Source of the DNA: Candidatus Planktophila lacus
Lineage (GTDB): Bacteria > Actinomycetota > Actinomycetes > Nanopelagicales > Nanopelagicaceae
DNA: 64,000 bases
Assembly: GCF_002288325.1 (NCBI RefSeq)
Contig: NZ_CP016780.1
Span: 1 to 64,000 of the forward strand
Direction: 5' to 3'
Of the stretch, positions 1 through 64,000 are shown one piece after another; the first letter of the stretch is position 1; every line of letters starts with the position of its first letter. The position numbers and the translations under genes were made by a program. The notes under the pieces were generated by a model. That model saw only the letters and a program-made list of their open reading frames with translations, did no database searches and was not told where the DNA came from.

Positions 1-162
1 CTGGGTTGAGGGTTGTGGATAACCGCTTGCTTTTCTTAGGAAAGAGCCTTACTTTTCACCTCTGTCCACAGGCATCCGTCAAAGTGGCTCTAAATGAAGG
101 CTAAAGCCCAACTTTAGACCACAGCCTGTGGATAACATTGTGGATAGTCCAAGGGGGCAATT
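1..162. other. DnaA-box region upstream of dnaA (left part of origin)
   Basis: No gene is visible. TGTGGATAA, the reverse complement of the DnaA box TTATCCACA, occurs at 14-22 and 127-135. A one-mismatch copy, TGTGGATAG, is at 139-147, 20 bases before the dnaA start codon. The boxes nearest the start probably serve DnaA autoregulation as well as origin function. The window edge cuts the region on the left, so more boxes may lie outside. Confidence 0.75.
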
Positions 163-1575
163 ATGGCAGTAGTTGAGATAGAACTCGCCGACCTTTGGGA
201 CCGGGTTATTGAGCACGTCTCACTCGGAGAACCACAACACCGCGCCTTTCTAACAATGACTAAACCGCTCGGTTTGATCCAGAGTGATGGTGGAATCACA
301 AACCTACTTGTTGCAGCCCCAAATGTTTTTGCAAAAGATGTTCTCGAGTCCCGACTTCGTGTTGTTGTTAATGAAGTTCTTACTCGCGAACTTGGAGATA
401 AAACAAATATCGCAGTGATGGTCGATGAGTCGCTCGAACTCGCAGATCACCCAGCGCCAGCGGTTGTTATTGAAGCAGCGCCATCACGTCCGGGCACTGG
501 CCGCGACAACACCGAAACTGGCACTCGTAAAAACGATGAGCCTTCGCAATTAAATCCTCGTTATATTTTTGAAACTTTTGTTATTGGTGCATCAAACCGT
601 TTTGCTCACGCCGCGGCTGTTGCAGTAGCTGAAGCGCCAGCAAAGGCTTACAACCCACTCTTTATTTACGGAGAGTCTGGGCTTGGCAAGACTCACTTGT
701 TGCACGCTATTGGCGCCTATGCCAAAGAGCTTTATGGCAGCGTGCGAGTTCGGTATGTTTCATCTGAAGAATTCACCAACGATTTTATTAACTCTATCCG
801 CGACGATAAAGCCTCTGCTTTCCAGCGACGTTACCGCGACTTAGATGTTCTTCTTGTCGACGATATTCAATTCTTGGAAAATAAAGAACGTACCCAAGAA
901 GAGTTCTTCCATACTTTTAATACGCTCTATAACGCCAATAAACAAATAGTTATTTCATCTGACCGCCCACCAAAGCAATTAACAACTTTGGAAGATCGAC
1001 TACGTTCTCGTTTCGAGTGGGGTTTGATTACAGATATCCAGCCGCCAGAGCTTGAAACCCGTATTGCGATTCTGCGCAAGAAAGCTGCGCAAGATAAATT
1101 AAATGCACCGGATGATGTTCTCGAATATATTGCAAGTAAAATTTCTACAAATATTCGCGAGTTAGAAGGCGCTCTTATTCGCGTTACTGCTTTTGCAAGC
1201 CTTAACCGCCAAAGTGTTGACTTAGGACTTGCTGAAATTGTTTTGAAGGATTTGATTCCAAGTGGAGCCGGCCCAGAAATCACCGCGCCGACAATCATGG
1301 CCCAGACCGCCGCTTACTTCAGTTTGACGATCGATGATCTCTGTGGAACTTCACGTTCTCGGGTTTTGGTAAATGCGCGCCAGATCGCGATGTACTTGTG
1401 CCGCGAGTTAACTGAGCTTTCGTTACCGAAGATCGGCCAGACTTTTGGCGGTCGCGACCACACAACTGTTATGCACGCCGACCGAAAGATCCGCCAGTTG
1501 ATGGCTGAACGCAGGTCTATTTATAACCAGGTCACCGAGTTAACCAACAGGATTAAATCTCAAAATAGGGGTTAG
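163..1575 (+). CDS. dnaA: Chromosomal replication initiator DnaA
   Basis: DnaA binds the origin boxes and, in its ATP form, melts the origin and loads the helicase. The 470-residue protein shows the usual order. An N-terminal interaction domain covers about 1-95 and a low-complexity linker about 96-130. The AAA+ domain has Walker A (GESGLGKTH, about 170-178) and Walker B (LLVDDIQF, 230-237). The C-terminal DNA-binding domain carries the signature [13 protein letters not shown] (430-442). The ATG is chosen because AAGGGGG (151-157) sits at ribosome-binding distance and the protein then starts at a normal DnaA N-terminus. The linker is short compared with high-GC actinobacteria such as Streptomyces. 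DnaA boxes flank the gene on both sides, so it is very likely autoregulated. Confidence 0.99.
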
Positions 1576-1962
1576 GTGCTTTGTCCGATTTCTTACAATT
1601 TAGGGTGCCTACCCCCAACTGTGGAGAAATTGTGGACAACTGTGGATTTCAACGGGAAATCTGTGGTTAAAACGGAGTTAAAGAAGTTTCGTTTTTAAGA
1701 AAAGGGGGTTTGCGATGAGAGAAGCGCTTAATACACACAGAAACGTTGGGTTTGTCCACAACTTTCCAACAGGTAAAAACGCCTCTGAGCAGGACTTTTC
1801 TTCGTTATCCACAGATATCCGCGGTGGTTACTACTACTACCTATATATACAAGAAACCCGCCCCCAAACGAACCCCACAGCTTTTAAATCTCTAAAAACC
1901 CAACTAACTAAAAACCTACCTGCTGTGCAAGACTTTCAACTAAAGAAAAAGAGGGTTACGGC
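1576..1962. other. oriC: Origin of replication oriC (dnaA-dnaN spacer)
   Basis: This 387-base gap holds no convincing gene. A perfect DnaA box, TTATCCACA, is at 1805-1813. Close variants are TTGTCCACA at 1752-1760, TGTGGACAA at 1631-1639 and TGTGGATTT at 1641-1649, and further TGTGG cores lie around 1619-1665. Boxes occur in both orientations. AT-rich stretches at about 1670-1710 and 1840-1960 could be the unwinding element. Placement between dnaA and dnaN is the standard actinobacterial arrangement. An 83-codon open frame (1715-1966) crosses the boxes and is treated as non-coding. Confidence 0.9.
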
Positions 1963-3093
1963 GTGAAATTCACTGTAGATCAAGGCGCGCTTACAGATGG
2001 CGTCAACTGGGTATCCCGGAGCCTTTCAACCCGCCCAATTAAAACCGAGCTACTCGGAATCGTTATCGACGCCACCGGCGATGAGGTGATCCTCTCTGGT
2101 TCTGATTTAGAAACCTCAAGCAAATCTTTCTTTAAAGCAGATATCGCACAACCCGGAAAAGTATTGGTTCCCGGAAAGTTACTTGCGGAAATCTCTCGCT
2201 CTCTTCCAAATAAACCAATCACAATCACTTTAGATGGTTCTCGTGTTCTTGTTACTTCAGGTTCAGCGAAATTCACACTGCCAACCCTTTCAATCTCTGA
2301 ATACCCAAACTTGCCTGAACTTCCAGAAACAACCGGAGTTGTTGCAAGTGATGTTTTCGCAACCGCAGTTGCACAAGTTGCAATTGCAGCAGGGCGCGAT
2401 GATTCACTACCAACACTCACCGGTGTTCATATCGAAATCAACGAAGAGACTGTCACGTTGGCTGCAACCGACCGCTACCGTTTAGCAGTTCGCGAATTTA
2501 ATTGGCAGCCAACCTCACCTGGCGTCTCAACAACATCACTGTTGCGCGGGCGCACAATTGCCGATGCTGCTAAATCTTTAACTGGTTCAAAGAACGTTTC
2601 GCTATCTTTCGCACCAGCAACTAGCAACGATCGCCTCGCAGGATTCTCTGGCGAAGGTAAGTCGATGACATCGCGCATGTTGGATGGAACCTTTCCTCCA
2701 TACCGCCACCTGTTGCCACAAGAAGTAACAACCACTGCAATCGTTGAAGTTGCACCATTCCTAGATTCAGTTCGCCGCGTTGCACTCGTTACCGATAAAA
2801 CAGTTCCACTTCGCCTTGAGTTTGCAAATAACTCAGTCTCACTTGAAGCGGGCGCCGGCGAAGAAGCGCAAGCAACTGAAGCAATTGAAATCTTGTTAAA
2901 CGGTGAAGCGATCTCAATCGCCTTCAACCCAGTCTTCCTAGCGGATGGCCTGCAAGCTGTCGGAACTTCATTTGTACAAATTTCATTCACTGGTTCAAAT
3001 AAACCAGCGATCCTCATGGGCAAATCAGAGCGCGATGGCAAGGTAATCGAAAACTATCGCTACCTCTTGATGCCGATGCGCTACGCCTCTTAA
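1963..3093 (+). CDS. dnaN: DNA polymerase III beta subunit (sliding clamp)
   Basis: The clamp encircles DNA and tethers polymerase III; partner proteins bind its C-terminal pocket. The 376-residue length is typical for the family's three-fold repeat of clamp domains. The C-terminus ends in YLLMPMRYAS, matching the conserved P-M-R clamp ending. The start is GTG, set by the clamp-like N-terminus (MKFTVDQGAL) and the purine-rich AAAGAAAAAGAGGG just upstream. It follows the origin and is 10 bases from recF, so the two are probably co-transcribed. Confidence 0.98.
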   Translation: MKFTVDQGALTDGVNWVSRSLSTRPIKTELLGIVIDATGDEVILSGSDLETSSKSFFKADIAQPGKVLVPGKLLAEISRSLPNKPITITLDGSRVLVTSGSAKFTLPTLSISEYPNLPELPETTGVVASDVFATAVAQVAIAAGRDDSLPTLTGVHIEINEETVTLAATDRYRLAVREFNWQPTSPGVSTTSLLRGRTIADAAKSLTGSKNVSLSFAPATSNDRLAGFSGEGKSMTSRMLDGTFPPYRHLLPQEVTTTAIVEVAPFLDSVRRVALVTDKTVPLRLEFANNSVSLEAGAGEEAQATEAIEILLNGEAISIAFNPVFLADGLQAVGTSFVQISFTGSNKPAILMGKSERDGKVIENYRYLLMPMRYAS

Positions 3094-3103
3094 GGCCACT
3101 TAA

Positions 3104-4207
3104 GTGCGCGTTAAAAAATTAGCGCTGACTAATTTCCGCTCATATAAGTCCCTCGAGCTAGAACTAGATCCTGGACCAACCACCTTCGTTGGCAATAACG
3201 GCTCCGGCAAAACAAATATCGCCGAAAGTTTGATCTATCTCGCATACCTTTCTTCACACCGTGTATCGCAAAATCTTCCACTTCTACATCTTGGAACCGA
3301 TCAAGCGATCATCCGCGCCGAGATTGAACGTGATGATCGCACTTTACAAGTAGACCTAGAGATAAATGCCAGTAAAGCCAACCGCGCGCGGTTAAATCAA
3401 AACCCAACCAAATCACAACGCGAGATTCTGGGCGCCCTACAAGTTATTTACTTCTCACCCGAAGATTTAGATCTAGTGCGCGGTGAACCAACCCACCGCC
3501 GCGATTTTCTAGACAAACTTTTAATCACGCGAGCCCCAAGACTTGCTGGAGTTATTTCTGATTACGACCGCGTTGTTAAACAACGCAACACTTTGTTGAA
3601 AACTCGCGCGCCCGAAAACGCGCTGGCGCCATGGACAGAACAATTAATTAATTTAGGCGCACAATTAAGTGCTGAAAGAATTGCCTTGGTTGAAGAGTTA
3701 AACCCATATGTAACCGCAAACTATGCCAATTTAAATGAAGTAAAACCTGCTTCAATCTTTTATAAATCTGCAACAGATGGCTTAACCACAAATACCGACG
3801 AAAACATCCAAGCCCTAACAACGCGCCAACTAGAAGTAGCCCGTCAAGAAACCGAGCGCGGAGCATCACTTATTGGTCCACATCGCGATGACCTACATCT
3901 ACAACTCGGCGATTTTCCAGCAAAAGGTTATGCCAGCCACGGTGAATCCTGGTCGATGGCTATCTCACTTCGTATCGGATCTTTTAACTTACTTAAATCT
4001 GAAGGCGCCGAACCCATTTTAATTCTCGACGATATCTTCGCCGAACTTGATACCGCCCGCCGCGCACAGTTAACTTCAGTTACAAAGATGTCTGAACAAA
4101 CAATTATTACAGCAGCAGTTGAAAGCGATCTTCCACCAGAGTTATTATCAAGTAAGTACTACGTATCCCCAGGTGTAGTAAGTAAAGAAAGGGCAACCGA
4201 TGTCTAA
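3104..4207 (+). CDS. recF: DNA replication and repair protein RecF
   Basis: RecF is an SMC-like ATPase that helps load RecA at gaps with RecO and RecR. The 367-residue protein has Walker A GNNGSGKTN (about 30-38), an ABC-type signature around GESWSMAISLRIG, and Walker B LILDDIFAELD ending near residue 316. The start is GTG, following dnaN by 10 bases. Its 3' end overlaps dciA by 8 bases, which suggests translational coupling. Size and motifs are complete. Confidence 0.97.
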   Translation: MRVKKLALTNFRSYKSLELELDPGPTTFVGNNGSGKTNIAESLIYLAYLSSHRVSQNLPLLHLGTDQAIIRAEIERDDRTLQVDLEINASKANRARLNQNPTKSQREILGALQVIYFSPEDLDLVRGEPTHRRDFLDKLLITRAPRLAGVISDYDRVVKQRNTLLKTRAPENALAPWTEQLINLGAQLSAERIALVEELNPYVTANYANLNEVKPASIFYKSATDGLTTNTDENIQALTTRQLEVARQETERGASLIGPHRDDLHLQLGDFPAKGYASHGESWSMAISLRIGSFNLLKSEGAEPILILDDIFAELDTARRAQLTSVTKMSEQTIITAAVESDLPPELLSSKYYVSPGVVSKERATDV

Positions 4208-4652
4208 ACGCGACCTTGCCTTAGATTTATTTCGCAGCTACAAAACCGGATTTATAAAGAAAACAAAAGTTGTTGAAGAGCGCACCTCAAAACCCGGCGA
4301 CCCAACTCTTATCAATGAAGTAATTGAAGATTTAATAACGCAGCGCGATTGGCATTTAGGTATCGCCGAAGGAACGCTCTTCTCAAATTGGAAATCAATT
4401 GTCGGCGATGAGATCGCATCTCACACAACACCACTCTCACTTCTTGAAGGCGCACTACTTGTGCAATGTTCATCAACTGCATGGGCAACACAATTAACTG
4501 CGGTTGGTTTAGATCTTCTGCACTCGGTTCAAAAAAGCGCTCCTGATGCCGGCGTGGAATCTTTAAACTTCATCGGGCCTCAAGCGCCTTCCTGGAAGCG
4601 TGGACTTCGGACCATCAAAAACGAACGCGGCCCGCGCGACACCTACGGCTAG
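4200..4652 (+). CDS. dciA: DciA-like helicase-loading protein (DUF721)
   Basis: The 150-residue protein has the DUF721/DciA core in its second half, including the NWKSIVGDEIASHTTPLSL segment and the LLVQCSSTAWATQL strand. DciA is the ancestral bacterial partner that helps load the DnaB helicase where DnaC/DnaI are absent. The position directly after recF, with an 8-base overlap, is the usual actinobacterial one. The first 50 residues are charged and family-variable. Confidence 0.9.
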   Translation: MSKRDLALDLFRSYKTGFIKKTKVVEERTSKPGDPTLINEVIEDLITQRDWHLGIAEGTLFSNWKSIVGDEIASHTTPLSLLEGALLVQCSSTAWATQLTAVGLDLLHSVQKSAPDAGVESLNFIGPQAPSWKRGLRTIKNERGPRDTYG

Positions 4653-4715
4653 AAAAAACGTCCACCCACTAGGAACCCTCACCCCTGCACGGAAAACGGC
4701 GCATTACCCACACCT

Positions 4716-4745
4716 AAGGCTTATTGTGGCTAGCGCCTTTTCTTT
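4716..4745 (+). terminator. Candidate intrinsic terminator before gyrB
   Basis: AAGGC (4716-4720) can pair with GCCTT (4735-4739) over a loop of 14 bases, followed by the T-rich run TTTTCTTTTT (4737-4746). The stem is only five pairs, so this is weak. It lies in the 180-base gap between dciA and gyrB, where the dnaA-dciA unit would be expected to end and the gyrB promoter to begin. No convincing promoter hexamers were identified in the gap. Confidence 0.35.
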
Positions 4746-4814
4746 TTACCGATAGGATTAGAGCGCTTAGTTAAGGAATTCCCCTTCTAGGTGCCTTTTA
4801 AGACCAGAACCTGA

Positions 4815-6794
<1,980 letters not shown>

Positions 6795-9323
6795 ATGGCT
6801 GACGATAAAAAACCTAAAGATGTAACACCGGTCGATCGCACTGGCATGGTTAACCCTGGTGATGATTTCGATCGCATTGAAACAGTTGACCTTCAAGTCG
6901 AAATGGCGCGTTCGTATCTCGACTATGCAATGTCTGTCATTGTTGGTCGCGCGTTGCCAGATGTGCGCGATGGTTTAAAGCCAGTTCATCGCCGCGTTTT
7001 ATATGCGATGTACGACGCTGGTTATCGACCAGATAAGGGTTACTACAAATCTTCACGTATCGTCGGTGATGTCATGGGTAATTACCACCCACACGGTGAC
7101 ACCGCGATCTATGACACCGTTGTTCGCTTAGCCCAGCACTGGTCTCTGCGCTATCCATTGGTAGATGGCAACGGAAACTTCGGTTCTCCCGGCAACGATC
7201 CAGCAGCAGCTATGCGTTATACCGAAGCCCGTCTATCGCCTATCGCGATGGAGATGATGCGCGATATCGATGAAGACACCGTTAACTTCTCACCAAACTA
7301 CGACGGCCGTTCGCAGGAACCAGATGTTCTACCAAGTCGTTTTCCAAACCTGCTTGTAAATGGTTCTGCAGGTATCGCAGTTGGTATGGCAACAAATATT
7401 CCGCCACACAACCTGCGTGAAATTACCGAAGGTGTTATCTACGCACTAAAAAATCCAGATATCAAACCTGAAGAGTTATTAAACGAACTTCTAAAGATTG
7501 TTAAAGGCCCAGATTTCCCAACCAAAGCTTTAATCGTTGGACGCACTGGCATCGAAGAGGCCTACCGCACAGGCCGTGGTTCAATCACGATGCGCGCAGT
7601 TGTGCAGGTTGAAGAAATCAATAAGCGCACCTGTCTTGTAGTTTCCGAACTTCCATATCAAGTTAACCCAGATAACTTAGCCCTTAAGATCGCCGAACTT
7701 GTTAAAGATGGCAAGATCAAAGGCATCGCCGATGTGCGCGATGAAGGCAACGAGCGTCTTGGCCAACGTCTAGTAATTGTTCTTCAATCTTCTGCAATTC
7801 CTAAAGTTATTTTAAATAACCTTTATAAACAGACTCAATTACAAGATACCTTCGGCGCAAATATGTTGGCACTTGTCGACGGCGTGCCACGCACCCTGCG
7901 TTTAGATGAATTCATCAAGTTCTACATCGAACACCAAGTAGAAGTAATCATCCGACGTACTAAATATCGTTTGGCCGAAAAAGAAAAACGCGCCCACATC
8001 TTGCAGGGCTACCTCAAAGCACTCGATGCTCTTGATGCGGTTATCGCTTTAATCCGTGCATCTACCACCCCTGAAGAAGCGCGCACCGGTTTGATGAAGC
8101 TACTTGATGTCGATGAAGTGCAAGCAAATGCAATTCTCGATATGCAACTGCGCCGCATCGCGGCGTTGGAGCGCCAGAAGATCAACGACGAATACAAGGG
8201 GCTTATGGCCGATATTGTCGAGTTAAACGAGATCTTGGCCAGCGAAGCAAAGCAGCGCCAGATAATCATTTCAGAGCTCACTGAACTCACTGCAAAATAT
8301 GGCGACGAACGCCGCACCCAAATTGTTGCTAGCGAAGGTGATTTCTCGGCTGAAGATTTAATTCCAGATCAAGATGCGGTCGTCACAATTACTCGTGGTG
8401 GCTATGCCAAACGTACCAACGCAGATCTTTATAAATCACAACGTCGCGGTGGCCGCGGCGTAAAAGGCGCAGCGCTAAAACAGGATGACGTGGTGGATCA
8501 CTTCTTTGTTGCCAGTACACACGACTGGTTATTGTTCTTTACCAACCAAGGTCGCGTCTACCGCGCCAAAGTTCACGAACTTCCAGATGCTGGACGCGAT
8601 GCGCGCGGACAACACGTTGCAAACTTGATGGCCTTTAAGCCGGACGAGTTAATTGCACAAGTCTTGTCATTTAAGGATTACACCGCATCTCCTTATCTAG
8701 TTCTTGCAACTAAAACTGGTTTGGTTAAGAAGACGCCACTTACTGAATACGACTCACCTCGTACTGGTGGCTTAATTGCAATCTCACTAAAACCTGGCGA
8801 TGAAGTTGTATCCGCAGCGCTTGTCAACAAAGGCGATGAATTGTTATTAGTTTCCAAGAAAGCGATGTCACTTCGCTTTGCTGCAGATGACGAATCCCTT
8901 CGCCCAATGGGTCGCTCAACTAGTGGTGTTATCGGAATGAAGTTCCGCACCGATGATGAACTTCTAACAATGGCGCGCATTGATTCACAAACAGCGACAG
9001 CATTTGTATTTACCGCAACCGATGGTGGTTACGGAAAGAAAACTCCACTCGATGAATATCGTTTACAAGGCCGCGGTGGTATCGGTATTAAGGCTGCCAA
9101 GATCGACGAAAATTCCCGTGGTTCACTTGTTAGCGCGCTAGTACTCGCAGATACCGATGAAATCTTGGCGATCACATCTGCAGGAACCGTTATGCGCACA
9201 CCAGCTGCTGAAGTCCGCCAAACCGGCCGCGACTCAATGGGTGTTCGCTTAGTAAACCTCGATGAAGGCGTTGCACTGGTCTCTGTTACACAGAACCAGG
9301 AAGATGAGATTTCGGGCAAATAA
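6795..9323 (+). CDS. gyrA: DNA gyrase subunit A
   Basis: GyrA carries the DNA-cleaving tyrosine and the DNA-wrapping C-terminal beta-pinwheel. In this 842-residue protein the catalytic tyrosine is Y142 in [11 protein letters not shown]. The quinolone-resistance region reads GDTAIYD (101-107), so the position of E. coli Ser83 is Thr103 and that of Asp87 is Asp107. A GyrA-box ([10 protein letters not shown]) marks the start of the pinwheel, identifying it as gyrase rather than topoisomerase IV. It starts immediately after the gyrB stop. The small DUF3566 membrane gene that follows gyrA in many actinobacteria is not present; tRNA genes follow directly. Confidence 0.99.
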
Positions 9324-9418
9324 CGCTAGTCTTGCCCACCTGCGCTAAGGCGCGTTTTGGTCTCTTGAAGAAGTTCAAGTAACCTAGCGCTTCTGCAATA
9401 AAGAGAGATCTTTCTTGC

Positions 9419-9493
9419 GGGCCCATAGCTCAGCCTGGTTAGAGCGCTTCCCTGATAAGGAAGAGGTCGGTGGTTCAAGTCCACCTGGGCCCA
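9419..9493 (+). tRNA. tRNA-Ile (anticodon GAT)
   Basis: The acceptor arms GGGCCCA (9419-9425) and TGGGCCC (9486-9492) pair fully, with discriminator A at 9493. The anticodon stem CTTCC/GGAAG closes the loop CTGATAA, giving anticodon GAT. The T arm GGTGG-TTCAAGT-CCACC is standard. The following bases are CCC, so no complete CCA is encoded. Position after gyrA and before tRNA-Ala is conserved in actinobacteria. A small hairpin (CTTGAA-GAAG-TTCAAG, 9364-9379) precedes it. Confidence 0.97.
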
Positions 9494-9506
9494 CCCGTTC
9501 TAACAC

Positions 9507-9579
9507 GGGGACCTAGCTCAATTGGTAGAGCACCGCCTTTGCAAGGCGGGGGTTAGGGGTTCGATTCCCCTGGTCTCCA
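9507..9579 (+). tRNA. tRNA-Ala (anticodon TGC)
   Basis: The acceptor arms GGGGACC (9507-9513) and GGTCTCC (9572-9578) pair with one G-T wobble, and the discriminator is A9579. The anticodon stem CCGCC/GGCGG closes TTTGCAA, so the anticodon is TGC. The T arm AGGGG-TTCGATT-CCCCT is canonical. CCA is not encoded. It lies 13 bases after tRNA-Ile, so the two are probably co-transcribed and cut apart. Confidence 0.97.
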
Positions 9580-9618
9580 CAAATTTTAATTTTGGAACCA
9601 GTAAAACTGGTCTCCACA
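9570..9618 (+). repeat. 12-bp direct repeat of the tRNA-Ala 3' end
   Basis: CTGGTCTCCACA ends tRNA-Ala (9570-9581) and recurs exactly at 9607-9618, 37 bases downstream, in the leader of the cyclophilin gene. The second copy is the right arm of a small hairpin (ACCAG-TAAAA-CTGGT, 9597-9611). It may be a relic of recombination at the tRNA end, or chance plus a processing signal. No integrase gene lies nearby. Confidence 0.6.
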
Positions 9619-9666
9619 CAGTTCTTATTTAATGTAATTCATCCACTTAAACGATTGGCTACAAAT

Positions 9667-10179
9667 ATGTCATCAACAGCAACTCTTCACACATCACTCG
9701 GCGACATCGTTATCGAGCTCTACCCAAATCACGCACCAAAGACAGTTGCAAACTTTGTTGAACTTGCAACCGGTGCGAAAGAGTGGACCGATCCACGCGA
9801 TGGCAAGAAGACAACTGCAAAGTTGTACGACGGAACAATTTTCCACCGTGTCATTTCAGGTTTCATGATTCAAGGTGGAGATCCACTAGGAAAAGGTTTC
9901 GGCGGACCTGGCTACCAATTCGCTGACGAATTCCACGGCGAACTTCAATTTGATGCGCCATACATTCTTGCAATGGCTAACTCAGGCCCAGGAACAAATG
10001 GTTCACAGTTCTTTATCACTGTTGCACCAACAACTTGGTTGAACCGCAAGCACACCATCTTTGGAGCAGTTAAAGATGCTGCTTCTCAGGCTGTTGTAGA
10101 CAAGATCGGTTCAACTCCAACAGGTGCACAAGATGTTCCTGTTACACCAGTTGTAATCAATAGCGTCACAATCGCTTAA
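9667..10179 (+). CDS. Cytoplasmic peptidyl-prolyl cis-trans isomerase, cyclophilin type
   Basis: This enzyme interconverts proline peptide bonds during protein folding. The 170-residue protein shows the cyclophilin core [15 protein letters not shown], with the catalytic arginine in FHR, and NGSQFFIT. There is no signal peptide, so it acts in the cytoplasm. The ATG at 9667 is chosen because the reading frame upstream contains only a TTG inside the tRNA-proximal spacer and the family N-terminus begins here. Mycobacterial ppiA and Streptomyces homologues occupy the same place near gyrA and the Ile/Ala tRNAs. A rhomboid gene follows after 9 bases. Confidence 0.93.
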
Positions 10180-10188
10180 CTTTTAAAT

Positions 10189-10728
10189 ATGTACCAAATG
10201 AAGCGTTCTGCAACGCTCTCATTAATTACAGTAATTTCAGGTGCGTACTTATTAAATCTGGTCTATCCAGAGTTTTACGATTACACAGCCCTCTTTCGCC
10301 CATTTGTAGACTCTGGTGAATACTGGCGACTCTTCACTGTCGCACTTGTTCACGGCGGACTCACACATCTATTTTTTAATATGTTCTCACTTCTAGTTTT
10401 AGGAAATCCCATCGAAGCTGCTCTTGGCAAAGCGCGCTTTCTTGTAATTTTCTTTACTTCGCTTTTAACCGGATCCCTATCTTCGATCTACCTAACAAAC
10501 GATCTCTACGTTTCGGTTGGTGCATCAGGTGCAATCTTCGGCTTATTCGGCGCCTTCATCGCACTTCGCAAGCGGATCAACGACGGCGTACGCGATATCT
10601 ATGTAATCGTCGGACTGAACTTCGTATTCGGCTTCATCCTGGGCGGGGTCGACTGGCGCGCCCACCTTGGAGGCCTTGTCGGGGGCTACCTAACCACCGC
10701 GGTATTGCTTCGAATTACACGCGTGTAA
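10189..10728 (+). CDS. Rhomboid family intramembrane serine protease
   Basis: Rhomboids cleave membrane-embedded substrates. The 179-residue protein is nearly all membrane segments. It has the catalytic serine in GASG (Ser113), the catalytic histidine in AHLGG (His159), and the oxyanion motif HLFFN (60-64). There is no extra cytoplasmic or zinc-ribbon domain, so it is a minimal six-helix form. A second in-frame ATG at 10198 is an alternative start. The stop codon lies within an 18-bp perfect palindrome (10713-10730). Confidence 0.93.
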   Translation: MYQMKRSATLSLITVISGAYLLNLVYPEFYDYTALFRPFVDSGEYWRLFTVALVHGGLTHLFFNMFSLLVLGNPIEAALGKARFLVIFFTSLLTGSLSSIYLTNDLYVSVGASGAIFGLFGAFIALRKRINDGVRDIYVIVGLNFVFGFILGGVDWRAHLGGLVGGYLTTAVLLRITRV

Positions 10729-10730
10729 TT
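10713..10730. repeat. 18-bp perfect palindrome at rhomboid stop
   Basis: AATTACACGCGTGTAATT is its own reverse complement and spans the last codons and the stop of the rhomboid gene. No T-run follows, so it does not look like a simple intrinsic terminator. It could be a protein-binding site. It heads a cluster of structured elements running to 10845. Confidence 0.75.
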
Positions 10731-10733
10731 CCT

Positions 10734-10762
10734 CCACACCTGTGGATGCGGCCTGTGGATAT
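10734..10762 (+). promoter_or_regulatory. Two DnaA-box-like sequences
   Basis: TGTGGATGC (10741-10749) and TGTGGATAT (10754-10762) match the DnaA box complement TGTGGATAA at 7 and 8 of 9 positions, in the same direction and 13 bases apart. The first is also the right half of a CCACA-CC-TGTGG inverted repeat (10734-10745). Near the origin such boxes could bind DnaA, but this is inference. Confidence 0.4.
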
Positions 10763-10776
10763 CTTTCTAAACGTGA

Positions 10777-10845
10777 AACTAAGGATTCCGAAGCGCAAGG
10801 ACTGTAAAAGGCTTTTCCCCAGTCCTTAGCAAGGAATCCTTAGTT
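10777..10845. terminator. Long interrupted hairpin between convergent genes
   Basis: AACTAAGGATTCC (10777-10789) pairs perfectly with GGAATCCTTAGTT (10833-10845). Inside it AAGGACTG (10797-10804) pairs with CAGTCCTT (10820-10827), and AAAAG/CTTTT can close the top. The result is a 13-bp plus 8-bp stem with internal loops. The right arm covers the stop codon of the minus-strand Fe-S gene. The likely role is a bidirectional transcription stop for rhomboid and the Fe-S gene, but no strong U-run follows on either strand. Confidence 0.6.
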
Positions 10846-12882
10846 CTTAAGATTTCGAAGCAGAACTTGAGCCACATCCAAAACCTCAACGTCGCTTTGT
10901 CGCGCAACCATTCCATCGCCAACCATCACGCGACAGAACGGACATGCAACTGCAACTTCGTCGACGCCGGTTGAAATAGCTTCGTCAACACGATTTAAAT
11001 TAATACGCGTTCCAATTTTCTCTTCCATCCACATACGTCCACCGCCACCACCGCAGCAGAATGAACGCTCCTGGTTACGTGGCATCTCAGTGATGTCGCA
11101 ACCCGATGCTTCAAGTAATTCACGTGGTGGTGCATAGATCTGATTATGACGACCCAAGTAACAAGGATCATGATAGGTAAGTTTCTGTTCGCTCTTATGT
11201 GGACTTGGCTTTAAACGCTTCTCTTTAATCAAAGTGTTAAGTAATTGAGTGTGGTGCAACATCTCAAGCTCGAAGCCACTCTGCGCGTAGTCACGACCAA
11301 TTGTTGTAAAGCAATGAGGACAGGTAACAACAACTTTCTTCTTACCCTTTGGGCGACCTGCGAATACTTCATTAAAGGTTTCGATGTTTTCGCGTGACAG
11401 GATTTGATATAGGAATTCATTGCCAGCACGACGTGCGGGATCTCCCGTACACGTCTCGCGCTTTCCAAGGACTGCGAAGTTAACACCGGCCATGTGTAGA
11501 AGTTCTGCAACAGCCTTAGTCGTTTTTTTGGCGCGTTCTTCATAGGCACCAGCACAACCAACCCAGAATAAATATTCAACTTCATCTGGCAATACACCTT
11601 CAACAACGCGAACTGGGAAATCACACTCAGCAATCCAACCTTCACGATCTTGTTTATTTGCGCCCCATGGGTTGCCGGCTTTTTCCAAGTTACGGAATGT
11701 GCCACCTAGTTCCGATGGAAACTCTGATTCAACTAATACTTGGAAGCGGCGCATATTTACGATGTGATCTACGTGTTCGATATCAACCGGGCATTCATTT
11801 ACGCAAGCACCACACATCGTGCAAGACCAAAGCACGTCAAGAGAAATAGGGGCGTTTTCACCTACTAGGGCCTCTGTTTCAACGACCTTAGCCATAGCGT
11901 GATCGCGCATCGCCATAATCAAAAGCTTTGGCGAAAGCGGTTTATCTGTATGCCAAGCAGGACATTGCGATTGGCAACGTCCGCACTCGGTACAAGAGGT
12001 CATATCGAGCAGACCCTTCCAAGAAATATCTGCCCGGTTACCTAAACCAAAGACATCATCTTCGGCAGGATCTTCAAAGTTAACTGGTTTACCGTGCGAC
12101 AACATTTCAGGCAGTGCGCCAAGTGAATTACTGCCATCGCTATTGCGCTTGTAGAAAATATTAAATGGCGCAAGGAAGCGGTGCCAGGCGATACCCATTG
12201 TGAAATTACTTGCAATAACAATGAACCAAGCCATTGATGTAACAATTTTTGCAGTGGCAACCCAAACGATCGCACTCTCCAAAGCGCTAACGCTCATTCC
12301 TTGGAAAGCTATAACAGCAGGCCAAGAGATTGCGTAATGCCAATTCCAACTTGTCTCACCAGCAAGTGCGCCTTCAAGACCGCGCAGTGCGATTACACAG
12401 AAGATAATTACAACAATTGTTGCTTCAACGTAATACGCCTTACCCATACCCGAACGAGCAAAACGGTTGAGCATGCGAAAACGTGTAACTTGGCGAATAC
12501 CAATCAAAGTAACAATTCCAACACCGGTTGCCATCGCAATAAACTCCGCGAAGAGTTCGTAAACAACCCAATGCCCAATAAACGGCAATGCAAACTCCGG
12601 ATTTAAAACCTGACCGTAAGCGGTAACCAAAGTTCCAAACAACGCACCGAAACCGATCATGACAAACCAGTGTGCAATTCCAGTTGCAGTGAAGTTGAGC
12701 ATCTTGGTGTGGCCCAAAACTTCCTTCAACATATTCTTAAAGCGCGCGCCCTGATCATTGCTGCGCGTTGGATCAGCTTGGCCCTTGCGGTAAATCCCAA
12801 TCAACTGGCGCACCCGAACCGTCGGCAGAACCAGAGCGACAACGGTGATCGTGTACGAAAGTGTGGCCAGGGCGATACGCAT
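10840..12882 (-). CDS. Membrane-anchored Fe-S oxidoreductase, EtfD/Rv0338c-like
   Basis: The 680-residue protein joins an N-terminal membrane part (several helices across about 1-230, nitrate-reductase-gamma-like) to a cytoplasmic Fe-S part. Two [4Fe-4S] motifs are CTECGRCQSQCP (Cys297/300/303/307) and CTMCGACVNECP (Cys354/357/360/364). Two cysteine-rich CCG-type domains follow, with HDPCYLGRHN and SFCCGGGGGRMW. This is the architecture of mycobacterial EtfD, which passes electrons from acyl-CoA dehydrogenases via ETF to the quinone pool; heterodisulfide reductase HdrD and glycolate oxidase GlcF share the soluble part. No etfA/etfB gene is nearby, so the partner is unproven. The gene stands alone and its promoter region is shared with the divergent dnaK operon. 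Confidence 0.85.
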   Translation of the reverse strand: MRIALATLSYTITVVALVLPTVRVRQLIGIYRKGQADPTRSNDQGARFKNMLKEVLGHTKMLNFTATGIAHWFVMIGFGALFGTLVTAYGQVLNPEFALPFIGHWVVYELFAEFIAMATGVGIVTLIGIRQVTRFRMLNRFARSGMGKAYYVEATIVVIIFCVIALRGLEGALAGETSWNWHYAISWPAVIAFQGMSVSALESAIVWVATAKIVTSMAWFIVIASNFTMGIAWHRFLAPFNIFYKRNSDGSNSLGALPEMLSHGKPVNFEDPAEDDVFGLGNRADISWKGLLDMTSCTECGRCQSQCPAWHTDKPLSPKLLIMAMRDHAMAKVVETEALVGENAPISLDVLWSCTMCGACVNECPVDIEHVDHIVNMRRFQVLVESEFPSELGGTFRNLEKAGNPWGANKQDREGWIAECDFPVRVVEGVLPDEVEYLFWVGCAGAYEERAKKTTKAVAELLHMAGVNFAVLGKRETCTGDPARRAGNEFLYQILSRENIETFNEVFAGRPKGKKKVVVTCPHCFTTIGRDYAQSGFELEMLHHTQLLNTLIKEKRLKPSPHKSEQKLTYHDPCYLGRHNQIYAPPRELLEASGCDITEMPRNQERSFCCGGGGGRMWMEEKIGTRINLNRVDEAISTGVDEVAVACPFCRVMVGDGMVARQSDVEVLDVAQVLLRNLKN

Positions 12883-12949
12883 AACGCGAGGTTACCGAGC
12901 GGGGCGGGAATAAGCAGGCAGGCCGAGGAGTTATACGGGATGCCCCAAC

Positions 12950-12970
12950 CTTGAGTCGCACCTACTCAAC
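12950..12970. promoter_or_regulatory. HAIR operator 1 (HspR binding site)
   Basis: CTTGAGT-N7-ACTCAAC matches the HspR-associated inverted repeat CTTGAGT-N7-ACTCAAG at 13 of 14 defined positions. It lies about 100 bases upstream of dnaK, whose operon ends with hspR. In Streptomyces and mycobacteria HspR represses this operon through such sites, with DnaK as co-repressor. Confidence 0.9.
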
Positions 12971-12972
12971 CT

Positions 12973-12993
12973 TTTGAGTAAGATGGACTCAGG
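12973..12993. promoter_or_regulatory. HAIR operator 2 (imperfect), overlapping dnaK promoter
   Basis: TTTGAGT-N7-ACTCAGG repeats the HAIR pattern 23 bases downstream of the first, with weaker arms (TTGAGT and ACTCA retained). A TAAGAT at 12979-12984, a plausible -10 element, falls in its spacer, so HspR bound here would block polymerase. About two helical turns separate the centres, which would favour co-operative binding; that is inference. Confidence 0.7.
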
Positions 12994-13067
12994 TTAGAGC
13001 AGCCTCAACCCCAGATCGGGCTTGAGATGAGCTAACAAGCTAAGAAACGTAAAAAGGAGCAATACAT

Positions 13068-14897
13068 ATGGCTAGAGCAGTCGGAATCGACCTCGGAACT
13101 ACAAATAGCTGCGTATCGGTACTTGAAGGTGGAGAGCCAACAGTTATCGCAAACGCAGAAGGCGCTCGCACAACCCCATCGATCGTCGCCTTCGCAAAGA
13201 ATGGCGAAGTCCTCGTCGGTGAAGTTGCTAAGCGTCAATCGGTGACAAACGTTGAACGCACAATCCGTTCCGTTAAGCGTCACATGGGTACTAACTGGAC
13301 TATCGATATCGATGGCAAAAAGTACACACCACAAGAAATTTCTGCACGTATTCTGCAAAAGCTAAAGCGCGATGCTGAGGCTTACCTAGGTGAAACCGTT
13401 ACAGATGCAGTTATTACTGTTCCTGCTTACTTCTCTGATGCAGAACGTCAAGCAACAAAAGAAGCCGGCGAAATTGCGGGCCTCAATGTTCTTCGCATTA
13501 TCAACGAACCAACTGCAGCAGCGCTCGCATACGGTCTTGATAAAGCAGATCAAGAACAAACAATTCTCGTATTCGACTTAGGTGGCGGAACGTTCGACGT
13601 TTCACTTCTTGAAATCGGCGATGGCGTTGTTGAAGTTAAAGCAACCGCTGGTGATAACCACCTCGGTGGCGATGACTGGGATCAAGCACTCGTTGATCAC
13701 TTGGTACAAACATTCGGTTCTAAGAACGGAATAGATTTAACCAAGGACAAGATGGCGATGCAGCGCGTTCGCGAAGCAGCTGAAAAAGCGAAGATCGAAC
13801 TCTCATCTTCACAGCAAGCTTCAGTTAACTTGCCTTACATCACTGTTGATGCAGAGAAGAATCCACTCTTCCTTGACGAAACAATTACACGTGCACAATT
13901 CCAAACACTTACTGCACCACTTCTAGATCGTTGCAAGAAGCCATTCCAGCAAGTTCTTAAGGATTCTGGAATCGCAATCGGCAATATCAAGAGCGTTGTT
14001 CTTGTTGGCGGTTCAACTCGTATGCCAGCGGTCGTTGATCTAGTTCGCGATCTAACCGGCGGAAAAGAGCCAAATAAGGGCGTAAACCCTGATGAAGTTG
14101 TTGCAGTTGGTGCATCACTTCAAGCCGGTGTTCTTAAGGGTGAAGTTAAAGATGTTCTCCTTCTCGATGTCACACCGCTAACACTTGGTATTGAAACCAA
14201 GGGTGGAGTTATGACCAAGATGATCGAGCGCAACACAACTATCCCTACAAAGCGCAGCGAAATCTTTACAACCGCTGATGACAATCAGCCTGCTGTTCAG
14301 ATCCAGGTTTACCAGGGCGAGCGTGAAATGGCTGCTTACAACAAGAAGCTAGGTATGTTCGAACTAACCGGAATTGCTCCAGCCCCACGCGGAGTTCCAC
14401 AAGTTGAAGTTACCTTCGACATCGACGCTAACGGAATCGTTCACGTTGGTGCAAAGGATCTAGCAACCGGAAAAGAACAATCAGTCACAATCAGCGGTGG
14501 CTCATCCCTTTCAAAGGAAGAGATTGATCGCATGATGGCAGATGCTGAAGCTCACGCGGCAGAAGATGCACAGCGTAAGGAAGAAGCAGAGATCCGAAAC
14601 AACGGAGACTCACTTGTCTACCAGACTGAAAAGTTCATTGCGGATAACGCAGAAAAACTTTCAGAAGGCGAAGCAGCTGAGAAGAAGACCGAAGTTGAGG
14701 CAGCACTTGCTGAACTTAAGACTTCACTCGGTGGCGCAAACTTCGAAGCAATTAAGTCAAACACTGAAAAGGTTGCAACGCTTAGCCAAGCACTTGGTTC
14801 AGCGATGTATGCCGCAGCAGGAGCCGCAACCGGTGACGGTGCAGCAACTGAAGATGGTGTTGAAGACGCTGAAGTAATCGACGAAGGCAAGGAATAA
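13068..14897 (+). CDS. dnaK: Chaperone DnaK (Hsp70)
   Basis: ATP-driven Hsp70 that binds unfolded segments, helped by DnaJ and GrpE. The 609-residue protein begins with the ATPase motif [10 protein letters not shown]. It has the phosphate loop [10 protein letters not shown], the adenosine motif VGGSTRMP, and the substrate domain with [14 protein letters not shown]. The C-terminal tail is acidic and alanine-rich, ending [16 protein letters not shown] at 13054-13059 marks the ATG. It is the first gene of dnaK-grpE-dnaJ-hspR, separated from grpE by 2 bases. Two HAIR sites upstream indicate HspR repression. Confidence 0.99.
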
Positions 14898-14899
14898 GA

Positions 14900-15409
14900 G
14901 TGACAGAGCAAACAACTTCTGAAGTTGTTGAGCCTGTTGAAGAAGTAAACGATGCAGTGGAGGCTGCCCCGGATCAGGAGACTGATCCGGTGGCAGTGCT
15001 CACCGCTGATTTACAACGACTTCAGGCCGAATACGCCAACTACCGCAAACGTGTAGAACGCGATCGCGCACTTGCTCACGAGCTAGCGATTGGTGGAGTT
15101 TTAACCGAACTCCTTGCAACTCTCGATGACATTGCCCGCGCAACCGAACACGGCGAACTGACAGGCGGATTTAAATCTGTTGCAGATCAAATTGCAGCAG
15201 TGACAACCCGCCTTGGCTTAGAAAAGTACGGCACCGCCGGTGAGGAATTTGATCCACAAATTCACGAAGCCCTTCTGCATGACACAAGTGCAGATGTAAA
15301 GGTGCCGACTGCAACAAAGATTTTGCAGCCTGGATATAAATTTAAAGAACGTATCTTGCGCCCTGCTCGCGTTGCAGTTACCGATCCAGCCGAAACGCCT
15401 GCGGAGTAA
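14900..15409 (+). CDS. grpE: Nucleotide exchange factor GrpE
   Basis: GrpE releases ADP from DnaK. The 169-residue protein has an acidic disordered N-terminus (about 1-30) and a long helix with LQAEYANYRKRVERD. The beta-domain contains FDPQIHEALL and ends with GYKFKERILRPARVAV, the family signature. The start is GTG, two bases after the dnaK stop, consistent with coupled translation. Confidence 0.97.
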   Translation: MTEQTTSEVVEPVEEVNDAVEAAPDQETDPVAVLTADLQRLQAEYANYRKRVERDRALAHELAIGGVLTELLATLDDIARATEHGELTGGFKSVADQIAAVTTRLGLEKYGTAGEEFDPQIHEALLHDTSADVKVPTATKILQPGYKFKERILRPARVAVTDPAETPAE

Positions 15410-15418
15410 TTACTTTCC

Positions 15419-16342
15419 ATGGCCGCTAAAGACCTTTACGAAAAGGATTTCTACAAGATCCTCGGAGTTGGCAAATCTGCCAGCGGCGATGAGATCAAGA
15501 AAAAATACCGTTCTTTAGCGCGCGAACTTCACCCTGATAAAACAAAAGGTGATGCTGCTCTTGAAGAGAAGTTCAAAGCTGTCTCTGAGGCTTACGACAT
15601 CTTGTCTGATGGAAAAAAGCGCGCGGAGTACGACCAAGCGCGTGACATGTTTGAACGTGGCGGCATGCGCGCACCACAAGGTGGACAAAATTTCCAAGGT
15701 GGAGATTTCTCCGACATCTTCGGTGGCGGCAATCCTCAAGATATCTTCGCTAACTTATTTGGTGGCGGCGGCCGACGCGGCCCGCGTAAGGGACAAGATC
15801 TTCAAACCGAAGCAACAATTACCTTTAAAGAAGCGGCTTTTGGTACAACTTTAGAACTTCGTTTATCTGCAGATGGTGGACCCTCACAAACTATTTCAGC
15901 GCGTGTTCCTGCTGGTGTTAACGATGGCGCAAAGATTCGCGTCAAAGGTAAAGGTTCTAAAGGCGAAGCGGGTCCAGGCGATCTATTTATCTTGCTACAT
16001 GTAAAGCCCCACGCTGTTTTTTCACGCAAGGGAGAGAACATTGCACTAACCGTGCCAGTTACATTTACTGAAGCAGCACTTGGCGGAGATATAAAAGTTC
16101 CAACACTTACTGGTGATGAAGTCACCTTACGTATTGCACCAGGAACTTCCAATGGTCGCGTACTTCGCGTTAAAGGCCGCGGAATCACAAAAGGCGCAAC
16201 TGTTGGAGATTTACTAGTAACTATTGAAGTACAAGTTCCACAACGCGTTGAAGGTGAAGCACTTGATGCGCTAAAGAAATATGCAGAAGCAACTGCTGAT
16301 CAAGAAGTGCGTAAAGAATTTAACACAAAGGCCTTGCAATGA
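15419..16342 (+). CDS. dnaJ: J-domain co-chaperone without zinc finger (DnaJ/CbpA-like)
   Basis: The 307-residue protein has a J domain with HPD at 38-40, a Gly/Phe-rich linker (about 85-125, GGGNPQDIFANLFGGGGRRG), and the two beta-barrel substrate domains. The four CxxCxGxG zinc-binding repeats of classical DnaJ are absent: the linker runs straight into QDLQTEATITF. It is therefore a class II (CbpA-like) form, although it sits where most actinobacteria carry the zinc-finger DnaJ1. It probably works with DnaK from the same operon. The gene overlaps hspR by 4 bases (ATGA). Confidence 0.95.
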   Translation: MAAKDLYEKDFYKILGVGKSASGDEIKKKYRSLARELHPDKTKGDAALEEKFKAVSEAYDILSDGKKRAEYDQARDMFERGGMRAPQGGQNFQGGDFSDIFGGGNPQDIFANLFGGGGRRGPRKGQDLQTEATITFKEAAFGTTLELRLSADGGPSQTISARVPAGVNDGAKIRVKGKGSKGEAGPGDLFILLHVKPHAVFSRKGENIALTVPVTFTEAALGGDIKVPTLTGDEVTLRIAPGTSNGRVLRVKGRGITKGATVGDLLVTIEVQVPQRVEGEALDALKKYAEATADQEVRKEFNTKALQ

Positions 16343-16734
16343 GCGACAAAGAAAATTTAGATAACCAGCAACCGGATGACGAAGCAGGTTTATACGTCAT
16401 CTCTGTCGCTGCCGAACTTTCAGGTCTGCACCCACAAACCCTTCGCCAATACGATCGCTTAGGTTTAGTTTCACCAAATCGAACAGTGGGTCGCAACCGT
16501 CGCTATTCACTTCGCGATATTGCTTCTCTTCGTATGGTGCAACGCTTAACAGGTGAAGGCATCAATCACGCCGGAATTAAGCGAATCATCGAACTTGAAT
16601 CTGCAATGGCAAATATGGCAATTGAGGTCGCGCAACTTCGCATCGAAGTAGATGCGCTTCTGAAGGAAAATCCACCGAAAGCGCTTGCTACACGGAAGAA
16701 GAACGAAGTTATTGTCTACGAGGATGAGAACTAA
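16339..16734 (+). CDS. hspR: Heat-shock repressor HspR (MerR family)
   Basis: The 131-residue MerR-type regulator has a helix-turn-helix in VISVAAELSGLHPQTLRQYD and the wing RTVGRNRRYS, followed by a short coiled region. HspR represses its own operon by binding HAIR repeats; two lie upstream of dnaK here. It overlaps the dnaJ stop by 4 bases and ends 4 bases into the convergent DUF1501 gene. Confidence 0.95.
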   Translation: MSDKENLDNQQPDDEAGLYVISVAAELSGLHPQTLRQYDRLGLVSPNRTVGRNRRYSLRDIASLRMVQRLTGEGINHAGIKRIIELESAMANMAIEVAQLRIEVDALLKENPPKALATRKKNEVIVYEDEN

Positions 16735-17999
16735 GCGCTCTTAAAAGCGTTAACTCTTCCCTTCCAATTACTTAAAGTCTTTTCTGCCGGAGATTGCAAG
16801 ACTTTCTCCAAAACAGTTGCATAAACATCTCTAAAATCTGTAGTAACCGCTAAATCACCATCAATAAGTTTTGTCAGCGATGGTTGATCACCATAGAAAC
16901 CACCTTGTACGCGATCTCCAATCAAAAACATTGGGCCGGCAGTTCCATGATCTGTACCGTCTGAACCATTTGCCTGAACACGTCTTCCGAATTCGCTGTA
17001 GATCATCACAGTTACATCTTTATCTCGCCCAGATGGTTTTAACTGGCTCAGGAATCTTGTGATGCTCTCCGAAACCGTGCCGAGCAAGAGCGCCTGTGCA
17101 TTCGCTTCATTGGCATGGGTATCAAATCCACCTAAAGAGACCGACCAAACTTTTGTCGGCGAACCTGCCGCAATTAACTTAGAGACAATATTTAATTGTT
17201 GACTTAGGTTTGAATCTCCGCCTGCGTTGCCTCCAGAAATCGTGGGTAAATCATCGGCAAGTGGCGCAGGTTTAACTAGAACAGATGTGATATTTCCTGA
17301 GACGCTAAACAAATTGCGCATTGAAGTAGCTGCTGCGGCAAGTAGCGGAGAGTCTTTCTGCGACGGAGCGGACAATCTTGAAAATGCCTTTGCCATCGCA
17401 CCTCCAGGAATGATTAATCCACCAAGTGGCAGCGCTGAACCGCTTTGCTTCTTTCCCGCAAGAAGTGGAGGAAGAACCGAGCCCAAACTTATTGAAGTCA
17501 GTGGATCAATTGGCTGTGTATCTAACCAACGCCCCAACCATCCCGTGTTTAAATGGTTCTGAGGTGAACCGCTCTGCCAAATTGCCATAGATGAGAAATG
17601 AGAACGGTCAGGCTTTGGATAACCAACACCGCGGACGATGGCAACCTTCTTCTCATCCCATAACTTCTTAACTCCAACCATTGAGGCGTTAAGTGCTAGA
17701 TCATCTGACAGCGGCAACAAAGTCTCTGGTTTGTAATTTAAATCAGGGCGCGCAGAATAGTAAGCAGGATCCTTATATGGAATTACAGTATTTAAACCAT
17801 CGTTACCACCGTAAAGAGTGACTACAACCAAAATTGGTGTACCTGGGGCGAGCGGTCGTGTGATCGCGGCGTTAGCAACATCGTCTAGAGATAGAACTGA
17901 AGAAGCAACCGCTGTTGCACCCGAGTACTTTAAAAATTGTCGGCGCGTAACAGTGCGCATTCCCAGTTGTTCGCAGGACATTGTCGGTTTTTCGTTCAT
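16731..17999 (-). CDS. DUF1501 protein, Tat-exported
   Basis: The 422-residue protein belongs to DUF1501, an alkaline-phosphatase-superfamily-like family of unknown substrate. A twin-arginine signal is visible near the N-terminus: TRRQFLK, then a hydrophobic run ending at a likely VANAA cleavage site near residue 45. This predicts folded export by Tat, possibly with a bound metal. Core motifs include GGNDGLNTVIPY and EFGRRVQANGSDGTDHG. It follows the DUF1800 gene with a 4-base overlap, so the two are co-translated. This pairing recurs widely in bacteria, and no reaction is established for it. Confidence 0.9.
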   Translation of the reverse strand: MNEKPTMSCEQLGMRTVTRRQFLKYSGATAVASSVLSLDDVANAAITRPLAPGTPILVVVTLYGGNDGLNTVIPYKDPAYYSARPDLNYKPETLLPLSDDLALNASMVGVKKLWDEKKVAIVRGVGYPKPDRSHFSSMAIWQSGSPQNHLNTGWLGRWLDTQPIDPLTSISLGSVLPPLLAGKKQSGSALPLGGLIIPGGAMAKAFSRLSAPSQKDSPLLAAAATSMRNLFSVSGNITSVLVKPAPLADDLPTISGGNAGGDSNLSQQLNIVSKLIAAGSPTKVWSVSLGGFDTHANEANAQALLLGTVSESITRFLSQLKPSGRDKDVTVMIYSEFGRRVQANGSDGTDHGTAGPMFLIGDRVQGGFYGDQPSLTKLIDGDLAVTTDFRDVYATVLEKVLQSPAEKTLSNWKGRVNAFKSA

Positions 18000-19288
18000 A
18001 CACTCACCACATATTCCGGGCTACAGATTGCTAAAGTAATTAGACGTTGCGGATTATCACGAACTTCACGTAAAGCAAAAGTTGTCCGTGGACTCCATTC
18101 GACAACACCCAATAGATCTGCGAGGTAATTAACTCGTCTTTCCGGCGCCAATTCGATCAGCGCAGTTAATTTCGCCTGGCCTGATAGCCATGTTGCGAAA
18201 GCGATTCGGAACTGGGCGCTTGCAGAACTCAACCACGCCTCATCAACTGGCCAACCACCTACATTTGGTGGAGATAGCGGAATCTGCGCGAGCTTATCTA
18301 AATAGCCATTTAACTTTGAAAATGATGGGAGAAGAGATGGTGTTAATTCAAGTGCGCGACATACCGCAACAAACCACTCGACCGGCGACTTAACCATCGA
18401 GTTCTCAGAACTAGCAACATCACCCGAGGATATAAAAGCGGCAACCAGCTTTGATATATCTCGTTGTGAGAATGCACTTATGGCCGCATGGCTAACTGGT
18501 AGTGGATTAGCCGAAGATATAAACCGGTACCAAACTCTTTCAGCGATAAACTTTGCGCAATTTTCCTGATCCACCAAATGGCTAATTACTTGATCTGGAG
18601 TGAAAACTCCGGTCTTACCTAAAACCGTTACTGCGCCAGCATCTCTGCGTCGCGGATTGAGAACGATCTTTCCTGTGCTTCGAACCATCTGATAACCAGT
18701 AAAGGCGCGAGCCAGCTCCTTAACATCTGTTTCGGTGTAACGATTTACCCCAAGAACAAATAGCTCCATCATTTCGCGAGATAGGTTTTCATTAGGCGCC
18801 TTAACAGTGTTTTCACCGCCATCAAGCCATATCTGAAGCGCTCCATCTGCAAACATCTCTTGCGAGAATTTACGAAAATCACCCAACGCGTTACGTCTAA
18901 AAGTCTCTAGTTGATTAAACATCGGCAAGGCGTAATTAACTTTGCCAATTGATGTTGCCCAATGCCCGTGCCAAAACCAAATCAACTTCTCTTGTAGTTG
19001 ATTATCACCTTGCACCATTTGATCGAGCCACCACAGAACTAAAATCTGATTTTGATTTCTTAACGCTTTCGAAAACTCTAAAACATCTGGGCTATTTGCT
19101 TCGGGGCGCTTACCGAGATCAAGCATCACAGGAGCAGGAAGTACTGAACCGGTGCGCGAAGTGTTTGATATCAACTCTGACTTTTTAGCGCCAACTCCAG
19201 CGTTCAGTGCAGCAGAGAATTCTCCAGGCTTAGGCCCAAATCCAAAGCGATGGAAGAGGCGCGCTGTTTCTAAACGCTGCTGATTCAT
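17996..19288 (-). CDS. DUF1800 protein
   Basis: The 430-residue protein is recognisable as DUF1800 by its N-terminus (RLFHRFGFGPKPGEF), the central WWLDQM and WFWHGHWATS segments, and ENLSREMMELFVLG. The biochemical role of the family is unknown. No signal peptide or membrane helix is evident, unlike its DUF1501 partner, so it may stay in the cytoplasm or travel with the Tat-exported partner; the latter is inference. It is the first gene of the two-gene minus-strand operon, divergent from pyrE with only 44 bases between. Confidence 0.9.
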   Translation of the reverse strand: MNQQRLETARLFHRFGFGPKPGEFSAALNAGVGAKKSELISNTSRTGSVLPAPVMLDLGKRPEANSPDVLEFSKALRNQNQILVLWWLDQMVQGDNQLQEKLIWFWHGHWATSIGKVNYALPMFNQLETFRRNALGDFRKFSQEMFADGALQIWLDGGENTVKAPNENLSREMMELFVLGVNRYTETDVKELARAFTGYQMVRSTGKIVLNPRRRDAGAVTVLGKTGVFTPDQVISHLVDQENCAKFIAERVWYRFISSANPLPVSHAAISAFSQRDISKLVAAFISSGDVASSENSMVKSPVEWFVAVCRALELTPSLLPSFSKLNGYLDKLAQIPLSPPNVGGWPVDEAWLSSASAQFRIAFATWLSGQAKLTALIELAPERRVNYLADLLGVVEWSPRTTFALREVRDNPQRLITLAICSPEYVVSV

Positions 19289-19332
19289 GTTGTGAGAGTA
19301 GGTCTATTGGGTTAACAATGTAAGGTTGCCAC

Positions 19333-19866
19333 ATGAACTCACACGAACTTCTCCGAGAAGAGATCAAAAATAAAGCCGTTGTTCACGGAAAAGTCATACT
19401 TTCATCCGGAAAAGAAGCCGATTACTACGTAGACCTTCGTCGTGTAACACTCGATCATGTCGCCGCTCCACTTGTCGGCGAAGTAATGCTTGAACTAACC
19501 AAAGATCTTGATTACGAGGCAGTTGGCGGTTTAACGCTCGGCGCAGATCCTGTTGCGACCGCGATGATGCATGTAGCTGCGCGCAACGGCAAGAAAATTA
19601 ACTCGTTCGTAGTTCGCAAGGCTGAAAAAGCCCACGGCTTGCAACGCCGCATTGAAGGCCCAGATGTTGTTGGCAAGCGCGTCTTAGCTGTTGAAGATAC
19701 TTCAACAACCGGCGGTTCTGTATTAACGGCAGTTGAAGCCCTTAAAGAAGCTGGCGCAATTGTGGTTGGCGTTGCCGTAATCGTAGAACGCGGCGCAAAG
19801 CAAGCGATCATTGATGCTGGATACGAATACCGCGCAGCATTTCAACCCGCAGATTTAGGTCTTTAA
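19333..19866 (+). CDS. pyrE: Orotate phosphoribosyltransferase
   Basis: PyrE joins orotate to PRPP to give OMP in pyrimidine synthesis. The 177-residue protein has the PRPP-binding motif VLAVEDTSTTGGS and the flexible-loop region VRKAEKAHGLQRRIEG. It also has the short N-terminal strand VILSSGKEADYYVDLRR typical of PyrE. The length is normal for the short actinobacterial form. It is not clustered with other pyr genes. Confidence 0.96.
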   Translation: MNSHELLREEIKNKAVVHGKVILSSGKEADYYVDLRRVTLDHVAAPLVGEVMLELTKDLDYEAVGGLTLGADPVATAMMHVAARNGKKINSFVVRKAEKAHGLQRRIEGPDVVGKRVLAVEDTSTTGGSVLTAVEALKEAGAIVVGVAVIVERGAKQAIIDAGYEYRAAFQPADLGL

Positions 19867-19870
19867 GGAA

Positions 19871-20527
19871 TTAACTTAAATGGCGTTTAGTGCGCCATTC
19901 GCGCAGAATTTCTAGCGCAACCGGCAAGACGCTTATCGCAATAATCAAACCAACTATTGGAAGCAGATATTTATCAACGCTTCCCTCGATACGTTCGCCT
20001 AGAAAAAAGCCCAAGCCAATTACCGATTGCGTCCAAATAACTGCGCCAACTACGTTCCAGAGGAAGAATTTCTTTGCAGGCACTCCCACAATTCCGCACA
20101 TCGGATTTATCAACGTTCTTACAAATGGAATAAAGCGCGCTAAAACCAAAGCCTTACCGGTGCCATATTTATTTAGCCATTTCTGCGTTGCTTGCACTTT
20201 CTTCTGATTAAAAATGCGGCCATCGGGGCGATCAAAGAGCTTTACCCCGTATTTTGCGCCAATCCAGTAGCCAGTCTGTGATCCGATAATTGCAACAAGC
20301 GGTGCTGCAATTAATAACGAAATGATCTCAATTTGCACACCATCGAAGACTTTTGCAGCCGCACCCGAAGCGCCGACACCTGCTAGAAATAAAAGTGAGT
20401 CTCCTGGGAAGAATAAACCGATCAATAAACCAGTTTCCATAAAAATTATGGCGAGAATGCCTATTAGGCCAAGTGTTGAAATTATCGAATGCGCATCAAA
20501 GAGATTAACCGTTTGGGAAAAATGCAT
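19871..20527 (-). CDS. DedA family membrane protein
   Basis: The 218-residue integral membrane protein has the DedA/SNARE-associated core: ETGLLIGLFFPGDSLL, the re-entrant GxxxG-rich segment, and FIPFVRTLINPMCGIVGVP. DedA proteins include undecaprenyl-phosphate and phospholipid flippases needed for envelope upkeep. The ATG at 20527 is chosen because the frame upstream runs into the divergent GH32 gene and has no family-like sequence. It ends 4 bases after the convergent pyrE stop. Confidence 0.9.
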   Translation of the reverse strand: MHFSQTVNLFDAHSIISTLGLIGILAIIFMETGLLIGLFFPGDSLLFLAGVGASGAAAKVFDGVQIEIISLLIAAPLVAIIGSQTGYWIGAKYGVKLFDRPDGRIFNQKKVQATQKWLNKYGTGKALVLARFIPFVRTLINPMCGIVGVPAKKFFLWNVVGAVIWTQSVIGLGFFLGERIEGSVDKYLLPIVGLIIAISVLPVALEILREWRTKRHLS

Positions 20528-20550
20528 ACCTAGAGGATAAGGTACGCGCC

Positions 20551-21939
20551 ATGTCTTCGCATTCAGGCTCGGGGTTGCACTTCTCACCTGAGCGCAACTG
20601 GATGAACGACCCAAATGGGTTGATCTTCTATAAAGGTAAATACCACCTCTTCTTCCAACATAACCCTTTCGAAAATATTTGGGGCAATATGTCATGGGGA
20701 CATGCAGTCAGCGAAGATTTGATTAACTGGAAAGAGTTGCCAGTAGCTATTGCCTGCGATGATTCATACGCAATTTTTTCGGGTAGCGCGGTAGTTGATT
20801 ACTTTAATACAACAGGCTTTGGCACTTTAGAAAACCCGGCCATGGTGGCTATCTACACCGCACATAAACACGACGATTCACACCAAGCGCAGGCTTTGGC
20901 ATATAGCCTCGACGAAGGTTTGACCTGGGTTAAATATGAAGGCAATCCGGTTCTTGATTTACAACTAAACCACTTCCGCGATCCAAAAGTGATGTGGGAT
21001 AGAACAACAGAATCTTGGTTAATGGCCATTGTTCTTCCCAAAGAAAGAAAAGTCTCTTTCTATTCATCAAAAGATCTAAAGAATTGGGCGCATTTAAGTG
21101 ACTTTGGCCCAGTTGGCGCCACCGATGGCGATTGGGAATGCCCGGATCTATTTCCTCTATTTGTAGACGGCAATGAAAGCAGTACCAAATGGGTTCTGCT
21201 AATTTCAATTAACCCAGGTGGTTTAACTGGTGGATCCGGAACACAATATTTTATTGGTGACTGGGACGGAAAAGAATTCATTGCCGACGATGTAAAAACT
21301 AATTGGTTAGATTACGGCCGCGACAATTACGCCGGTGTCACATTTAACGACGTACCAAACCAGCGCCGCGTCTTTATCGGATGGATGAACAACTGGGAAT
21401 ATGCACACGGCTTTCCAACATCACCATGGCGCGGAGCGATGACGCTTCCACGCGAGCTAACACTGGTCTCTAAAGATGGAAAGATCTCACTCGCTGCAAA
21501 TCCAGTTGCAGAGCTAGATAACTATCTTGGTGAGAAGCTATCGGCAGGAGACAAATCAGAGCAGTTGCAAATAAAGGCATCTATTTCGACAAGCGAAGGT
21601 CTTTCAACAAAGTTTCGCGTAACCGCAGATGCCGGAAGCTATTTTGAGTTTGGCTATGACGCCAAAAGTAAATCTCTTTTCGTTGATCGCAGCAACGCTT
21701 GGAATGAAATCCCCTCATCCCATATTCATAGCGCACGTCTAACTGGCGATGAAAAGACTTTTGATATCTGCGCAATTGTTGGCAGCGCATCAGTTGAAAT
21801 CTTCGCGGTAGGTGGAACTCTTGTAATAACGGATCTTTTATTTCTATCTGGGGTGAGCCGTAGCGTTTCCTTCGAGATCGCCGAAGGATGCCAGCCACCC
21901 CGTTCGATCGCCGTTCGGGCTATCGCGCCACGCCGTTAA
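20551..21939 (+). CDS. GH32 beta-fructosidase (sucrose hydrolase type)
   Basis: This intracellular glycoside hydrolase family 32 enzyme is likely to split sucrose or short fructans. The 462-residue protein has the nucleophile motif WMNDPNG (Asp20), the transition-state motif FRDP (143-145) and the acid/base motif WECPDL (Glu196). The five-bladed propeller is followed by a C-terminal beta-sandwich from about residue 330. There is no signal peptide, so substrate must enter through a transporter; the ABC genes that follow are the obvious candidate. Whether it prefers sucrose or sucrose-6-phosphate cannot be read from the sequence. Confidence 0.93.
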   Translation: MSSHSGSGLHFSPERNWMNDPNGLIFYKGKYHLFFQHNPFENIWGNMSWGHAVSEDLINWKELPVAIACDDSYAIFSGSAVVDYFNTTGFGTLENPAMVAIYTAHKHDDSHQAQALAYSLDEGLTWVKYEGNPVLDLQLNHFRDPKVMWDRTTESWLMAIVLPKERKVSFYSSKDLKNWAHLSDFGPVGATDGDWECPDLFPLFVDGNESSTKWVLLISINPGGLTGGSGTQYFIGDWDGKEFIADDVKTNWLDYGRDNYAGVTFNDVPNQRRVFIGWMNNWEYAHGFPTSPWRGAMTLPRELTLVSKDGKISLAANPVAELDNYLGEKLSAGDKSEQLQIKASISTSEGLSTKFRVTADAGSYFEFGYDAKSKSLFVDRSNAWNEIPSSHIHSARLTGDEKTFDICAIVGSASVEIFAVGGTLVITDLLFLSGVSRSVSFEIAEGCQPPRSIAVRAIAPRR

Positions 21940-22101
21940 AGCCCCGCATAGCACTGCAAAAACCTGCAAAAAACCCTGAAAATGTCATTACATCGTTACG
22001 AGCAAAGCACCAATTGTCCGATTTTGGGTTGCGCGGCTCGTGTATTTTTCCCCTCAAATCAGTCGGTAACTCTCTGCCGGCTGCCCCTTGAGAGGAAATA
22101 T

Positions 22102-23433
22102 ATGAAGAAGACACAGCTTGGAGCGCTTCTAATCGCTTCAGCAGTTGCACTTTCACTTGTTTCTGTAGCGCCAACTGCTACAGCAGCAACATGTGCAAAG
22201 AAGACAACTGTAACAATGCTCGGAACAATTAAGACTGAAATCCAAGACCAGTTCTTGGCTGCAGCATCTAGCTACAACAAGAGCCAGAGCTGCTACACAC
22301 TTAAGTCGATCCCTGGTGATCGCAACATCACATTCCTTCAGAACGTAACTCCAAAGTACGCTGCTAAGGATGCTCCAACAATTATGTACGACCTACAATT
22401 CATTCCTGAAATGGCTGACAAGGTCATGGACTTGAAGGGTACAAAGCTTGCAAAGCTAACTACCAAGGAACTTCTTTCAGCAGGAAATGTCAACGGTAAG
22501 CAAGTTGGTCTTCCATCAACAGCTGAAGCTTTCGGACTTCTTTACAACAAGAAGGTAATCAAGGCTGCAGGTATCGATGTTACAAAGATCAAGACACGTG
22601 CAGATCTAGAAGCAGCATTTAAGAAGCTTCAAGCACAGGGCAAGAAGTCAATTCACTTCTCAGCTATCTGGTGGTCACTTGGTGCACACTTCACAAACAT
22701 GTTCCACACAACTGCAGGTAAAGACCGTGAGGCTCGCCTTAAGGTTCTAGATTCACTTGTAGATGGAAAGTTGGACCTTACAAAGAATGCAGCATTCAAG
22801 AACTGGATCGCTACATACGACCTTCTAAAGAAGTACAACGGATCACCAGCAAACCTCACAGACACTGAATACGATGCTTCAATTGCAGCACTTGCAAGCG
22901 GAAACTACGGATTCATGTTCCAAGGAAACTGGACAGAGCCAAACTTGATGACAGCAGCAAAGGGAACTGATTTCGGAATCATTAACCTTCCAATGAGCAA
23001 CGATGCAAAGGGATACGGAAACGATTCAATCCCTGTCGGCGTTCCTGGCTACTTCATGATCGATAACGAGCAGTCAACTAAGGCTGAGCGCGATGGCGCA
23101 ATTGACTTCCTTACATGGCTCTACACATCACCTCAGGGACAGCGCTTCGTTGCTGATCCAGTAACTGAAGGTGGAATGGGATTCATCCCGGTATACAAGG
23201 GCTTCAAGACAGAGCCAGCTACAAGCATGTCTCGCGATATCGCGAAGTATGTAAACGCTGGAAAGACTCTTGACTGGATTAACTCTTACTACCCAGGTGG
23301 ACTCCAGGAAGAAGTTGGAAAGGTATCTATGCAGCAGTACTTCACCGACAAGATCAGCTCAGCTGACCTTGCTAAGGCGATTCAGGATGCATGGAAAGGC
23401 AAAGCAAAGACTTGGCGTGGAGAAGCGGCGTAA
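22102..23433 (+). CDS. Sugar ABC transporter substrate-binding protein
   Basis: The 443-residue extracellular binding protein belongs to the family that serves alpha-glucosides and other oligosaccharides. The signal peptide is clear: MKKTQ, a hydrophobic stretch to about residue 28, then a likely TATA/A cleavage. There is no lipobox, which is unusual for a Gram-positive binding protein that needs membrane anchoring. Two cysteines near the mature N-terminus could form a disulfide. The ATG at 22102 is supported by AGAGGAAA (22091-22098) and the signal peptide; the open frame upstream is not used. It heads a unit with two permeases and a GH13 enzyme, and codon use is markedly regular, suggesting high expression. 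Confidence 0.92.
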   Translation: MKKTQLGALLIASAVALSLVSVAPTATAATCAKKTTVTMLGTIKTEIQDQFLAAASSYNKSQSCYTLKSIPGDRNITFLQNVTPKYAAKDAPTIMYDLQFIPEMADKVMDLKGTKLAKLTTKELLSAGNVNGKQVGLPSTAEAFGLLYNKKVIKAAGIDVTKIKTRADLEAAFKKLQAQGKKSIHFSAIWWSLGAHFTNMFHTTAGKDREARLKVLDSLVDGKLDLTKNAAFKNWIATYDLLKKYNGSPANLTDTEYDASIAALASGNYGFMFQGNWTEPNLMTAAKGTDFGIINLPMSNDAKGYGNDSIPVGVPGYFMIDNEQSTKAERDGAIDFLTWLYTSPQGQRFVADPVTEGGMGFIPVYKGFKTEPATSMSRDIAKYVNAGKTLDWINSYYPGGLQEEVGKVSMQQYFTDKISSADLAKAIQDAWKGKAKTWRGEAA

Positions 23434-23472
23434 TTTCGCTTCCACCACTTTTAAGTCAAACAAGAAGTAAAT

Positions 23473-23514
23473 AAAATCATCCTGAGGCGAGGAAACTCGC
23501 CTCAGGATGATTTT
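23473..23514 (+). terminator. 19-bp GAAA-loop hairpin between binding protein and permeases
   Basis: The left arm (23473-23491) and right arm (23496-23514) are perfect complements over 19 bp. They are closed by the tetraloop GAAA and end in TTTT, with CTTC following. The hairpin lies 39 bases after the binding-protein stop and 30 bases before the permease start. It would stop most transcripts and protect the upstream message 3' end, giving many binding-protein mRNAs per permease mRNA. Confidence 0.88.
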
Positions 23515-23544
23515 CTTCAAGTGAAAAAGAATTAGGAGATCCAA

Positions 23545-24414
23545 GTGAGAAAAGCAAGGTCATTGAAGAAATTCATGAAGTTTGCTGCCCTGCCACTTGC
23601 AATCTTTACAGTCGTTCTTGTAGTTCCTTTTGTGAATGGTTTCTATTACACCTTCACCGATTGGGATGGATTTAAAGTCGATAAGTTTGTTGGGTTTAGC
23701 AATTATGCAGAGTCATTTGCAGATCCAAAATTTTGGACAACTCTTCGATTTACAGGGCTCTTCGTTGTCGTCTCTCTAGTTTTAGTAAATGTAGTGGCCT
23801 TCGGACTTGCACTCATCGTTACTTCGAACTTACGAAGCCGAAACTTTCTTCGCACCCTATTCTTTGTGCCAAACCTCGTGGGCGGTGTAGTCCTCGGTGT
23901 TATTTGGCAATTTATTTTTAATAGCGCAATTGTCGCCCTGGCAAATAAATACGATTGGGAGCTCTTTAAACAATCGTGGCTGCAAGATACAAATAAAGCA
24001 TTTTGGGCGCTGATCATCGTTACCGTTTGGCAATCATCTGGCTACATGATGATTGTTTACATAACGGGGCTAGTTTCAATTGAAAACGATGTTCTTGAAG
24101 CATCGCAGATTGACGGAGCCTCCCCTCTAAGAACTCTTTTTGCAATCAAGATTCCTTTGATGGCCCAAGCCTTTACCATCGCGCTCTTTTTGACGCTGCG
24201 AGGGGGCTTCATGGCTTATGACGTGAACGTTGCACTAACCGAAGGCGGACCGTTCCGCACAACTGAATTGATTTCTCTGCACATCTTCCAAGATGCTTTC
24301 GGCGAAGGAAACTTTGGTACCGGTCAATCAAAGGCTGTCATCATGTTCATCGTTGTTGCACTTGCCGCCCTGGTTCAAGTAACAATCTCTAAGAGATACG
24401 AGGTCCAGCGATGA
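23545..24414 (+). CDS. Sugar ABC transporter permease 1 (MalF type)
   Basis: The 289-residue inner-membrane permease has six or so helices and the EAA-loop motif LEASQIDGASPLRTLFAIKIPLM, which docks with the ATPase. The start is GTG after AGGAGAT (23534-23540). It overlaps the next permease by 4 bases. It pairs with the downstream permease to form the channel for the binding protein encoded at 22102. Confidence 0.94.
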   Translation: MRKARSLKKFMKFAALPLAIFTVVLVVPFVNGFYYTFTDWDGFKVDKFVGFSNYAESFADPKFWTTLRFTGLFVVVSLVLVNVVAFGLALIVTSNLRSRNFLRTLFFVPNLVGGVVLGVIWQFIFNSAIVALANKYDWELFKQSWLQDTNKAFWALIIVTVWQSSGYMMIVYITGLVSIENDVLEASQIDGASPLRTLFAIKIPLMAQAFTIALFLTLRGGFMAYDVNVALTEGGPFRTTELISLHIFQDAFGEGNFGTGQSKAVIMFIVVALAALVQVTISKRYEVQR

Positions 24415-25235
24415 ATACCCGCGCACGTTGGGGCAGGCGAGCCACCTTCGCAATTGGGATTACCTTGGGCTTTGCTTATGTCTTCCCATTCTTCTTAGTC
24501 TTCGTTAACGCACTCAAGCTCAAATATGACATCTTGGCTAACCCATTAGCCCTGCCAGTAACAATTACTTGGGAGAACTTCCAACAGGCATACACCAAAA
24601 TGGAGTTCTTCCGATCACTCACTAACTCACTCATCATTACAGTGTTTAGCGTTTCACTTCTTATTATTTCCTCATCGATGTTGGCCTATTACTTAGCTCG
24701 CACAAAATCAAAACCATCGAAGTACATTTTCTTGGTACTTGTCGCTTCCATGATCGTGCCATTCCAAGCGCTGATGATTCCATTTATCTCTCGATTCGCT
24801 CCATTCGTCTCCATAAATAACCGAGCTGCGCTGATCTTCTTCTATATTGGATTCGGAACTGCACTATCTACATTTTTATATCATGGCTTCATCACAACGA
24901 TCCCAACCGAGATCGATGAAGCGGCATCCATTGATGGAGCATCAGATATGGTCGCATTCTGGAAAATCATCTTCCCAATGATGCGTCCAATTACCGCAAC
25001 CGTTGCAATTATCAATGCGCTCTGGATTTGGAACGACTTCCTATTGCCGCGCCTAGTTCTTACCCAAGAAACGCAGACGCTGCCACTTTCTACCTACCTC
25101 TTCTACGGCCAGTACTCTATTGAGTATGGACAAGCTATGGCAGGGCTTGCACTTGCAGTTATTCCAATTTTGGCCTTCTACTTAGTTCTACAGAAGCAAT
25201 TTATCTCCGGTATTGCCGCCGGCGCCGTTAAGTAA
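24411..25235 (+). CDS. Sugar ABC transporter permease 2 (MalG type)
   Basis: The 274-residue partner permease has the EAA loop IDEAASIDGASDMVAFWKII and about six helices. The ATG overlaps the stop of the first permease (ATGA). No ATP-binding subunit follows. In many actinobacteria a shared MsiK-type ATPase encoded elsewhere energises several sugar importers, and this is the likely arrangement here. Confidence 0.94.
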   Translation: MNTRARWGRRATFAIGITLGFAYVFPFFLVFVNALKLKYDILANPLALPVTITWENFQQAYTKMEFFRSLTNSLIITVFSVSLLIISSSMLAYYLARTKSKPSKYIFLVLVASMIVPFQALMIPFISRFAPFVSINNRAALIFFYIGFGTALSTFLYHGFITTIPTEIDEAASIDGASDMVAFWKIIFPMMRPITATVAIINALWIWNDFLLPRLVLTQETQTLPLSTYLFYGQYSIEYGQAMAGLALAVIPILAFYLVLQKQFISGIAAGAVK

Positions 25236-25262
25236 TTCGTAAATAAAAAGAGAAAGAGAAAA

Positions 25263-26957
25263 ATGTCTTTATCTAAAGATAAAAATTGGTGGCGTCAGGC
25301 TGTCGTCTATCAGATCTATCCGCGTTCATTTAAAGATTCAAATGGCGATGGTCTCGGTGATATCAAAGGCATTACCTCAAAGATCGATTACCTATCTTCA
25401 CTAAGCCTTGATGCCGTTTGGTTATCACCTTTCTATCCATCAGCACTTGTAGATGGCGGTTACGATGTTGACGATTACCGCGATGTTGATCCAAAACTTG
25501 GTTCACTTGCAGACTTTGACGAGATGCTCACAAAACTACATGCAGCCGGAATCCGTATCTTTGTAGATATTGTCCCTAACCACTCTTCAAATTTGCATCT
25601 TTGGTTTAAAGAAGCGCTAGCCGCAGAGCCTGGTTCTGCAGCGCGAAATCGCTATATTTTCCGCGATGGCAAGGGCGCTAATGGCGAACTTCCACCAACT
25701 GATTGGCCTTCACACTTTGCGCCAAGTGCTTGGACCCACGAATCCAAAATGGGCGGCAAGCACAACCAGTGGTACTGCCACTTATTCGCACCAGAACAAC
25801 CTGATTGGAACTGGGATAACCGCGAGATCGAAGAAGATTTCTTAAAGACCCTTAAGTTCTGGGCAGATCGCGGCGTAGATGGTTTCCGTATCGATGTTGC
25901 ACACGCAATGAAGAAAGATTTATCAGAACCACTTAAGAGCCAACCACGTTTTGCTAGCCATAAAGAGCTCGATGCGGCTAAAGGCACCAACGTGTTATTT
26001 GACCGCAACGAAGTTCATGAAGTTTATAAAGAATGGCGCAAGCTATTTAACCAATATGACCCACCACGCGTTGCCGTTGCAGAAGCAAATGTTTCAGCAG
26101 AAGCTCTCGTTAAATACGCCAGCACCGATGAACTCGGCCAGAGCTTTAACTTCGAATTCTTGGATGCCGCATTTAACGCATATGAATTCAAAACAATTAT
26201 CGATCGCGCACTGGGTTATGCCAAGAAAAATGGTTCATCAACTACCTGGTGTTTAAATAACCACGATCAGATGCGTCCGGCGACAAAGTTTGGTCTGCTG
26301 CCAACAGTCGACCGCATTCGTTGGCGCAACTCAAACGGAACATCAAGTCCACTCGATGAAAAACTCGGAACCCAATCTGCAGTTGCTGCATCGATGTTGA
26401 TCATGGCACTTCCTGGCTGCACATATATCTACCAAGGCGAAGAACTCGGAATCCACGAAGTTATGGATATCCCTGAAGATCAGATCCAAGATCCGCAGTA
26501 CCTGCGCAACCTAAAAGCAGATAAGGGTCGCGACGGATGCCGTGTCCCACTTCCTTGGACAAAGAGCGGTTCATCATTTGGATTCGGCGATGGTGGAGCG
26601 CATCTGCCACAACCAAAGAACTTTGGCGACTACTCAATTGAAGTTGAAAGCGCCGATCCAAGCTCACCACTTTCAATTTTCCGCAAAGCTTTGGCGCTTC
26701 GCAAAAACTTGATCACCGCAGAAGAGATCACCTGGCACGAGACCGGTGACAACTCAGTTCTGCACTTCTCCCGCCCAAATGGTCTGCACTGCATCACCAA
26801 CTTCGGCCGCAACTATTACAACTTCGACGGCATCGGCGAAGTCATCCACGCATCTGGCCCCTTAGCCGAAAAGGGCGTTTATCTCGTCCACGGCATTGAA
26901 ACCACCGGCAACGATCTGCCACCAGCGACCACGGTCTGGGTCCGCTCCTTCCGCTAG
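25263..26957 (+). CDS. GH13 alpha-glucosidase
   Basis: The 564-residue (beta/alpha)8 enzyme of family GH13 has region I DIVPNHSS (102-109), the nucleophile Asp211 in GFRIDVAHAM, the acid/base Glu274 in AVAEAN, and the His-Asp pair of NNHDQ (334-335). The overall pattern, with QIYPRSFKDSNGDGLGD at the start, is that of oligosaccharide-acting alpha-glucosidases rather than amylases. It has no signal peptide and lies 27 bases after the permease gene, so it should cut imported alpha-glucosides (for example sucrose, maltose or trehalose) in the cytoplasm. The exact linkage preference is uncertain; trehalose synthase or sucrose isomerase relatives are alternatives. Confidence 0.93.
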   Translation: MSLSKDKNWWRQAVVYQIYPRSFKDSNGDGLGDIKGITSKIDYLSSLSLDAVWLSPFYPSALVDGGYDVDDYRDVDPKLGSLADFDEMLTKLHAAGIRIFVDIVPNHSSNLHLWFKEALAAEPGSAARNRYIFRDGKGANGELPPTDWPSHFAPSAWTHESKMGGKHNQWYCHLFAPEQPDWNWDNREIEEDFLKTLKFWADRGVDGFRIDVAHAMKKDLSEPLKSQPRFASHKELDAAKGTNVLFDRNEVHEVYKEWRKLFNQYDPPRVAVAEANVSAEALVKYASTDELGQSFNFEFLDAAFNAYEFKTIIDRALGYAKKNGSSTTWCLNNHDQMRPATKFGLLPTVDRIRWRNSNGTSSPLDEKLGTQSAVAASMLIMALPGCTYIYQGEELGIHEVMDIPEDQIQDPQYLRNLKADKGRDGCRVPLPWTKSGSSFGFGDGGAHLPQPKNFGDYSIEVESADPSSPLSIFRKALALRKNLITAEEITWHETGDNSVLHFSRPNGLHCITNFGRNYYNFDGIGEVIHASGPLAEKGVYLVHGIETTGNDLPPATTVWVRSFR

Positions 26958-27073
26958 CCCCAATCCAGCCCGCCTGTTTTGCAATGTAATAGATATGTAT
27001 ATGTAGACTCACGCCCATCTTCGCGTCCTTACCCTCGAAAAGGACGCACTGACTCTCCAACGGAGGAGAACCC

Positions 27074-29359
27074 ATGCGAGCATCTGCCGCCCTGTCCAAT
27101 GTGCAAGTAACCGGCGCAAACCTAAATATCACCTACGTGGTCCTAGCGATTTCACTTCTCGCTCTTGCGATCGCCTGGGTTCTACGCGCCCAAGTTCTCG
27201 CTGCCAGCGAAGGCACAGAAAAGATGCGCGAAATCGCAGCTGCTGTGCAAGAAGGCGCTGCTGCATACCTTGCGCGCCAGTTCCGCACACTTTCATATTT
27301 CGTAGGAATCGTTTTCTTCCTACTCTTCGCACTTCCTGCTGACACAACTTCAATCCGCGTCGGCCGTTCACTCTTCTTCCTTATGGGCGCAGGTTTCTCT
27401 GCACTCGTTGGTTACAACGGAATGTGGCTCGCAGTTCGCGCAAACGTGCGCGTTGCTGAAGCTGCTCGTCAGAAGAACGCAGAAAAGGCAGTGCAGATCG
27501 CATTCCGCACCGGCGGCGTTGTCGGTATGACAACAGTTGGTCTCGGACTTATTGGTGCAGCTGGCGCAGTTGTTATCTTCCGCGAAAACGCACCAACCGT
27601 TCTTGAAGGATTCGGTTTCGGCGCAGCGATGCTCGCAATGTTTATGCGCGTCGGCGGCGGAATCTTTACCAAGGCAGCAGATGTCGGAGCTGACCTTGTC
27701 GGTAAAGTTGAAAAGAATATTCCTGAAGATGACCCACGCAACGCAGCAACAATTGCAGATAACGTCGGCGATAACGTTGGTGACTGCGCTGGTATGGCTG
27801 CAGACTTGTTCGAGTCATATGCCGTAACACTTGTTGCCGCACTTATCTTGGGTAAGGCTGCTTTCGGTAACGAAGGTTTGATCTACCCATTGATCGTTCC
27901 TGCAATCGGTATCGTCACTGCAGTTATCGGTATCTTCCTCACCAAGATGCGTTCAACAGATAAGTCAGCAATGGCTGCTATCAACCGCTCATTCTTCTTA
28001 TCAGCAGTTATTTCTGCTGGTTTAACTGGTCTTGCAACATTTACATACCTACCTGCAAAGTTTGATCAACTTACAAACTTCTCTCCAAAGGTTCTTGAAG
28101 AAGCAGGAAATATCAACCCACGCGTGCTTGCATTTGGCGCTGTATTAATCGGTATCGCACTAGCTGCAGCAATTCAGGTTCTAACTGGCTTCTTTACCGA
28201 AGTTGGAAAGCGCCCAGTAAACGATGTTTCTGCTTCATCTCAAACAGGTGCAGCAACCGTTATTTTGGCTGGTATCTCAGTTGGCTTCGAATCAGCTGTT
28301 TACTCAGCGATTTTGATCGCAGCCGCAGTATTCGGCGCATTTTTACTCGGTGGCGGATCAATCGTCTTGTCACTCTTTGCAATCGCAATCGCAGGTACCG
28401 GTTTGCTAACAACAGTTGGCGTAATCGTTGCGATGGATACATTTGGTCCGATCTCAGATAACGCACAAGGCATCGCTGAAATGTCAGGCGATGTTAAGGG
28501 CGAAGGCGCACAGATCCTTACCTCACTAGACGCAGTTGGTAACACAACTAAGGCGATCACTAAGGGAATTGCAATCGCTACTGCAGTACTTGCCGCAACC
28601 GCGTTGTTCGGTGCATTCACCGATGCAATCAAGGAAGCAGTTATCAAGGCTGTTGGCGAAGGCCAAGAAGTTGCACTTCAATACCAAGGCGTTCTCGATG
28701 TTGCAGATCCACGTAACCTCGTTGGTCTAATCATCGGCGCCGCAGTTGTATTCCTCTTCTCCGGTCTTGCAATCAACGCAGTTTCTCGCGCAGCAGGTGC
28801 CGTGGTTATGGAAGTTCGTAACCAATTCAAACTTCACCCAGGAATTATGAAGGGCACTGAAAAGCCTGAATACGGCCGCGTTGTTGATATCTGTACTCGC
28901 GATTCACTACGCGAGCTTGCAACACCAGGACTTCTTGCAGTGATGGCACCAATCGCAGTCGGCTTCGGTCTCGGCGTTGGAGCACTCGGTGCATACCTTG
29001 CAGGTGCAATCGGCACCGGAACACTTATGGCTGTCTTCCTTTCAAACTCAGGCGGAGCTTGGGATAACGCGAAGAAGATGGTCGAAGATGGAAATTACGG
29101 CGGCAAGGGCTCAGATGCTCATGCTGCAACCATTGTTGGTGACACTGTCGGAGATCCATTTAAGGACACCGCCGGTCCTGCAATCAACCCACTTATCAAG
29201 GTTATGAACCTCGTTGGTCTCTTGATTACACCTGCAATCGTTGGCTTCGCACTTCCAACACAGCAGTCAACATCGTTGATCATCGCACTCGTTGCAGTTG
29301 TTTTGATTATCGGCGCGTTAATTCGCAGCCGTCGCCAAGCAACTTCAATCGAGTACTAA
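27074..29359 (+). CDS. hppA: Membrane-bound proton-pumping pyrophosphatase (K+-independent)
   Basis: This enzyme couples pyrophosphate hydrolysis to proton export. The 761-residue protein has about 16 helices and the substrate motifs EGAAAYLARQ, DNVGDNVGDCAGMAADLFESY-type loop, and GDTVGDPFKDTAGP. The sequence GNTTKAITKG has Lys where potassium-dependent members have Ala (GNTTA), which marks the K+-independent class. GGAGGA at 27062-27067 supports the ATG. It would let a streamlined cell recover energy from biosynthetic pyrophosphate. Confidence 0.97.
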   Translation: MRASAALSNVQVTGANLNITYVVLAISLLALAIAWVLRAQVLAASEGTEKMREIAAAVQEGAAAYLARQFRTLSYFVGIVFFLLFALPADTTSIRVGRSLFFLMGAGFSALVGYNGMWLAVRANVRVAEAARQKNAEKAVQIAFRTGGVVGMTTVGLGLIGAAGAVVIFRENAPTVLEGFGFGAAMLAMFMRVGGGIFTKAADVGADLVGKVEKNIPEDDPRNAATIADNVGDNVGDCAGMAADLFESYAVTLVAALILGKAAFGNEGLIYPLIVPAIGIVTAVIGIFLTKMRSTDKSAMAAINRSFFLSAVISAGLTGLATFTYLPAKFDQLTNFSPKVLEEAGNINPRVLAFGAVLIGIALAAAIQVLTGFFTEVGKRPVNDVSASSQTGAATVILAGISVGFESAVYSAILIAAAVFGAFLLGGGSIVLSLFAIAIAGTGLLTTVGVIVAMDTFGPISDNAQGIAEMSGDVKGEGAQILTSLDAVGNTTKAITKGIAIATAVLAATALFGAFTDAIKEAVIKAVGEGQEVALQYQGVLDVADPRNLVGLIIGAAVVFLFSGLAINAVSRAAGAVVMEVRNQFKLHPGIMKGTEKPEYGRVVDICTRDSLRELATPGLLAVMAPIAVGFGLGVGALGAYLAGAIGTGTLMAVFLSNSGGAWDNAKKMVEDGNYGGKGSDAHAATIVGDTVGDPFKDTAGPAINPLIKVMNLVGLLITPAIVGFALPTQQSTSLIIALVAVVLIIGALIRSRRQATSIEY

Positions 29360-29382
29360 GAGATTTACTTCCCCACTCTTAG
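29356..29382 (+). promoter_or_regulatory. Hairpin overlapping topA ribosome-binding site
   Basis: CTAAGAG (29356-29362) pairs with CTCTTAG (29376-29382) over 13 bases. The right arm includes the first bases of TAGGACG, the only purine-rich site before the topA ATG at 29389. The left arm contains the hppA stop codon. Ribosomes finishing hppA would open the stem, so translation of topA could be coupled to hppA. The stem is only 7 bp. Confidence 0.35.
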
Positions 29383-29388
29383 GACGAA

Positions 29389-32154
29389 ATGGCAAAAGAC
29401 CTAAAGAAACTGGTGATCGTTGAATCACCAGCGAAGGCGCGCAAGATTGGCGACTACCTCGGCGATGGCTACATCGTCGAGGCTAGCGTCGGCCATATCC
29501 GCGATCTTCCTCAGCGCGCAGCCGACATTCCTAAAGAGGTAAAGAAGCTCGCTTGGTCTAAAGAAGGCGTCGATATCGAAAATGATTTCGCACCTTTATA
29601 TGTCATTAACCCAGATAAAAAAGCCAAGGTCGCCGAACTCAAAGAGTTAATGAAAGGCGCCGACGAGTTATTACTGGCAACAGATGAAGACCGCGAAGGC
29701 GAAGCGATTGCTTGGCACTTAGTTGAAGTCCTTGAACCAAAGATTCCAATTAAGCGCATGGTCTTCAATGAAATCACCAAAGAAGCAATTCAAGCAGCTG
29801 TAGATAACACTCGCGATCTTGATTACAACTTAATTGATGCCCAAGAAACTCGCCGCGTCCTTGACCGCTTATACGGCTACCGACTTTCTCCCGTTCTTTG
29901 GAAGAAAGTTATGCCACGTATTTCGGCCGGCCGCGTGCAATCAGTTGCTACAAAGTTAATCGTTGAAAAAGAACGCGAACGCATGGCCTTCATCTCATCT
30001 TCTTGGTGGGATCTAAATGCAACTTGCGAACTTGGCTTCACCGCTCGCCTACTTTCTGTTGAAGGCAAGAAAGTAGCGTCAACAAGTGACTTTGGAGCCG
30101 ACGGCGCAGTTAAAGAAAAGTCCCTTGAAAACATCTTGCTCCTTGATGAAAAGTCAGCGCACGCGCTTGTTGATTCACTTAAATCAACTGCGCTAACTGT
30201 TAAATCAATGGAGGAATCTCCACGCACCGAACGCCCTAAGCCACCATTTACCACTTCAACCATGCAGCAAGATGCTGGTTCACGACTTGGTTGGGGCGCA
30301 CAAATCACGATGCGCGTTGCACAGCGTCTGTACGAAAACGGTTACATCACCTACATGCGTACCGACTCAATCAATCTTTCCGCACAAGCAATCAACGCCG
30401 CACGTGCTGCTGCAAAATCTCTTTACGGCGCAGACCATGTTGCCGATGCTCCACGCGTTTACCAAGGTAAATCAAAGAACGCCCAAGAAGCGCACGAAGC
30501 GATTCGCCCAGCAGGAGATACATTTAAAACTCCAGGCGAACTTGCCCCAGAACTCTCTCGCGATGAATTCGCACTCTACGACCTCATCTGGAAGCGCACT
30601 GTCGCATCCCAAATGGCCGATGCCAAGAAGATGCAGATGCGCGTTGACTTCGATGCCAAAACTTCAGATAACAAAGACACAATCTTCCGCGCCAACGGCA
30701 GCGTAATTACATTTCCAGGATTCCTTGCCGCATACGACGATATCGTCGATGAAAACACCAAGGTCGATGAAGAGGCAACCGATAAGCGCCTTCCTGCAAT
30801 GTCAGTTGGCCAATCAATCAAGGTCAGCGAATACAACTGCGAAGGCCACGACACCAAGCCACCTGCGCGCTACACCGAACCAACTCTCGTTAAGAAACTA
30901 GAAGAACTCGGTATCGGCCGCCCATCAACATTTGCTTCCATCATTCAAACAATTCAAGATCGCGGTTACGTTTACAAACGCGGTCGCGCACTTGTTCCAA
31001 CATTCTTAGCCTTCTCAGTTACTGGCCTTCTCGAAACCCACTTCACCAAGCTCGTGGATTACGACTTCACAGCGTCAATGGAAGAAGATCTAGACAAGAT
31101 CGCAGCGGGTGAAGCCGGCCGCGTTGATTGGCTCCGCGATTTCTATTACGGCGTAGACGGACAACCAGGACTTGATGAACTGTCACTCGATCTCGGTGGC
31201 ATCGATGCCCGCGCAACAAACACCATGAATTTATCTGACACCATCGAAATCCGCGTTGGTCGCTACGGCGCTTACCTGCAAGAAAATATTCCAGATCAAG
31301 ATCGCAAACTTGCAAACATTCCTGAAGAACTTGCGCCAGATGAGTTAACTCTTGAAAAAGCTATCGAGCTTCTCGCTGCACCATCAGGTGAACGCGAACT
31401 CGGTACCGATCCAAACACCGGACTTGAAGTAATTGCAAAGTCAGGACGCTTTGGTCCTTACATCACTGAAGTTTTCCCAGAAGAACCCGTCGAACTAGAT
31501 GACAAGGGCGAACCAAAGAAGAAGCGCAAGAAGAAAGATGCACCAAAGCCAAAGACCGCTTCCCTTCTTTCTACAATGACTCTCGACACCATCACCATTG
31601 ATGATGCGCTAAAACTTCTCTCACTTCCTCGCATCCTTGGTACAAACTCCGCCGGCGAAGATATAACTATTCAAAACGGTCGATATGGCCCATACCTAAA
31701 GGCTGGCGCTGATTCACGCACACTTACCAGCGAAGACCAACTCTTCTCGCTTTCACTCGATGAAGCACTTGAGATTTACTCAAAGCCAAAAGAGCGGCGT
31801 CGCGGCGTTGCCAAGCCACCACTTAAAGAACTCGGTAAAGATCCAGCAACTGAGAAAGAAGTTATCGTTAAAGATGGTCGCTTCGGTATGTATGTAACCG
31901 ATGGCGAAACCAATGCGACGCTGCGTCGCGGTGACACTCTTGAAGCGCTAACTATTGAGCGCGCACTCGAACTTCTTGCCGGACGCCGCGCATGGGAAGC
32001 CGAAAACGGTCCATCGCCAAAGAAATCACGCAAGAAAGCAGCGAAAGTTAAGCCTGGTGATGCTGCGCCAACTCTTACCAAGAACACCGTAAAGAAGGCT
32101 GCAACTAAGAAAAAAGCATCGAAAAAAGCTACTGGCAAAGCCAAAAAGGATTAA
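29389..32154 (+). CDS. topA: DNA topoisomerase I
   Basis: The type IA enzyme relaxes negative supercoils, opposing gyrase. The 921-residue protein starts with the TOPRIM motif VIVESPAKA and has DEDREGEAIAWH. The active-site tyrosine is Tyr322 in TYMRTDS. The C-terminus carries repeated non-zinc topo-C domains of actinobacterial type (recurring GRFGPYI / GRYGPYLK / GRFGMYV units) and a lysine-rich tail, which gives processivity in mycobacterial and Streptomyces TopA. It lies 29 bases after hppA. Confidence 0.98.
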   Translation: MAKDLKKLVIVESPAKARKIGDYLGDGYIVEASVGHIRDLPQRAADIPKEVKKLAWSKEGVDIENDFAPLYVINPDKKAKVAELKELMKGADELLLATDEDREGEAIAWHLVEVLEPKIPIKRMVFNEITKEAIQAAVDNTRDLDYNLIDAQETRRVLDRLYGYRLSPVLWKKVMPRISAGRVQSVATKLIVEKERERMAFISSSWWDLNATCELGFTARLLSVEGKKVASTSDFGADGAVKEKSLENILLLDEKSAHALVDSLKSTALTVKSMEESPRTERPKPPFTTSTMQQDAGSRLGWGAQITMRVAQRLYENGYITYMRTDSINLSAQAINAARAAAKSLYGADHVADAPRVYQGKSKNAQEAHEAIRPAGDTFKTPGELAPELSRDEFALYDLIWKRTVASQMADAKKMQMRVDFDAKTSDNKDTIFRANGSVITFPGFLAAYDDIVDENTKVDEEATDKRLPAMSVGQSIKVSEYNCEGHDTKPPARYTEPTLVKKLEELGIGRPSTFASIIQTIQDRGYVYKRGRALVPTFLAFSVTGLLETHFTKLVDYDFTASMEEDLDKIAAGEAGRVDWLRDFYYGVDGQPGLDELSLDLGGIDARATNTMNLSDTIEIRVGRYGAYLQENIPDQDRKLANIPEELAPDELTLEKAIELLAAPSGERELGTDPNTGLEVIAKSGRFGPYITEVFPEEPVELDDKGEPKKKRKKKDAPKPKTASLLSTMTLDTITIDDALKLLSLPRILGTNSAGEDITIQNGRYGPYLKAGADSRTLTSEDQLFSLSLDEALEIYSKPKERRRGVAKPPLKELGKDPATEKEVIVKDGRFGMYVTDGETNATLRRGDTLEALTIERALELLAGRRAWEAENGPSPKKSRKKAAKVKPGDAAPTLTKNTVKKAATKKKASKKATGKAKKD

Positions 32155-32156
32155 AG

Positions 32157-33749
32157 ATGAGAAGAGCGTTTCTTACAGCTTTACTATTAACGCTTTCACT
32201 ATTTGCGCCGCTAGGAACTGTAAATGCGGCAGATGTGCGGTCGTCCTGGGACTTCAATAAGTTATCGGATGTTACAGATCCAAATAAAATGCGTGCAATC
32301 TTTGGGTTCTTCCCTAATCGTTCAGTAAACGATGATTACAGCTTTACGGTAACTCTTCAGGATGCTAAGCCCTATCAATACTTCAGCGTCCTGCTTTCGC
32401 CTTGCACATCATTTAAAAAAATTGATATGAATTTTGATGCTTGCATTGAGAATGTTGCTTATCGCAAAAAGGGTGATACGAAGTGGAGTGATTCCGCTCT
32501 TTCCAAGATTTCCTTGGGTGAACCAACAACAACCATTAAAAAAGGTGGAGATTTAGTTGTTGGCAAACCTGTCACGAGCGATTCCAAAACATTGAGACCT
32601 CCGGGAGATAGAGCAACAATTTGGGAGATGCCAGGTGCAAAACATGCCAAAGGCTCGAGTTACCTAGTGCGTGCAACCATTAGGCACCCAGGCGCAGATA
32701 ACATCTCCTCCATAGACGGCGGCTTACAGCGTTTATTCAAGATGGAGATATTGCCGATCAGCTTCACCGCATCTGGCGCAACAATCACCCAAGACAAATT
32801 CAAAGTTGAAGAATTTCCTGAAGGATATGAATACAAACTCAAACTGCGTATGGGAGTTTTCATTAAATCCCTATCCGGGTGGTTCTTGGGCAGAATCCAA
32901 GACCCGTCTATCGATAGAAATGGACCAGCGGGTTATTTAGAAGTTTCTGGTACACCAGCAAAGGTGCCAGTCGGAATTACAAATGTAATTAATAAATCAG
33001 AGATTCCTCAAAAATATTTAGGTAAGTGCCCAGAGGTTGGAGGCTGCTATTGGACAGCAAACACCTTTGGCAAAGCTGCGTTCTTTCCAGCCATCGATAG
33101 ACCAGACCCACAACTATTAGCCGATTTTGAAGAAGTTCCAGGTGGAGTAAAAACTGCTGCAACGTTGACGCATTGGGAACTCGACTCATCTCGCTTAAGC
33201 GACGTGACCACCTTGAATTCTTCAGCGAAGCAATGCACAGACAAACTTTATGGGCCGAGCGCCAGAGTGTTTATGGGAGCTGTTAGTTCGAATGCAACGC
33301 TCTATCAAGGAACGCCGCCGGAATGGGATGAGCTTTCAAAGTCCTTCTCATTCAAAGTCGCATCACCACATTTAGATGAAAAAGGTTTGCCGAATAAAGG
33401 TTTCTACACGCTTTACATTCCGGTAGATCAGGCTAACTGCCGATGGGGACAAGATGCTTCACTTCCACAGGCACAAGTGCAGATCGTTAACAAAGATGGG
33501 ACTTCATCAATTACGACCGCCGTTGCAACACAAGAAAATGGATTATTGAGATTTAACATCGCAGGTTTTGGATACTCCTCACCAACCATTAGATTGAAAA
33601 TGGGAGAGCAGTCATTCGCTCCTACTCAATCTGTCGAGAAAGCAACTACTGCACCAGCTAAAAAGGTCATTAATTGCGTAAAGGGAAAATCTGTCAAGCA
33701 GGTAGTTTCTCTGAAGCCGAAATGCCCTACGGGATATAAAAAGAAATAA
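32157..33749 (+). CDS. Exported protein of unknown function, paralogue A
   Basis: The 530-residue protein has a signal peptide (MRRAF, hydrophobic run, likely cleavage VNA/AD near residue 24). No known domain was recognised. It is clearly paralogous to the protein at 40328-41905: shared stretches include LGEPTTTI, IKSL-GWF-GRI, IDRNGP-GYLE, SPHLDE-GL-NKGFYTLYIP and RFNIAGFGYSSPTI. Conserved cysteine pairs suggest disulfides and an extracellular beta-rich fold. The C-terminus has CVKGKSVKQV and CPTGYKKK, a short two-cysteine basic tail. It begins 2 bases after the topA stop, so it may ride on topA transcription. Confidence 0.85.
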   Translation: MRRAFLTALLLTLSLFAPLGTVNAADVRSSWDFNKLSDVTDPNKMRAIFGFFPNRSVNDDYSFTVTLQDAKPYQYFSVLLSPCTSFKKIDMNFDACIENVAYRKKGDTKWSDSALSKISLGEPTTTIKKGGDLVVGKPVTSDSKTLRPPGDRATIWEMPGAKHAKGSSYLVRATIRHPGADNISSIDGGLQRLFKMEILPISFTASGATITQDKFKVEEFPEGYEYKLKLRMGVFIKSLSGWFLGRIQDPSIDRNGPAGYLEVSGTPAKVPVGITNVINKSEIPQKYLGKCPEVGGCYWTANTFGKAAFFPAIDRPDPQLLADFEEVPGGVKTAATLTHWELDSSRLSDVTTLNSSAKQCTDKLYGPSARVFMGAVSSNATLYQGTPPEWDELSKSFSFKVASPHLDEKGLPNKGFYTLYIPVDQANCRWGQDASLPQAQVQIVNKDGTSSITTAVATQENGLLRFNIAGFGYSSPTIRLKMGEQSFAPTQSVEKATTAPAKKVINCVKGKSVKQVVSLKPKCPTGYKKK

Positions 33750-33766
33750 AGGGCTAAACTCCCACT

Positions 33767-34735
33767 ATGGACCGCGAGAAATGGCTAATTACTGGCGGTG
33801 CGGGCTATATCGGTACACATATTGCTGACCTATTTATCTCAGATGGCAAAGATGTAGTTCTACTAGATTCGCTCTACCAAGGACTTTCTTCACGCGTTGA
33901 TTACCTGCGCAAGAAGCACAACACCGATATTCCACTAGAAGTAGTAGATATTCGCGATTACACAGCGATAGAAAACATTCTAGAAAACAACAACTTTGCC
34001 GGCATCGTTCACACAGCAGCGCTTAAAGCAGTTGGCGAATCTGTTGAGAAGCCAGATGAGTACAAAGAAGTTAACTTCACTGCAACAACAGAGTTGTTAA
34101 ATCTTGCGCAAAAGCATGGCGTGAAGAAATTCTTGTTCTCTTCCACCGCAGCTGTCTACGGTAGCCCAGACACCATGGATCCTTGTAAAGAGAACGGTCC
34201 GCTTGCACCAATCTCTCCTTATGGCTCAACAAAGCTTGATGCCGAAAGCAAAGTTACTGAATTTATAAATACTCCAGGTAACTCTGGAACATCGCTTCGC
34301 TTCTTCAATGTTGTTGGCACCGCAGCACACGAGCTGCTCGATAACTCTATTGAAAACCTTGTACCAATTGTCTTGGGCAAATTAAGCAATAACGAAGCGC
34401 CAGTTATCTTCGGCACTGATTACCCGACTGAAGATGGCACATGCGTACGTGACTATGTAGATGTTCGTGATATCGCGGCAGCGCACTTGGTTGCAGCTAA
34501 CGCAACTAAGCCAATTCCAGCAATTATCAACGTCGGCACAGGCCGCGGCGCATCAGTGCGCGAGATCGTAAAGTTAGTGCTGGAGGCTATAAATAAGAGC
34601 GATGCTCAGGTTATTGAGGCGCCACGACGTGCTGGAGATCCAGCATTTCTATGCGCAAACGTTGATTTAGCTGCGATAGAACTTGGATTCAAATCAAAGT
34701 ACAGCCTGGAAGAAAGTATTCGTAGCCTCTTCTAA
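33767..34735 (+). CDS. galE: UDP-glucose 4-epimerase
   Basis: This extended short-chain dehydrogenase interconverts UDP-glucose and UDP-galactose. The 322-residue protein has the NAD motif GGAGYIGTH near the N-terminus, STAAVYG, and the catalytic pair Tyr152-xxx-Lys156 in SPYGSTK. It would feed UDP-galactose into the surface-glycan pathways encoded from 42.6 kb on. It ends exactly where the convergent PIN gene ends, with no base between. Confidence 0.93.
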   Translation: MDREKWLITGGAGYIGTHIADLFISDGKDVVLLDSLYQGLSSRVDYLRKKHNTDIPLEVVDIRDYTAIENILENNNFAGIVHTAALKAVGESVEKPDEYKEVNFTATTELLNLAQKHGVKKFLFSSTAAVYGSPDTMDPCKENGPLAPISPYGSTKLDAESKVTEFINTPGNSGTSLRFFNVVGTAAHELLDNSIENLVPIVLGKLSNNEAPVIFGTDYPTEDGTCVRDYVDVRDIAAAHLVAANATKPIPAIINVGTGRGASVREIVKLVLEAINKSDAQVIEAPRRAGDPAFLCANVDLAAIELGFKSKYSLEESIRSLF

Positions 34736-35131
34736 TTAAACCTTGGCACCAGGCGATAAAACGTTTATCCCCATCTTCTTCGCATTCTTTGCCATCTGTT
34801 TATCGTAAGTGATCATTCCGTCAATCGAACCAGATATGAGAATTGCGGATGCAACATGAATAGCATCAAGAGTTCGAAGCGAGACATCCTCATTAAATGC
34901 TTCAGCAAAGTTTAAAACCTTTTGTTCTAAAGTCAGGGATTCGATTTGAGCTAAAACATCATCCGCAACAAAGATCATCTTGGGATTAATCCGATTTACT
35001 GTTCGCTTCACCTCGACGCGAGTAATTGCGGATGTAACCATGCGGTTCTTCATAGCCTTATCTAATTCGGCTGTTTCCTTCTCAATAAAAATTAACTTGA
35101 GAATTGCAGAGCTATCGATATACCAACTCAA
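34736..35131 (-). CDS. PIN-domain toxin (VapC-like)
   Basis: The 131-residue PIN-domain ribonuclease has the acidic residues expected for metal binding: Asp6 in YIDSSAILK, a central Glu in RVEVKRTV, and Asp in TLDAIHVASA and MITYDKQMA. VapC-type toxins cut tRNA or rRNA when the antitoxin is lost. It overlaps the upstream antitoxin gene by 4 bases, the usual antitoxin-first order. The target is unknown. Confidence 0.9.
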   Translation of the reverse strand: MSWYIDSSAILKLIFIEKETAELDKAMKNRMVTSAITRVEVKRTVNRINPKMIFVADDVLAQIESLTLEQKVLNFAEAFNEDVSLRTLDAIHVASAILISGSIDGMITYDKQMAKNAKKMGINVLSPGAKV

Positions 35132-35484
35132 TATCGTTCCTCAGCGCGCATTTCCATCAATACTTGGGTTGAAGTCTTAGAACCCGTCATTTTTACACGG
35201 CCTGGATGTGGTCGCCAATCGGGATTACGCGCAGGTTTAATCAAACCGCTTTCAATGTACTCATCGTAAAGCGACTTGGTAATTGGCAATATGCGCGCAA
35301 CCGGCACACCATGTTCGGTGATTTCGATAATTGCACCATCTTTAACTTGATCTAAAACTTTTGAAGCATTTTGGCGAAGTTCGCGCACACCAACAGAATC
35401 GACAGCCACCACTTTTGTCGCAGGCTTCTTAGCTGGACTTCGCGTTGCGCCAGTCGGCTTTGGTTTACGTGCTGCAGTTGTCAT
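35128..35484 (-). CDS. Antitoxin, Phd/YefM type
   Basis: The 118-residue protein has a Phd/YefM fold core: VGVRELRQNASKVLDQVKDG followed by VPVARILPI. A C-terminal tail (about residues 80-118) should wrap the toxin. Unusually, the core is preceded by about 30 residues rich in Lys, Pro, Ala and Thr (ARKPKPTGATRSPAKKPATK), which could add non-specific DNA affinity. The ATG at 35484 is preferred; a start 6 codons upstream is possible. A 7-bp inverted repeat immediately upstream is the likely operator for autoregulation. Confidence 0.88.
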   Translation of the reverse strand: MTTAARKPKPTGATRSPAKKPATKVVAVDSVGVRELRQNASKVLDQVKDGAIIEITEHGVPVARILPITKSLYDEYIESGLIKPARNPDWRPHPGRVKMTGSKTSTQVLMEMRAEERY

Positions 35485-35493
35485 GCTGCAAAG

Positions 35494-35518
35494 GTAGCAC
35501 AAACGGTAAAAGTGCTAC
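35494..35518. promoter_or_regulatory. Inverted-repeat operator of the toxin-antitoxin operon
   Basis: GTAGCAC (35494-35500) and GTGCTAC (35512-35518) are perfect inverted repeats separated by 11 bases, lying 10-34 bases upstream of the antitoxin start codon. Phd/YefM antitoxins bind palindromes overlapping their own promoters, so this is the expected autoregulatory site. Confidence 0.65.
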
Positions 35519-35592
35519 ATCTAATTAATCGCCTAGTTAAAGCCCTTTTCGCCCCTATTTAGCGCCTCGATTGCGCCCGATAGACTTCACAC

Positions 35593-37638
35593 ATGCCCGC
35601 TAGCCTGCCGACCCCTGCCGCCCCGGCGCAGGATGCAACGCGCAGCGTTCTGGCTATCCCCGCATTCCGCAAGCTATGGAACTCGATGGTCTTCTCATCC
35701 CTGGGTGATTGGCTAGGACTGCTTGCAACCACGGCACTTGCTGCACAACTTTCTGGCGGATCTTATGCAACTGCAAACTTTGCAATCGCGGGCGTTTTTA
35801 TCGCCCGCCTTCTGCCCGCAGTTTTCTTAGGCCCAATCGCCGGAGTTATCGCAGATCGCTTTGATCGCCGCAAATTAATGGTCACCGCCGACATTTTCCG
35901 CGCCGGACTTTATATCTCGATTCCAATCGTTAATACATATTTCTGGTTATACGCCGCAATGATCTTGGTCGAATGTTTAACACTCTTCTGGTCACCGGCA
36001 AAGGAAGCAACGGTTCCAAATTTAGTTGGTAAAGATAAGTTAGAGAGCGCAAATCAAGCATCACTTTTGGCCGCATACGGCACAGCACCAGTTGCTGCGA
36101 TCTTGTTCTCGCTCTTAACGCTCTTTGCCTCAGCTATCGAATCGCTATTTCCATTTTCAATTGGTACCTCTGTTGATATTGCACTGTATGCAAATGCTGC
36201 AACCTTCGCATTCGCCGCATTTACTATCTGGGGCCTTAAAGAGATTCCAAAGGGCGCCGCTGCCGAAAAAGCTAAAGATGAAAACATTTGGAAATCACTT
36301 CACGATGGCTGGAAATCGGTAAGCGAAACCAAGTTAATCCGCGGCCTTGTAGTCGGCATGATCGGTGCCTTTTCTGCAGCCGGTGCTGTTATTGGTCTTG
36401 CCCGCACATTCGTGGGCGATCTCGGCGGCGGTGATGCTGCATACGGTGTCTTGTTCGGCGCAGTCTTTACCGGTCTTGCAATCGGTATTGCATTTGGCCC
36501 AAAGATTTTTGCGCAATTTTCACGCCGCCGTTTATTTGGAGCATCACTTACAACGGCCGGCATCTTCCTTGTTCTCCTCGCCTTAATACCAAACCTCGTT
36601 CTGGCGGTCTTTACGGTGATCTTCCTTGGCGCATTTAGCGGCATCACCTGGGTTACCGGCTTCACGATGCTGGGCATGGAAGTTGCCGATGAAGTACGCG
36701 GTCGCACATTCGCATTCGTGCAATCACTTATCCGCATCACCTTGGTTGCAGTTCTTGCCATCGCACCCGCAGTTGCCGCAGCTTTCGGCGTTCATACCTA
36801 CAAAATTCAGAACGTAACCTTCGACTTCAACGGCGCACAAGTAACAATTCTTATCGCAGGTTTAATTGCAGCGCTCATCGGCGCAATTTCATATCACCAG
36901 ATGAAAGACCGTCCAAGTGTTTCGCTCTGGTCAGATATTGCAAACGCACTCAAGGGCGAACTCGGCGGCATCACCGGTGCACCAACAACTGGCGTCTTCA
37001 TCGCATTCGAAGGCGGCGAAGGCACCGGCAAATCAACACAATCAAAACTTCTTAAAGAGTGGTTAGAGGCCCGCGGTGAAAGCGTTGTCTTATCGCGCGA
37101 ACCCGGCGGCACAGATTTAGGACAAGGCCTGCGCAAGATTTTGCTCGGACATGAAACAGGTGTTATCAGCCCGCGCGCTGAAGCACTTCTTTATGCCGCA
37201 GACCGCGCACACCATGTCTTTTCAATTATTCGCCCAGCCCTTGCTGAAGGCAAAGTTGTAATTACCGACCGTTACTTTGATTCATCAATTGCCTATCAAG
37301 GCGCCGGCCGCGTACTTGCACCAGGAGAAGTTGCTCGTATTTCTCGTTGGGCAACTGAATCTCTTTTCCCAACGCTAACAATTGTTATCGACTTGCCCGC
37401 TGAAATCGGTATCGGTCGCCTGCACAACCCAGATCGTTTAGAAGCAGAACCACTTGCCTTCCACGAGCGCGTGCGCCAAGAGTTCTTGCAACTTGCTCGT
37501 CTTGATCCAGAACGTTATCTAGTCGTAGATGGAAAACAAACGATTCAAGAAATTCACAACGCGATCATCGCGCGCGTTGCCGAACTTCCAGCAATTGCAA
37601 AAACTGATAAGCCTGCAAAGAAAATCTTCAAACGCTAA
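35593..37638 (+). CDS. tmk: Fusion of MFS transporter and thymidylate kinase
   Basis: The 681-residue protein joins an MFS-type membrane transporter (about residues 20-440) to a complete dTMP kinase (about 465-680). The kinase part has the P-loop GGEGTGKST (474-482), SREPGGT, and the dTMP-binding DRYFDSSIAYQG. The kinase phosphorylates dTMP to dTDP for DNA synthesis. The transporter substrate is unknown; helix motifs such as IADRFDRRKL match drug/proton antiporters. MFS-dTMP kinase fusions are known in other actinobacteria, and here the fusion is intact with no frameshift. holB follows with no spacer, a conserved tmk-holB pairing. Confidence 0.93.
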   Translation: MPASLPTPAAPAQDATRSVLAIPAFRKLWNSMVFSSLGDWLGLLATTALAAQLSGGSYATANFAIAGVFIARLLPAVFLGPIAGVIADRFDRRKLMVTADIFRAGLYISIPIVNTYFWLYAAMILVECLTLFWSPAKEATVPNLVGKDKLESANQASLLAAYGTAPVAAILFSLLTLFASAIESLFPFSIGTSVDIALYANAATFAFAAFTIWGLKEIPKGAAAEKAKDENIWKSLHDGWKSVSETKLIRGLVVGMIGAFSAAGAVIGLARTFVGDLGGGDAAYGVLFGAVFTGLAIGIAFGPKIFAQFSRRRLFGASLTTAGIFLVLLALIPNLVLAVFTVIFLGAFSGITWVTGFTMLGMEVADEVRGRTFAFVQSLIRITLVAVLAIAPAVAAAFGVHTYKIQNVTFDFNGAQVTILIAGLIAALIGAISYHQMKDRPSVSLWSDIANALKGELGGITGAPTTGVFIAFEGGEGTGKSTQSKLLKEWLEARGESVVLSREPGGTDLGQGLRKILLGHETGVISPRAEALLYAADRAHHVFSIIRPALAEGKVVITDRYFDSSIAYQGAGRVLAPGEVARISRWATESLFPTLTIVIDLPAEIGIGRLHNPDRLEAEPLAFHERVRQEFLQLARLDPERYLVVDGKQTIQEIHNAIIARVAELPAIAKTDKPAKKIFKR

Positions 37639-38808
37639 ATGAAAACATCCGTCTTTGACTCTCTAGTCGGCCAATCCCACATCACCGAAATCTTGCAAGG
37701 CGCAGTCGCGGCATCGCGCACCAACGCCGAATCTCAAGAAACTTCTAGACACGGAATGACCCACGCCTGGATCTTCACCGGCCCGCCCGGTTCTGGTCGC
37801 TCATCTGCCGCAGTTGCCTTCGCCGCAGCCCTGATCTGCCCAAATGGTGGCTGTGGCACCTGCCAGGAGTGCCGTAGCGCCCTGACCGGGGGTCATCCCG
37901 ACGTCGAGATCATCCGCACCGAAGGCCTTTCCATCAAGATCGATGAGGTCCGCGAGCTCCTGACTCGCACATCCTGGGCGCCCTCCATGGGCGGCTGGCG
38001 CGTAGTCGTTATGGAAGATGCCGACCGCATGACCGAATCCGCCGCCAACGCACTTCTCAAAGCGATCGAAGAACCCGGCGCTCGCACCGTTTGGTTGCTT
38101 TGTGCCCCAACGCTTCACGAGATCTTGCCCACCATCCGCTCGCGCTGTCGCCACCTGCAACTGCGCACGCCATCAACCCAAGATGTCACCGCCGTTCTCG
38201 AAAACCGCGATGGCATTTCACCTGCCATGGCAGATTTCGCAGCCCGGGTTTCACAGGGCCACATCGGCCGCGCCCGTTACATCGCAACCAATGAACACGT
38301 GCGCAGTAACCGCGCCCAAATCATGAAGCTGCCACTTCAACTTTCCTCAATCGCCGCAGCATTTCAAGCAGCACAAACACTTGTGGACCTCGCAACGCAA
38401 GAAGCAAACGCGGCAAGTGAAGAGCGCGATGAGAAAGAAACCGCAGCGCTCGCCGAGGCATATGGCAGAGGCGCAACCGGTCGCGGCATGGCAACCGGTG
38501 GATCAAAGGCGATCAAAGAACTTGAGAAAGAACAGAAATCTCGCGCCACCCGCATGGTGCGCGATTCATTAGATGGCGCCCTACTTGATATCGCCACTTT
38601 CTATCGCGATGTCATGATGGTTCAGGCTGGCGCCACAGATTCCATAATCAACATAGATATGACCGATCAAATAACCGCTTATGCGCATAAAACACCCGCT
38701 CACGCGACGGTAAAGAAGGTCAACGCCATAATGGAAGCCAGGACCAACTTGAGCCACAACGCAGCACCACTTTTAACCATCGAAGCCTTGATGTGTCGTT
38801 TGGCCTAA
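37639..38808 (+). CDS. holB: DNA polymerase III delta-prime subunit
   Basis: This clamp-loader subunit opens the DnaN clamp with delta and gamma/tau. The 389-residue protein has a degenerate P-loop GPPGSGRSS (48-56) in which Arg54 replaces the catalytic Lys, as expected of non-ATPase delta-prime. A four-cysteine zinc module follows (Cys67, 72, 75, 78). The SRC motif (TIRSRCRHLQL) that supplies the arginine finger is present. Its ATG directly follows the tmk stop and its own stop shares a base with the next start (TAATG). Confidence 0.95.
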   Translation: MKTSVFDSLVGQSHITEILQGAVAASRTNAESQETSRHGMTHAWIFTGPPGSGRSSAAVAFAAALICPNGGCGTCQECRSALTGGHPDVEIIRTEGLSIKIDEVRELLTRTSWAPSMGGWRVVVMEDADRMTESAANALLKAIEEPGARTVWLLCAPTLHEILPTIRSRCRHLQLRTPSTQDVTAVLENRDGISPAMADFAARVSQGHIGRARYIATNEHVRSNRAQIMKLPLQLSSIAAAFQAAQTLVDLATQEANAASEERDEKETAALAEAYGRGATGRGMATGGSKAIKELEKEQKSRATRMVRDSLDGALLDIATFYRDVMMVQAGATDSIINIDMTDQITAYAHKTPAHATVKKVNAIMEARTNLSHNAAPLLTIEALMCRLA

Positions 38809-40331
38809 TGAAAAAACGCACCCCTTTTCTCACCGCTCTAACTCTCGCCTTTGCACTCGTTGCAACAGGATGTGCTTCCAATGTAGCGATTGAAAAACCA
38901 CTCTCTGATTTAGCTGCCTATGAAAACCAGAAACTCGACTGGGCAACTTGCTACGAAGATTTCGAGTGCACCGACTTGCGCGTACCAATTGATTACGCCG
39001 ACTTAACCGTTGGAACATTCAAGTTAGCCGTGCTTCGCTACAAAGCCCAAGATCAAAAGAATCGCATTGGCTCACTAATCGTTAACCCCGGCGGCCCCGG
39101 CGGCTCTGGCGTTGACTACGCCTATAACGCCGAATACGTCTTTGATCCCGATGTTCTCGATCGTTACGACATCGTGGGCTTCGACCCTCGCGGTGTCGAC
39201 CGCAGCGCACCAATTGAATGTTTAACCGATGAAGAAACCGATGCCAGTTACGCATCTGATGCCAAGCCCGACACCGAGGCAGAACTCGAAAAGGCGCTCG
39301 CGGATTCAGAGGATTTCATCAAGAAATGCGAAGAGAAGAACGAATTCTTAACCCATTACTCAACAGCAGAATCTGCCCGTGACATGGACATCCTGCGCGC
39401 AGCACTTGGCGATAAGAAAATTAATTTCTTCGGAAAATCCTACGGAACCTACCTCGGCACACTTTATGCCCAGTTCTTCCCAGACAAAGTCGGCCGCATG
39501 ATTCTCGATGGCGCACTAGATCCAAACATTTCAATCCTCGAGCAAAACATTTCTCAAGCAGTTGGCTTCGACATTGCACTCGATGCATTCCTTGCAGACT
39601 GCGCAAAACAAGATGATTGCCCACTTCCTGCAAACCGCCAAGAAGCAATAGCCGCAATCATCGCACTCTTCACAACGGCGGCCACCAATCCACTTCCACG
39701 CAAAACAAAAGTTGAAAATGACGACCGCGTAGCCACCGAATCACTGATTATTCTCGGCACCGCATCAGCTCTTTACGATGACGCTGACGGTTGGCCAAAA
39801 CTTCGCACCGCATTCCTTGAAGGCCAACGTGGTTTTGGTGACACATTCCTTGATCTTGCCGATCAATACACCGGCCGCTCATCAGATGGCATGTACATGT
39901 CCAACGAGCTAGATTCCGGCGCCATCATCGACTGTCTTGATTGGCCCGACACTCGCGGCATCGACAAAACAAAAGAAGATGCAAAACGCTTCACCGACCG
40001 CGCACCAGTCTTCGGTCCATACCTTGCTTACACAAATATCGCCTGCAAGTTCTTAACACCAGCCCCTAAAGACAAACTCACGCGCACCACAAACAAAATT
40101 ACTTCTATTAATACCGCGCCAATAATTGTCATCGGTACAACCCGCGACCCTGCCACCCCTTACGACTGGGCAGTTGGTCTCCACGAAATATTCACTACTT
40201 CAAAACTAATCTCCCTCGACGCCGATGGCCACACCGGCCAAGGCCGTGGCAGCGCCTGCGTTGATAACGCCGTGGATTCCTACTTACTCCAAGGCAAAAT
40301 GCCTAAGAAAAACTTAACCTGCACCCTTTAG
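38808..40331 (+). CDS. Exported lipoprotein alpha/beta-hydrolase (tripeptidyl aminopeptidase-like)
   Basis: The 507-residue protein has a lipoprotein signal: MKKRTPFL, hydrophobic stretch, then VATGC with the lipid-bearing Cys22. The catalytic triad is visible: Ser211 in GKSYGTY, Asp447 in TTRDPATP and His475 in DADGHTGQGRG. The family includes Streptomyces tripeptidyl aminopeptidases and mycobacterial Rv2223c/Rv2672, which clip peptides outside the cell. The ATG at 38808 overlaps the holB stop and gives a proper signal peptide, so it is preferred to a start 5 codons earlier. It would help a heterotroph use environmental peptides. Confidence 0.9.
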   Translation: MKKRTPFLTALTLAFALVATGCASNVAIEKPLSDLAAYENQKLDWATCYEDFECTDLRVPIDYADLTVGTFKLAVLRYKAQDQKNRIGSLIVNPGGPGGSGVDYAYNAEYVFDPDVLDRYDIVGFDPRGVDRSAPIECLTDEETDASYASDAKPDTEAELEKALADSEDFIKKCEEKNEFLTHYSTAESARDMDILRAALGDKKINFFGKSYGTYLGTLYAQFFPDKVGRMILDGALDPNISILEQNISQAVGFDIALDAFLADCAKQDDCPLPANRQEAIAAIIALFTTAATNPLPRKTKVENDDRVATESLIILGTASALYDDADGWPKLRTAFLEGQRGFGDTFLDLADQYTGRSSDGMYMSNELDSGAIIDCLDWPDTRGIDKTKEDAKRFTDRAPVFGPYLAYTNIACKFLTPAPKDKLTRTTNKITSINTAPIIVIGTTRDPATPYDWAVGLHEIFTTSKLISLDADGHTGQGRGSACVDNAVDSYLLQGKMPKKNLTCTL

Positions 40332-41905
40332 GCAGGAACTTGCTTGTAACCCTTAGGGCAAACGGGCTTAACTGCTAAAACCTTCTTCACAGTCTTACCT
40401 TTCACACATTTTATTGCGACCATTTTATTGGAAGGAGAAGTCTCCGATTTCCCTTCAATGGGCGGCGGAATGTCTTTACCCATTCGGATTTTTATGGTCG
40501 GTGATGAATAACCAAATCCGGCAATATTGAATCGGAAATTTCCATCTTCTGTTGTGGCGGCAACAGTCGTGACAGACGTCTTGCCATCCGAATTAACAAT
40601 TTGAACTTCAGCTCTCGCCGATGCCGTTGCTTCGCCCCAACGGCATTTAGCCAATTCAGTCGGTATATAAAGTGTATAAAAACCCTTATTTGCCAAACCT
40701 CTCTCATCTAAGTGTGGAGAAGCGACCCTAAAAGTAAAGGAGTTATTTGTTTCGTCCCATTCAGGCGGAGAGGTTTGAAACATAGTTGCATTTGAAAATA
40801 CTGCTCCCTGGAAGACCCGTGCGTTAGCAGAGTATCCATATACATCCATGATGCATTTGGTTGCACTTTTGTCGGCTGCCATTTCATAGAAGAAGGAAGA
40901 GTCCAATGACCAAGATGAAAGAGTAGCGACCGTGCGTACTCCTCCAGGCGCCGACTCCCATCTTCCTAAACTTTCGGGGTCCCAACCTTCTTCATTTGTG
41001 TAAGTAAATGCCTTGTTATAAAGCCTATTTATGCTTCCACATGGCCCCTTTGTTTTCATTCGAACTTCGGCACACCAAGTTGGATCAAAGTATTTATCCG
41101 CATTCGCCACTGGAATATCATTAGTAAGTCCAATAGGTACAAATGCAGGAGATCCAGTTATCTCCAAATAGCCTTCTGGTCCATTCCTATCAATTTTTGG
41201 TTCTGAAATGCGGCCGAAAAACCACCCAGTTAGGGATTTAATGTAAACCCCCATTCGCAGTCGAACTTGGTACTCAAATCCTTTTGAAAACTCTTCAACG
41301 CGCAACTTGTCTTGCGTTACGACACCACTGTTTACAGGGTAACTACTTGGGATAAGTTCTGATTTAAATGTCATCTGACAACAATTATCAGTGCTACCAA
41401 TAAATCTAGTTCTCAATAAATAGTCATTTCCAGCTGAATGAGGTGAACCAGTCATTGTCCAGAGCGATGCCTTGTCGCCACTAGGTCTACCACTATTCTC
41501 ATCAGACGCGATTGGCCCAACTATGACTTTCCCCTTAACTATCGTTGTAGTTGGTTCTCCTAATTGAACCTTGCTCAACGCCGCGATCTGCCAAGAGTTT
41601 GAACCTTGTTTCCGATAAGAAACTTTTTCAATGCAAGTCGTGTAATTCAAATCAATTTTTTTAAGACTCCCGCATGGAGCAAGCACTGATTGAAAAGAAT
41701 TTGCACCGCTATTTCCAGTGATCCAGCTATGGTCATCCTGAATTGAAGTTAGTGCGCTAAATCCAAAAAGAGCTCTAACTTGGTCAGCAGGCAAAGTGCT
41801 CAAACGATCCATGTCCCAGACAGTTCTCTTCTGTTCAGCAGACACGGGCGCTGCACAAGCGATCAAAAGCCCAAAGACCATAACAGCCGCCGCCATCTTC
41901 TTCAT
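40328..41905 (-). CDS. Exported protein of unknown function, paralogue B
   Basis: This 525-residue paralogue of the protein at 32157-33749 is similar along its whole length, including the C-terminal CVKGKTVKKV and CPKGYKQ motif. The signal peptide can be read two ways: cleavage at VSA/EQ, or a lipobox LIAC at residues 14-17, which would make it a lipoprotein, unlike paralogue A. The ATG at 41905 gives the signal peptide; the longer open frame upstream has no export signal. Extra cysteines (DNCCQ, PTWCAE, KGPCGS) distinguish it from paralogue A. It is convergent with the hydrolase gene, overlapping by 4 bases. Confidence 0.84.
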   Translation of the reverse strand: MKKMAAAVMVFGLLIACAAPVSAEQKRTVWDMDRLSTLPADQVRALFGFSALTSIQDDHSWITGNSGANSFQSVLAPCGSLKKIDLNYTTCIEKVSYRKQGSNSWQIAALSKVQLGEPTTTIVKGKVIVGPIASDENSGRPSGDKASLWTMTGSPHSAGNDYLLRTRFIGSTDNCCQMTFKSELIPSSYPVNSGVVTQDKLRVEEFSKGFEYQVRLRMGVYIKSLTGWFFGRISEPKIDRNGPEGYLEITGSPAFVPIGLTNDIPVANADKYFDPTWCAEVRMKTKGPCGSINRLYNKAFTYTNEEGWDPESLGRWESAPGGVRTVATLSSWSLDSSFFYEMAADKSATKCIMDVYGYSANARVFQGAVFSNATMFQTSPPEWDETNNSFTFRVASPHLDERGLANKGFYTLYIPTELAKCRWGEATASARAEVQIVNSDGKTSVTTVAATTEDGNFRFNIAGFGYSSPTIKIRMGKDIPPPIEGKSETSPSNKMVAIKCVKGKTVKKVLAVKPVCPKGYKQVPA

Positions 41906-41988
41906 ACCCAAAGAATAGGCACCCCAACCGCACGAAACCAGCCTCAACTTGGTAAACACCACCCCATTCCATGGTGCAAAATTGCCCC

Positions 41989-42633
41989 ATGCGCTTAGAC
42001 CATGTCTCATATGTAACTTCCCATGATCAATTAGCCGACACCGTGCAACGCCTGGGTTCGCGCCTAGGAACAACATTTGTCGATGGCGGTATTCACCCAC
42101 GTTTTGGAACTCGTAACTTCACCGCACCGCTTCTCGATGGAAAATACATCGAAGTTGTTTGCCCACTAGATCACCCAGCAACCGAACAAACACCATGGGG
42201 TAAAGCAGTTTCAAAGAAAGCCCAAGAAGGTGGCGGATGGCTTACTTGGGTATTTAGCACCGAAGACATTGCACCAATTGAAGAAAAGTTCGGCCGCAAG
42301 GCTGTAGATGGTCACCGCACACGTCCAGATGGAACAGACCTTAAGTGGAAGCAAATTGGCGTAAAGGAAATTACTGATTCAAGAGAACTGCCGTTCTTTA
42401 TCGAATGGTTAACTGAAGATCATCCATCAAAAGACGGTTCAACTGTTTCCAAGATTGAAAAGATTGTCATTTCAGATAAAGATCAGCTTTCTGATTCATG
42501 GTTTAAATCTGAAATCCTCGGTGCTCTCGAAAACGTTTCAATCGATTGGGTTGATCCTTCAAGCCAAGATGGCGAAACTGGAATCGTTTCCGTCCATTTG
42601 AGCACGCCGAACGGTTCGGTAGTGCTGGATTAG
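41989..42633 (+). CDS. VOC-superfamily (glyoxalase-like) protein
   Basis: The 214-residue protein begins MRLDHVSYVTS, the first metal-ligand strand of the vicinal-oxygen-chelate fold, and has a second possible ligand in YIEVVCPLDHP. The family spans dioxygenases, isomerases and resistance proteins, and the substrate cannot be inferred. Start 41989 is chosen because VOC folds open with this strand; an ATG 6 codons upstream is possible. It is the last gene before the AT-rich glycan locus. Confidence 0.75.
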   Translation: MRLDHVSYVTSHDQLADTVQRLGSRLGTTFVDGGIHPRFGTRNFTAPLLDGKYIEVVCPLDHPATEQTPWGKAVSKKAQEGGGWLTWVFSTEDIAPIEEKFGRKAVDGHRTRPDGTDLKWKQIGVKEITDSRELPFFIEWLTEDHPSKDGSTVSKIEKIVISDKDQLSDSWFKSEILGALENVSIDWVDPSSQDGETGIVSVHLSTPNGSVVLD

Positions 42634-42656
42634 AAACATTTCTAAGCGTATTAAAC

Positions 42657-43355
42657 TCATTTAAGTTTTAGAAATATTCTTTTCGGTAAAATTCTTACTA
42701 TGATGAAAAGATATTTAAGAACACTTGGTGCGTAAACTAGGCTTTTGCTCTTTGATAGCCCCTTTACGGATAGCAAAGCAACATGTTCTGGCGTTATAGA
42801 AAAGGGACGATTGCCTAATCGTTTTGTCATTTTCGTCACGACGAAACCAGGCCTAACTATGCATACATTAACTCCTGAATTATGCAGGTAATCAGAGAGC
42901 CCTCTCGCATAGAAATCTAGTCCAGCCTTAGTGGCACCGTATATATAATTTTCTTGCCTAGGCCTCAAAGACGCGACACTGCTGATGACTAGAATGGATC
43001 CATGGCCTTGCCATAACATCTTTTCGGAAACTGTCTTTAATGCAGCAATCGAGTTAGTGAAATTTATATTACATTGCTCAACCATTTGAGAGACACTAGA
43101 TTCGGGAGCAATACTCCCAAGCATTCCACTAGCGAGAATGAAAAGATCTATGTCAGCCCCATTAAATGAGTTCTCGATAACCTGTTCGTCAAATTTTGCA
43201 TTTAAATCTAGAATATAGTCAGCCATTTCGCTGATTCCTAGGCGCACAATTTTTGCATCTGGCGAAATATGCAATTTTTTCAAAATTGCATTCGCGATAT
43301 CACTGTTTGATCCTAAAACTAAAACATTCTGATACTCGCCGAAGCTATTCTTCAC
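42657..43355 (-). CDS. dprE2: Decaprenylphosphoryl-2-keto-ribose reductase-like SDR
   Basis: The 232-residue short-chain dehydrogenase has a nucleotide-binding N-terminus (VLVLGSNSDIANAI) and the catalytic Ser in VISSVAS with Tyr139-xxx-Lys143 (YGATK). It follows DprE1 with a 4-base overlap. DprE1 and DprE2 together epimerise decaprenylphosphoryl-ribose to decaprenylphosphoryl-arabinose, the only known arabinofuranose donor for actinobacterial wall arabinan. It is slightly shorter than the mycobacterial enzyme. Confidence 0.87.
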   Translation of the reverse strand: MKNSFGEYQNVLVLGSNSDIANAILKKLHISPDAKIVRLGISEMADYILDLNAKFDEQVIENSFNGADIDLFILASGMLGSIAPESSVSQMVEQCNINFTNSIAALKTVSEKMLWQGHGSILVISSVASLRPRQENYIYGATKAGLDFYARGLSDYLHNSGVNVCIVRPGFVVTKMTKRLGNRPFSITPEHVALLSVKGLSKSKSLVYAPSVLKYLFIIVRILPKRIFLKLK

Positions 43356-44686
43356 AGGTCAAGTCTCCTAGATTGATCCGAGACCCAAAAGCCAAGCGGG
43401 TCCATTTCCATTTTTATCCTTTTCCATTCCGAGAATTGCTCATACATGCTACGAAATACTCTTTGCGACAAACGCGAATCCTTAACCAAGTAAACTTTAC
43501 CGCCCATTTCTATGATGCGTCGATCCAAGTATTCAAGAAAATCACTCAAATTCGGTGTATTCCTCGGTACATCAATCGCTAGGGACCAACCAGGCTGCGT
43601 AAAACCCAAGAAACCAAGTGAATTAGGGCCCAATTTTTTTAATACGGACATAGGCGAAGCAATACGATTCTCCCTCAGCATGATCAATAACTCGTCTAGG
43701 AATTCGAATTTATTATCCGGAATAACAAATTGATACTGTAGAAAACCAGGCTTACCATAAAGATAATTCCAGTTCCCTACGGAATCTAAAGGGTGCATAA
43801 ATTTACGAACATCCACATTTTTTCTAAACGAGGGCTTGTTAAACCAAACTGAATTAAATAGGCGAACCGTGAATGGAGTAATAATGTTAAACCCGCGGCT
43901 AAAAAAAAGTCTAATTTTACGCGGTTCTGAGGCTTTAAACAAACTTCGTCCAGTAAATCCTGTTAATTCAGTGCGTTTTGAATGATTTCCTAGAGTCAAT
44001 ATCCCTCGTCCCGAATAATCACCTGAAATATCAATCCACGCCACGGAGTACTGAAATAATTTGTCTTGTGTTTGTAACAGGTCAGAAAGTTCAGCAAGAC
44101 TTTGAAATCTGAGATTCTTCGTAGAGATATAGGAAGACTCTATGGATTTTAATTTAATATCAGCTTCGAGAATTGTTCCAGTTAATCCTAAGCCGGCACA
44201 AGTAGCCCGAAACCAATCTCGCGTACTTCCTTCTGGGAACAAATCTCGCTCATCTCCATTAGCTAACAAAATTCTAATTCTTGCAACGTGGTCGCAAAAT
44301 GACCCGACTTTATGATGCGATTTTCCGTGAATGTCAGCGGCGATGGCTCCACCAATTGTCACATATTCAGTCCCAGGAACAACAAAAGGATATTTATGTT
44401 TAGCAATGGCTGCACGTTCCAATTCGCCAAGCGTGACGCCCGACCCACAACATACCAAATTGGCATTTTCAAGAAATGTGATTGATTTTAGAAACTTAGT
44501 CGAAATTGAAACACCATTTGAATTCAGAGCTGAATCGCCATAGGACCTTAAATTCCCCGTGGCTATAGCTCCGCGCCCGTCCGAATCTGAATTGAAGTCA
44601 TCCGAAGATGAAGCAATTCGCCTTGGCCTAGAAAAAATAGTTCTACCCCAACCTGCATGTGGAGTTGGTTCGACGAGGTTAACCAT
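43352..44686 (-). CDS. dprE1: Decaprenylphosphoryl-beta-D-ribose oxidase
   Basis: The 444-residue FAD enzyme oxidises the 2' position of decaprenylphosphoryl-ribose. FAD-binding motifs are NLRSYGDSA (45-53) and IGGAIAADIHGKSHHKVGSF (111-130), the latter nearly identical to the mycobacterial motif around the FAD-linked His132. The catalytic Lys is at about 402 in YLVKDSR. At the position of mycobacterial Cys387, the residue attacked by benzothiazinone drugs, the sequence reads GWSLAIDVP, with Ala370. It overlaps ubiA by 8 bases and dprE2 by 4. Confidence 0.93.
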   Translation of the reverse strand: MVNLVEPTPHAGWGRTIFSRPRRIASSSDDFNSDSDGRGAIATGNLRSYGDSALNSNGVSISTKFLKSITFLENANLVCCGSGVTLGELERAAIAKHKYPFVVPGTEYVTIGGAIAADIHGKSHHKVGSFCDHVARIRILLANGDERDLFPEGSTRDWFRATCAGLGLTGTILEADIKLKSIESSYISTKNLRFQSLAELSDLLQTQDKLFQYSVAWIDISGDYSGRGILTLGNHSKRTELTGFTGRSLFKASEPRKIRLFFSRGFNIITPFTVRLFNSVWFNKPSFRKNVDVRKFMHPLDSVGNWNYLYGKPGFLQYQFVIPDNKFEFLDELLIMLRENRIASPMSVLKKLGPNSLGFLGFTQPGWSLAIDVPRNTPNLSDFLEYLDRRIIEMGGKVYLVKDSRLSQRVFRSMYEQFSEWKRIKMEMDPLGFWVSDQSRRLDL

Positions 44687-45551
44687 AAATTGGAACCGCC
44701 AGAAGTACTATGACAACAATTCCGCATAGCGGAATGACGTAATCTTGGAAAATTAAATGTTCAGGGCTCTCCGCGTTTTCAAGTCCCCGCATCCAAGAAT
44801 ATCTCAAAAGTCCGGTGAGCATTGGAAACAGACTTGCCTTCACCCAGACGCTATCAGGGTACGTGCCTAACGCCCAAAGGAAATATGCGGTAAGGCATAG
44901 AGTAATTGCAAGGGTAATAACAGACTCCAAAAAGCTAACTGAATACCGCAAAACGACCTTGCGTGCATGTTGTTTCGGATACTTTTGTAATTCTGAAAGC
45001 CTCTTCGTGGCAATTATGAAGAGGGAGCCAAAAATAACAACAATCAAGAAATGTTCGGACACTGGAAGACCCAACAAAGCTGCACCCGCTAAAGGGCGAA
45101 GTAGAAAACCAAAAGTTAACATCACCATTTCAACAACAGGAACGTGTTTCAAGCCCAACGAATACAACAAGGTGTTTACGAAGTAAACATAGATGCAAAA
45201 GAGAAAATCAAGTGGAACAAACTTAGCGAAGGCCAGAATCAACAAAATTAGCAACAAGTTTACAACAACAAAGTCAATAACCTTCAGATCACCCTTCGCA
45301 AACGGACGATGGGACTTTGAAGCGTTTAACGCGTCATTCTTTCTGTCGATCCAGTCATTGGTGACATATCCCAAACTTGCAATGAACGAAAAAATCATAA
45401 AGCCCGAAACTAGTTTTGTAGTTGTGTCGTAAGTAAAAGTTATTCCAGCCGCAAATGGGGCTGCGAAGAGAAGTACGTTTTTCACCCACTGTTTAGGCCT
45501 GACCAGGACGCAATATGATAAAACTTTGATGGAGAAAATCGAGTTCTTCAT
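44679..45551 (-). CDS. ubiA: Decaprenyl-phosphate phosphoribosyltransferase (UbiA family)
   Basis: The 290-residue polytopic prenyltransferase moves phosphoribose from PRPP to decaprenyl phosphate, the first step to decaprenylphosphoryl-arabinose. The magnesium motif NDWIDRKND (65-73, NDxxDxxxD) and the RPKQWVKN start match Rv3806c rather than quinone-synthesis UbiA. It is the first gene of the overlapping ubiA-dprE1-dprE2 operon. A divergent GT-C gene begins 108 bases away. Confidence 0.92.
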   Translation of the reverse strand: MKNSIFSIKVLSYCVLVRPKQWVKNVLLFAAPFAAGITFTYDTTTKLVSGFMIFSFIASLGYVTNDWIDRKNDALNASKSHRPFAKGDLKVIDFVVVNLLLILLILAFAKFVPLDFLFCIYVYFVNTLLYSLGLKHVPVVEMVMLTFGFLLRPLAGAALLGLPVSEHFLIVVIFGSLFIIATKRLSELQKYPKQHARKVVLRYSVSFLESVITLAITLCLTAYFLWALGTYPDSVWVKASLFPMLTGLLRYSWMRGLENAESPEHLIFQDYVIPLCGIVVIVLLAVPIYG

Positions 45552-45659
45552 GGCAAAATTCTAATCTGCGATGTCAACTCTTTCATGATTTTCGGTCGCA
45601 TTTTAGAAGAATAAATAAAACTCACCAATCTGAGTCTAAAATTAAGCGTTCCGCTACAT

Positions 45660-47387
45660 ATGAGCAATAGGATGTCAACTGTGGAAATTTTGAACGAACC
45701 AAAAAATCGACCAAGGTTTTCTATTTCTCTTAAAAAGAAATTTAATATCGCACCCCTCTTCATAACCGTATTAAGTGCTTTGATAGTGTTTTACATTGGC
45801 TATTTTCCCGAGATTTTTAACTTAGGTCAAAATATCCAGTCTCTTAAATCGTTGAGCGCTCAAACATCCTCAATTCATCTATCCGATGATGTAATGATTT
45901 CCTTGAGAGCGGGAATGAATATAGGTAGTGGCGGATTTCCTGATTTCAACTCAACAGATGTATCCCAACCATCTACTTCCTATTTAGCACCGTACATCTT
46001 TTTCTTCACTTCAAAAATTTTTGGAAATTTCTTTGGAGTTATCGCCTATGCATTTCTGGGTCTCTTTTCATATTTATTGACGTGCTACATATTGATGCGA
46101 AACACAAAATCAAAATTTCTTGGCTCAATTCTGATTATTGCTCTCACACTAACTTCTACGACTAGAAGCTATTCACTGAATGGATGGGATCATTTATTCC
46201 AAGGACTCTTTTTGGTGACCGCGACAAGTATTGCATTGAACAATATTACAAAAAAGTCCAGTGCGGTCGTATTCAGTTTGGCACTGGTTATGGCCGTACT
46301 TTCACGTCCGGATAGCCTTGTGTTAGTGATCGGAATGAGCCTAACAGCGCTTATTCAGAATCGTGACAGCATCCGAGTTTTTTTGAAAGCAATCATTTTT
46401 GCAGTTTTTGTATTTTTGTTATTTATTGTGGTTAATTGGGCACATTTCGGATGGATTCTTCCCACCACCACACGTTTGAAGTTCGATGCAAGCCCATCAT
46501 TCGGGTATTCAGCCAACTATCTTTTCCGAAATGGAATCATCAATTATTCTGTCATTACTTTGCTGTGTGTTCTCGTAGTTATTTGTTGTTTATTCATCGA
46601 TTTGCGAAAGAGAAAAGCATTAATACCTTTACTGTCGAGCGTAGTTATTACTAGTTTTATTACGACTTATAACAGCGATATATTTTCTGGAGGCCGATTG
46701 TACTGGGGCACCACCTGCGTGCTGATTTGCGTTGTACTAATGGCAATAGGAAATCCTTACAATCCCTTTCGCCCTTTCAAGAATTACCAGAGCAATCAAT
46801 TTAGAATCTCTTTGGTTCTGTCACTTTGCCTTATGTCTCTTAGTGCTTTTGGGACATTTTCCAGTGATTTTAGGAACCGTATTTTAGCTGTCTCTGTAAC
46901 TGAGCTCAGTAAGAATTCGTCTCCTACTTCCAAGCAATATTTGATTACAAGATGGATAAATATGAACTTAGACCCTTCAGATGGTTCTATTGGCATGTTT
47001 TATCTGGGTATGGCTTACCACCTACCAAGATATGAAATTGCGGATTTTCTTGGAAAGGCTGATGAAGTTATTGCAAGTTCGAACGTGAAGTGGGGACCAC
47101 CCGGGCATAACAAGTGGGACATTTCTAAATCAATTGCTAAGTGGAATCCACAAGTAATTATCCCCCCATCAAATATGTCTGAGTTGACTACGGAAGAAGC
47201 TAACTTAAGAAGTGGCGCACGGGCGGACTGGGGTTTTGGGCCAGATCTTAAACTCAATCAAACTATTCTTTCGGAGTATTCATATTGTTTCATCAGCGGC
47301 AAGTATTTAAACCAAAATGACTTTCACGGATTTTACCTTAAAAATAGTTTAAAAAATATTTACTCTAATGAATTAACTTGCGATTAG
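45660..47387 (+). CDS. GT-C membrane glycosyltransferase, AftB-like
   Basis: The 575-residue protein has about ten membrane helices. After the first helix comes an extracytoplasmic loop with SDDVMISLR (Asp76-Asp77), the acidic pair typical of GT-C enzymes that use polyprenyl-phosphate sugars. The soluble C-terminal part (about 430-575) resembles the periplasmic domain of arabinosyltransferases. Its neighbour ubiA is also the neighbour of mycobacterial aftB (Rv3805c), so arabinose transfer from decaprenylphosphoryl-arabinose is the best guess. Identity as AftB proper is not proven. The ATG at 45672 is an alternative start. Confidence 0.7.
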   Translation: MSNRMSTVEILNEPKNRPRFSISLKKKFNIAPLFITVLSALIVFYIGYFPEIFNLGQNIQSLKSLSAQTSSIHLSDDVMISLRAGMNIGSGGFPDFNSTDVSQPSTSYLAPYIFFFTSKIFGNFFGVIAYAFLGLFSYLLTCYILMRNTKSKFLGSILIIALTLTSTTRSYSLNGWDHLFQGLFLVTATSIALNNITKKSSAVVFSLALVMAVLSRPDSLVLVIGMSLTALIQNRDSIRVFLKAIIFAVFVFLLFIVVNWAHFGWILPTTTRLKFDASPSFGYSANYLFRNGIINYSVITLLCVLVVICCLFIDLRKRKALIPLLSSVVITSFITTYNSDIFSGGRLYWGTTCVLICVVLMAIGNPYNPFRPFKNYQSNQFRISLVLSLCLMSLSAFGTFSSDFRNRILAVSVTELSKNSSPTSKQYLITRWINMNLDPSDGSIGMFYLGMAYHLPRYEIADFLGKADEVIASSNVKWGPPGHNKWDISKSIAKWNPQVIIPPSNMSELTTEEANLRSGARADWGFGPDLKLNQTILSEYSYCFISGKYLNQNDFHGFYLKNSLKNIYSNELTCD

Positions 47388-47401
47388 AAGGTTATAAAAG
47401 C

Positions 47402-48148
47402 TCACCGGATTCTCATCATCTGTGAAATAAGGTTTTCCGAAACCTTTTCCCTATGAGACTTACTGGAAAAAACTATTCCAGTGCCGGAGCGAACTCCAGT
47501 CTCCAGTTTTGAATCTTCCTTTGGTACCCAAACTTCGAGATGTTCGTCTACCGGAATCAGGTTTAGACCAATTACCACGCTGTCATAAGAATCGAATTTG
47601 TATCCAGAATCAAGCTCTATTTGGAAATCATCGATTACGGCCAACCAATCTCCGCCCCATTCGATTAATGCGTTAAGTTCATCTTCCGTGGGTATTGCAT
47701 CGAGCCAATGGGCATCTAAATAGGCAAAGATCGAATTTGATTTCGAAACATTAAACAAAATTTCACGAATTTTCTGAGCTGAATCACCAACGATTAATTC
47801 GATGTCCAAATCTTTGTGATTATTTTCGAACCTCCTTTTGGCTCGTTGAGCAAAATAAGGATCAATTTCCACGGAATAGGTTTCGCAGTTAAAAATTCTA
47901 GCCAAATAGGGAGTTGAAGATCCAAGGTATGTCCCTGTTTCAATCACCGTCCCTATTTCTAAGTCTAGAGATAGTCCGGAGATTAAACGCATCCGCCTAA
48001 CTTGCCCATTGAATGGCAGAGATGACCAGTTGTCCATAAATACAGAGGGTTCAATATGATCTAAAAATAAATAGGCAACCGAGGTGGGAAAAAATTTTTT
48101 CGGAAGTTTATTTCTCAGCATTAACCACAACTTACCCTTGATTGACAC
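47402..48148 (-). CDS. Class I SAM-dependent methyltransferase
   Basis: The 248-residue protein has a Rossmann methyltransferase core: VIETGTYLGSSTPYLA (motif I), SVEIDP (motif II acidic residue) and LIVGDSAQKI. A DAHW motif follows. The sequence is of the Methyltransf_24 type found in polysaccharide loci. The acceptor is probably a sugar of the local glycan. It lies 20 bases downstream of the GT11 gene on the same strand, so they are likely co-transcribed. Confidence 0.8.
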   Translation of the reverse strand: MSIKGKLWLMLRNKLPKKFFPTSVAYLFLDHIEPSVFMDNWSSLPFNGQVRRMRLISGLSLDLEIGTVIETGTYLGSSTPYLARIFNCETYSVEIDPYFAQRAKRRFENNHKDLDIELIVGDSAQKIREILFNVSKSNSIFAYLDAHWLDAIPTEDELNALIEWGGDWLAVIDDFQIELDSGYKFDSYDSVVIGLNLIPVDEHLEVWVPKEDSKLETGVRSGTGIVFSSKSHREKVSENLISQMMRIR

Positions 48149-48168
48149 TCTCGAATCTTAACAGATGG

Positions 48169-49068
48169 TTAAAGCCAGTCAGGTGTTACCTCAACCCAAT
48201 TATTTGGTGTGTTTGTTATAAATTCCTGACCCTTCACATTATACCGTGGGAAAGCAATCATGGATTCAGGAGATGACAGCAATCCCGAAAGATAGCTGAA
48301 TGTTGAATTAGAAATGATCAGCTTGGATGCACGCGACATTAACATAAGCACCTCCGCCGGATCGAAACTCGGATCATCATCCACCACAATTAGACTATTG
48401 ATTCCTTCAATAGATAAAAACTCTGGAACCTTCGAGTTATCATTACTAAAGACAACGACTAATTCATTTGATAGAGATACATTAAGCGATTCAAAAGCTC
48501 GAGCATAGTATTCTTTAGTCAAAATTCCATACGATGAAGGATTGTTAAAGTAGTCTCCGAATCTTAGGTGAACAGCTACATAATTTTTGTTGATTAGCTG
48601 TTCGGAGTATTTTAAAAATCTTTCTGATTTGGTCCTGAGCTGAAGTTTTCGAACTTCTTCAGGTAACAGAGAATAGTATTCAAAATTGGCGAACCAACCG
48701 CGAATTTCAACGGTACAAAATCCTCCTGTATTATTCTGAATTTCCCAAGTCAAATTTTTAATATTCGAACGATCCTCATCCAATTGTTTAATAATTTGGT
48801 TCAATGGAATAAATCTCGTGAGTTTTCGCATCATTTTCAAGTACAAGCCTTTAACCGTGTATTTAGAATAATTTTCAATAACTAGATTTTGATTTGGCTC
48901 CAAAAAAGACCTGATATCAAGCGTGCCGCGAGTGTGTGATTGATCAATTTCACTAAGGTCAAAGCGAATTTCCTGACATAACTCTCGAGTTAAGTACAAT
49001 GCGCCAAAATACTGTAAAAGTTGGTTGCCTAAGCCTCCGGCAGCTCTAACTCGAATGAGGTTAACCAT
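48169..49068 (-). CDS. GT11 fucosyltransferase-like protein 1
   Basis: The 299-residue protein has GGLGNQLLQYFGALYL at the N-terminus and the GDP-fucose motif AVHLRFGDY, both diagnostic of glycosyltransferase family 11 (alpha-1,2-fucosyltransferases). Some members use other sugars or acceptors. No GDP-fucose synthesis genes (gmd, fcl) are in the window, so donor supply must come from elsewhere. A second GT11 gene lies at 58841. Confidence 0.85.
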   Translation of the reverse strand: MVNLIRVRAAGGLGNQLLQYFGALYLTRELCQEIRFDLSEIDQSHTRGTLDIRSFLEPNQNLVIENYSKYTVKGLYLKMMRKLTRFIPLNQIIKQLDEDRSNIKNLTWEIQNNTGGFCTVEIRGWFANFEYYSLLPEEVRKLQLRTKSERFLKYSEQLINKNYVAVHLRFGDYFNNPSSYGILTKEYYARAFESLNVSLSNELVVVFSNDNSKVPEFLSIEGINSLIVVDDDPSFDPAEVLMLMSRASKLIISNSTFSYLSGLLSSPESMIAFPRYNVKGQEFITNTPNNWVEVTPDWL

Positions 49069-49104
49069 AGTTACCGCTTATGATATAACCTTTCGGAAAA
49101 CAAC

Positions 49105-49135
49105 TTGTTATCGTAAGGCCACGTGTGGCTAACAA
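49105..49135. promoter_or_regulatory. Bulged inverted repeat in divergent promoter region
   Basis: GTGGCTAACAA (49125-49135) is the exact complement of TTGTTA (49105-49110) plus GCCAC (49118-49122), with 7 unpaired bases between the two left segments and a GT loop. The 196-base spacer separates the minus-strand GT11 gene from the plus-strand gene at 49265, so both promoters lie here. It may be an operator or RNA hairpin. Confidence 0.4.
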
Positions 49136-49264
49136 ATAAATCAGATTCTTTTCAGCAATCTAGCCAAGAAGCGTGATGCCTAGTAATTAACCCAAGTATC
49201 GTTATCTGGGTAGGCTATCGTATTTTGAACTCCAAAGACTTTAAGAGTGTAAGAGGTATATACA

Positions 49265-50341
49265 TTGAAATTTAACAATTGCGAAGATAGTGAACTTGAG
49301 TTGTGCACAAAGCCAATAGTCGCATTCGTTCATTTAGGAAACAATCCCGCTAGTACATTGACGTGGTATGCGTCAGAAGTCGATAAAAACTTAAGTAACA
49401 AACACCTTTGTTTAATCACAGATAATCCAAAAGAATTTCTAGATTTTCCTGGAGAAATCTTGATCTATGATCGATCGGAAATAAACAAAGGCCTAAGTAG
49501 ATTCTCAAAAACTAATTCCGCTTTCAAGAAGTTATCTGGAGGCTATTGGAAATACACGACCGAAAGACTTTTTGCGCTAAGTGCGCTCTCTTCTTGTTTT
49601 TCTGATAGTCACCCCGTAATTCATTTAGAATCAGATGTTCTACTGCTTGCAAAAGATGATCAAGTAAGAAATGTCTTAGTTAAGGTTAAGAAAACAAGCG
49701 TCGTAAGATATTCAGACTCAGACGGCATCGCCAGCATTTTGATAGCTCCCACCATATCTAATCTTATTCAAAGCCTAAATGCTTTGGGAATAATATTGCT
49801 GAACGATCGTCATATTTTTAGCGATATGGAATTACTCGGTAAAGCGCTGAACCAAGGCGCATTGAATGAGTTGCCAAATTCACCAATCGAAGCGTGGCCA
49901 ATAGATTCAGAAAAGAGTTATTCGATATTCTTCGACGGAGCATTCTTTGGACAATACTTGTTTGGCCTAGACCCAGTTCATTCACAGCAATACTCATTTA
50001 ACGGATACAAAAATCCCAACTGCGCATATCCGTTAAGTAAATCTATATGGGCATTGTTGGAGCCCTCTGAGTACGAAGGACTTTCCCTAGCCATACTTGA
50101 AAACAACCATATAAGTTTTCCGCTTTGCTTACACGTTCACAGTAAAATGTTGATTGAATATCCAAAAATTAATGAAGTCTTTTGGAGGAAACTTATATCA
50201 GATATCAATGCACAGATCTTCTCGCTCAAGGTTCCTGTTCACGGTTCTCAAATCCACTCAAGTAACATCAAGATCCAGCACCGAATGTTTATTTTCCTGT
50301 ACAAGAGGATACAAAATCTAAAAAAAGGACTTTTTTCTTAA
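49265..50341 (+). CDS. Putative glycosyltransferase-like protein
   Basis: The 358-residue protein was not assigned to a named family. It shows features of a GT-A nucleotide-sugar enzyme: YWKYTTERLFAL before an HLESDVLLL strand, where ESD may be the metal-binding acidic motif, and FFDGAFFGQYLFG later. There is no signal peptide and there are no membrane helices. The start is TTG with AAGAGG just upstream; no ATG occurs near the conserved N-terminal strand (IVAFVHLGNN). It precedes the WbqC unit by 21 bases. Confidence 0.6.
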   Translation: MKFNNCEDSELELCTKPIVAFVHLGNNPASTLTWYASEVDKNLSNKHLCLITDNPKEFLDFPGEILIYDRSEINKGLSRFSKTNSAFKKLSGGYWKYTTERLFALSALSSCFSDSHPVIHLESDVLLLAKDDQVRNVLVKVKKTSVVRYSDSDGIASILIAPTISNLIQSLNALGIILLNDRHIFSDMELLGKALNQGALNELPNSPIEAWPIDSEKSYSIFFDGAFFGQYLFGLDPVHSQQYSFNGYKNPNCAYPLSKSIWALLEPSEYEGLSLAILENNHISFPLCLHVHSKMLIEYPKINEVFWRKLISDINAQIFSLKVPVHGSQIHSSNIKIQHRMFIFLYKRIQNLKKGLFS

Positions 50342-50362
50342 ATCTAGCCTAGAATTCAAACC

Positions 50363-51052
50363 GTGCGTATCGCGATCATGCAGCCATATTTCTTACCATA
50401 TATAGGTTATTTTCAATTGATATCCTCTGTGGACAAATTCATCTTGTATGACGACGTTCAATACACTAAGAAAGGGTGGATAAATCGAAATAAATTTCGC
50501 ACCTTGAGTGGCGAATGGAAATTTTCTATCGCAGTTGAGTCACATTCAGAAAAAGCAAAAATTTCAGAAATAAAAATTGCAAAAGAATATGACCCAGTCA
50601 AAATACTTACCCGAATAAAGAATGATTTAGGGCGACGTGATGGTTTTGAGAAAGAAGCCATGACTCTAATTTCCAATGTATTTGAAAAAGTAGATGAAAA
50701 CTTATTCAAGTATGTATCTCAATCCATTATTGAAATATCCAACTTTCTAGATATACCAAAAGATCGCTTTGCTGTTTCATCTGAATTAGGAGACTTTTCA
50801 ATGGAAAAAGGGGAGAATAAAGTAATTGAAATATGTAAGGCTTTAGGCGCAAAAAAATATATAAATCCAATTTCAGGATTCGAACTCTACAGTCGAGAAA
50901 ATTTTAGTTCCAACGGGATTACTCTAAATTTTTTGAGCCCAAATTTAGAGAAAAGTTGTGAAAATGGCTACCCTGTTTCTATCGCTCAAGAATTGCTAAT
51001 GATGAAGAAAAAAGATGTCGTAAGCCAATTATCGTCAGGGACTATCGAGTGA
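50363..51052 (+). CDS. WbqC-like protein
   Basis: The 229-residue protein begins IAIMQPYFLPYIGYFQLI with FILYDDVQYTKKGWINRN following, the hallmark of the WbqC family. Members occur in O-antigen and exopolysaccharide loci, and their exact reaction is not settled. It is the first gene of a five-gene run joined by overlaps of 4, 4, 4 and 10 bases. The start is GTG. Confidence 0.88.
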   Translation: MRIAIMQPYFLPYIGYFQLISSVDKFILYDDVQYTKKGWINRNKFRTLSGEWKFSIAVESHSEKAKISEIKIAKEYDPVKILTRIKNDLGRRDGFEKEAMTLISNVFEKVDENLFKYVSQSIIEISNFLDIPKDRFAVSSELGDFSMEKGENKVIEICKALGAKKYINPISGFELYSRENFSSNGITLNFLSPNLEKSCENGYPVSIAQELLMMKKKDVVSQLSSGTIE

Positions 51053-52023
51053 ATACCTACCAGTCTAAAGAATTCAGATGGAGGAAACTTGGTAATTTGG
51101 TAAATCCAAGTGAGTCAGGTATTCCAGCCTGGATTAACGATTATGTTCAAGCTCCAAACTGCATGGTCTACGAAGATTTCGTCAGAGTTTACTTCTGTAC
51201 ACGAGAACCGAAAGATTCAAGGAATCAATACGTAAGTCGTGTTGGCTTCTTCGATACAGGTTTTGAAAACAATTTTTCGAATAAGAAGTTCAGCGATTCT
51301 CCAGTACTTGCTCTTGGGCCTCTTGGAGCCTTTGATGAATTCGGGACTTATCCATTTAGTCCAATCAGATACAAAGGGAAAGTTATCGCTGCTTATGGAG
51401 GGTGGACGCGTCCGGAAGCTACCCCATTTGACGTGAGCATCGGAATGGCTAGAGAAAATTCTGCAGGCTCCGATTTTGCTCGAGTTGCAAACGGACCGAT
51501 TTTAACTAAATCTTTAAAGGAACCATTTGTTATTTCAAGTCCGAAACTTCGTTTCTTTAATAATCAGTTTTATTTATTTTATATTGCCGGAAATGAGTGG
51601 GTAACTTCTCATTCGGTTCCAGACCCAATTTACTCAATCAAATTAGCTGTTTCGAAAGACGGTGAGAACTGGGAAAAGATAGGAAAAAACCTAATCCCAG
51701 ATATTCTCTTCCAAGAGGCACAAGCTTCTCCTGATGTCATCTACATCAACGGGACGTATCATATGTTCTTTTGCTACAGACATGGCACAGACTTCAGAGA
51801 CAATAGTCGAGGATATCGTATCGGTTACGCACAAAGTCAGGATCTAATAAATTGGACAAGAGATGACAGTAAATCCGATTTGGAGACTTCAGATGAAGGA
51901 TGGGATTCTGAAAGTGTTAGTTATCCCCACGTTTTCGAGTTTAAAGGTAAAACTTACATGATGTACCTTGGAAATGGTGTGGGAAAAACCGGCATAGGGC
52001 TTGCAAAGTTGGAAGATAAATGA
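51049..52023 (+). CDS. Five-bladed beta-propeller protein 1 (GH43/GH130-like)
   Basis: The 324-residue protein has repeated propeller blades resembling glycoside hydrolase clans with five-bladed folds: GAFDEFGTYPFSP, LKEPFVISSPKL, FYLFYIAGNEW and SQDLINW. No signal peptide is visible, so it should be cytoplasmic, odd for a hydrolase. It is paralogous to the next gene. Conserved acidic residues in GAFDE, in KEP and in the QEAQAS motif could form an active site. The start is GTG, overlapping the WbqC stop. Confidence 0.72.
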   Translation: MNTYQSKEFRWRKLGNLVNPSESGIPAWINDYVQAPNCMVYEDFVRVYFCTREPKDSRNQYVSRVGFFDTGFENNFSNKKFSDSPVLALGPLGAFDEFGTYPFSPIRYKGKVIAAYGGWTRPEATPFDVSIGMARENSAGSDFARVANGPILTKSLKEPFVISSPKLRFFNNQFYLFYIAGNEWVTSHSVPDPIYSIKLAVSKDGENWEKIGKNLIPDILFQEAQASPDVIYINGTYHMFFCYRHGTDFRDNSRGYRIGYAQSQDLINWTRDDSKSDLETSDEGWDSESVSYPHVFEFKGKTYMMYLGNGVGKTGIGLAKLEDK

Positions 52024-52985
52024 AAATAAGGCTAAAAAACAGGGGCCTAATCTTCAATATAAATGAGTTCAAACCATTTTCGGATTATCAATTTGCTCAA
52101 TCACCTCAATTACTTGCCTTTGAAGACTATTACCGAGTTTATTTCAGTTCACGCCATAAAAATTTAGTCAATGGGATGCCCATTTCCGAGGTTCTGTATG
52201 TGGATTTCGATCCTAATTTTAAGTCAATTATTGATTACAGCCGAAAAGAAGTACTGAATAAACCCATTATGGGAGCTTTTGATGAGCACGGGGTATTTCC
52301 ATTTCATCCATTTAGAACCTCAGATAATGAGCTATTCGCCTACTTAAGTGGATGGAGTCGCAGAACCTCGGTACCCGTGGAAACGAGTATTGGAATAGCA
52401 AAAAGTGTTGATGATGGTAAGACATTTACTCGACTTGGGCCAGGCCCGATATTGACGGCTAGCCTGAATGAACCATTCCTCGTGGGAGATCCTTATATCG
52501 TCGAGCAAAACAAATTATTACACATGTTCTATATCGCAGGAGTCGAATGGAAGTATTTTGAGAGCGAAACTGACCCTCAGCGAGTATACAAAATAAAGAA
52601 AGCTACATCGATCGATGGCATCAACTGGATTAAGAATCAATTTGAATTAATCAGTGACGCCATCGGACCTGATGAATGCCAAGCACTTCCAACAGTCGTT
52701 AAAAATCAGCAAGAATTCATCATGGCATTCTGCTTTAGATCTGCCTACGGATTCCGTAATGAACCAAAACTGGGTTATAAATTAGACTTCGCAGCATCCA
52801 AAGATTTACTCAATTGGGAACGCAGGAAGATTGAAGTAACAATTTCCGAACATGAATCTAGTTGGGATCGCGACATGCAGTGTTATCCAAACTTGAGTCT
52901 ATTAAAGGGAAAGTTGCACTTACTTTATAATGGAAATAATTTTGGAAAATTTGGATTCGGGCTTGCAGTTGAGGATCTTTCATGA
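52020..52985 (+). CDS. Five-bladed beta-propeller protein 2, tandem paralogue
   Basis: The 321-residue protein is related to the preceding one over its full length: GAFDEHGVFPFHP, LNEPFLVGDPYI, LHMFYIAGVEW, DECQALPT and SKDLLNW line up with the same segments. The divergence is considerable, so the copies probably have different roles or form a heteromer. It has no signal peptide and overlaps both neighbours by 4 bases. Confidence 0.72.
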   Translation: MKIRLKNRGLIFNINEFKPFSDYQFAQSPQLLAFEDYYRVYFSSRHKNLVNGMPISEVLYVDFDPNFKSIIDYSRKEVLNKPIMGAFDEHGVFPFHPFRTSDNELFAYLSGWSRRTSVPVETSIGIAKSVDDGKTFTRLGPGPILTASLNEPFLVGDPYIVEQNKLLHMFYIAGVEWKYFESETDPQRVYKIKKATSIDGINWIKNQFELISDAIGPDECQALPTVVKNQQEFIMAFCFRSAYGFRNEPKLGYKLDFAASKDLLNWERRKIEVTISEHESSWDRDMQCYPNLSLLKGKLHLLYNGNNFGKFGFGLAVEDLS

Positions 52986-53413
52986 ATAAAGACAAAATTC
53001 AAGTGCAATTTGAAATCACGTTGGAAGAATTAGTAGGATATTTTGAAACAATTGACCAAGAATACTTGAATCAATTACTTATTGAGGTGAATTTATCTCA
53101 ATACGCAACAAAACTGATCGAACGGGCTAAAAAGATCATTTTGCGTGACGGATCAAAAATTATTGCATCGCTCTTCTATTATGAAAGTGAGGATGAAATA
53201 TTTATCAGTCACTTAAGTGTATGCAAATCTTCTGAAAGGCAAGGACTCGGAAAGACTGTTGTAGAGTCGCTTAAGTCCAAGGTCCGCCAAAGAGTGATTA
53301 TCCTTGAGGTCGATGTTAATAACATAAATGCTCGGAAGTTCTATGAGATAATGGGATTCAAGGAAAAATCAAATAGATCTAAAAAAATAGTAATGGAGCT
53401 ATCGTGGACGTGA
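52982..53413 (+). CDS. GNAT-family acetyltransferase
   Basis: The 143-residue protein has a GNAT core with the acetyl-CoA pyrophosphate loop in SSERQGLGKTVVESL and the C-terminal NINARKFYEIMGF. It probably acylates an amino sugar or similar group made by the surrounding locus. It overlaps the upstream propeller gene by 4 bases and the downstream methyltransferase by 10. Confidence 0.85.
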   Translation: MNKDKIQVQFEITLEELVGYFETIDQEYLNQLLIEVNLSQYATKLIERAKKIILRDGSKIIASLFYYESEDEIFISHLSVCKSSERQGLGKTVVESLKSKVRQRVIILEVDVNNINARKFYEIMGFKEKSNRSKKIVMELSWT

Positions 53414-54141
53414 GAAACTATGACAATGAAGCCCTTGACAACGAGTCGCGCCAATATAGATATTCAGTCGATTTCCATGTCAGAGAATTCTTTATTCAAC
53501 GACTTTTTGATAATGGGTATATAAACAAAAATGACAAATGTCTTGAAGTGGGTAGTCATGATGGATCTATGACACGCCAATTACTAGAAATATATGCGAA
53601 CGTAGATGTGTTGGAACCAGCGGAAATTTTTCATGAAAAATTAAAATCAGAGTTCGGTGAAAGAATCAATCTATTTGCCGGGCTTACATATGAGGTTGAC
53701 TTTGAGAAAAGTTATGATGCAATATTTCTGGTGCATGTTCTTGAACACATGGAAAATCCTATTGAAGAACTAGCTAGACTTGGGACGTGGCTTAGAAATA
53801 AAGGCAAAATTTTTGTGCTGGTACCAAATGCTCATGCACTTTCTCGACAAATTGCTGTCTCAATGGGTCTAATCAACGCATGCGAGGCTGTTATGCCAGG
53901 GGAAGCAGCCCAAGGACACCTTAGAACTTATTCACTTAAGCAACTTGAACAGCATGCAGAAGAGTCGGGATTAATTGTCTTGGAAACCGGTGGAATAATG
54001 ACAAAACCATTGGCTAATTTTCAGTTAGATTCCGCACTTGAAAAGGGAATTATTTCCTTTGAGTACCTAACCGCATTAAATGAATTATCAAAGATTGATG
54101 GAACAATGGGGTCATCCATTTACTTAGTGCTGAGTAACTAA
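53404..54141 (+). CDS. Class I SAM-dependent methyltransferase
   Basis: The 245-residue methyltransferase has motif I CLEVGSHDGSMTRQLL, the acidic VLEPAE, and FLVHVLEHMENP, typical of UbiG/Methyltransf_23 enzymes. A methyl group added to a sugar or amino acid of the glycan is likely. The start is GTG, within the end of the GNAT gene. It closes the WbqC-propeller-propeller-GNAT-methyltransferase unit and is convergent with the next gene, overlapping by 4 bases. Confidence 0.83.
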   Translation: MDVRNYDNEALDNESRQYRYSVDFHVREFFIQRLFDNGYINKNDKCLEVGSHDGSMTRQLLEIYANVDVLEPAEIFHEKLKSEFGERINLFAGLTYEVDFEKSYDAIFLVHVLEHMENPIEELARLGTWLRNKGKIFVLVPNAHALSRQIAVSMGLINACEAVMPGEAAQGHLRTYSLKQLEQHAEESGLIVLETGGIMTKPLANFQLDSALEKGIISFEYLTALNELSKIDGTMGSSIYLVLSN

Positions 54142-55040
54142 AGAACCCGCCGCCGTAGATATTTTGCAACATGCATAACACCAAGACCCGGCAGTTGGTT
54201 GGTGGAGTTTTCGCAAACTATGCATGTATTTAACAGATTTTTTCCCGCAGGTTTAAATGCATGAGTGCTGCGTCGGATTTCTTCAGTCCTTGGATGCATA
54301 CCACGCGCATCTTCATATCCAATGTCTTTTACGAAAGAATTTATCGGCGCAACATAAGGAATGCCTAGACACAACGCTGCATAAGACATCAATGCGTCAC
54401 CATAGCTATCGGTATTTACAGCGGCATTAAAAATTCGGTACCAACGCTCCACCACTAGTTCTTGTTTAAGTCTATTAATTGAATAAATCTTTCTAAATTG
54501 GCTTTGAATCAACTCTCTAGAAATACTTTTGTCATTCCAAACTTTAAGAAACGATTCAAACACCTCTGAAGTCAAACTTGTTGCCCATTGTTCCGGAAAA
54601 TATGTGTAACGAAAATCAAGAGTAGTCGCTGAATGAGGCGTTGTGGAAAATGCAGTAGCAATGGAAGGTAATCCTTGACTCTCCGTATGTCTCTTAAGAA
54701 AATCCAACCCTTCGCCCTCAATAAAATTATCTTCTTCTAATGAAATGAGTCGTCTGTCTGATTCGAAAACCTTGCCCATTATTCGAATTGCATGAGAAGT
54801 TAGGCCTTTATTAACGTCCCAAACCACCGGGATGATTCTTGAATCGAAATTTGCTAATTTTTCCGCTGTGGCAATAGTCTCCTTTCTCCAAGACGCCTCC
54901 TCTTTTGATGCATTTGCACGTAGCCCGTCTATAGAAACGTAGAGTTTATCTAAACCACCCCAGTTGCAGATTCGCTTTATAGCTCTAGCTGTCTGCTCTG
55001 GTCGTCTGTACGAAAAGAGAACTGTATTAGCTTTTTTCAA
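54138..55040 (-). CDS. Glycosyltransferase-like protein (GT-A fold)
   Basis: The 300-residue protein starts with TVLFSYRRPEQTARAI and has LYVSIDG and RRLISLEEDNFI, where EEDN probably replaces the DxD metal motif. This pattern matches GT-A transferases acting on glycolipids or glycoproteins. A WYRIFNAAV segment and GDALMSYAAL follow. It is 1 base from rfbB on the same strand. Donor and acceptor are unknown. Confidence 0.68.
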   Translation of the reverse strand: MKKANTVLFSYRRPEQTARAIKRICNWGGLDKLYVSIDGLRANASKEEASWRKETIATAEKLANFDSRIIPVVWDVNKGLTSHAIRIMGKVFESDRRLISLEEDNFIEGEGLDFLKRHTESQGLPSIATAFSTTPHSATTLDFRYTYFPEQWATSLTSEVFESFLKVWNDKSISRELIQSQFRKIYSINRLKQELVVERWYRIFNAAVNTDSYGDALMSYAALCLGIPYVAPINSFVKDIGYEDARGMHPRTEEIRRSTHAFKPAGKNLLNTCIVCENSTNQLPGLGVMHVAKYLRRRVL

Positions 55041-55041
55041 G

Positions 55042-55980
55042 TTAAATGTTCTCTCTTACAATTTCCTCTAATGTCTTTTCAAAATCTAGAGTTGGAATAA
55101 ATCCGAGCTCATGAAATGCCTTTTCCGAATTAAGAGAGTAACGGCGATCGTGACCCTTTCGGTCAGGAACATGAACAATCTGATTGGAAGGGAGTTGAAG
55201 TAAATCGAGAATTCTGTGAGCGACGTCCAAATTTGTTAAATGGTATCCAGAACCCAGATTATAAACTTGGTTATCATTGCCCTTCGTCGCAGCTAACCAG
55301 ATTCCGTTTGCATGATCTCTTACGTTTAACCACTCACGCGTCTGAAGACCGTCTCCATACAACGGGAGATCCTTTTTCGCTATCGCACATTTAACAAAAA
55401 ACGGAATCAACTTTTCTTGGAACTGTCCTAAGCCATATGTATTGGATCCTCGCGTAATCTTAAATTTTAATTTATGAGTTCTTCCCGCGGCCATAATTAA
55501 AAGTTCTGCAGCTGCTTTAGAAGCAGAATAAGGAGAACTGGGGAAGATTCCATCCCCCTCTTTTGAATCACCTTCTTCCTTATCTCCATAAACTTCGTCT
55601 GTAGAAACTTGTACCAATTCTGTTTCAGGATTTTCTACGATTATGTTAATTAAAGATTGCACCCCGGAGACATTGGTTTCTAAGAAAAGATTGGGGTTTA
55701 ATATTGAATTGTCCACATGTGATTCGGCAGCAAAATTAAATACATACCTGCTTCCTGGAATATGAATACGTAAGGCAGCCTCGTTATTTATGCTTGATTC
55801 CACGAAGATTAACCGTGGGTCCGAATCAACAACATTAAGCCTATTAAGATCTGCGGCGTACGTTAATGAGTCGATCACTATTAGTTGATCAATTGAGGGT
55901 GAAATACGCTCGTCCGTAAGAAGCAGGCGAACAAATTGGGAACCGATGAATCCGGCACCGCCTGTGACTACAATCCGCAT
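55042..55980 (-). CDS. rfbB: dTDP-glucose 4,6-dehydratase
   Basis: RfbB converts dTDP-glucose to dTDP-4-keto-6-deoxyglucose. The 312-residue protein has GGAGFIGSQ at the N-terminus, the catalytic STDEVYGD (Thr-Asp-Glu) and YSASKAAAE (Tyr-xxx-Lys). It is a little shorter than usual. rfbA lies divergently 40 bases away; rfbC and rfbD are not in view, so the product may go to an amino sugar through the DegT enzyme rather than to rhamnose. Confidence 0.93.
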   Translation of the reverse strand: MRIVVTGGAGFIGSQFVRLLLTDERISPSIDQLIVIDSLTYAADLNRLNVVDSDPRLIFVESSINNEAALRIHIPGSRYVFNFAAESHVDNSILNPNLFLETNVSGVQSLINIIVENPETELVQVSTDEVYGDKEEGDSKEGDGIFPSSPYSASKAAAELLIMAAGRTHKLKFKITRGSNTYGLGQFQEKLIPFFVKCAIAKKDLPLYGDGLQTREWLNVRDHANGIWLAATKGNDNQVYNLGSGYHLTNLDVAHRILDLLQLPSNQIVHVPDRKGHDRRYSLNSEKAFHELGFIPTLDFEKTLEEIVRENI

Positions 55981-56020
55981 GTAAATCCGTTTCCCTAGTT
56001 AGTTGCGATAGTCTATCTTT

Positions 56021-56902
56021 ATGAAAGGCTTGATTCTTGCTGGAGGCACGGGTTCGAGGTTGTATCCCAGCACATTATCCACAAATAAGCATCTTCTGCC
56101 AGTTTATGACAAACCGTTGATCTACTATCCATTAAGCACGTTACTTATGGCAGGCTGTAGAGATATTGCGATAGTTAGCAACGAGGACCACCTGAATTCT
56201 TTTCAGAAACTTATTGGAGACGGCTCACGATTCGGAGCGACAGTAACTTATTATTCTCAAACTTCGGCCAATGGAATTGTTGGAGCCCTCAAATCTGCAA
56301 GAAATCTAAATGAAGATGATTCAGCGCTAGTAATTTTAGGCGACAATATTTTTTTTGGAGGAGGAATCGGGGGAAGCTTTAAATCTCTAATGGGCAACAC
56401 CTCAGCTTCAATTTGGGTTAAGAAAGTGCACAATCCTTCAGATTATGGAGTAATAACATTAGATGTCCAAGATATACCTTTGGAAATTGTGGAAAAACCT
56501 AGAAATCCAAATAGTAATTTGGCTATAACTGGCCTCTACTACCTCCCCCAAGGATTTGTTAATTTGTTAGACAAGATTGAGCCTAGTGAGCGTAATGAAT
56601 TAGAAATCACAGACTTAATTGAGTATTTCATGAAAAAAAGGAAACTTGAAGTGAAACACTTAAGTCGAGGTACGGCCTGGTTTGATGCTGGCACGCCGGA
56701 ACGTTTATTTATGGCAGCAGATTATGTGCGAATTATGCAGGAACGCAGTGGAGAAATTGTGGGATCTCCAGAAGAAGTTTCAGTTCGAAATGGATTACTT
56801 ACTATTCAATCATTTAAAGAACTTACCAATCAGATGCCTGAGTCTGATTATAAAGAATCCCTGCTCTCTATTGAGCTACTAGCAAAAAACGAATTTTCAT
56901 GA
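56021..56902 (+). CDS. rfbA: Glucose-1-phosphate thymidylyltransferase
   Basis: RfbA makes dTDP-glucose from dTTP and glucose-1-phosphate. The 293-residue protein has the activation motif GGTGSRLYPST, then NKHLLPVYDKPLIYYPLS, ILGDNIFFG and the lysine in VEKPRNP. WFDAGTPERL near the C-terminus is the family signature. It overlaps the downstream aminotransferase by 4 bases. Confidence 0.95.
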   Translation: MKGLILAGGTGSRLYPSTLSTNKHLLPVYDKPLIYYPLSTLLMAGCRDIAIVSNEDHLNSFQKLIGDGSRFGATVTYYSQTSANGIVGALKSARNLNEDDSALVILGDNIFFGGGIGGSFKSLMGNTSASIWVKKVHNPSDYGVITLDVQDIPLEIVEKPRNPNSNLAITGLYYLPQGFVNLLDKIEPSERNELEITDLIEYFMKKRKLEVKHLSRGTAWFDAGTPERLFMAADYVRIMQERSGEIVGSPEEVSVRNGLLTIQSFKELTNQMPESDYKESLLSIELLAKNEFS

Positions 56903-58002
56903 AGTATCCACTAATCCGCCCTGATGTACCGGAGCCGAAATTTTGGATAAATCAACTTAACTCTGCTTATGAAGAAAGCCATTTCTCGAACGGTGGACGT
57001 ATCTGGCAAGAATTCAACAAAAAAGTTGTAGAAAAAATCAGAGCCAGTGCAGCAGTCGGTGTAGCAAATAATACCGTTGGGCAAGTGGCAGCTTTACATG
57101 CAGTTGAAATTTCCGACCAGTTGGTTTTTATTTCTAATTTTACTTTTCCAGCAACTTTACAGGCGGTTCATATGGCCGGTGGAATACCGGTAATCTGCGA
57201 TACAGATGACTGGAGTTGGGAAATATCACTTGATTCCGTGAAGTCAGGTATAAAAATGTTTGGAAAACCAAAGGCAGTGGTGGTGACCAGAGTCTTTGGG
57301 CAAAGGCTCAATCACGCTGAGCTAATTGATTTCCTTGCATCAGAGAATATTGAATTGATTTTTGACTCGGCTGCGGCATTTCCGCTTGCCGAGCTAAATA
57401 AAAATACAGAAACCCTCAGGGAGGTTTATTCTCTGCATGCTACAAAAGCATTTGGAATAGGGGAAGGTGGGATCGTAACCGGACCAGATCGCTTCATAAA
57501 AAGCGTCTGGAAGCATTCTAATTTTGGTTTCACTTCACCAGACGAATTCTCTGATGGAAATAATGCAAAAATGGACGAATTCGCTGCCGCTAGAGGAATA
57601 GCCGCGCTTGATAAATTACCCGAGACTTCAGAGAAGCGCAAGAAATTTATAAAGGACACCTATTCCGGGATATTTGAATCTTCGGGGTATCGGCATATCG
57701 ACATAAACTCAGATCAATTGTGGAGCCTATTTCCAGTGCAATTCAAACAAAATGAGGAGCTATCTATTTTTTCAAACCATCTCTTGCAGAAAGAAATTTT
57801 AAGTAAAAAGTATTACTCACCAAGTATGAGCAAAGGTTACAAGGGTAATGCAAAAATGCTACTTACTGATGACCTGCGAAATTCTGAAAATGCAGCAAAT
57901 ACGGTTCTTTGTTTACCGGTCTACTCGACTTTTACATCAGAAGAAACCGAGTACATCCGAGAAAGCGTTAAGGAAGCATTTGAAAAAGTAATGGATTTAT
58001 GA
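56899..58002 (+). CDS. DegT/DnrJ/EryC1/StrS-type sugar aminotransferase
   Basis: The 367-residue PLP enzyme is of the sugar-aminotransferase family. The likely PLP lysine is Lys183 in LHATKAFGIGEGG, and the ring-binding Asp is Asp156 in IFDSAAA. These enzymes aminate keto-sugars such as dTDP-4-keto-6-deoxyglucose made by RfbB. Linkage to rfbA by a 4-base overlap supports that substrate. Sugar-dehydratase members have His in place of the Lys, so this one should be a true aminotransferase. Confidence 0.88.
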   Translation: MKYPLIRPDVPEPKFWINQLNSAYEESHFSNGGRIWQEFNKKVVEKIRASAAVGVANNTVGQVAALHAVEISDQLVFISNFTFPATLQAVHMAGGIPVICDTDDWSWEISLDSVKSGIKMFGKPKAVVVTRVFGQRLNHAELIDFLASENIELIFDSAAAFPLAELNKNTETLREVYSLHATKAFGIGEGGIVTGPDRFIKSVWKHSNFGFTSPDEFSDGNNAKMDEFAAARGIAALDKLPETSEKRKKFIKDTYSGIFESSGYRHIDINSDQLWSLFPVQFKQNEELSIFSNHLLQKEILSKKYYSPSMSKGYKGNAKMLLTDDLRNSENAANTVLCLPVYSTFTSEETEYIRESVKEAFEKVMDL

Positions 58003-58844
58003 ATTCAATAAATAAACTTTCAATTGTTGTACCTATTGGTAAAATGGCAGGCAGGCTTGAGAATCTGGAACGAACCCTCAATTCAACCAAATCTAATGAG
58101 ATAGAATGGCTACTCGTTCACGACCATTTCGAAAACAAAACGTGTATAGAGATAGATGAATTAATTCAAAGATGTAAACCATCTGGAGAAGTAGTTCGCC
58201 TAGAAACGAACCATAGAGGTGTGGGTAATGCCAGGAACACAGGACTGAGGGCCGCAAGTGGAAACTGGCTTTGTTTCGTAGATTCAGATGATGTTGCTGA
58301 TATCTCTAAGTACTTGGAAATGCTTAATAAAGCTGCTCTGAATAGAATGGTGTTTGGAGTGGGTGGGTATATTCATGTTGAAATCAAAAGAGCCGAGTAT
58401 AAAAGAATCATTGATGTCAAGAAATCTAACGCGAAAACGTTGAAGGAAATTGCAAAGCATCCAGGTCTCTGGCGCTGGATTGTTCGCCGTGATCGTATTG
58501 CAGAAACTGAATTCTACGATGTGCCAATGGGTGAAGATCTTCTTTTCATAAAAGATCTCAATCCAGATTTTAACGAGATTTTCTTTTCGCAAGACGTTAT
58601 ATACACGTATAAAGTTGGAGATCCAGAGCAGGCCACAAATAATGCTGCCTCACTGAAGTCAATTAGTTCAAGCCTCAGGATTGCTATCCAAAATGACAGA
58701 CAAAATGGAGATCTCAAATACTTATCAAAGAGAATAACGTTTCGGATCGGTATATCTACATTGAAGAGAAATCCTGTGAGTTTGTTCAACTTGAAACTAA
58801 TTTTGGAATCAACAATCAATTTGAAAAAATACCTATTCAAATGA
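57999..58844 (+). CDS. Family 2 glycosyltransferase
   Basis: The 281-residue protein has a GT2 GT-A domain with GVGNARNTGLRAASGNWLCF followed by VDSDD (94-98), the DxD metal and nucleotide motif. The C-terminal half has MGEDLLFIKD (ED motif). No membrane helix is evident. It overlaps both neighbours by 4 bases, within the rfbA-led plus-strand operon. Confidence 0.87.
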   Translation: MNSINKLSIVVPIGKMAGRLENLERTLNSTKSNEIEWLLVHDHFENKTCIEIDELIQRCKPSGEVVRLETNHRGVGNARNTGLRAASGNWLCFVDSDDVADISKYLEMLNKAALNRMVFGVGGYIHVEIKRAEYKRIIDVKKSNAKTLKEIAKHPGLWRWIVRRDRIAETEFYDVPMGEDLLFIKDLNPDFNEIFFSQDVIYTYKVGDPEQATNNAASLKSISSSLRIAIQNDRQNGDLKYLSKRITFRIGISTLKRNPVSLFNLKLILESTINLKKYLFK

Positions 58845-59767
58845 GTCAACTAGAATCTTGCCGCGTTTTGCTATTTGGTGGTTTAGGAAATCAATTATTT
58901 CAAATAGCCGCTGGATTACACGCGGCTAATGGACGGCCATTGGTGATCGACACCTCCTTTATTGATAAAAAAAATAATAAGAATTGGTTTTACGAACATA
59001 GCAAATTTGCAAAGATTAATGAGGTAGTAATTGACAATTCGTCTTCATTAAACTGGTTTTCGAAAAGACTAATCGGATTAGCAATTAGAAGCAGTACCAG
59101 GGAGGTAATCTTCGACAAGCAAAAAGTTAAGCTACTTAATTCTAGAAGAGTTCTATCTAAGTTTCTTGGCAATTTAGTTTTCAGCAATTCAAAAGTATAT
59201 ATTGCAAATGGTATTGGTTTTGATTCAGAAGTTCCAACCAACTCGAAAAATGCAACCTTAATCGGATATTTTCAAAGTTATAGATGGATTGAATTAGATA
59301 AGAGAACTTTAACCACAATCCAAAAATTAATTGGCTATAGATCTGATCGTCAAAGAAGTTCAGGCGAAGTACTTTTGCAAGTAAGACTTGGAGACTTTGA
59401 ATCTACACCGGGTTTTCAGGCAATAGACTTTTCGTATATTAACAATGCTATAAAACAAATTCGCGAAAACCTCGAAATAACATCTATCGTGGTGTACTCA
59501 GATGATTCTGTACGTGCAAAAAATCTATTACAAGATTGGCGAGATATAGAGTTAATCTTTGATGAATCTGATCAGTTGCATCCCTTGACTACTTTGAATG
59601 AAATGACTTCCTTTCAAAACCACGTTATCTCAAGTTCCACTTTTGGAATATGGTGCGCCTTCCTAGCGCCGGAAAGTCAAATTGTTGTAGCCCCGACTCC
59701 CTGGTTCCCTAAATCGGTTGAACCAAGAGACTTGTTACCTCCAACTTGGTTCAGAGTGGAAAGGTAA
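58841..59767 (+). CDS. GT11 fucosyltransferase-like protein 2
   Basis: The 308-residue protein starts with LLFGGLGNQLFQIAAGLHAA and has LLQVRLGDFE, where Gln replaces the usual His of the HxRxGD donor motif. It is a diverged relative of the GT11 protein at 48169. The His-to-Gln change may alter donor choice. It is the last of the overlapping rfbA-led genes; the ABC exporter follows after 49 bases. Confidence 0.8.
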   Translation: MSQLESCRVLLFGGLGNQLFQIAAGLHAANGRPLVIDTSFIDKKNNKNWFYEHSKFAKINEVVIDNSSSLNWFSKRLIGLAIRSSTREVIFDKQKVKLLNSRRVLSKFLGNLVFSNSKVYIANGIGFDSEVPTNSKNATLIGYFQSYRWIELDKRTLTTIQKLIGYRSDRQRSSGEVLLQVRLGDFESTPGFQAIDFSYINNAIKQIRENLEITSIVVYSDDSVRAKNLLQDWRDIELIFDESDQLHPLTTLNEMTSFQNHVISSSTFGIWCAFLAPESQIVVAPTPWFPKSVEPRDLLPPTWFRVER

Positions 59768-59816
59768 AAGTATGATTACATCATGCATATCTGTCGATGT
59801 ATTTTGGAGCTGACCA

Positions 59817-61646
59817 TTGAATAAATCAAAGTTGAAGAACAGCTCAATCTATAGATCCTTAAGGCTACTCAGCCGCAAAGAGATTAAGAAGTTGATCTAT
59901 GTCTTGATAATTCAAGTATCTCTGGGCTTCTTAGATTTGATCGGGGTTGCTCTAATCGGTGTCCTAGGAGCACTTTCGGTTAGCGGAGTCCAATCAAAGC
60001 AACCAGGTAACCGAGTATCTCAAGTGCTGAACACTTTGTTTATAGGAGAACTTACGTTTCAACAGCAGGTAGCGATATTAGGAATACTGGCTGCGACGAT
60101 TCTAATAATTAAAACTATTCTTTCGGTTATATTCACCAGGAAAATTCTGCATTTCTTAAGCCAACGTTCCTCAGCCATTACAAATCGACTGCTATCTAAA
60201 TTTTTCAATCAAGATCTAGTGAAAATACAAACAAATTCGTCACAGGAGAATTTGTATTCAATGACTGTTGGCGTGCAATCAATAACCGTCGGATTAATTG
60301 GATCGACTATCTCTTTGTTGTCCGATTTTTCTATGTTGATGATTCTGTTTATTGGACTATTTGTCGTTGATGCTTATTTAGCAATCTCAACAGTTTTGCT
60401 CTTCGCGATAATTGGTTTTTTTCTTCACTATGTTATGCAGAAGAAAGCAAACAATTTGGGGCAGAGGAATTCTGAATTAACGATTGAAAGTAATATGAGA
60501 ATTTTAGAGATAATCGAATCATTCAGGGAAATTTCAACCCGAGATAGATCTAAGTATTATACAAATCTCATTTCTAAATTACGCCAAGAACTAGCAAGTG
60601 TAAATGCTGAACTGATGTTTATGCCCAACGTAAGCAAGTATGTAATTGAGACTTCTCTGGTGATTGGTGCAATCGTAATTGGAGGTGTGCAATTCGCGAC
60701 ACAGGACGCCTCTCATGCGGTTGCAGCACTTTCGGTATTTCTTGCTGCTGGAAGCCGCATAGCGCCTGGAGTCCTTAGAATTCAACAAGGTTTCATCTAC
60801 GCCAAATCAAGTTTGGGAGCTGCGAAACCGACGTTGTTATTGATTGAGTCGCTAGAGAGTTTTCCTGAGCTCGATGAAACAAAAGACCAACTAAATACAT
60901 CCCATACAGGATTCGATGGAAGTTTGAAGATACATAAAGTTTCATTAAAATATCCAAATCGTGATACGAGGGCTGTTGACGATTTATATCTAGAAATAGA
61001 TTCAGGAACAACGTTAGCGATAGTCGGACCATCCGGTGCAGGCAAAACTTCTCTAGTTGATTTGATACTAGGAGTTATTCAACCTTCAGAAGGCGAAATT
61101 ATTTTATCTGGCTATAGCCCTCGAGAAGCCATTTCCAAATGGCCGGGTGCGGTTGCTTATGTTCCCCAAAATATTTCAATTATAAACGATTCAATTAGAC
61201 AGAATATTCTTCTGGGTTTTCCACGTGACTCGCTAAACGATGATCAACTATTAGAAACACTTAGATTCGCTCACTTAGAGACAATGGTTCAAAACATAGA
61301 TGGTGGGCTTAATGCCCTGGTCGGAGATAAAGGTTTAAAAATTAGTGGTGGTCAGCGCCAAAGATTGGGAATCGCTCGTGCGGTTGTAACCTCCCCAAAA
61401 CTTTTAGTCTTAGATGAAGCGACGAGTGCGCTGGATGCTCAAACTGAGTTTGCGATAGCTGACTCAATTCAAAAGATGAAGGGCAAGGTTACTTTAGTAA
61501 TTGTTGCACACCGACTTTCAACTGTAAAGAATTCTGATGTGGTTATTTACATGGATAAAGGAAAGATTATTGCTAAAGGAAGTTTTGATGAAGTTCGAAC
61601 TTTAGTTCCTGACTTTGATCTTCAAGCGAAGCTTATGGGCCTCTAG
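59817..61646 (+). CDS. ABC exporter half-transporter (PglK/MsbA-like)
   Basis: The 609-residue protein joins six membrane helices (about 25-330) to an ATPase. Walker A is GPSGAGKTS with Lys410, the signature is ISGGQRQRLGIARA, and Walker B is LLVLDEATSALD. In glycan loci such proteins flip lipid-linked oligosaccharides (PglK/WlaB type). No wzx or wzy gene is in the window, so this is the best candidate for the export step. The start is TTG with GGAG at 59806-59809. Confidence 0.9.
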   Translation: MNKSKLKNSSIYRSLRLLSRKEIKKLIYVLIIQVSLGFLDLIGVALIGVLGALSVSGVQSKQPGNRVSQVLNTLFIGELTFQQQVAILGILAATILIIKTILSVIFTRKILHFLSQRSSAITNRLLSKFFNQDLVKIQTNSSQENLYSMTVGVQSITVGLIGSTISLLSDFSMLMILFIGLFVVDAYLAISTVLLFAIIGFFLHYVMQKKANNLGQRNSELTIESNMRILEIIESFREISTRDRSKYYTNLISKLRQELASVNAELMFMPNVSKYVIETSLVIGAIVIGGVQFATQDASHAVAALSVFLAAGSRIAPGVLRIQQGFIYAKSSLGAAKPTLLLIESLESFPELDETKDQLNTSHTGFDGSLKIHKVSLKYPNRDTRAVDDLYLEIDSGTTLAIVGPSGAGKTSLVDLILGVIQPSEGEIILSGYSPREAISKWPGAVAYVPQNISIINDSIRQNILLGFPRDSLNDDQLLETLRFAHLETMVQNIDGGLNALVGDKGLKISGGQRQRLGIARAVVTSPKLLVLDEATSALDAQTEFAIADSIQKMKGKVTLVIVAHRLSTVKNSDVVIYMDKGKIIAKGSFDEVRTLVPDFDLQAKLMGL

Positions 61647-61650
61647 TTTT

Positions 61651-62487
61651 CTAAAAATATAAAGAAATATCTGGCCTAGTTGGGTTACATGGAAAATTCG
61701 CCGGCGAAGAATAGTTTCGCACTAGCGAACTAGATTCAACGCTTGGCGAAAGGACTTCTTCGCGCTTAACGTAGGTTACTTCCAATACATCAGGTACGGG
61801 TACTCCATGAATCAATGAATATCTAGCCCAATTATTTGCATGGCGATTCACGATTTGATGTGTTGCCTTTAAATTTTTCAAGCTCCTCACCACTGAATCG
61901 AAAAAATCTTTATCATTTAACTGATGAAAATGATGCAATTCAAGAACAATTTGATCAAATCTTAATAAAGTAGACTCCGTTATGTTCTCAAGAATTTCCC
62001 ATTCGAATCCCTCAATATCCATTTTCAGGATTAATGGTGAATTAGACGGAAATTGAGCGACCATTTCTTCCAATGTAATGAACGTTTCACTCGACTTTTT
62101 ACCCAAGCCCTTATTGAAGAAAACTACATTTTGAGGCACGTCTGCCGGAAGGCCTGAAACTGTGTGGTCATATAGGTGAACCGTAGAGAGTCTCTTTGAA
62201 ATATGAATGTCAAAACTTACATTTGTTCCTACTCCAACTGAGATGCAATTTGTACTTGGATGAATAATTGGGGAGATAGCGTAACCGCCATCGAACTTGT
62301 CGCCAACTCTAATTAAGTTGGGTTGGTTATCCTGCACCAATAAATGGCGAATTAGATCCAAATTTTCCCTTGATAATTTTGAGTACTCTAAGTCAACTGC
62401 GATCGGATATAACTTTTGAATAAAGCCGCCAAATTTAAATGCCGATAAGAAAAAAATAGCTAACTTACGCCTAAATGTCATCCCCAT
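61651..62487 (-). CDS. FkbM-family methyltransferase
   Basis: The 278-residue protein has VGVGTNVSFDIH as motif I and the FkbM hallmark LKMDIEGFEWEIL. FkbM enzymes usually O-methylate sugars or polyketides. A short hydrophobic N-terminal stretch (about 8-24) may be a membrane anchor. It is convergent with the ABC exporter and is the third methyltransferase in the locus. Confidence 0.83.
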   Translation of the reverse strand: MGMTFRRKLAIFFLSAFKFGGFIQKLYPIAVDLEYSKLSRENLDLIRHLLVQDNQPNLIRVGDKFDGGYAISPIIHPSTNCISVGVGTNVSFDIHISKRLSTVHLYDHTVSGLPADVPQNVVFFNKGLGKKSSETFITLEEMVAQFPSNSPLILKMDIEGFEWEILENITESTLLRFDQIVLELHHFHQLNDKDFFDSVVRSLKNLKATHQIVNRHANNWARYSLIHGVPVPDVLEVTYVKREEVLSPSVESSSLVRNYSSPANFPCNPTRPDISLYF

Positions 62488-62578
62488 AGTGCAATAATAG
62501 CCTATGACGTCAGATAATCATTCGGATAATTTTCCCACTGAAACACGTAACAATAGACCTGATTGCTAGTTGAATAAA

Positions 62579-63694
62579 ATGAATCGAATTAATGTCACAT
62601 ACGATAGAGAAATATTCTTGATACAAAAATATGGTGGGGTATCAAAGTATTTTTCCAATTTAATTTCGAAATTTTCAAACGATAGTTCGTTTGGAATAAA
62701 ACCCCATATGACTTTTGACAGAACTGACAATTACCACCTAAAAAAAACTTTTTCAGTCTTTAAGCCTCAAAGAAAATTCTTGCAAGCGAATACTGGTTGG
62801 AGCACTTTATCCACTTTAGGTCCAGTGCGCGAATATTCTTCTCACTGGGCTGGAGGAAAGTGCAAAAGGGAACCATCTGAAATTTTCCATGCCACCTATT
62901 ACCGGCCTACAAATACGGAAATGAAGTACGGGAAAAGACTTGTGGTCTCGGTTCATGACTTCATCCCTGAAAAATTAGGGTGGAACGGAGTAAGAAATCC
63001 ACATATAGGGAAGGAAAAATTAGTTCGAAAATCCGACTTGGTAATCTGTGTTTCCAACGCCACCGCAAGCGACCTCATGAAATTCTACGGAATCAGCAAT
63101 TCGAAAATCAGAGTAATTCACCACGGGGTGGATCTAGTAGAAACGGCGGCGGTCAAGTCTGTTCCAAGTAGGCCATCGATACTTTATGTAGGCAATCGAG
63201 GAGGTTATAAGAATTTTGAGGTTCTTGTTGAGGCGATGAAACGCGCAAAGGAATTAAATATAGATTTGCAACTGATTACAGCTGGGTCACCCTTGTCTAA
63301 ATTAGAGGTTTTAGGTAATCGAGAGCTAATAGAAGGCAACCATTGGATACATTCAGACTATCCTTCAGAATCGGAACTAGGAATGCTTTATTCAAATAGC
63401 ACTTTACATTGTGTGACTTCAAAAATGGAAGGCTTTGGTATGACAATTCTCGAATCTATGGCCCATGCTACACCGGTTGTTGTGAGCGATATTGATGTCT
63501 TTCGAGAAGTCGGCGGTGAAGCGGCTTGCTATTTCGACCCGAACTCCAGCGAAAACTTACTTGAGAAAATTTTATGGGCGTTAGGTGATAACACTTATAA
63601 ATCTCTGAGCAACCGCGTACTCAAATACGCCGAACTAAATACTTGGGATAAAGCTGCGCAACTCCATGCGGCAGCTTACAAAAGCATCGTATGA
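62579..63694 (+). CDS. Family 4 glycosyltransferase
   Basis: The GT-B glycosyltransferase of 371 residues has RPSILYVGNRGGYKNFEVLVEA in the nucleotide domain, a central HGVD loop, and the GT4 signature EGFGMTILESMAHATPVVVSD with its two glutamates. It acts in the cytoplasm on nucleotide sugars. The ATG at 62579 is preferred; an in-frame TTG three codons upstream has no better ribosome site. The upstream 80-base spacer contains the direct repeat GATAAT twice (around 62513-62530). Confidence 0.88.
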   Translation: MNRINVTYDREIFLIQKYGGVSKYFSNLISKFSNDSSFGIKPHMTFDRTDNYHLKKTFSVFKPQRKFLQANTGWSTLSTLGPVREYSSHWAGGKCKREPSEIFHATYYRPTNTEMKYGKRLVVSVHDFIPEKLGWNGVRNPHIGKEKLVRKSDLVICVSNATASDLMKFYGISNSKIRVIHHGVDLVETAAVKSVPSRPSILYVGNRGGYKNFEVLVEAMKRAKELNIDLQLITAGSPLSKLEVLGNRELIEGNHWIHSDYPSESELGMLYSNSTLHCVTSKMEGFGMTILESMAHATPVVVSDIDVFREVGGEAACYFDPNSSENLLEKILWALGDNTYKSLSNRVLKYAELNTWDKAAQLHAAAYKSIV

Positions 63695-63711
63695 AGAATC
63701 GAGTCTGAAAA

Positions 63712-64000
63712 ATGGGTCTCTTAAGAAGAGTTTTGTATTTTTTTCGCGAAATTGGGGTCGATCCGTTTAAAACAGTTAATTCAGTGAAATTCTTTCCAAA
63801 ATTTCTGAAAAACCTAATTCACTTTCTAATCCAATCAAGGCAGTTTAGAATTAAATTGTCTCCAGCGCTTAATGATTTTCAATCAGATTCAGGTACTGCG
63901 AAGGGCCATTACTTTTGGCAAGACTTGATTTGTGCAGGATGGATTTTTAATGAAAAACCAGATTTTCATTTTGATGTGGGATCTAGGGTTGATGGATTTA
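63712..64000 (+). CDS. DUF268-like protein, truncated by window edge
   Basis: The first 96 codons of a gene running off the right edge. The translated segment has HYFWQDLICAGWIF and ends HFDVGSRVDGF, resembling the DUF268 family, which has a methyltransferase-like glycine motif and occurs in glycan loci. The ATG follows an in-frame stop by two codons and lies 17 bases after the GT4 stop, so the start is well bounded. The rest of the protein is unseen. Confidence 0.65.
   Translation, partial: MGLLRRVLYFFREIGVDPFKTVNSVKFFPKFLKNLIHFLIQSRQFRIKLSPALNDFQSDSGTAKGHYFWQDLICAGWIFNEKPDFHFDVGSRVDGF

Follow-up and report, generated by a model that had tools for sequence, protein, structure and literature searches.

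A candidate cassette for an aminoacylated amino sugar around a WbqC-family protein and paired propellers in Candidatus Planktophila lacus

What could five overlapping genes for a WbqC-family protein, two propeller proteins, a GNAT and a methyltransferase make together? The genes lie in the first 64,000 nucleotides of contig NZ_CP016780.1 of Candidatus Planktophila lacus, the stretch called the window here. The original prediction was a cytoplasmic pathway that builds or trims an unusual modified sugar or side group. Our reading, to which we give a probability of about 0.66, is that these genes make up the greater part of a mobile cassette for an aminoacylated, acylated and methylated nucleotide-activated amino-dideoxyhexose, with WbqC as the ligase.

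The five-gene unit and the amino-sugar genes

The predicted five-gene overlapping unit was confirmed, with the same ORFs and families. All five ORFs are on the plus strand, in the order WbqC, P1, P2, GNAT and methyltransferase (Table 1), and the ORF list gives overlaps of 4, 4, 4 and 10 bases at the four junctions within 50363-54141. A convergent minus-strand gene (54138-55040) limits the unit at its 3' end. Because the unit starts 21 bases after the ORF at 49265-50341, transcription may begin further upstream than WbqC. A promoter and terminator scan gave fewer sites than shuffled sequences did.

Table 1. Genes of the unit and nearby amino-sugar genes, with positions in the window
Feature	Position	Strand	Evidence
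WbqC-family protein	50363..51052	+	PF08889 169.5 bits; AlphaFold pLDDT 90.7; BshC 4wbd Z 13.2
Propeller paralogue P1	51049..52023	+	Model pLDDT 91.8; five-bladed GH130/GH43-like fold
Propeller paralogue P2	52020..52985	+	38% identity to P1; conservation across 78 P2 sequences
GNAT N-acyltransferase	52982..53413	+	PF00583 6.1e-10
SAM-dependent methyltransferase	53404..54141	+	PF13489 (Methyltransf_23) 1.5e-15; closest solved structure 2p7h, E 9.2e-40
RmlB-type nucleotide-sugar 4,6-dehydratase (label read from Pfam match)	55042..55980	-	PF16363 3.2e-53, PF01370 3.1e-50
RmlA-type glucose-1-phosphate thymidylyltransferase	56021..56902	+	TIGR01207 275 bits, below 360.65 cut-off
DegT sugar aminotransferase	56899..58002	+	PF01041 5.7e-47; best NCBIfam TIGR04427 (DesI) 121.8 bits, cut-off 650

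A DegT gene, the only full-length PF01041 match in a search of the genome itself, lies 2.8 kb downstream of the unit, beside the rmlA/rmlB-type genes. Candidates for the three dTDP-Qui4N pathway enzymes, RmlA, RmlB and a C4 aminotransferase, are present, with RmlA and DegT below their equivalog cut-offs. The sugar would most likely be 4-amino-4,6-dideoxyglucose, of the viosamine type. The best model for each of three DegTs tested from cassettes of relatives was the DesI 4-aminotransferase, all three under its cut-off. Since identity between the window DegT and those of the cassettes does not exceed 27%, and the window DegT also falls below the DesI cut-off, amination at C4 is weakly indicated for the window sugar. 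FdtA-type genes, which presumably point to C3, are carried by some relatives.

Spread and gene order in relatives

A scan with P1 found 263 relatives, and the best 80, which come from many phyla, were kept as loci. Among these best 80 of 263, P2 was the neighbour of P1 in 80/80, and a methyltransferase was present in 78, WbqC in 76 (plus an uncounted fragment where the L010 contig ends), a DegT sugar aminotransferase in 72 and a GNAT in 62. The full order DegT-WbqC-P1-P2-GNAT-MT was kept in 42/80, counting genes at most 6.5 kb from P1. With P2 beside P1 in every locus and the six-gene order in 42, chance grouping is excluded. DegT is usually the sixth gene of the unit. The suggested search thus found WbqC with paired propellers, and the genes were together in the examined loci; scattered genes would have spoken against the original prediction.

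In a survey of 300 genomes of one order, WbqC was found in 22 of the 30 propeller genomes, one of which (the centre genome) had been picked for its cassette, and in 20 it lay within 10 kb. Locus L076 has the propellers, no WbqC and no recognised DegT. The WbqC gene is intact in Rhizobium sp. CIAT894 (L007) and interrupted in R. leguminosarum UPM791. The surroundings of the cassette vary between plasmid, polysaccharide and flagellin settings; a search for phage carriage of P1 gave no match. When the cassette genes were compared in pairs, with 62-77 loci left for each gene by the length filters, their distance correlations ranged from 0.31 to 0.82. The lowest were those of pairs with the methyltransferase, which may therefore be exchanged more freely than the other genes.

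The claim that no described system has this composition stands in part. In Dickeya zeae WH1, a methyltransferase, a glycosylase, WbqC, DegT, two hypothetical proteins and one other lie between fliA and fliC (PMC9650423), so that most of the composition has been printed at least once; the available part of that paper gives the genes as a list without interpretation and names no GNAT. A flagellar setting likewise applies to the Pseudomonas syringae viosamine island (vioA, vioM, vioT, vioS, vioB, vioR, acp), which uses an aminotransferase and a methyltransferase, and N-acylates Qui4N, to produce a modified flagellin sugar (PMC3927599). In that island, going by the available text, 3-hydroxybutyryl is the N-acyl group and acyl-carrier genes accompany it (PMC3927599). 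The cassette has WbqC, two propellers and a GNAT instead; none of the acylation genes vioS, vioR and acp is among the five genes of the window.

The WbqC-family protein as a candidate ligase

Membership of the WbqC family is clear (curated PF08889 cut-off 21.3 bits, E 1.2e-49). The literature available to us that names WbqC gives it no function. Among the matches listed, the nearest fold to the predicted model was BshC 4wbd (rmsd 3.4, 218/229 residues aligned), the next entry stood at Z 8.9, and class I aminoacyl-tRNA synthetases and PPAT were found at Z 7-9. The model thus has the BshC/HUP nucleotide-binding fold. BshC, of bacillithiol biosynthesis, joins cysteine to an amino sugar. The BshC proteins compared are 526-549 residues long, as against 229 for WbqC, and the likeness of the predicted folds is not matched in sequence profiles: WbqC gave no match to the BshC family PF10079 at E up to 1, and a probability of 1% against six BshC proteins by hhalign. 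The link between the two is therefore one of predicted fold. Profile kinship to BshC or to FemAB-like proteins was rejected, and no credible sequence relative was found among solved structures.

Replacements of WbqC in relatives also favour a ligase role. In L013 and L017 an ATP-grasp protein takes the place of WbqC between DegT and P1; these two proteins are 85% identical and represent one lineage, and a six-frame profile search found no WbqC in either locus. Similarly, FemAB-like transferases adjoin single propellers in 7 loci, in genomes without WbqC. As to the link with amino sugars, 60 WbqC loci were taken from two orders, and in 36 of them a DegT gene lay within about 1.5 kb of WbqC; the set includes L164, the source of the centre genome and hence picked for its propeller. 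The WbqC alignment comprised 58 of the 76 locus rows and the window's own protein.

Bacterial O-antigens are known to carry amino acids on amino sugars, among them N-acetylglycyl, D-alanyl, seryl and aspartyl groups, and the enzyme attaching them is not named in the available text of either source (PMC10609480, PMC3210612). The E. coli O123 cluster, of the order DegT-WbqC-x-GNAT-MaoC, belongs to a strain whose Qui4N bears N-(3-hydroxybutyryl)-D-alanyl (PMC10609480). The O123/O186 cluster resembles the cassette in having rfbB, rfbA, DegT, WbqC and GNAT and an N-acylated amino acid on Qui4N, and its WbqC is 34% identical to that of the window over 229 columns. It differs in that the 21 kb covered contain no propeller and in having a 324-residue protein between WbqC and GNAT; this protein was considered as a third propeller and rejected. 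O123 has its aminoacylated sugar although propellers are missing from that stretch, so they are not needed for the aminoacylation step. Shigella dysenteriae 7, cited as the source of WbqC and with a cluster known here from citations, has N-acetylglycyl-Qui4N (PMC10609480). Four other E. coli serogroups, O7, O39, O49 and O116, have VioA and showed no WbqC in the parts of their clusters that were examined. DNA searches for an E. coli O121 WbqC gave no WbqC match; one met O123 instead.

Taken with the O123 chemistry, the modelled fold and the replacements suggest that WbqC is likely an amino acid-amino sugar ligase, forming an amide at the expense of ATP. A comparable step is known in the Wbp/Vim linking-sugar pathway of Porphyromonas gingivalis, where a dedicated protein, the putative N-acetyltransferase VimA, decides whether Ser or Gly is set on the amino sugar (PMC7468200); VimA is not a WbqC, and propellers are not named in the available part of that source.

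A rather improbable alternative is that WbqC adds an acyl group other than an amino acid and that the propellers shape this acid, perhaps by ring closure to 5-oxoprolyl. Hydroxylated and methylated 5-oxoprolyl caps are indeed known on amino-dideoxy sugars (PMC10609480), and near the propellers one locus (L052) has a 3-hydroxyacyl-CoA dehydrogenase gene and another (L043) a second methyltransferase gene. However, the examined stretch of E. coli O49, in which WbqC is absent, contains VioA together with a NeuD-type transferase and MaoC, so that WbqC seems dispensable for making acyl caps. Moreover, P1 groups with glycosidases and phosphorylases among the fold matches listed.

The propeller pair and the proposed pathway

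P1 and P2 had been described as tandem paralogues without signal peptides, and both points hold. They align over 294 columns, share the motif GAFDExGxxPFxP, and have no hydrophobic stretch at the N-terminus (over residues 1-45, the highest Kyte-Doolittle mean of any 15-residue span is 0.12 for P1 and 0.07 for P2). One propeller alignment comprised the window's P1, 58 of the 80 P1 rows from the loci and 11 P2 rows. In the propeller tree, support was 0.995 for the P2 clade (69 sequences), 0.996 for the P1+P2 clade and 0.10 for the P1 clade node; judged from these sequences, a single duplication is the likely origin. Conservation was read from 81 P1 and 78 P2 rows after length filters. One invariant residue set is common to both, and further invariants are found only in P2 (78 sequences). 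Invariant residues include Q34, D96, E97, R121, E158, E223, R244 and D286.

The predicted hydrolase folds fared well as folds and poorly as hydrolases. P1 has weak profile matches to GH32N, GH130 and GH43, of which only GH32N (PF00251) is over its cut-off, with 26.1 bits against 22.1 across just 46 residues; GH130 (PF04041) reached 24.9 bits, short of 26. P2 gave 12.1 bits for GH32N, no match to PF04041 at E up to 1, and no profile match over a curated cut-off. Among the matches listed for the P1 model were BT_0996 (Z 28.9) and a GH130 phosphorylase (Z 28.0), and enzymes with the five-bladed propeller of the GH130/GT108/GH43 kind lay at Z 24-29. P1 is unlike these enzymes in its residues. The invariant GH130 Asp, D142 of BT3780 (PMC4599007), aligns with S227 of P1, or with Y101 when the blades are taken in structural-match order, and in 81/81 sequences the first site is S or C and the second Y. 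The catalytic acids of GH43/GH32, which we take to precede the inner-strand proline by one or two positions, are absent from all five P1 blades in the 81 sequences, and P2 has only D157.

That the propellers are ordinary hydrolases trimming sugars, in a catabolic or remodelling operon, is in our view very improbable. The fold, the weak GH32N/GH43/GH130 matches and the public annotation of P1 as 'glycosylase' favour it, but the acids and a secretion signal are missing and the partner genes are biosynthetic. Secreted or canonical hydrolases were accordingly rejected, and of the two activities predicted at the outset, building agrees with the grouped genes and biosynthetic partners, while trimming is not favoured because the catalytic residues are absent. 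It is also unlikely, though less so than either alternative above, that the two propellers work in the cytoplasm as glycosyltransferases or phosphorylase-like transferases and use the cassette sugar to make a disaccharide, in a small glycan assembly line. P1 is closest in fold to BT_0996 and GH130 phosphorylases among the matches listed, GT108 enzymes of the same five-bladed fold are dual transferase-phosphorylases (PMC8950772), and several invariant propeller arginines could bind phosphate. Against this, the GH130 Asp is replaced in P1, and a gene set kept across plasmid, polysaccharide and flagellin settings suggests that the cassette makes the sugar while each locus provides its own transferases.

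Beside the observed gene content, order, spread, predicted folds, conservation and replacements, we infer all reactions of the preferred aminoacylation scheme. RmlA/RmlB-type enzymes and DegT would make the amino sugar; WbqC would activate an amino acid and link it through an amide bond to the amine of the sugar. P1 and P2 would act in the cytoplasm on the sugar or side group, without the known GH130/GH43 catalytic acids. The GNAT, which in the window is divergent (median 21% identity), would cap the free amine of the attached amino acid or, alternatively, the sugar amine. A formyltransferase sits between P2 and the methyltransferase in L029 and L080 and may do the same capping in some relatives. 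The methyltransferase would add a methyl group; its closest solved structure, 2p7h, is presumably that of locus tag ECA1738, for which a literature search found nothing. Locus-specific glycosyltransferases would place the finished sugar on O-antigen, exopolysaccharide or flagellin. A literature search found no glycan structure of a cassette-bearing strain.

A wider proposal, which we regard as tentative and put at somewhat below even odds, is that the WbqC proteins, a large family, are amino acid-amino sugar ligases that stand alone, need no tRNA and consist of a minimal BshC-like HUP domain, and that P1 and P2 are an obligate pair, a new non-hydrolytic class completing the aminoacyl cap, in a widely exchanged cassette.

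The five-gene set is no local oddity, as it is found in bacteria of many phyla, and very probably serves to attach an amino acid to a rare amino sugar of cell-surface glycans. An orphan propeller pair, together in 80/80 loci (the best 80 of 263), is brought to notice, and the WbqC family gains a testable candidate reaction, for which the E. coli serogroups offer natural contrasts.

Distribution and gene order of the cassette

A tblastn search of plasmid records matched 31, and the three examined in full (Rhizobium leguminosarum pRlvE, Rhizobium sp. CIAT894 and Tateyamaria omphalii) share the five-gene order of the window: WbqC, the tandem propeller paralogues P1 and P2, GNAT and a SAM-dependent methyltransferase (MT). 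All three also have a gene for a DegT sugar aminotransferase 5′ of WbqC. In pRlvE, an IS3 transposase gene appears to split the WbqC gene in two; the uninterrupted counterpart is present in CIAT894 (L007). Two further plasmid records that were examined combine a single propeller with WbqC, a methyltransferase and an acetyltransferase, and one has a propeller without any of these three.

Four P1 sequences, used as queries against a species-genome collection, found 263 relatives; the analysis covers the best 80. By record titles, which may be wrong for assembled genomes, these 80 loci include members of Bacteroidota, Alpha-, Beta-, Gamma- and Deltaproteobacteria, Acidobacteria, Verrucomicrobia-type groups, Planctomycetota, Chloroflexi, Omnitrophota, Patescibacteria, Campylobacteraceae and Paenibacillus. 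P1 is followed by P2 in all 80, and MT (78/80), WbqC (76/80), DegT (72/80) and GNAT (62/80) are also frequent. Allowing for intervening genes except within the P1-P2 pair, the order DegT-WbqC-P1-P2-GNAT-MT is complete in 42 of the 80 loci, and 12 more show DegT-WbqC-P1-P2-MT with no recognised GNAT. A cassette with a role in amino-sugar making is strongly supported.

The cassette in the window

The five ORFs with overlapping junctions of the original prediction were borne out by ORF calls. This copy is an outlier, with identities to its relatives of at most 53% for P1 and 41% for both WbqC and MT. Its region has a G+C content of 38-40% (from 44 kb on) vs 45-52% in the first 40 kb, and none of 59 other genomes sampled nearby (36 of the same genus; many incomplete) gave a strong propeller match, which together suggest horizontal gain. 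Weak partial matches were found in 6 of these 59, often incomplete, genomes (best 5e-14).

The host genome, a single contig of 1.38 Mb, encodes one DegT aminotransferase spanning its family, the seven other matches being partial (E 1e-9 or weaker). As this is the sole family-spanning DegT, the cassette and the window DegT gene are very likely devoted to one and the same sugar, even though, at 27% identity at best, the protein is not close in sequence to the usual cassette DegTs.

The ORF preceding WbqC, which has no Pfam or NCBIfam match, may lie in one transcript with it. The consecutive genes at 42657-45551 presumably resemble the actinobacterial decaprenyl-phospho-arabinose pathway.

Features of the window and of two compared loci
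Feature	Location	Strand	Remark
WbqC, P1, P2, GNAT, MT	window 50363-54141	+	
ORF, 358 residues	window 49265-50341	+	stops 21 bases upstream of WbqC
GT family 11 (fucosyltransferase-type) gene	window 48169-49068	-	one side of cassette
GT family 11 (fucosyltransferase-type) gene	window 58841-59767	+	other side of cassette
Short-chain dehydrogenase, FAD-binding and UbiA-type genes	window 42657-45551	-	consecutive
WbqC matches	pRlvE (L002) 10006-11936		flank IS3 transposase gene on both sides; other cassette genes open
324-residue protein	E. coli O123/O186 (L196) 12778-13752		between WbqC and GNAT; not a propeller

WbqC as a probable amino acid ligase

The co-occurrence of WbqC and propellers across genomes was found in a propeller-independent sample of 300 genomes from the order of the L053 genome (centre genome included). 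WbqC was present in 52, a propeller in 30 and both in 22 (one-sided Fisher p 5e-13), within 10 kb on one contig in 20 of the 22. Among 60 WbqC loci (the best 30 of 63 and the best 30 of 32 places in two orders), the flanks of about 1.5 kb contain a DegT gene in 36 and a propeller in 8. With the 300-genome co-occurrence, these counts tie WbqC primarily to the making of amino sugars and secondarily to propellers. Adjacent WbqC and DegT genes of Bacteroides thetaiotaomicron (BT2884-BT2885) were jointly lowered in an iron experiment, according to PMC10434189.

Several loci carry other proteins in this setting. In L013 and L017, where a six-frame profile search found no WbqC, the slot between DegT and P1 is filled by ATP-grasp proteins that are 85% identical; that of L013 scores above the cut-off for ATP-grasp_3 and weakly matches PylC-like and L-amino-acid-ligase models. 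Both genomes contain only distant WbqC matches (~90 bits). Seven loci (L139-L145) combine DegT, a single propeller and an adjoining FemAB-like protein (Acetyltransf_6 7/7, FemAB 4/7) in genomes without WbqC, with FdtA in both loci checked (L139, L141) and a hexapeptide transferase likewise (L139, L140). L076 lacks both WbqC and DegT, and L010 has only a WbqC fragment at a contig edge. One of the chief arguments that WbqC forms an amide is the presence of three unrelated types of amide-forming protein in this setting.

The GNAT place also varies: a formyltransferase gene (L029, L080) or another GNAT (L043) lies between P2 and MT, and ORF lengths suggest GNAT-MT fusions in L022, L040, L065 and L075. 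Near the propellers, L052 carries a 3-hydroxyacyl-CoA dehydrogenase and L043 a further methyltransferase, which points to side groups of greater complexity; ORFs comparable in length to these additional genes occur in L061 and L063.

A sequence search of solved structures found no credible relative of WbqC. Its AlphaFold model is confident (pLDDT 90.7, pTM 0.88), and the top Foldseek match was the bacillithiol biosynthesis enzyme BshC (4wbd; E 3.6e-3, probability 0.99), with a second aligner giving Z 13.2 and rmsd 3.4 over 218/229 residues. Glutamyl- and tyrosyl-tRNA synthetases (Z 8-9) came next, and phosphopantetheine adenylyltransferases matched at Z ~7; all these are HUP-fold enzymes. The N-terminal stretch QPYxxPYIGYFQL, nearly invariant in the WbqC alignment, in our reading occupies the place of their HxGH motif. 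As profile comparison with six BshC proteins found no similarity, the likeness is confined to the predicted fold. Three converging lines make WbqC a likely amino acid ligase.

E. coli O-antigens and the role of the propellers

A review table (PMC10609480) lists 4-amino-4,6-dideoxyglucose (Qui4N) as carrying N-[(S)-3-hydroxybutyryl]-D-alanyl in the O-antigen of E. coli O123 and N-acetylglycyl in the S. dysenteriae 7 O-antigen; PMC5532660 attributes WbqC to a paper on the S. dysenteriae 7 cluster. The order in E. coli O123/O186 is rfbB-rfbA-wzx-DegT-WbqC-x-GNAT-MaoC. By annotation and six-frame profile search of partial stretches, not every cluster being reached to its end, VioA is present and WbqC absent in E. 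coli O7, O39, O49, O116, L198 and L200. In a seventh region, L202, the DegT is a different one, and WbqC is missing there too. N-acetylated Qui4N is cited for O116 in PMC3210612. MaoC is common to O49 and O123, whereas only O123 has WbqC.

For the P1 model (pLDDT 91.8), fold comparison gave BT_0996 at Z 28.9 and GH130 phosphorylases at Z 28.0. The GH130 invariant Asp described in PMC4599007 was not found in the propellers. Residues Q34, D96, E97, R121, E158, E223, R244, R250, D286 and N309 (P1 numbers) are conserved to at least 93% in both 81 P1 and 78 P2 sequences, and D157, H90, N304 and C288 in P2 only. Neither protein looks degenerate. The assignment of the propellers is one of predicted fold, not of reaction. 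To judge from E. coli O123, aminoacylation can proceed without propellers, which would therefore do something further. The 324-residue protein of O123 may perform the step done by P1/P2 elsewhere.
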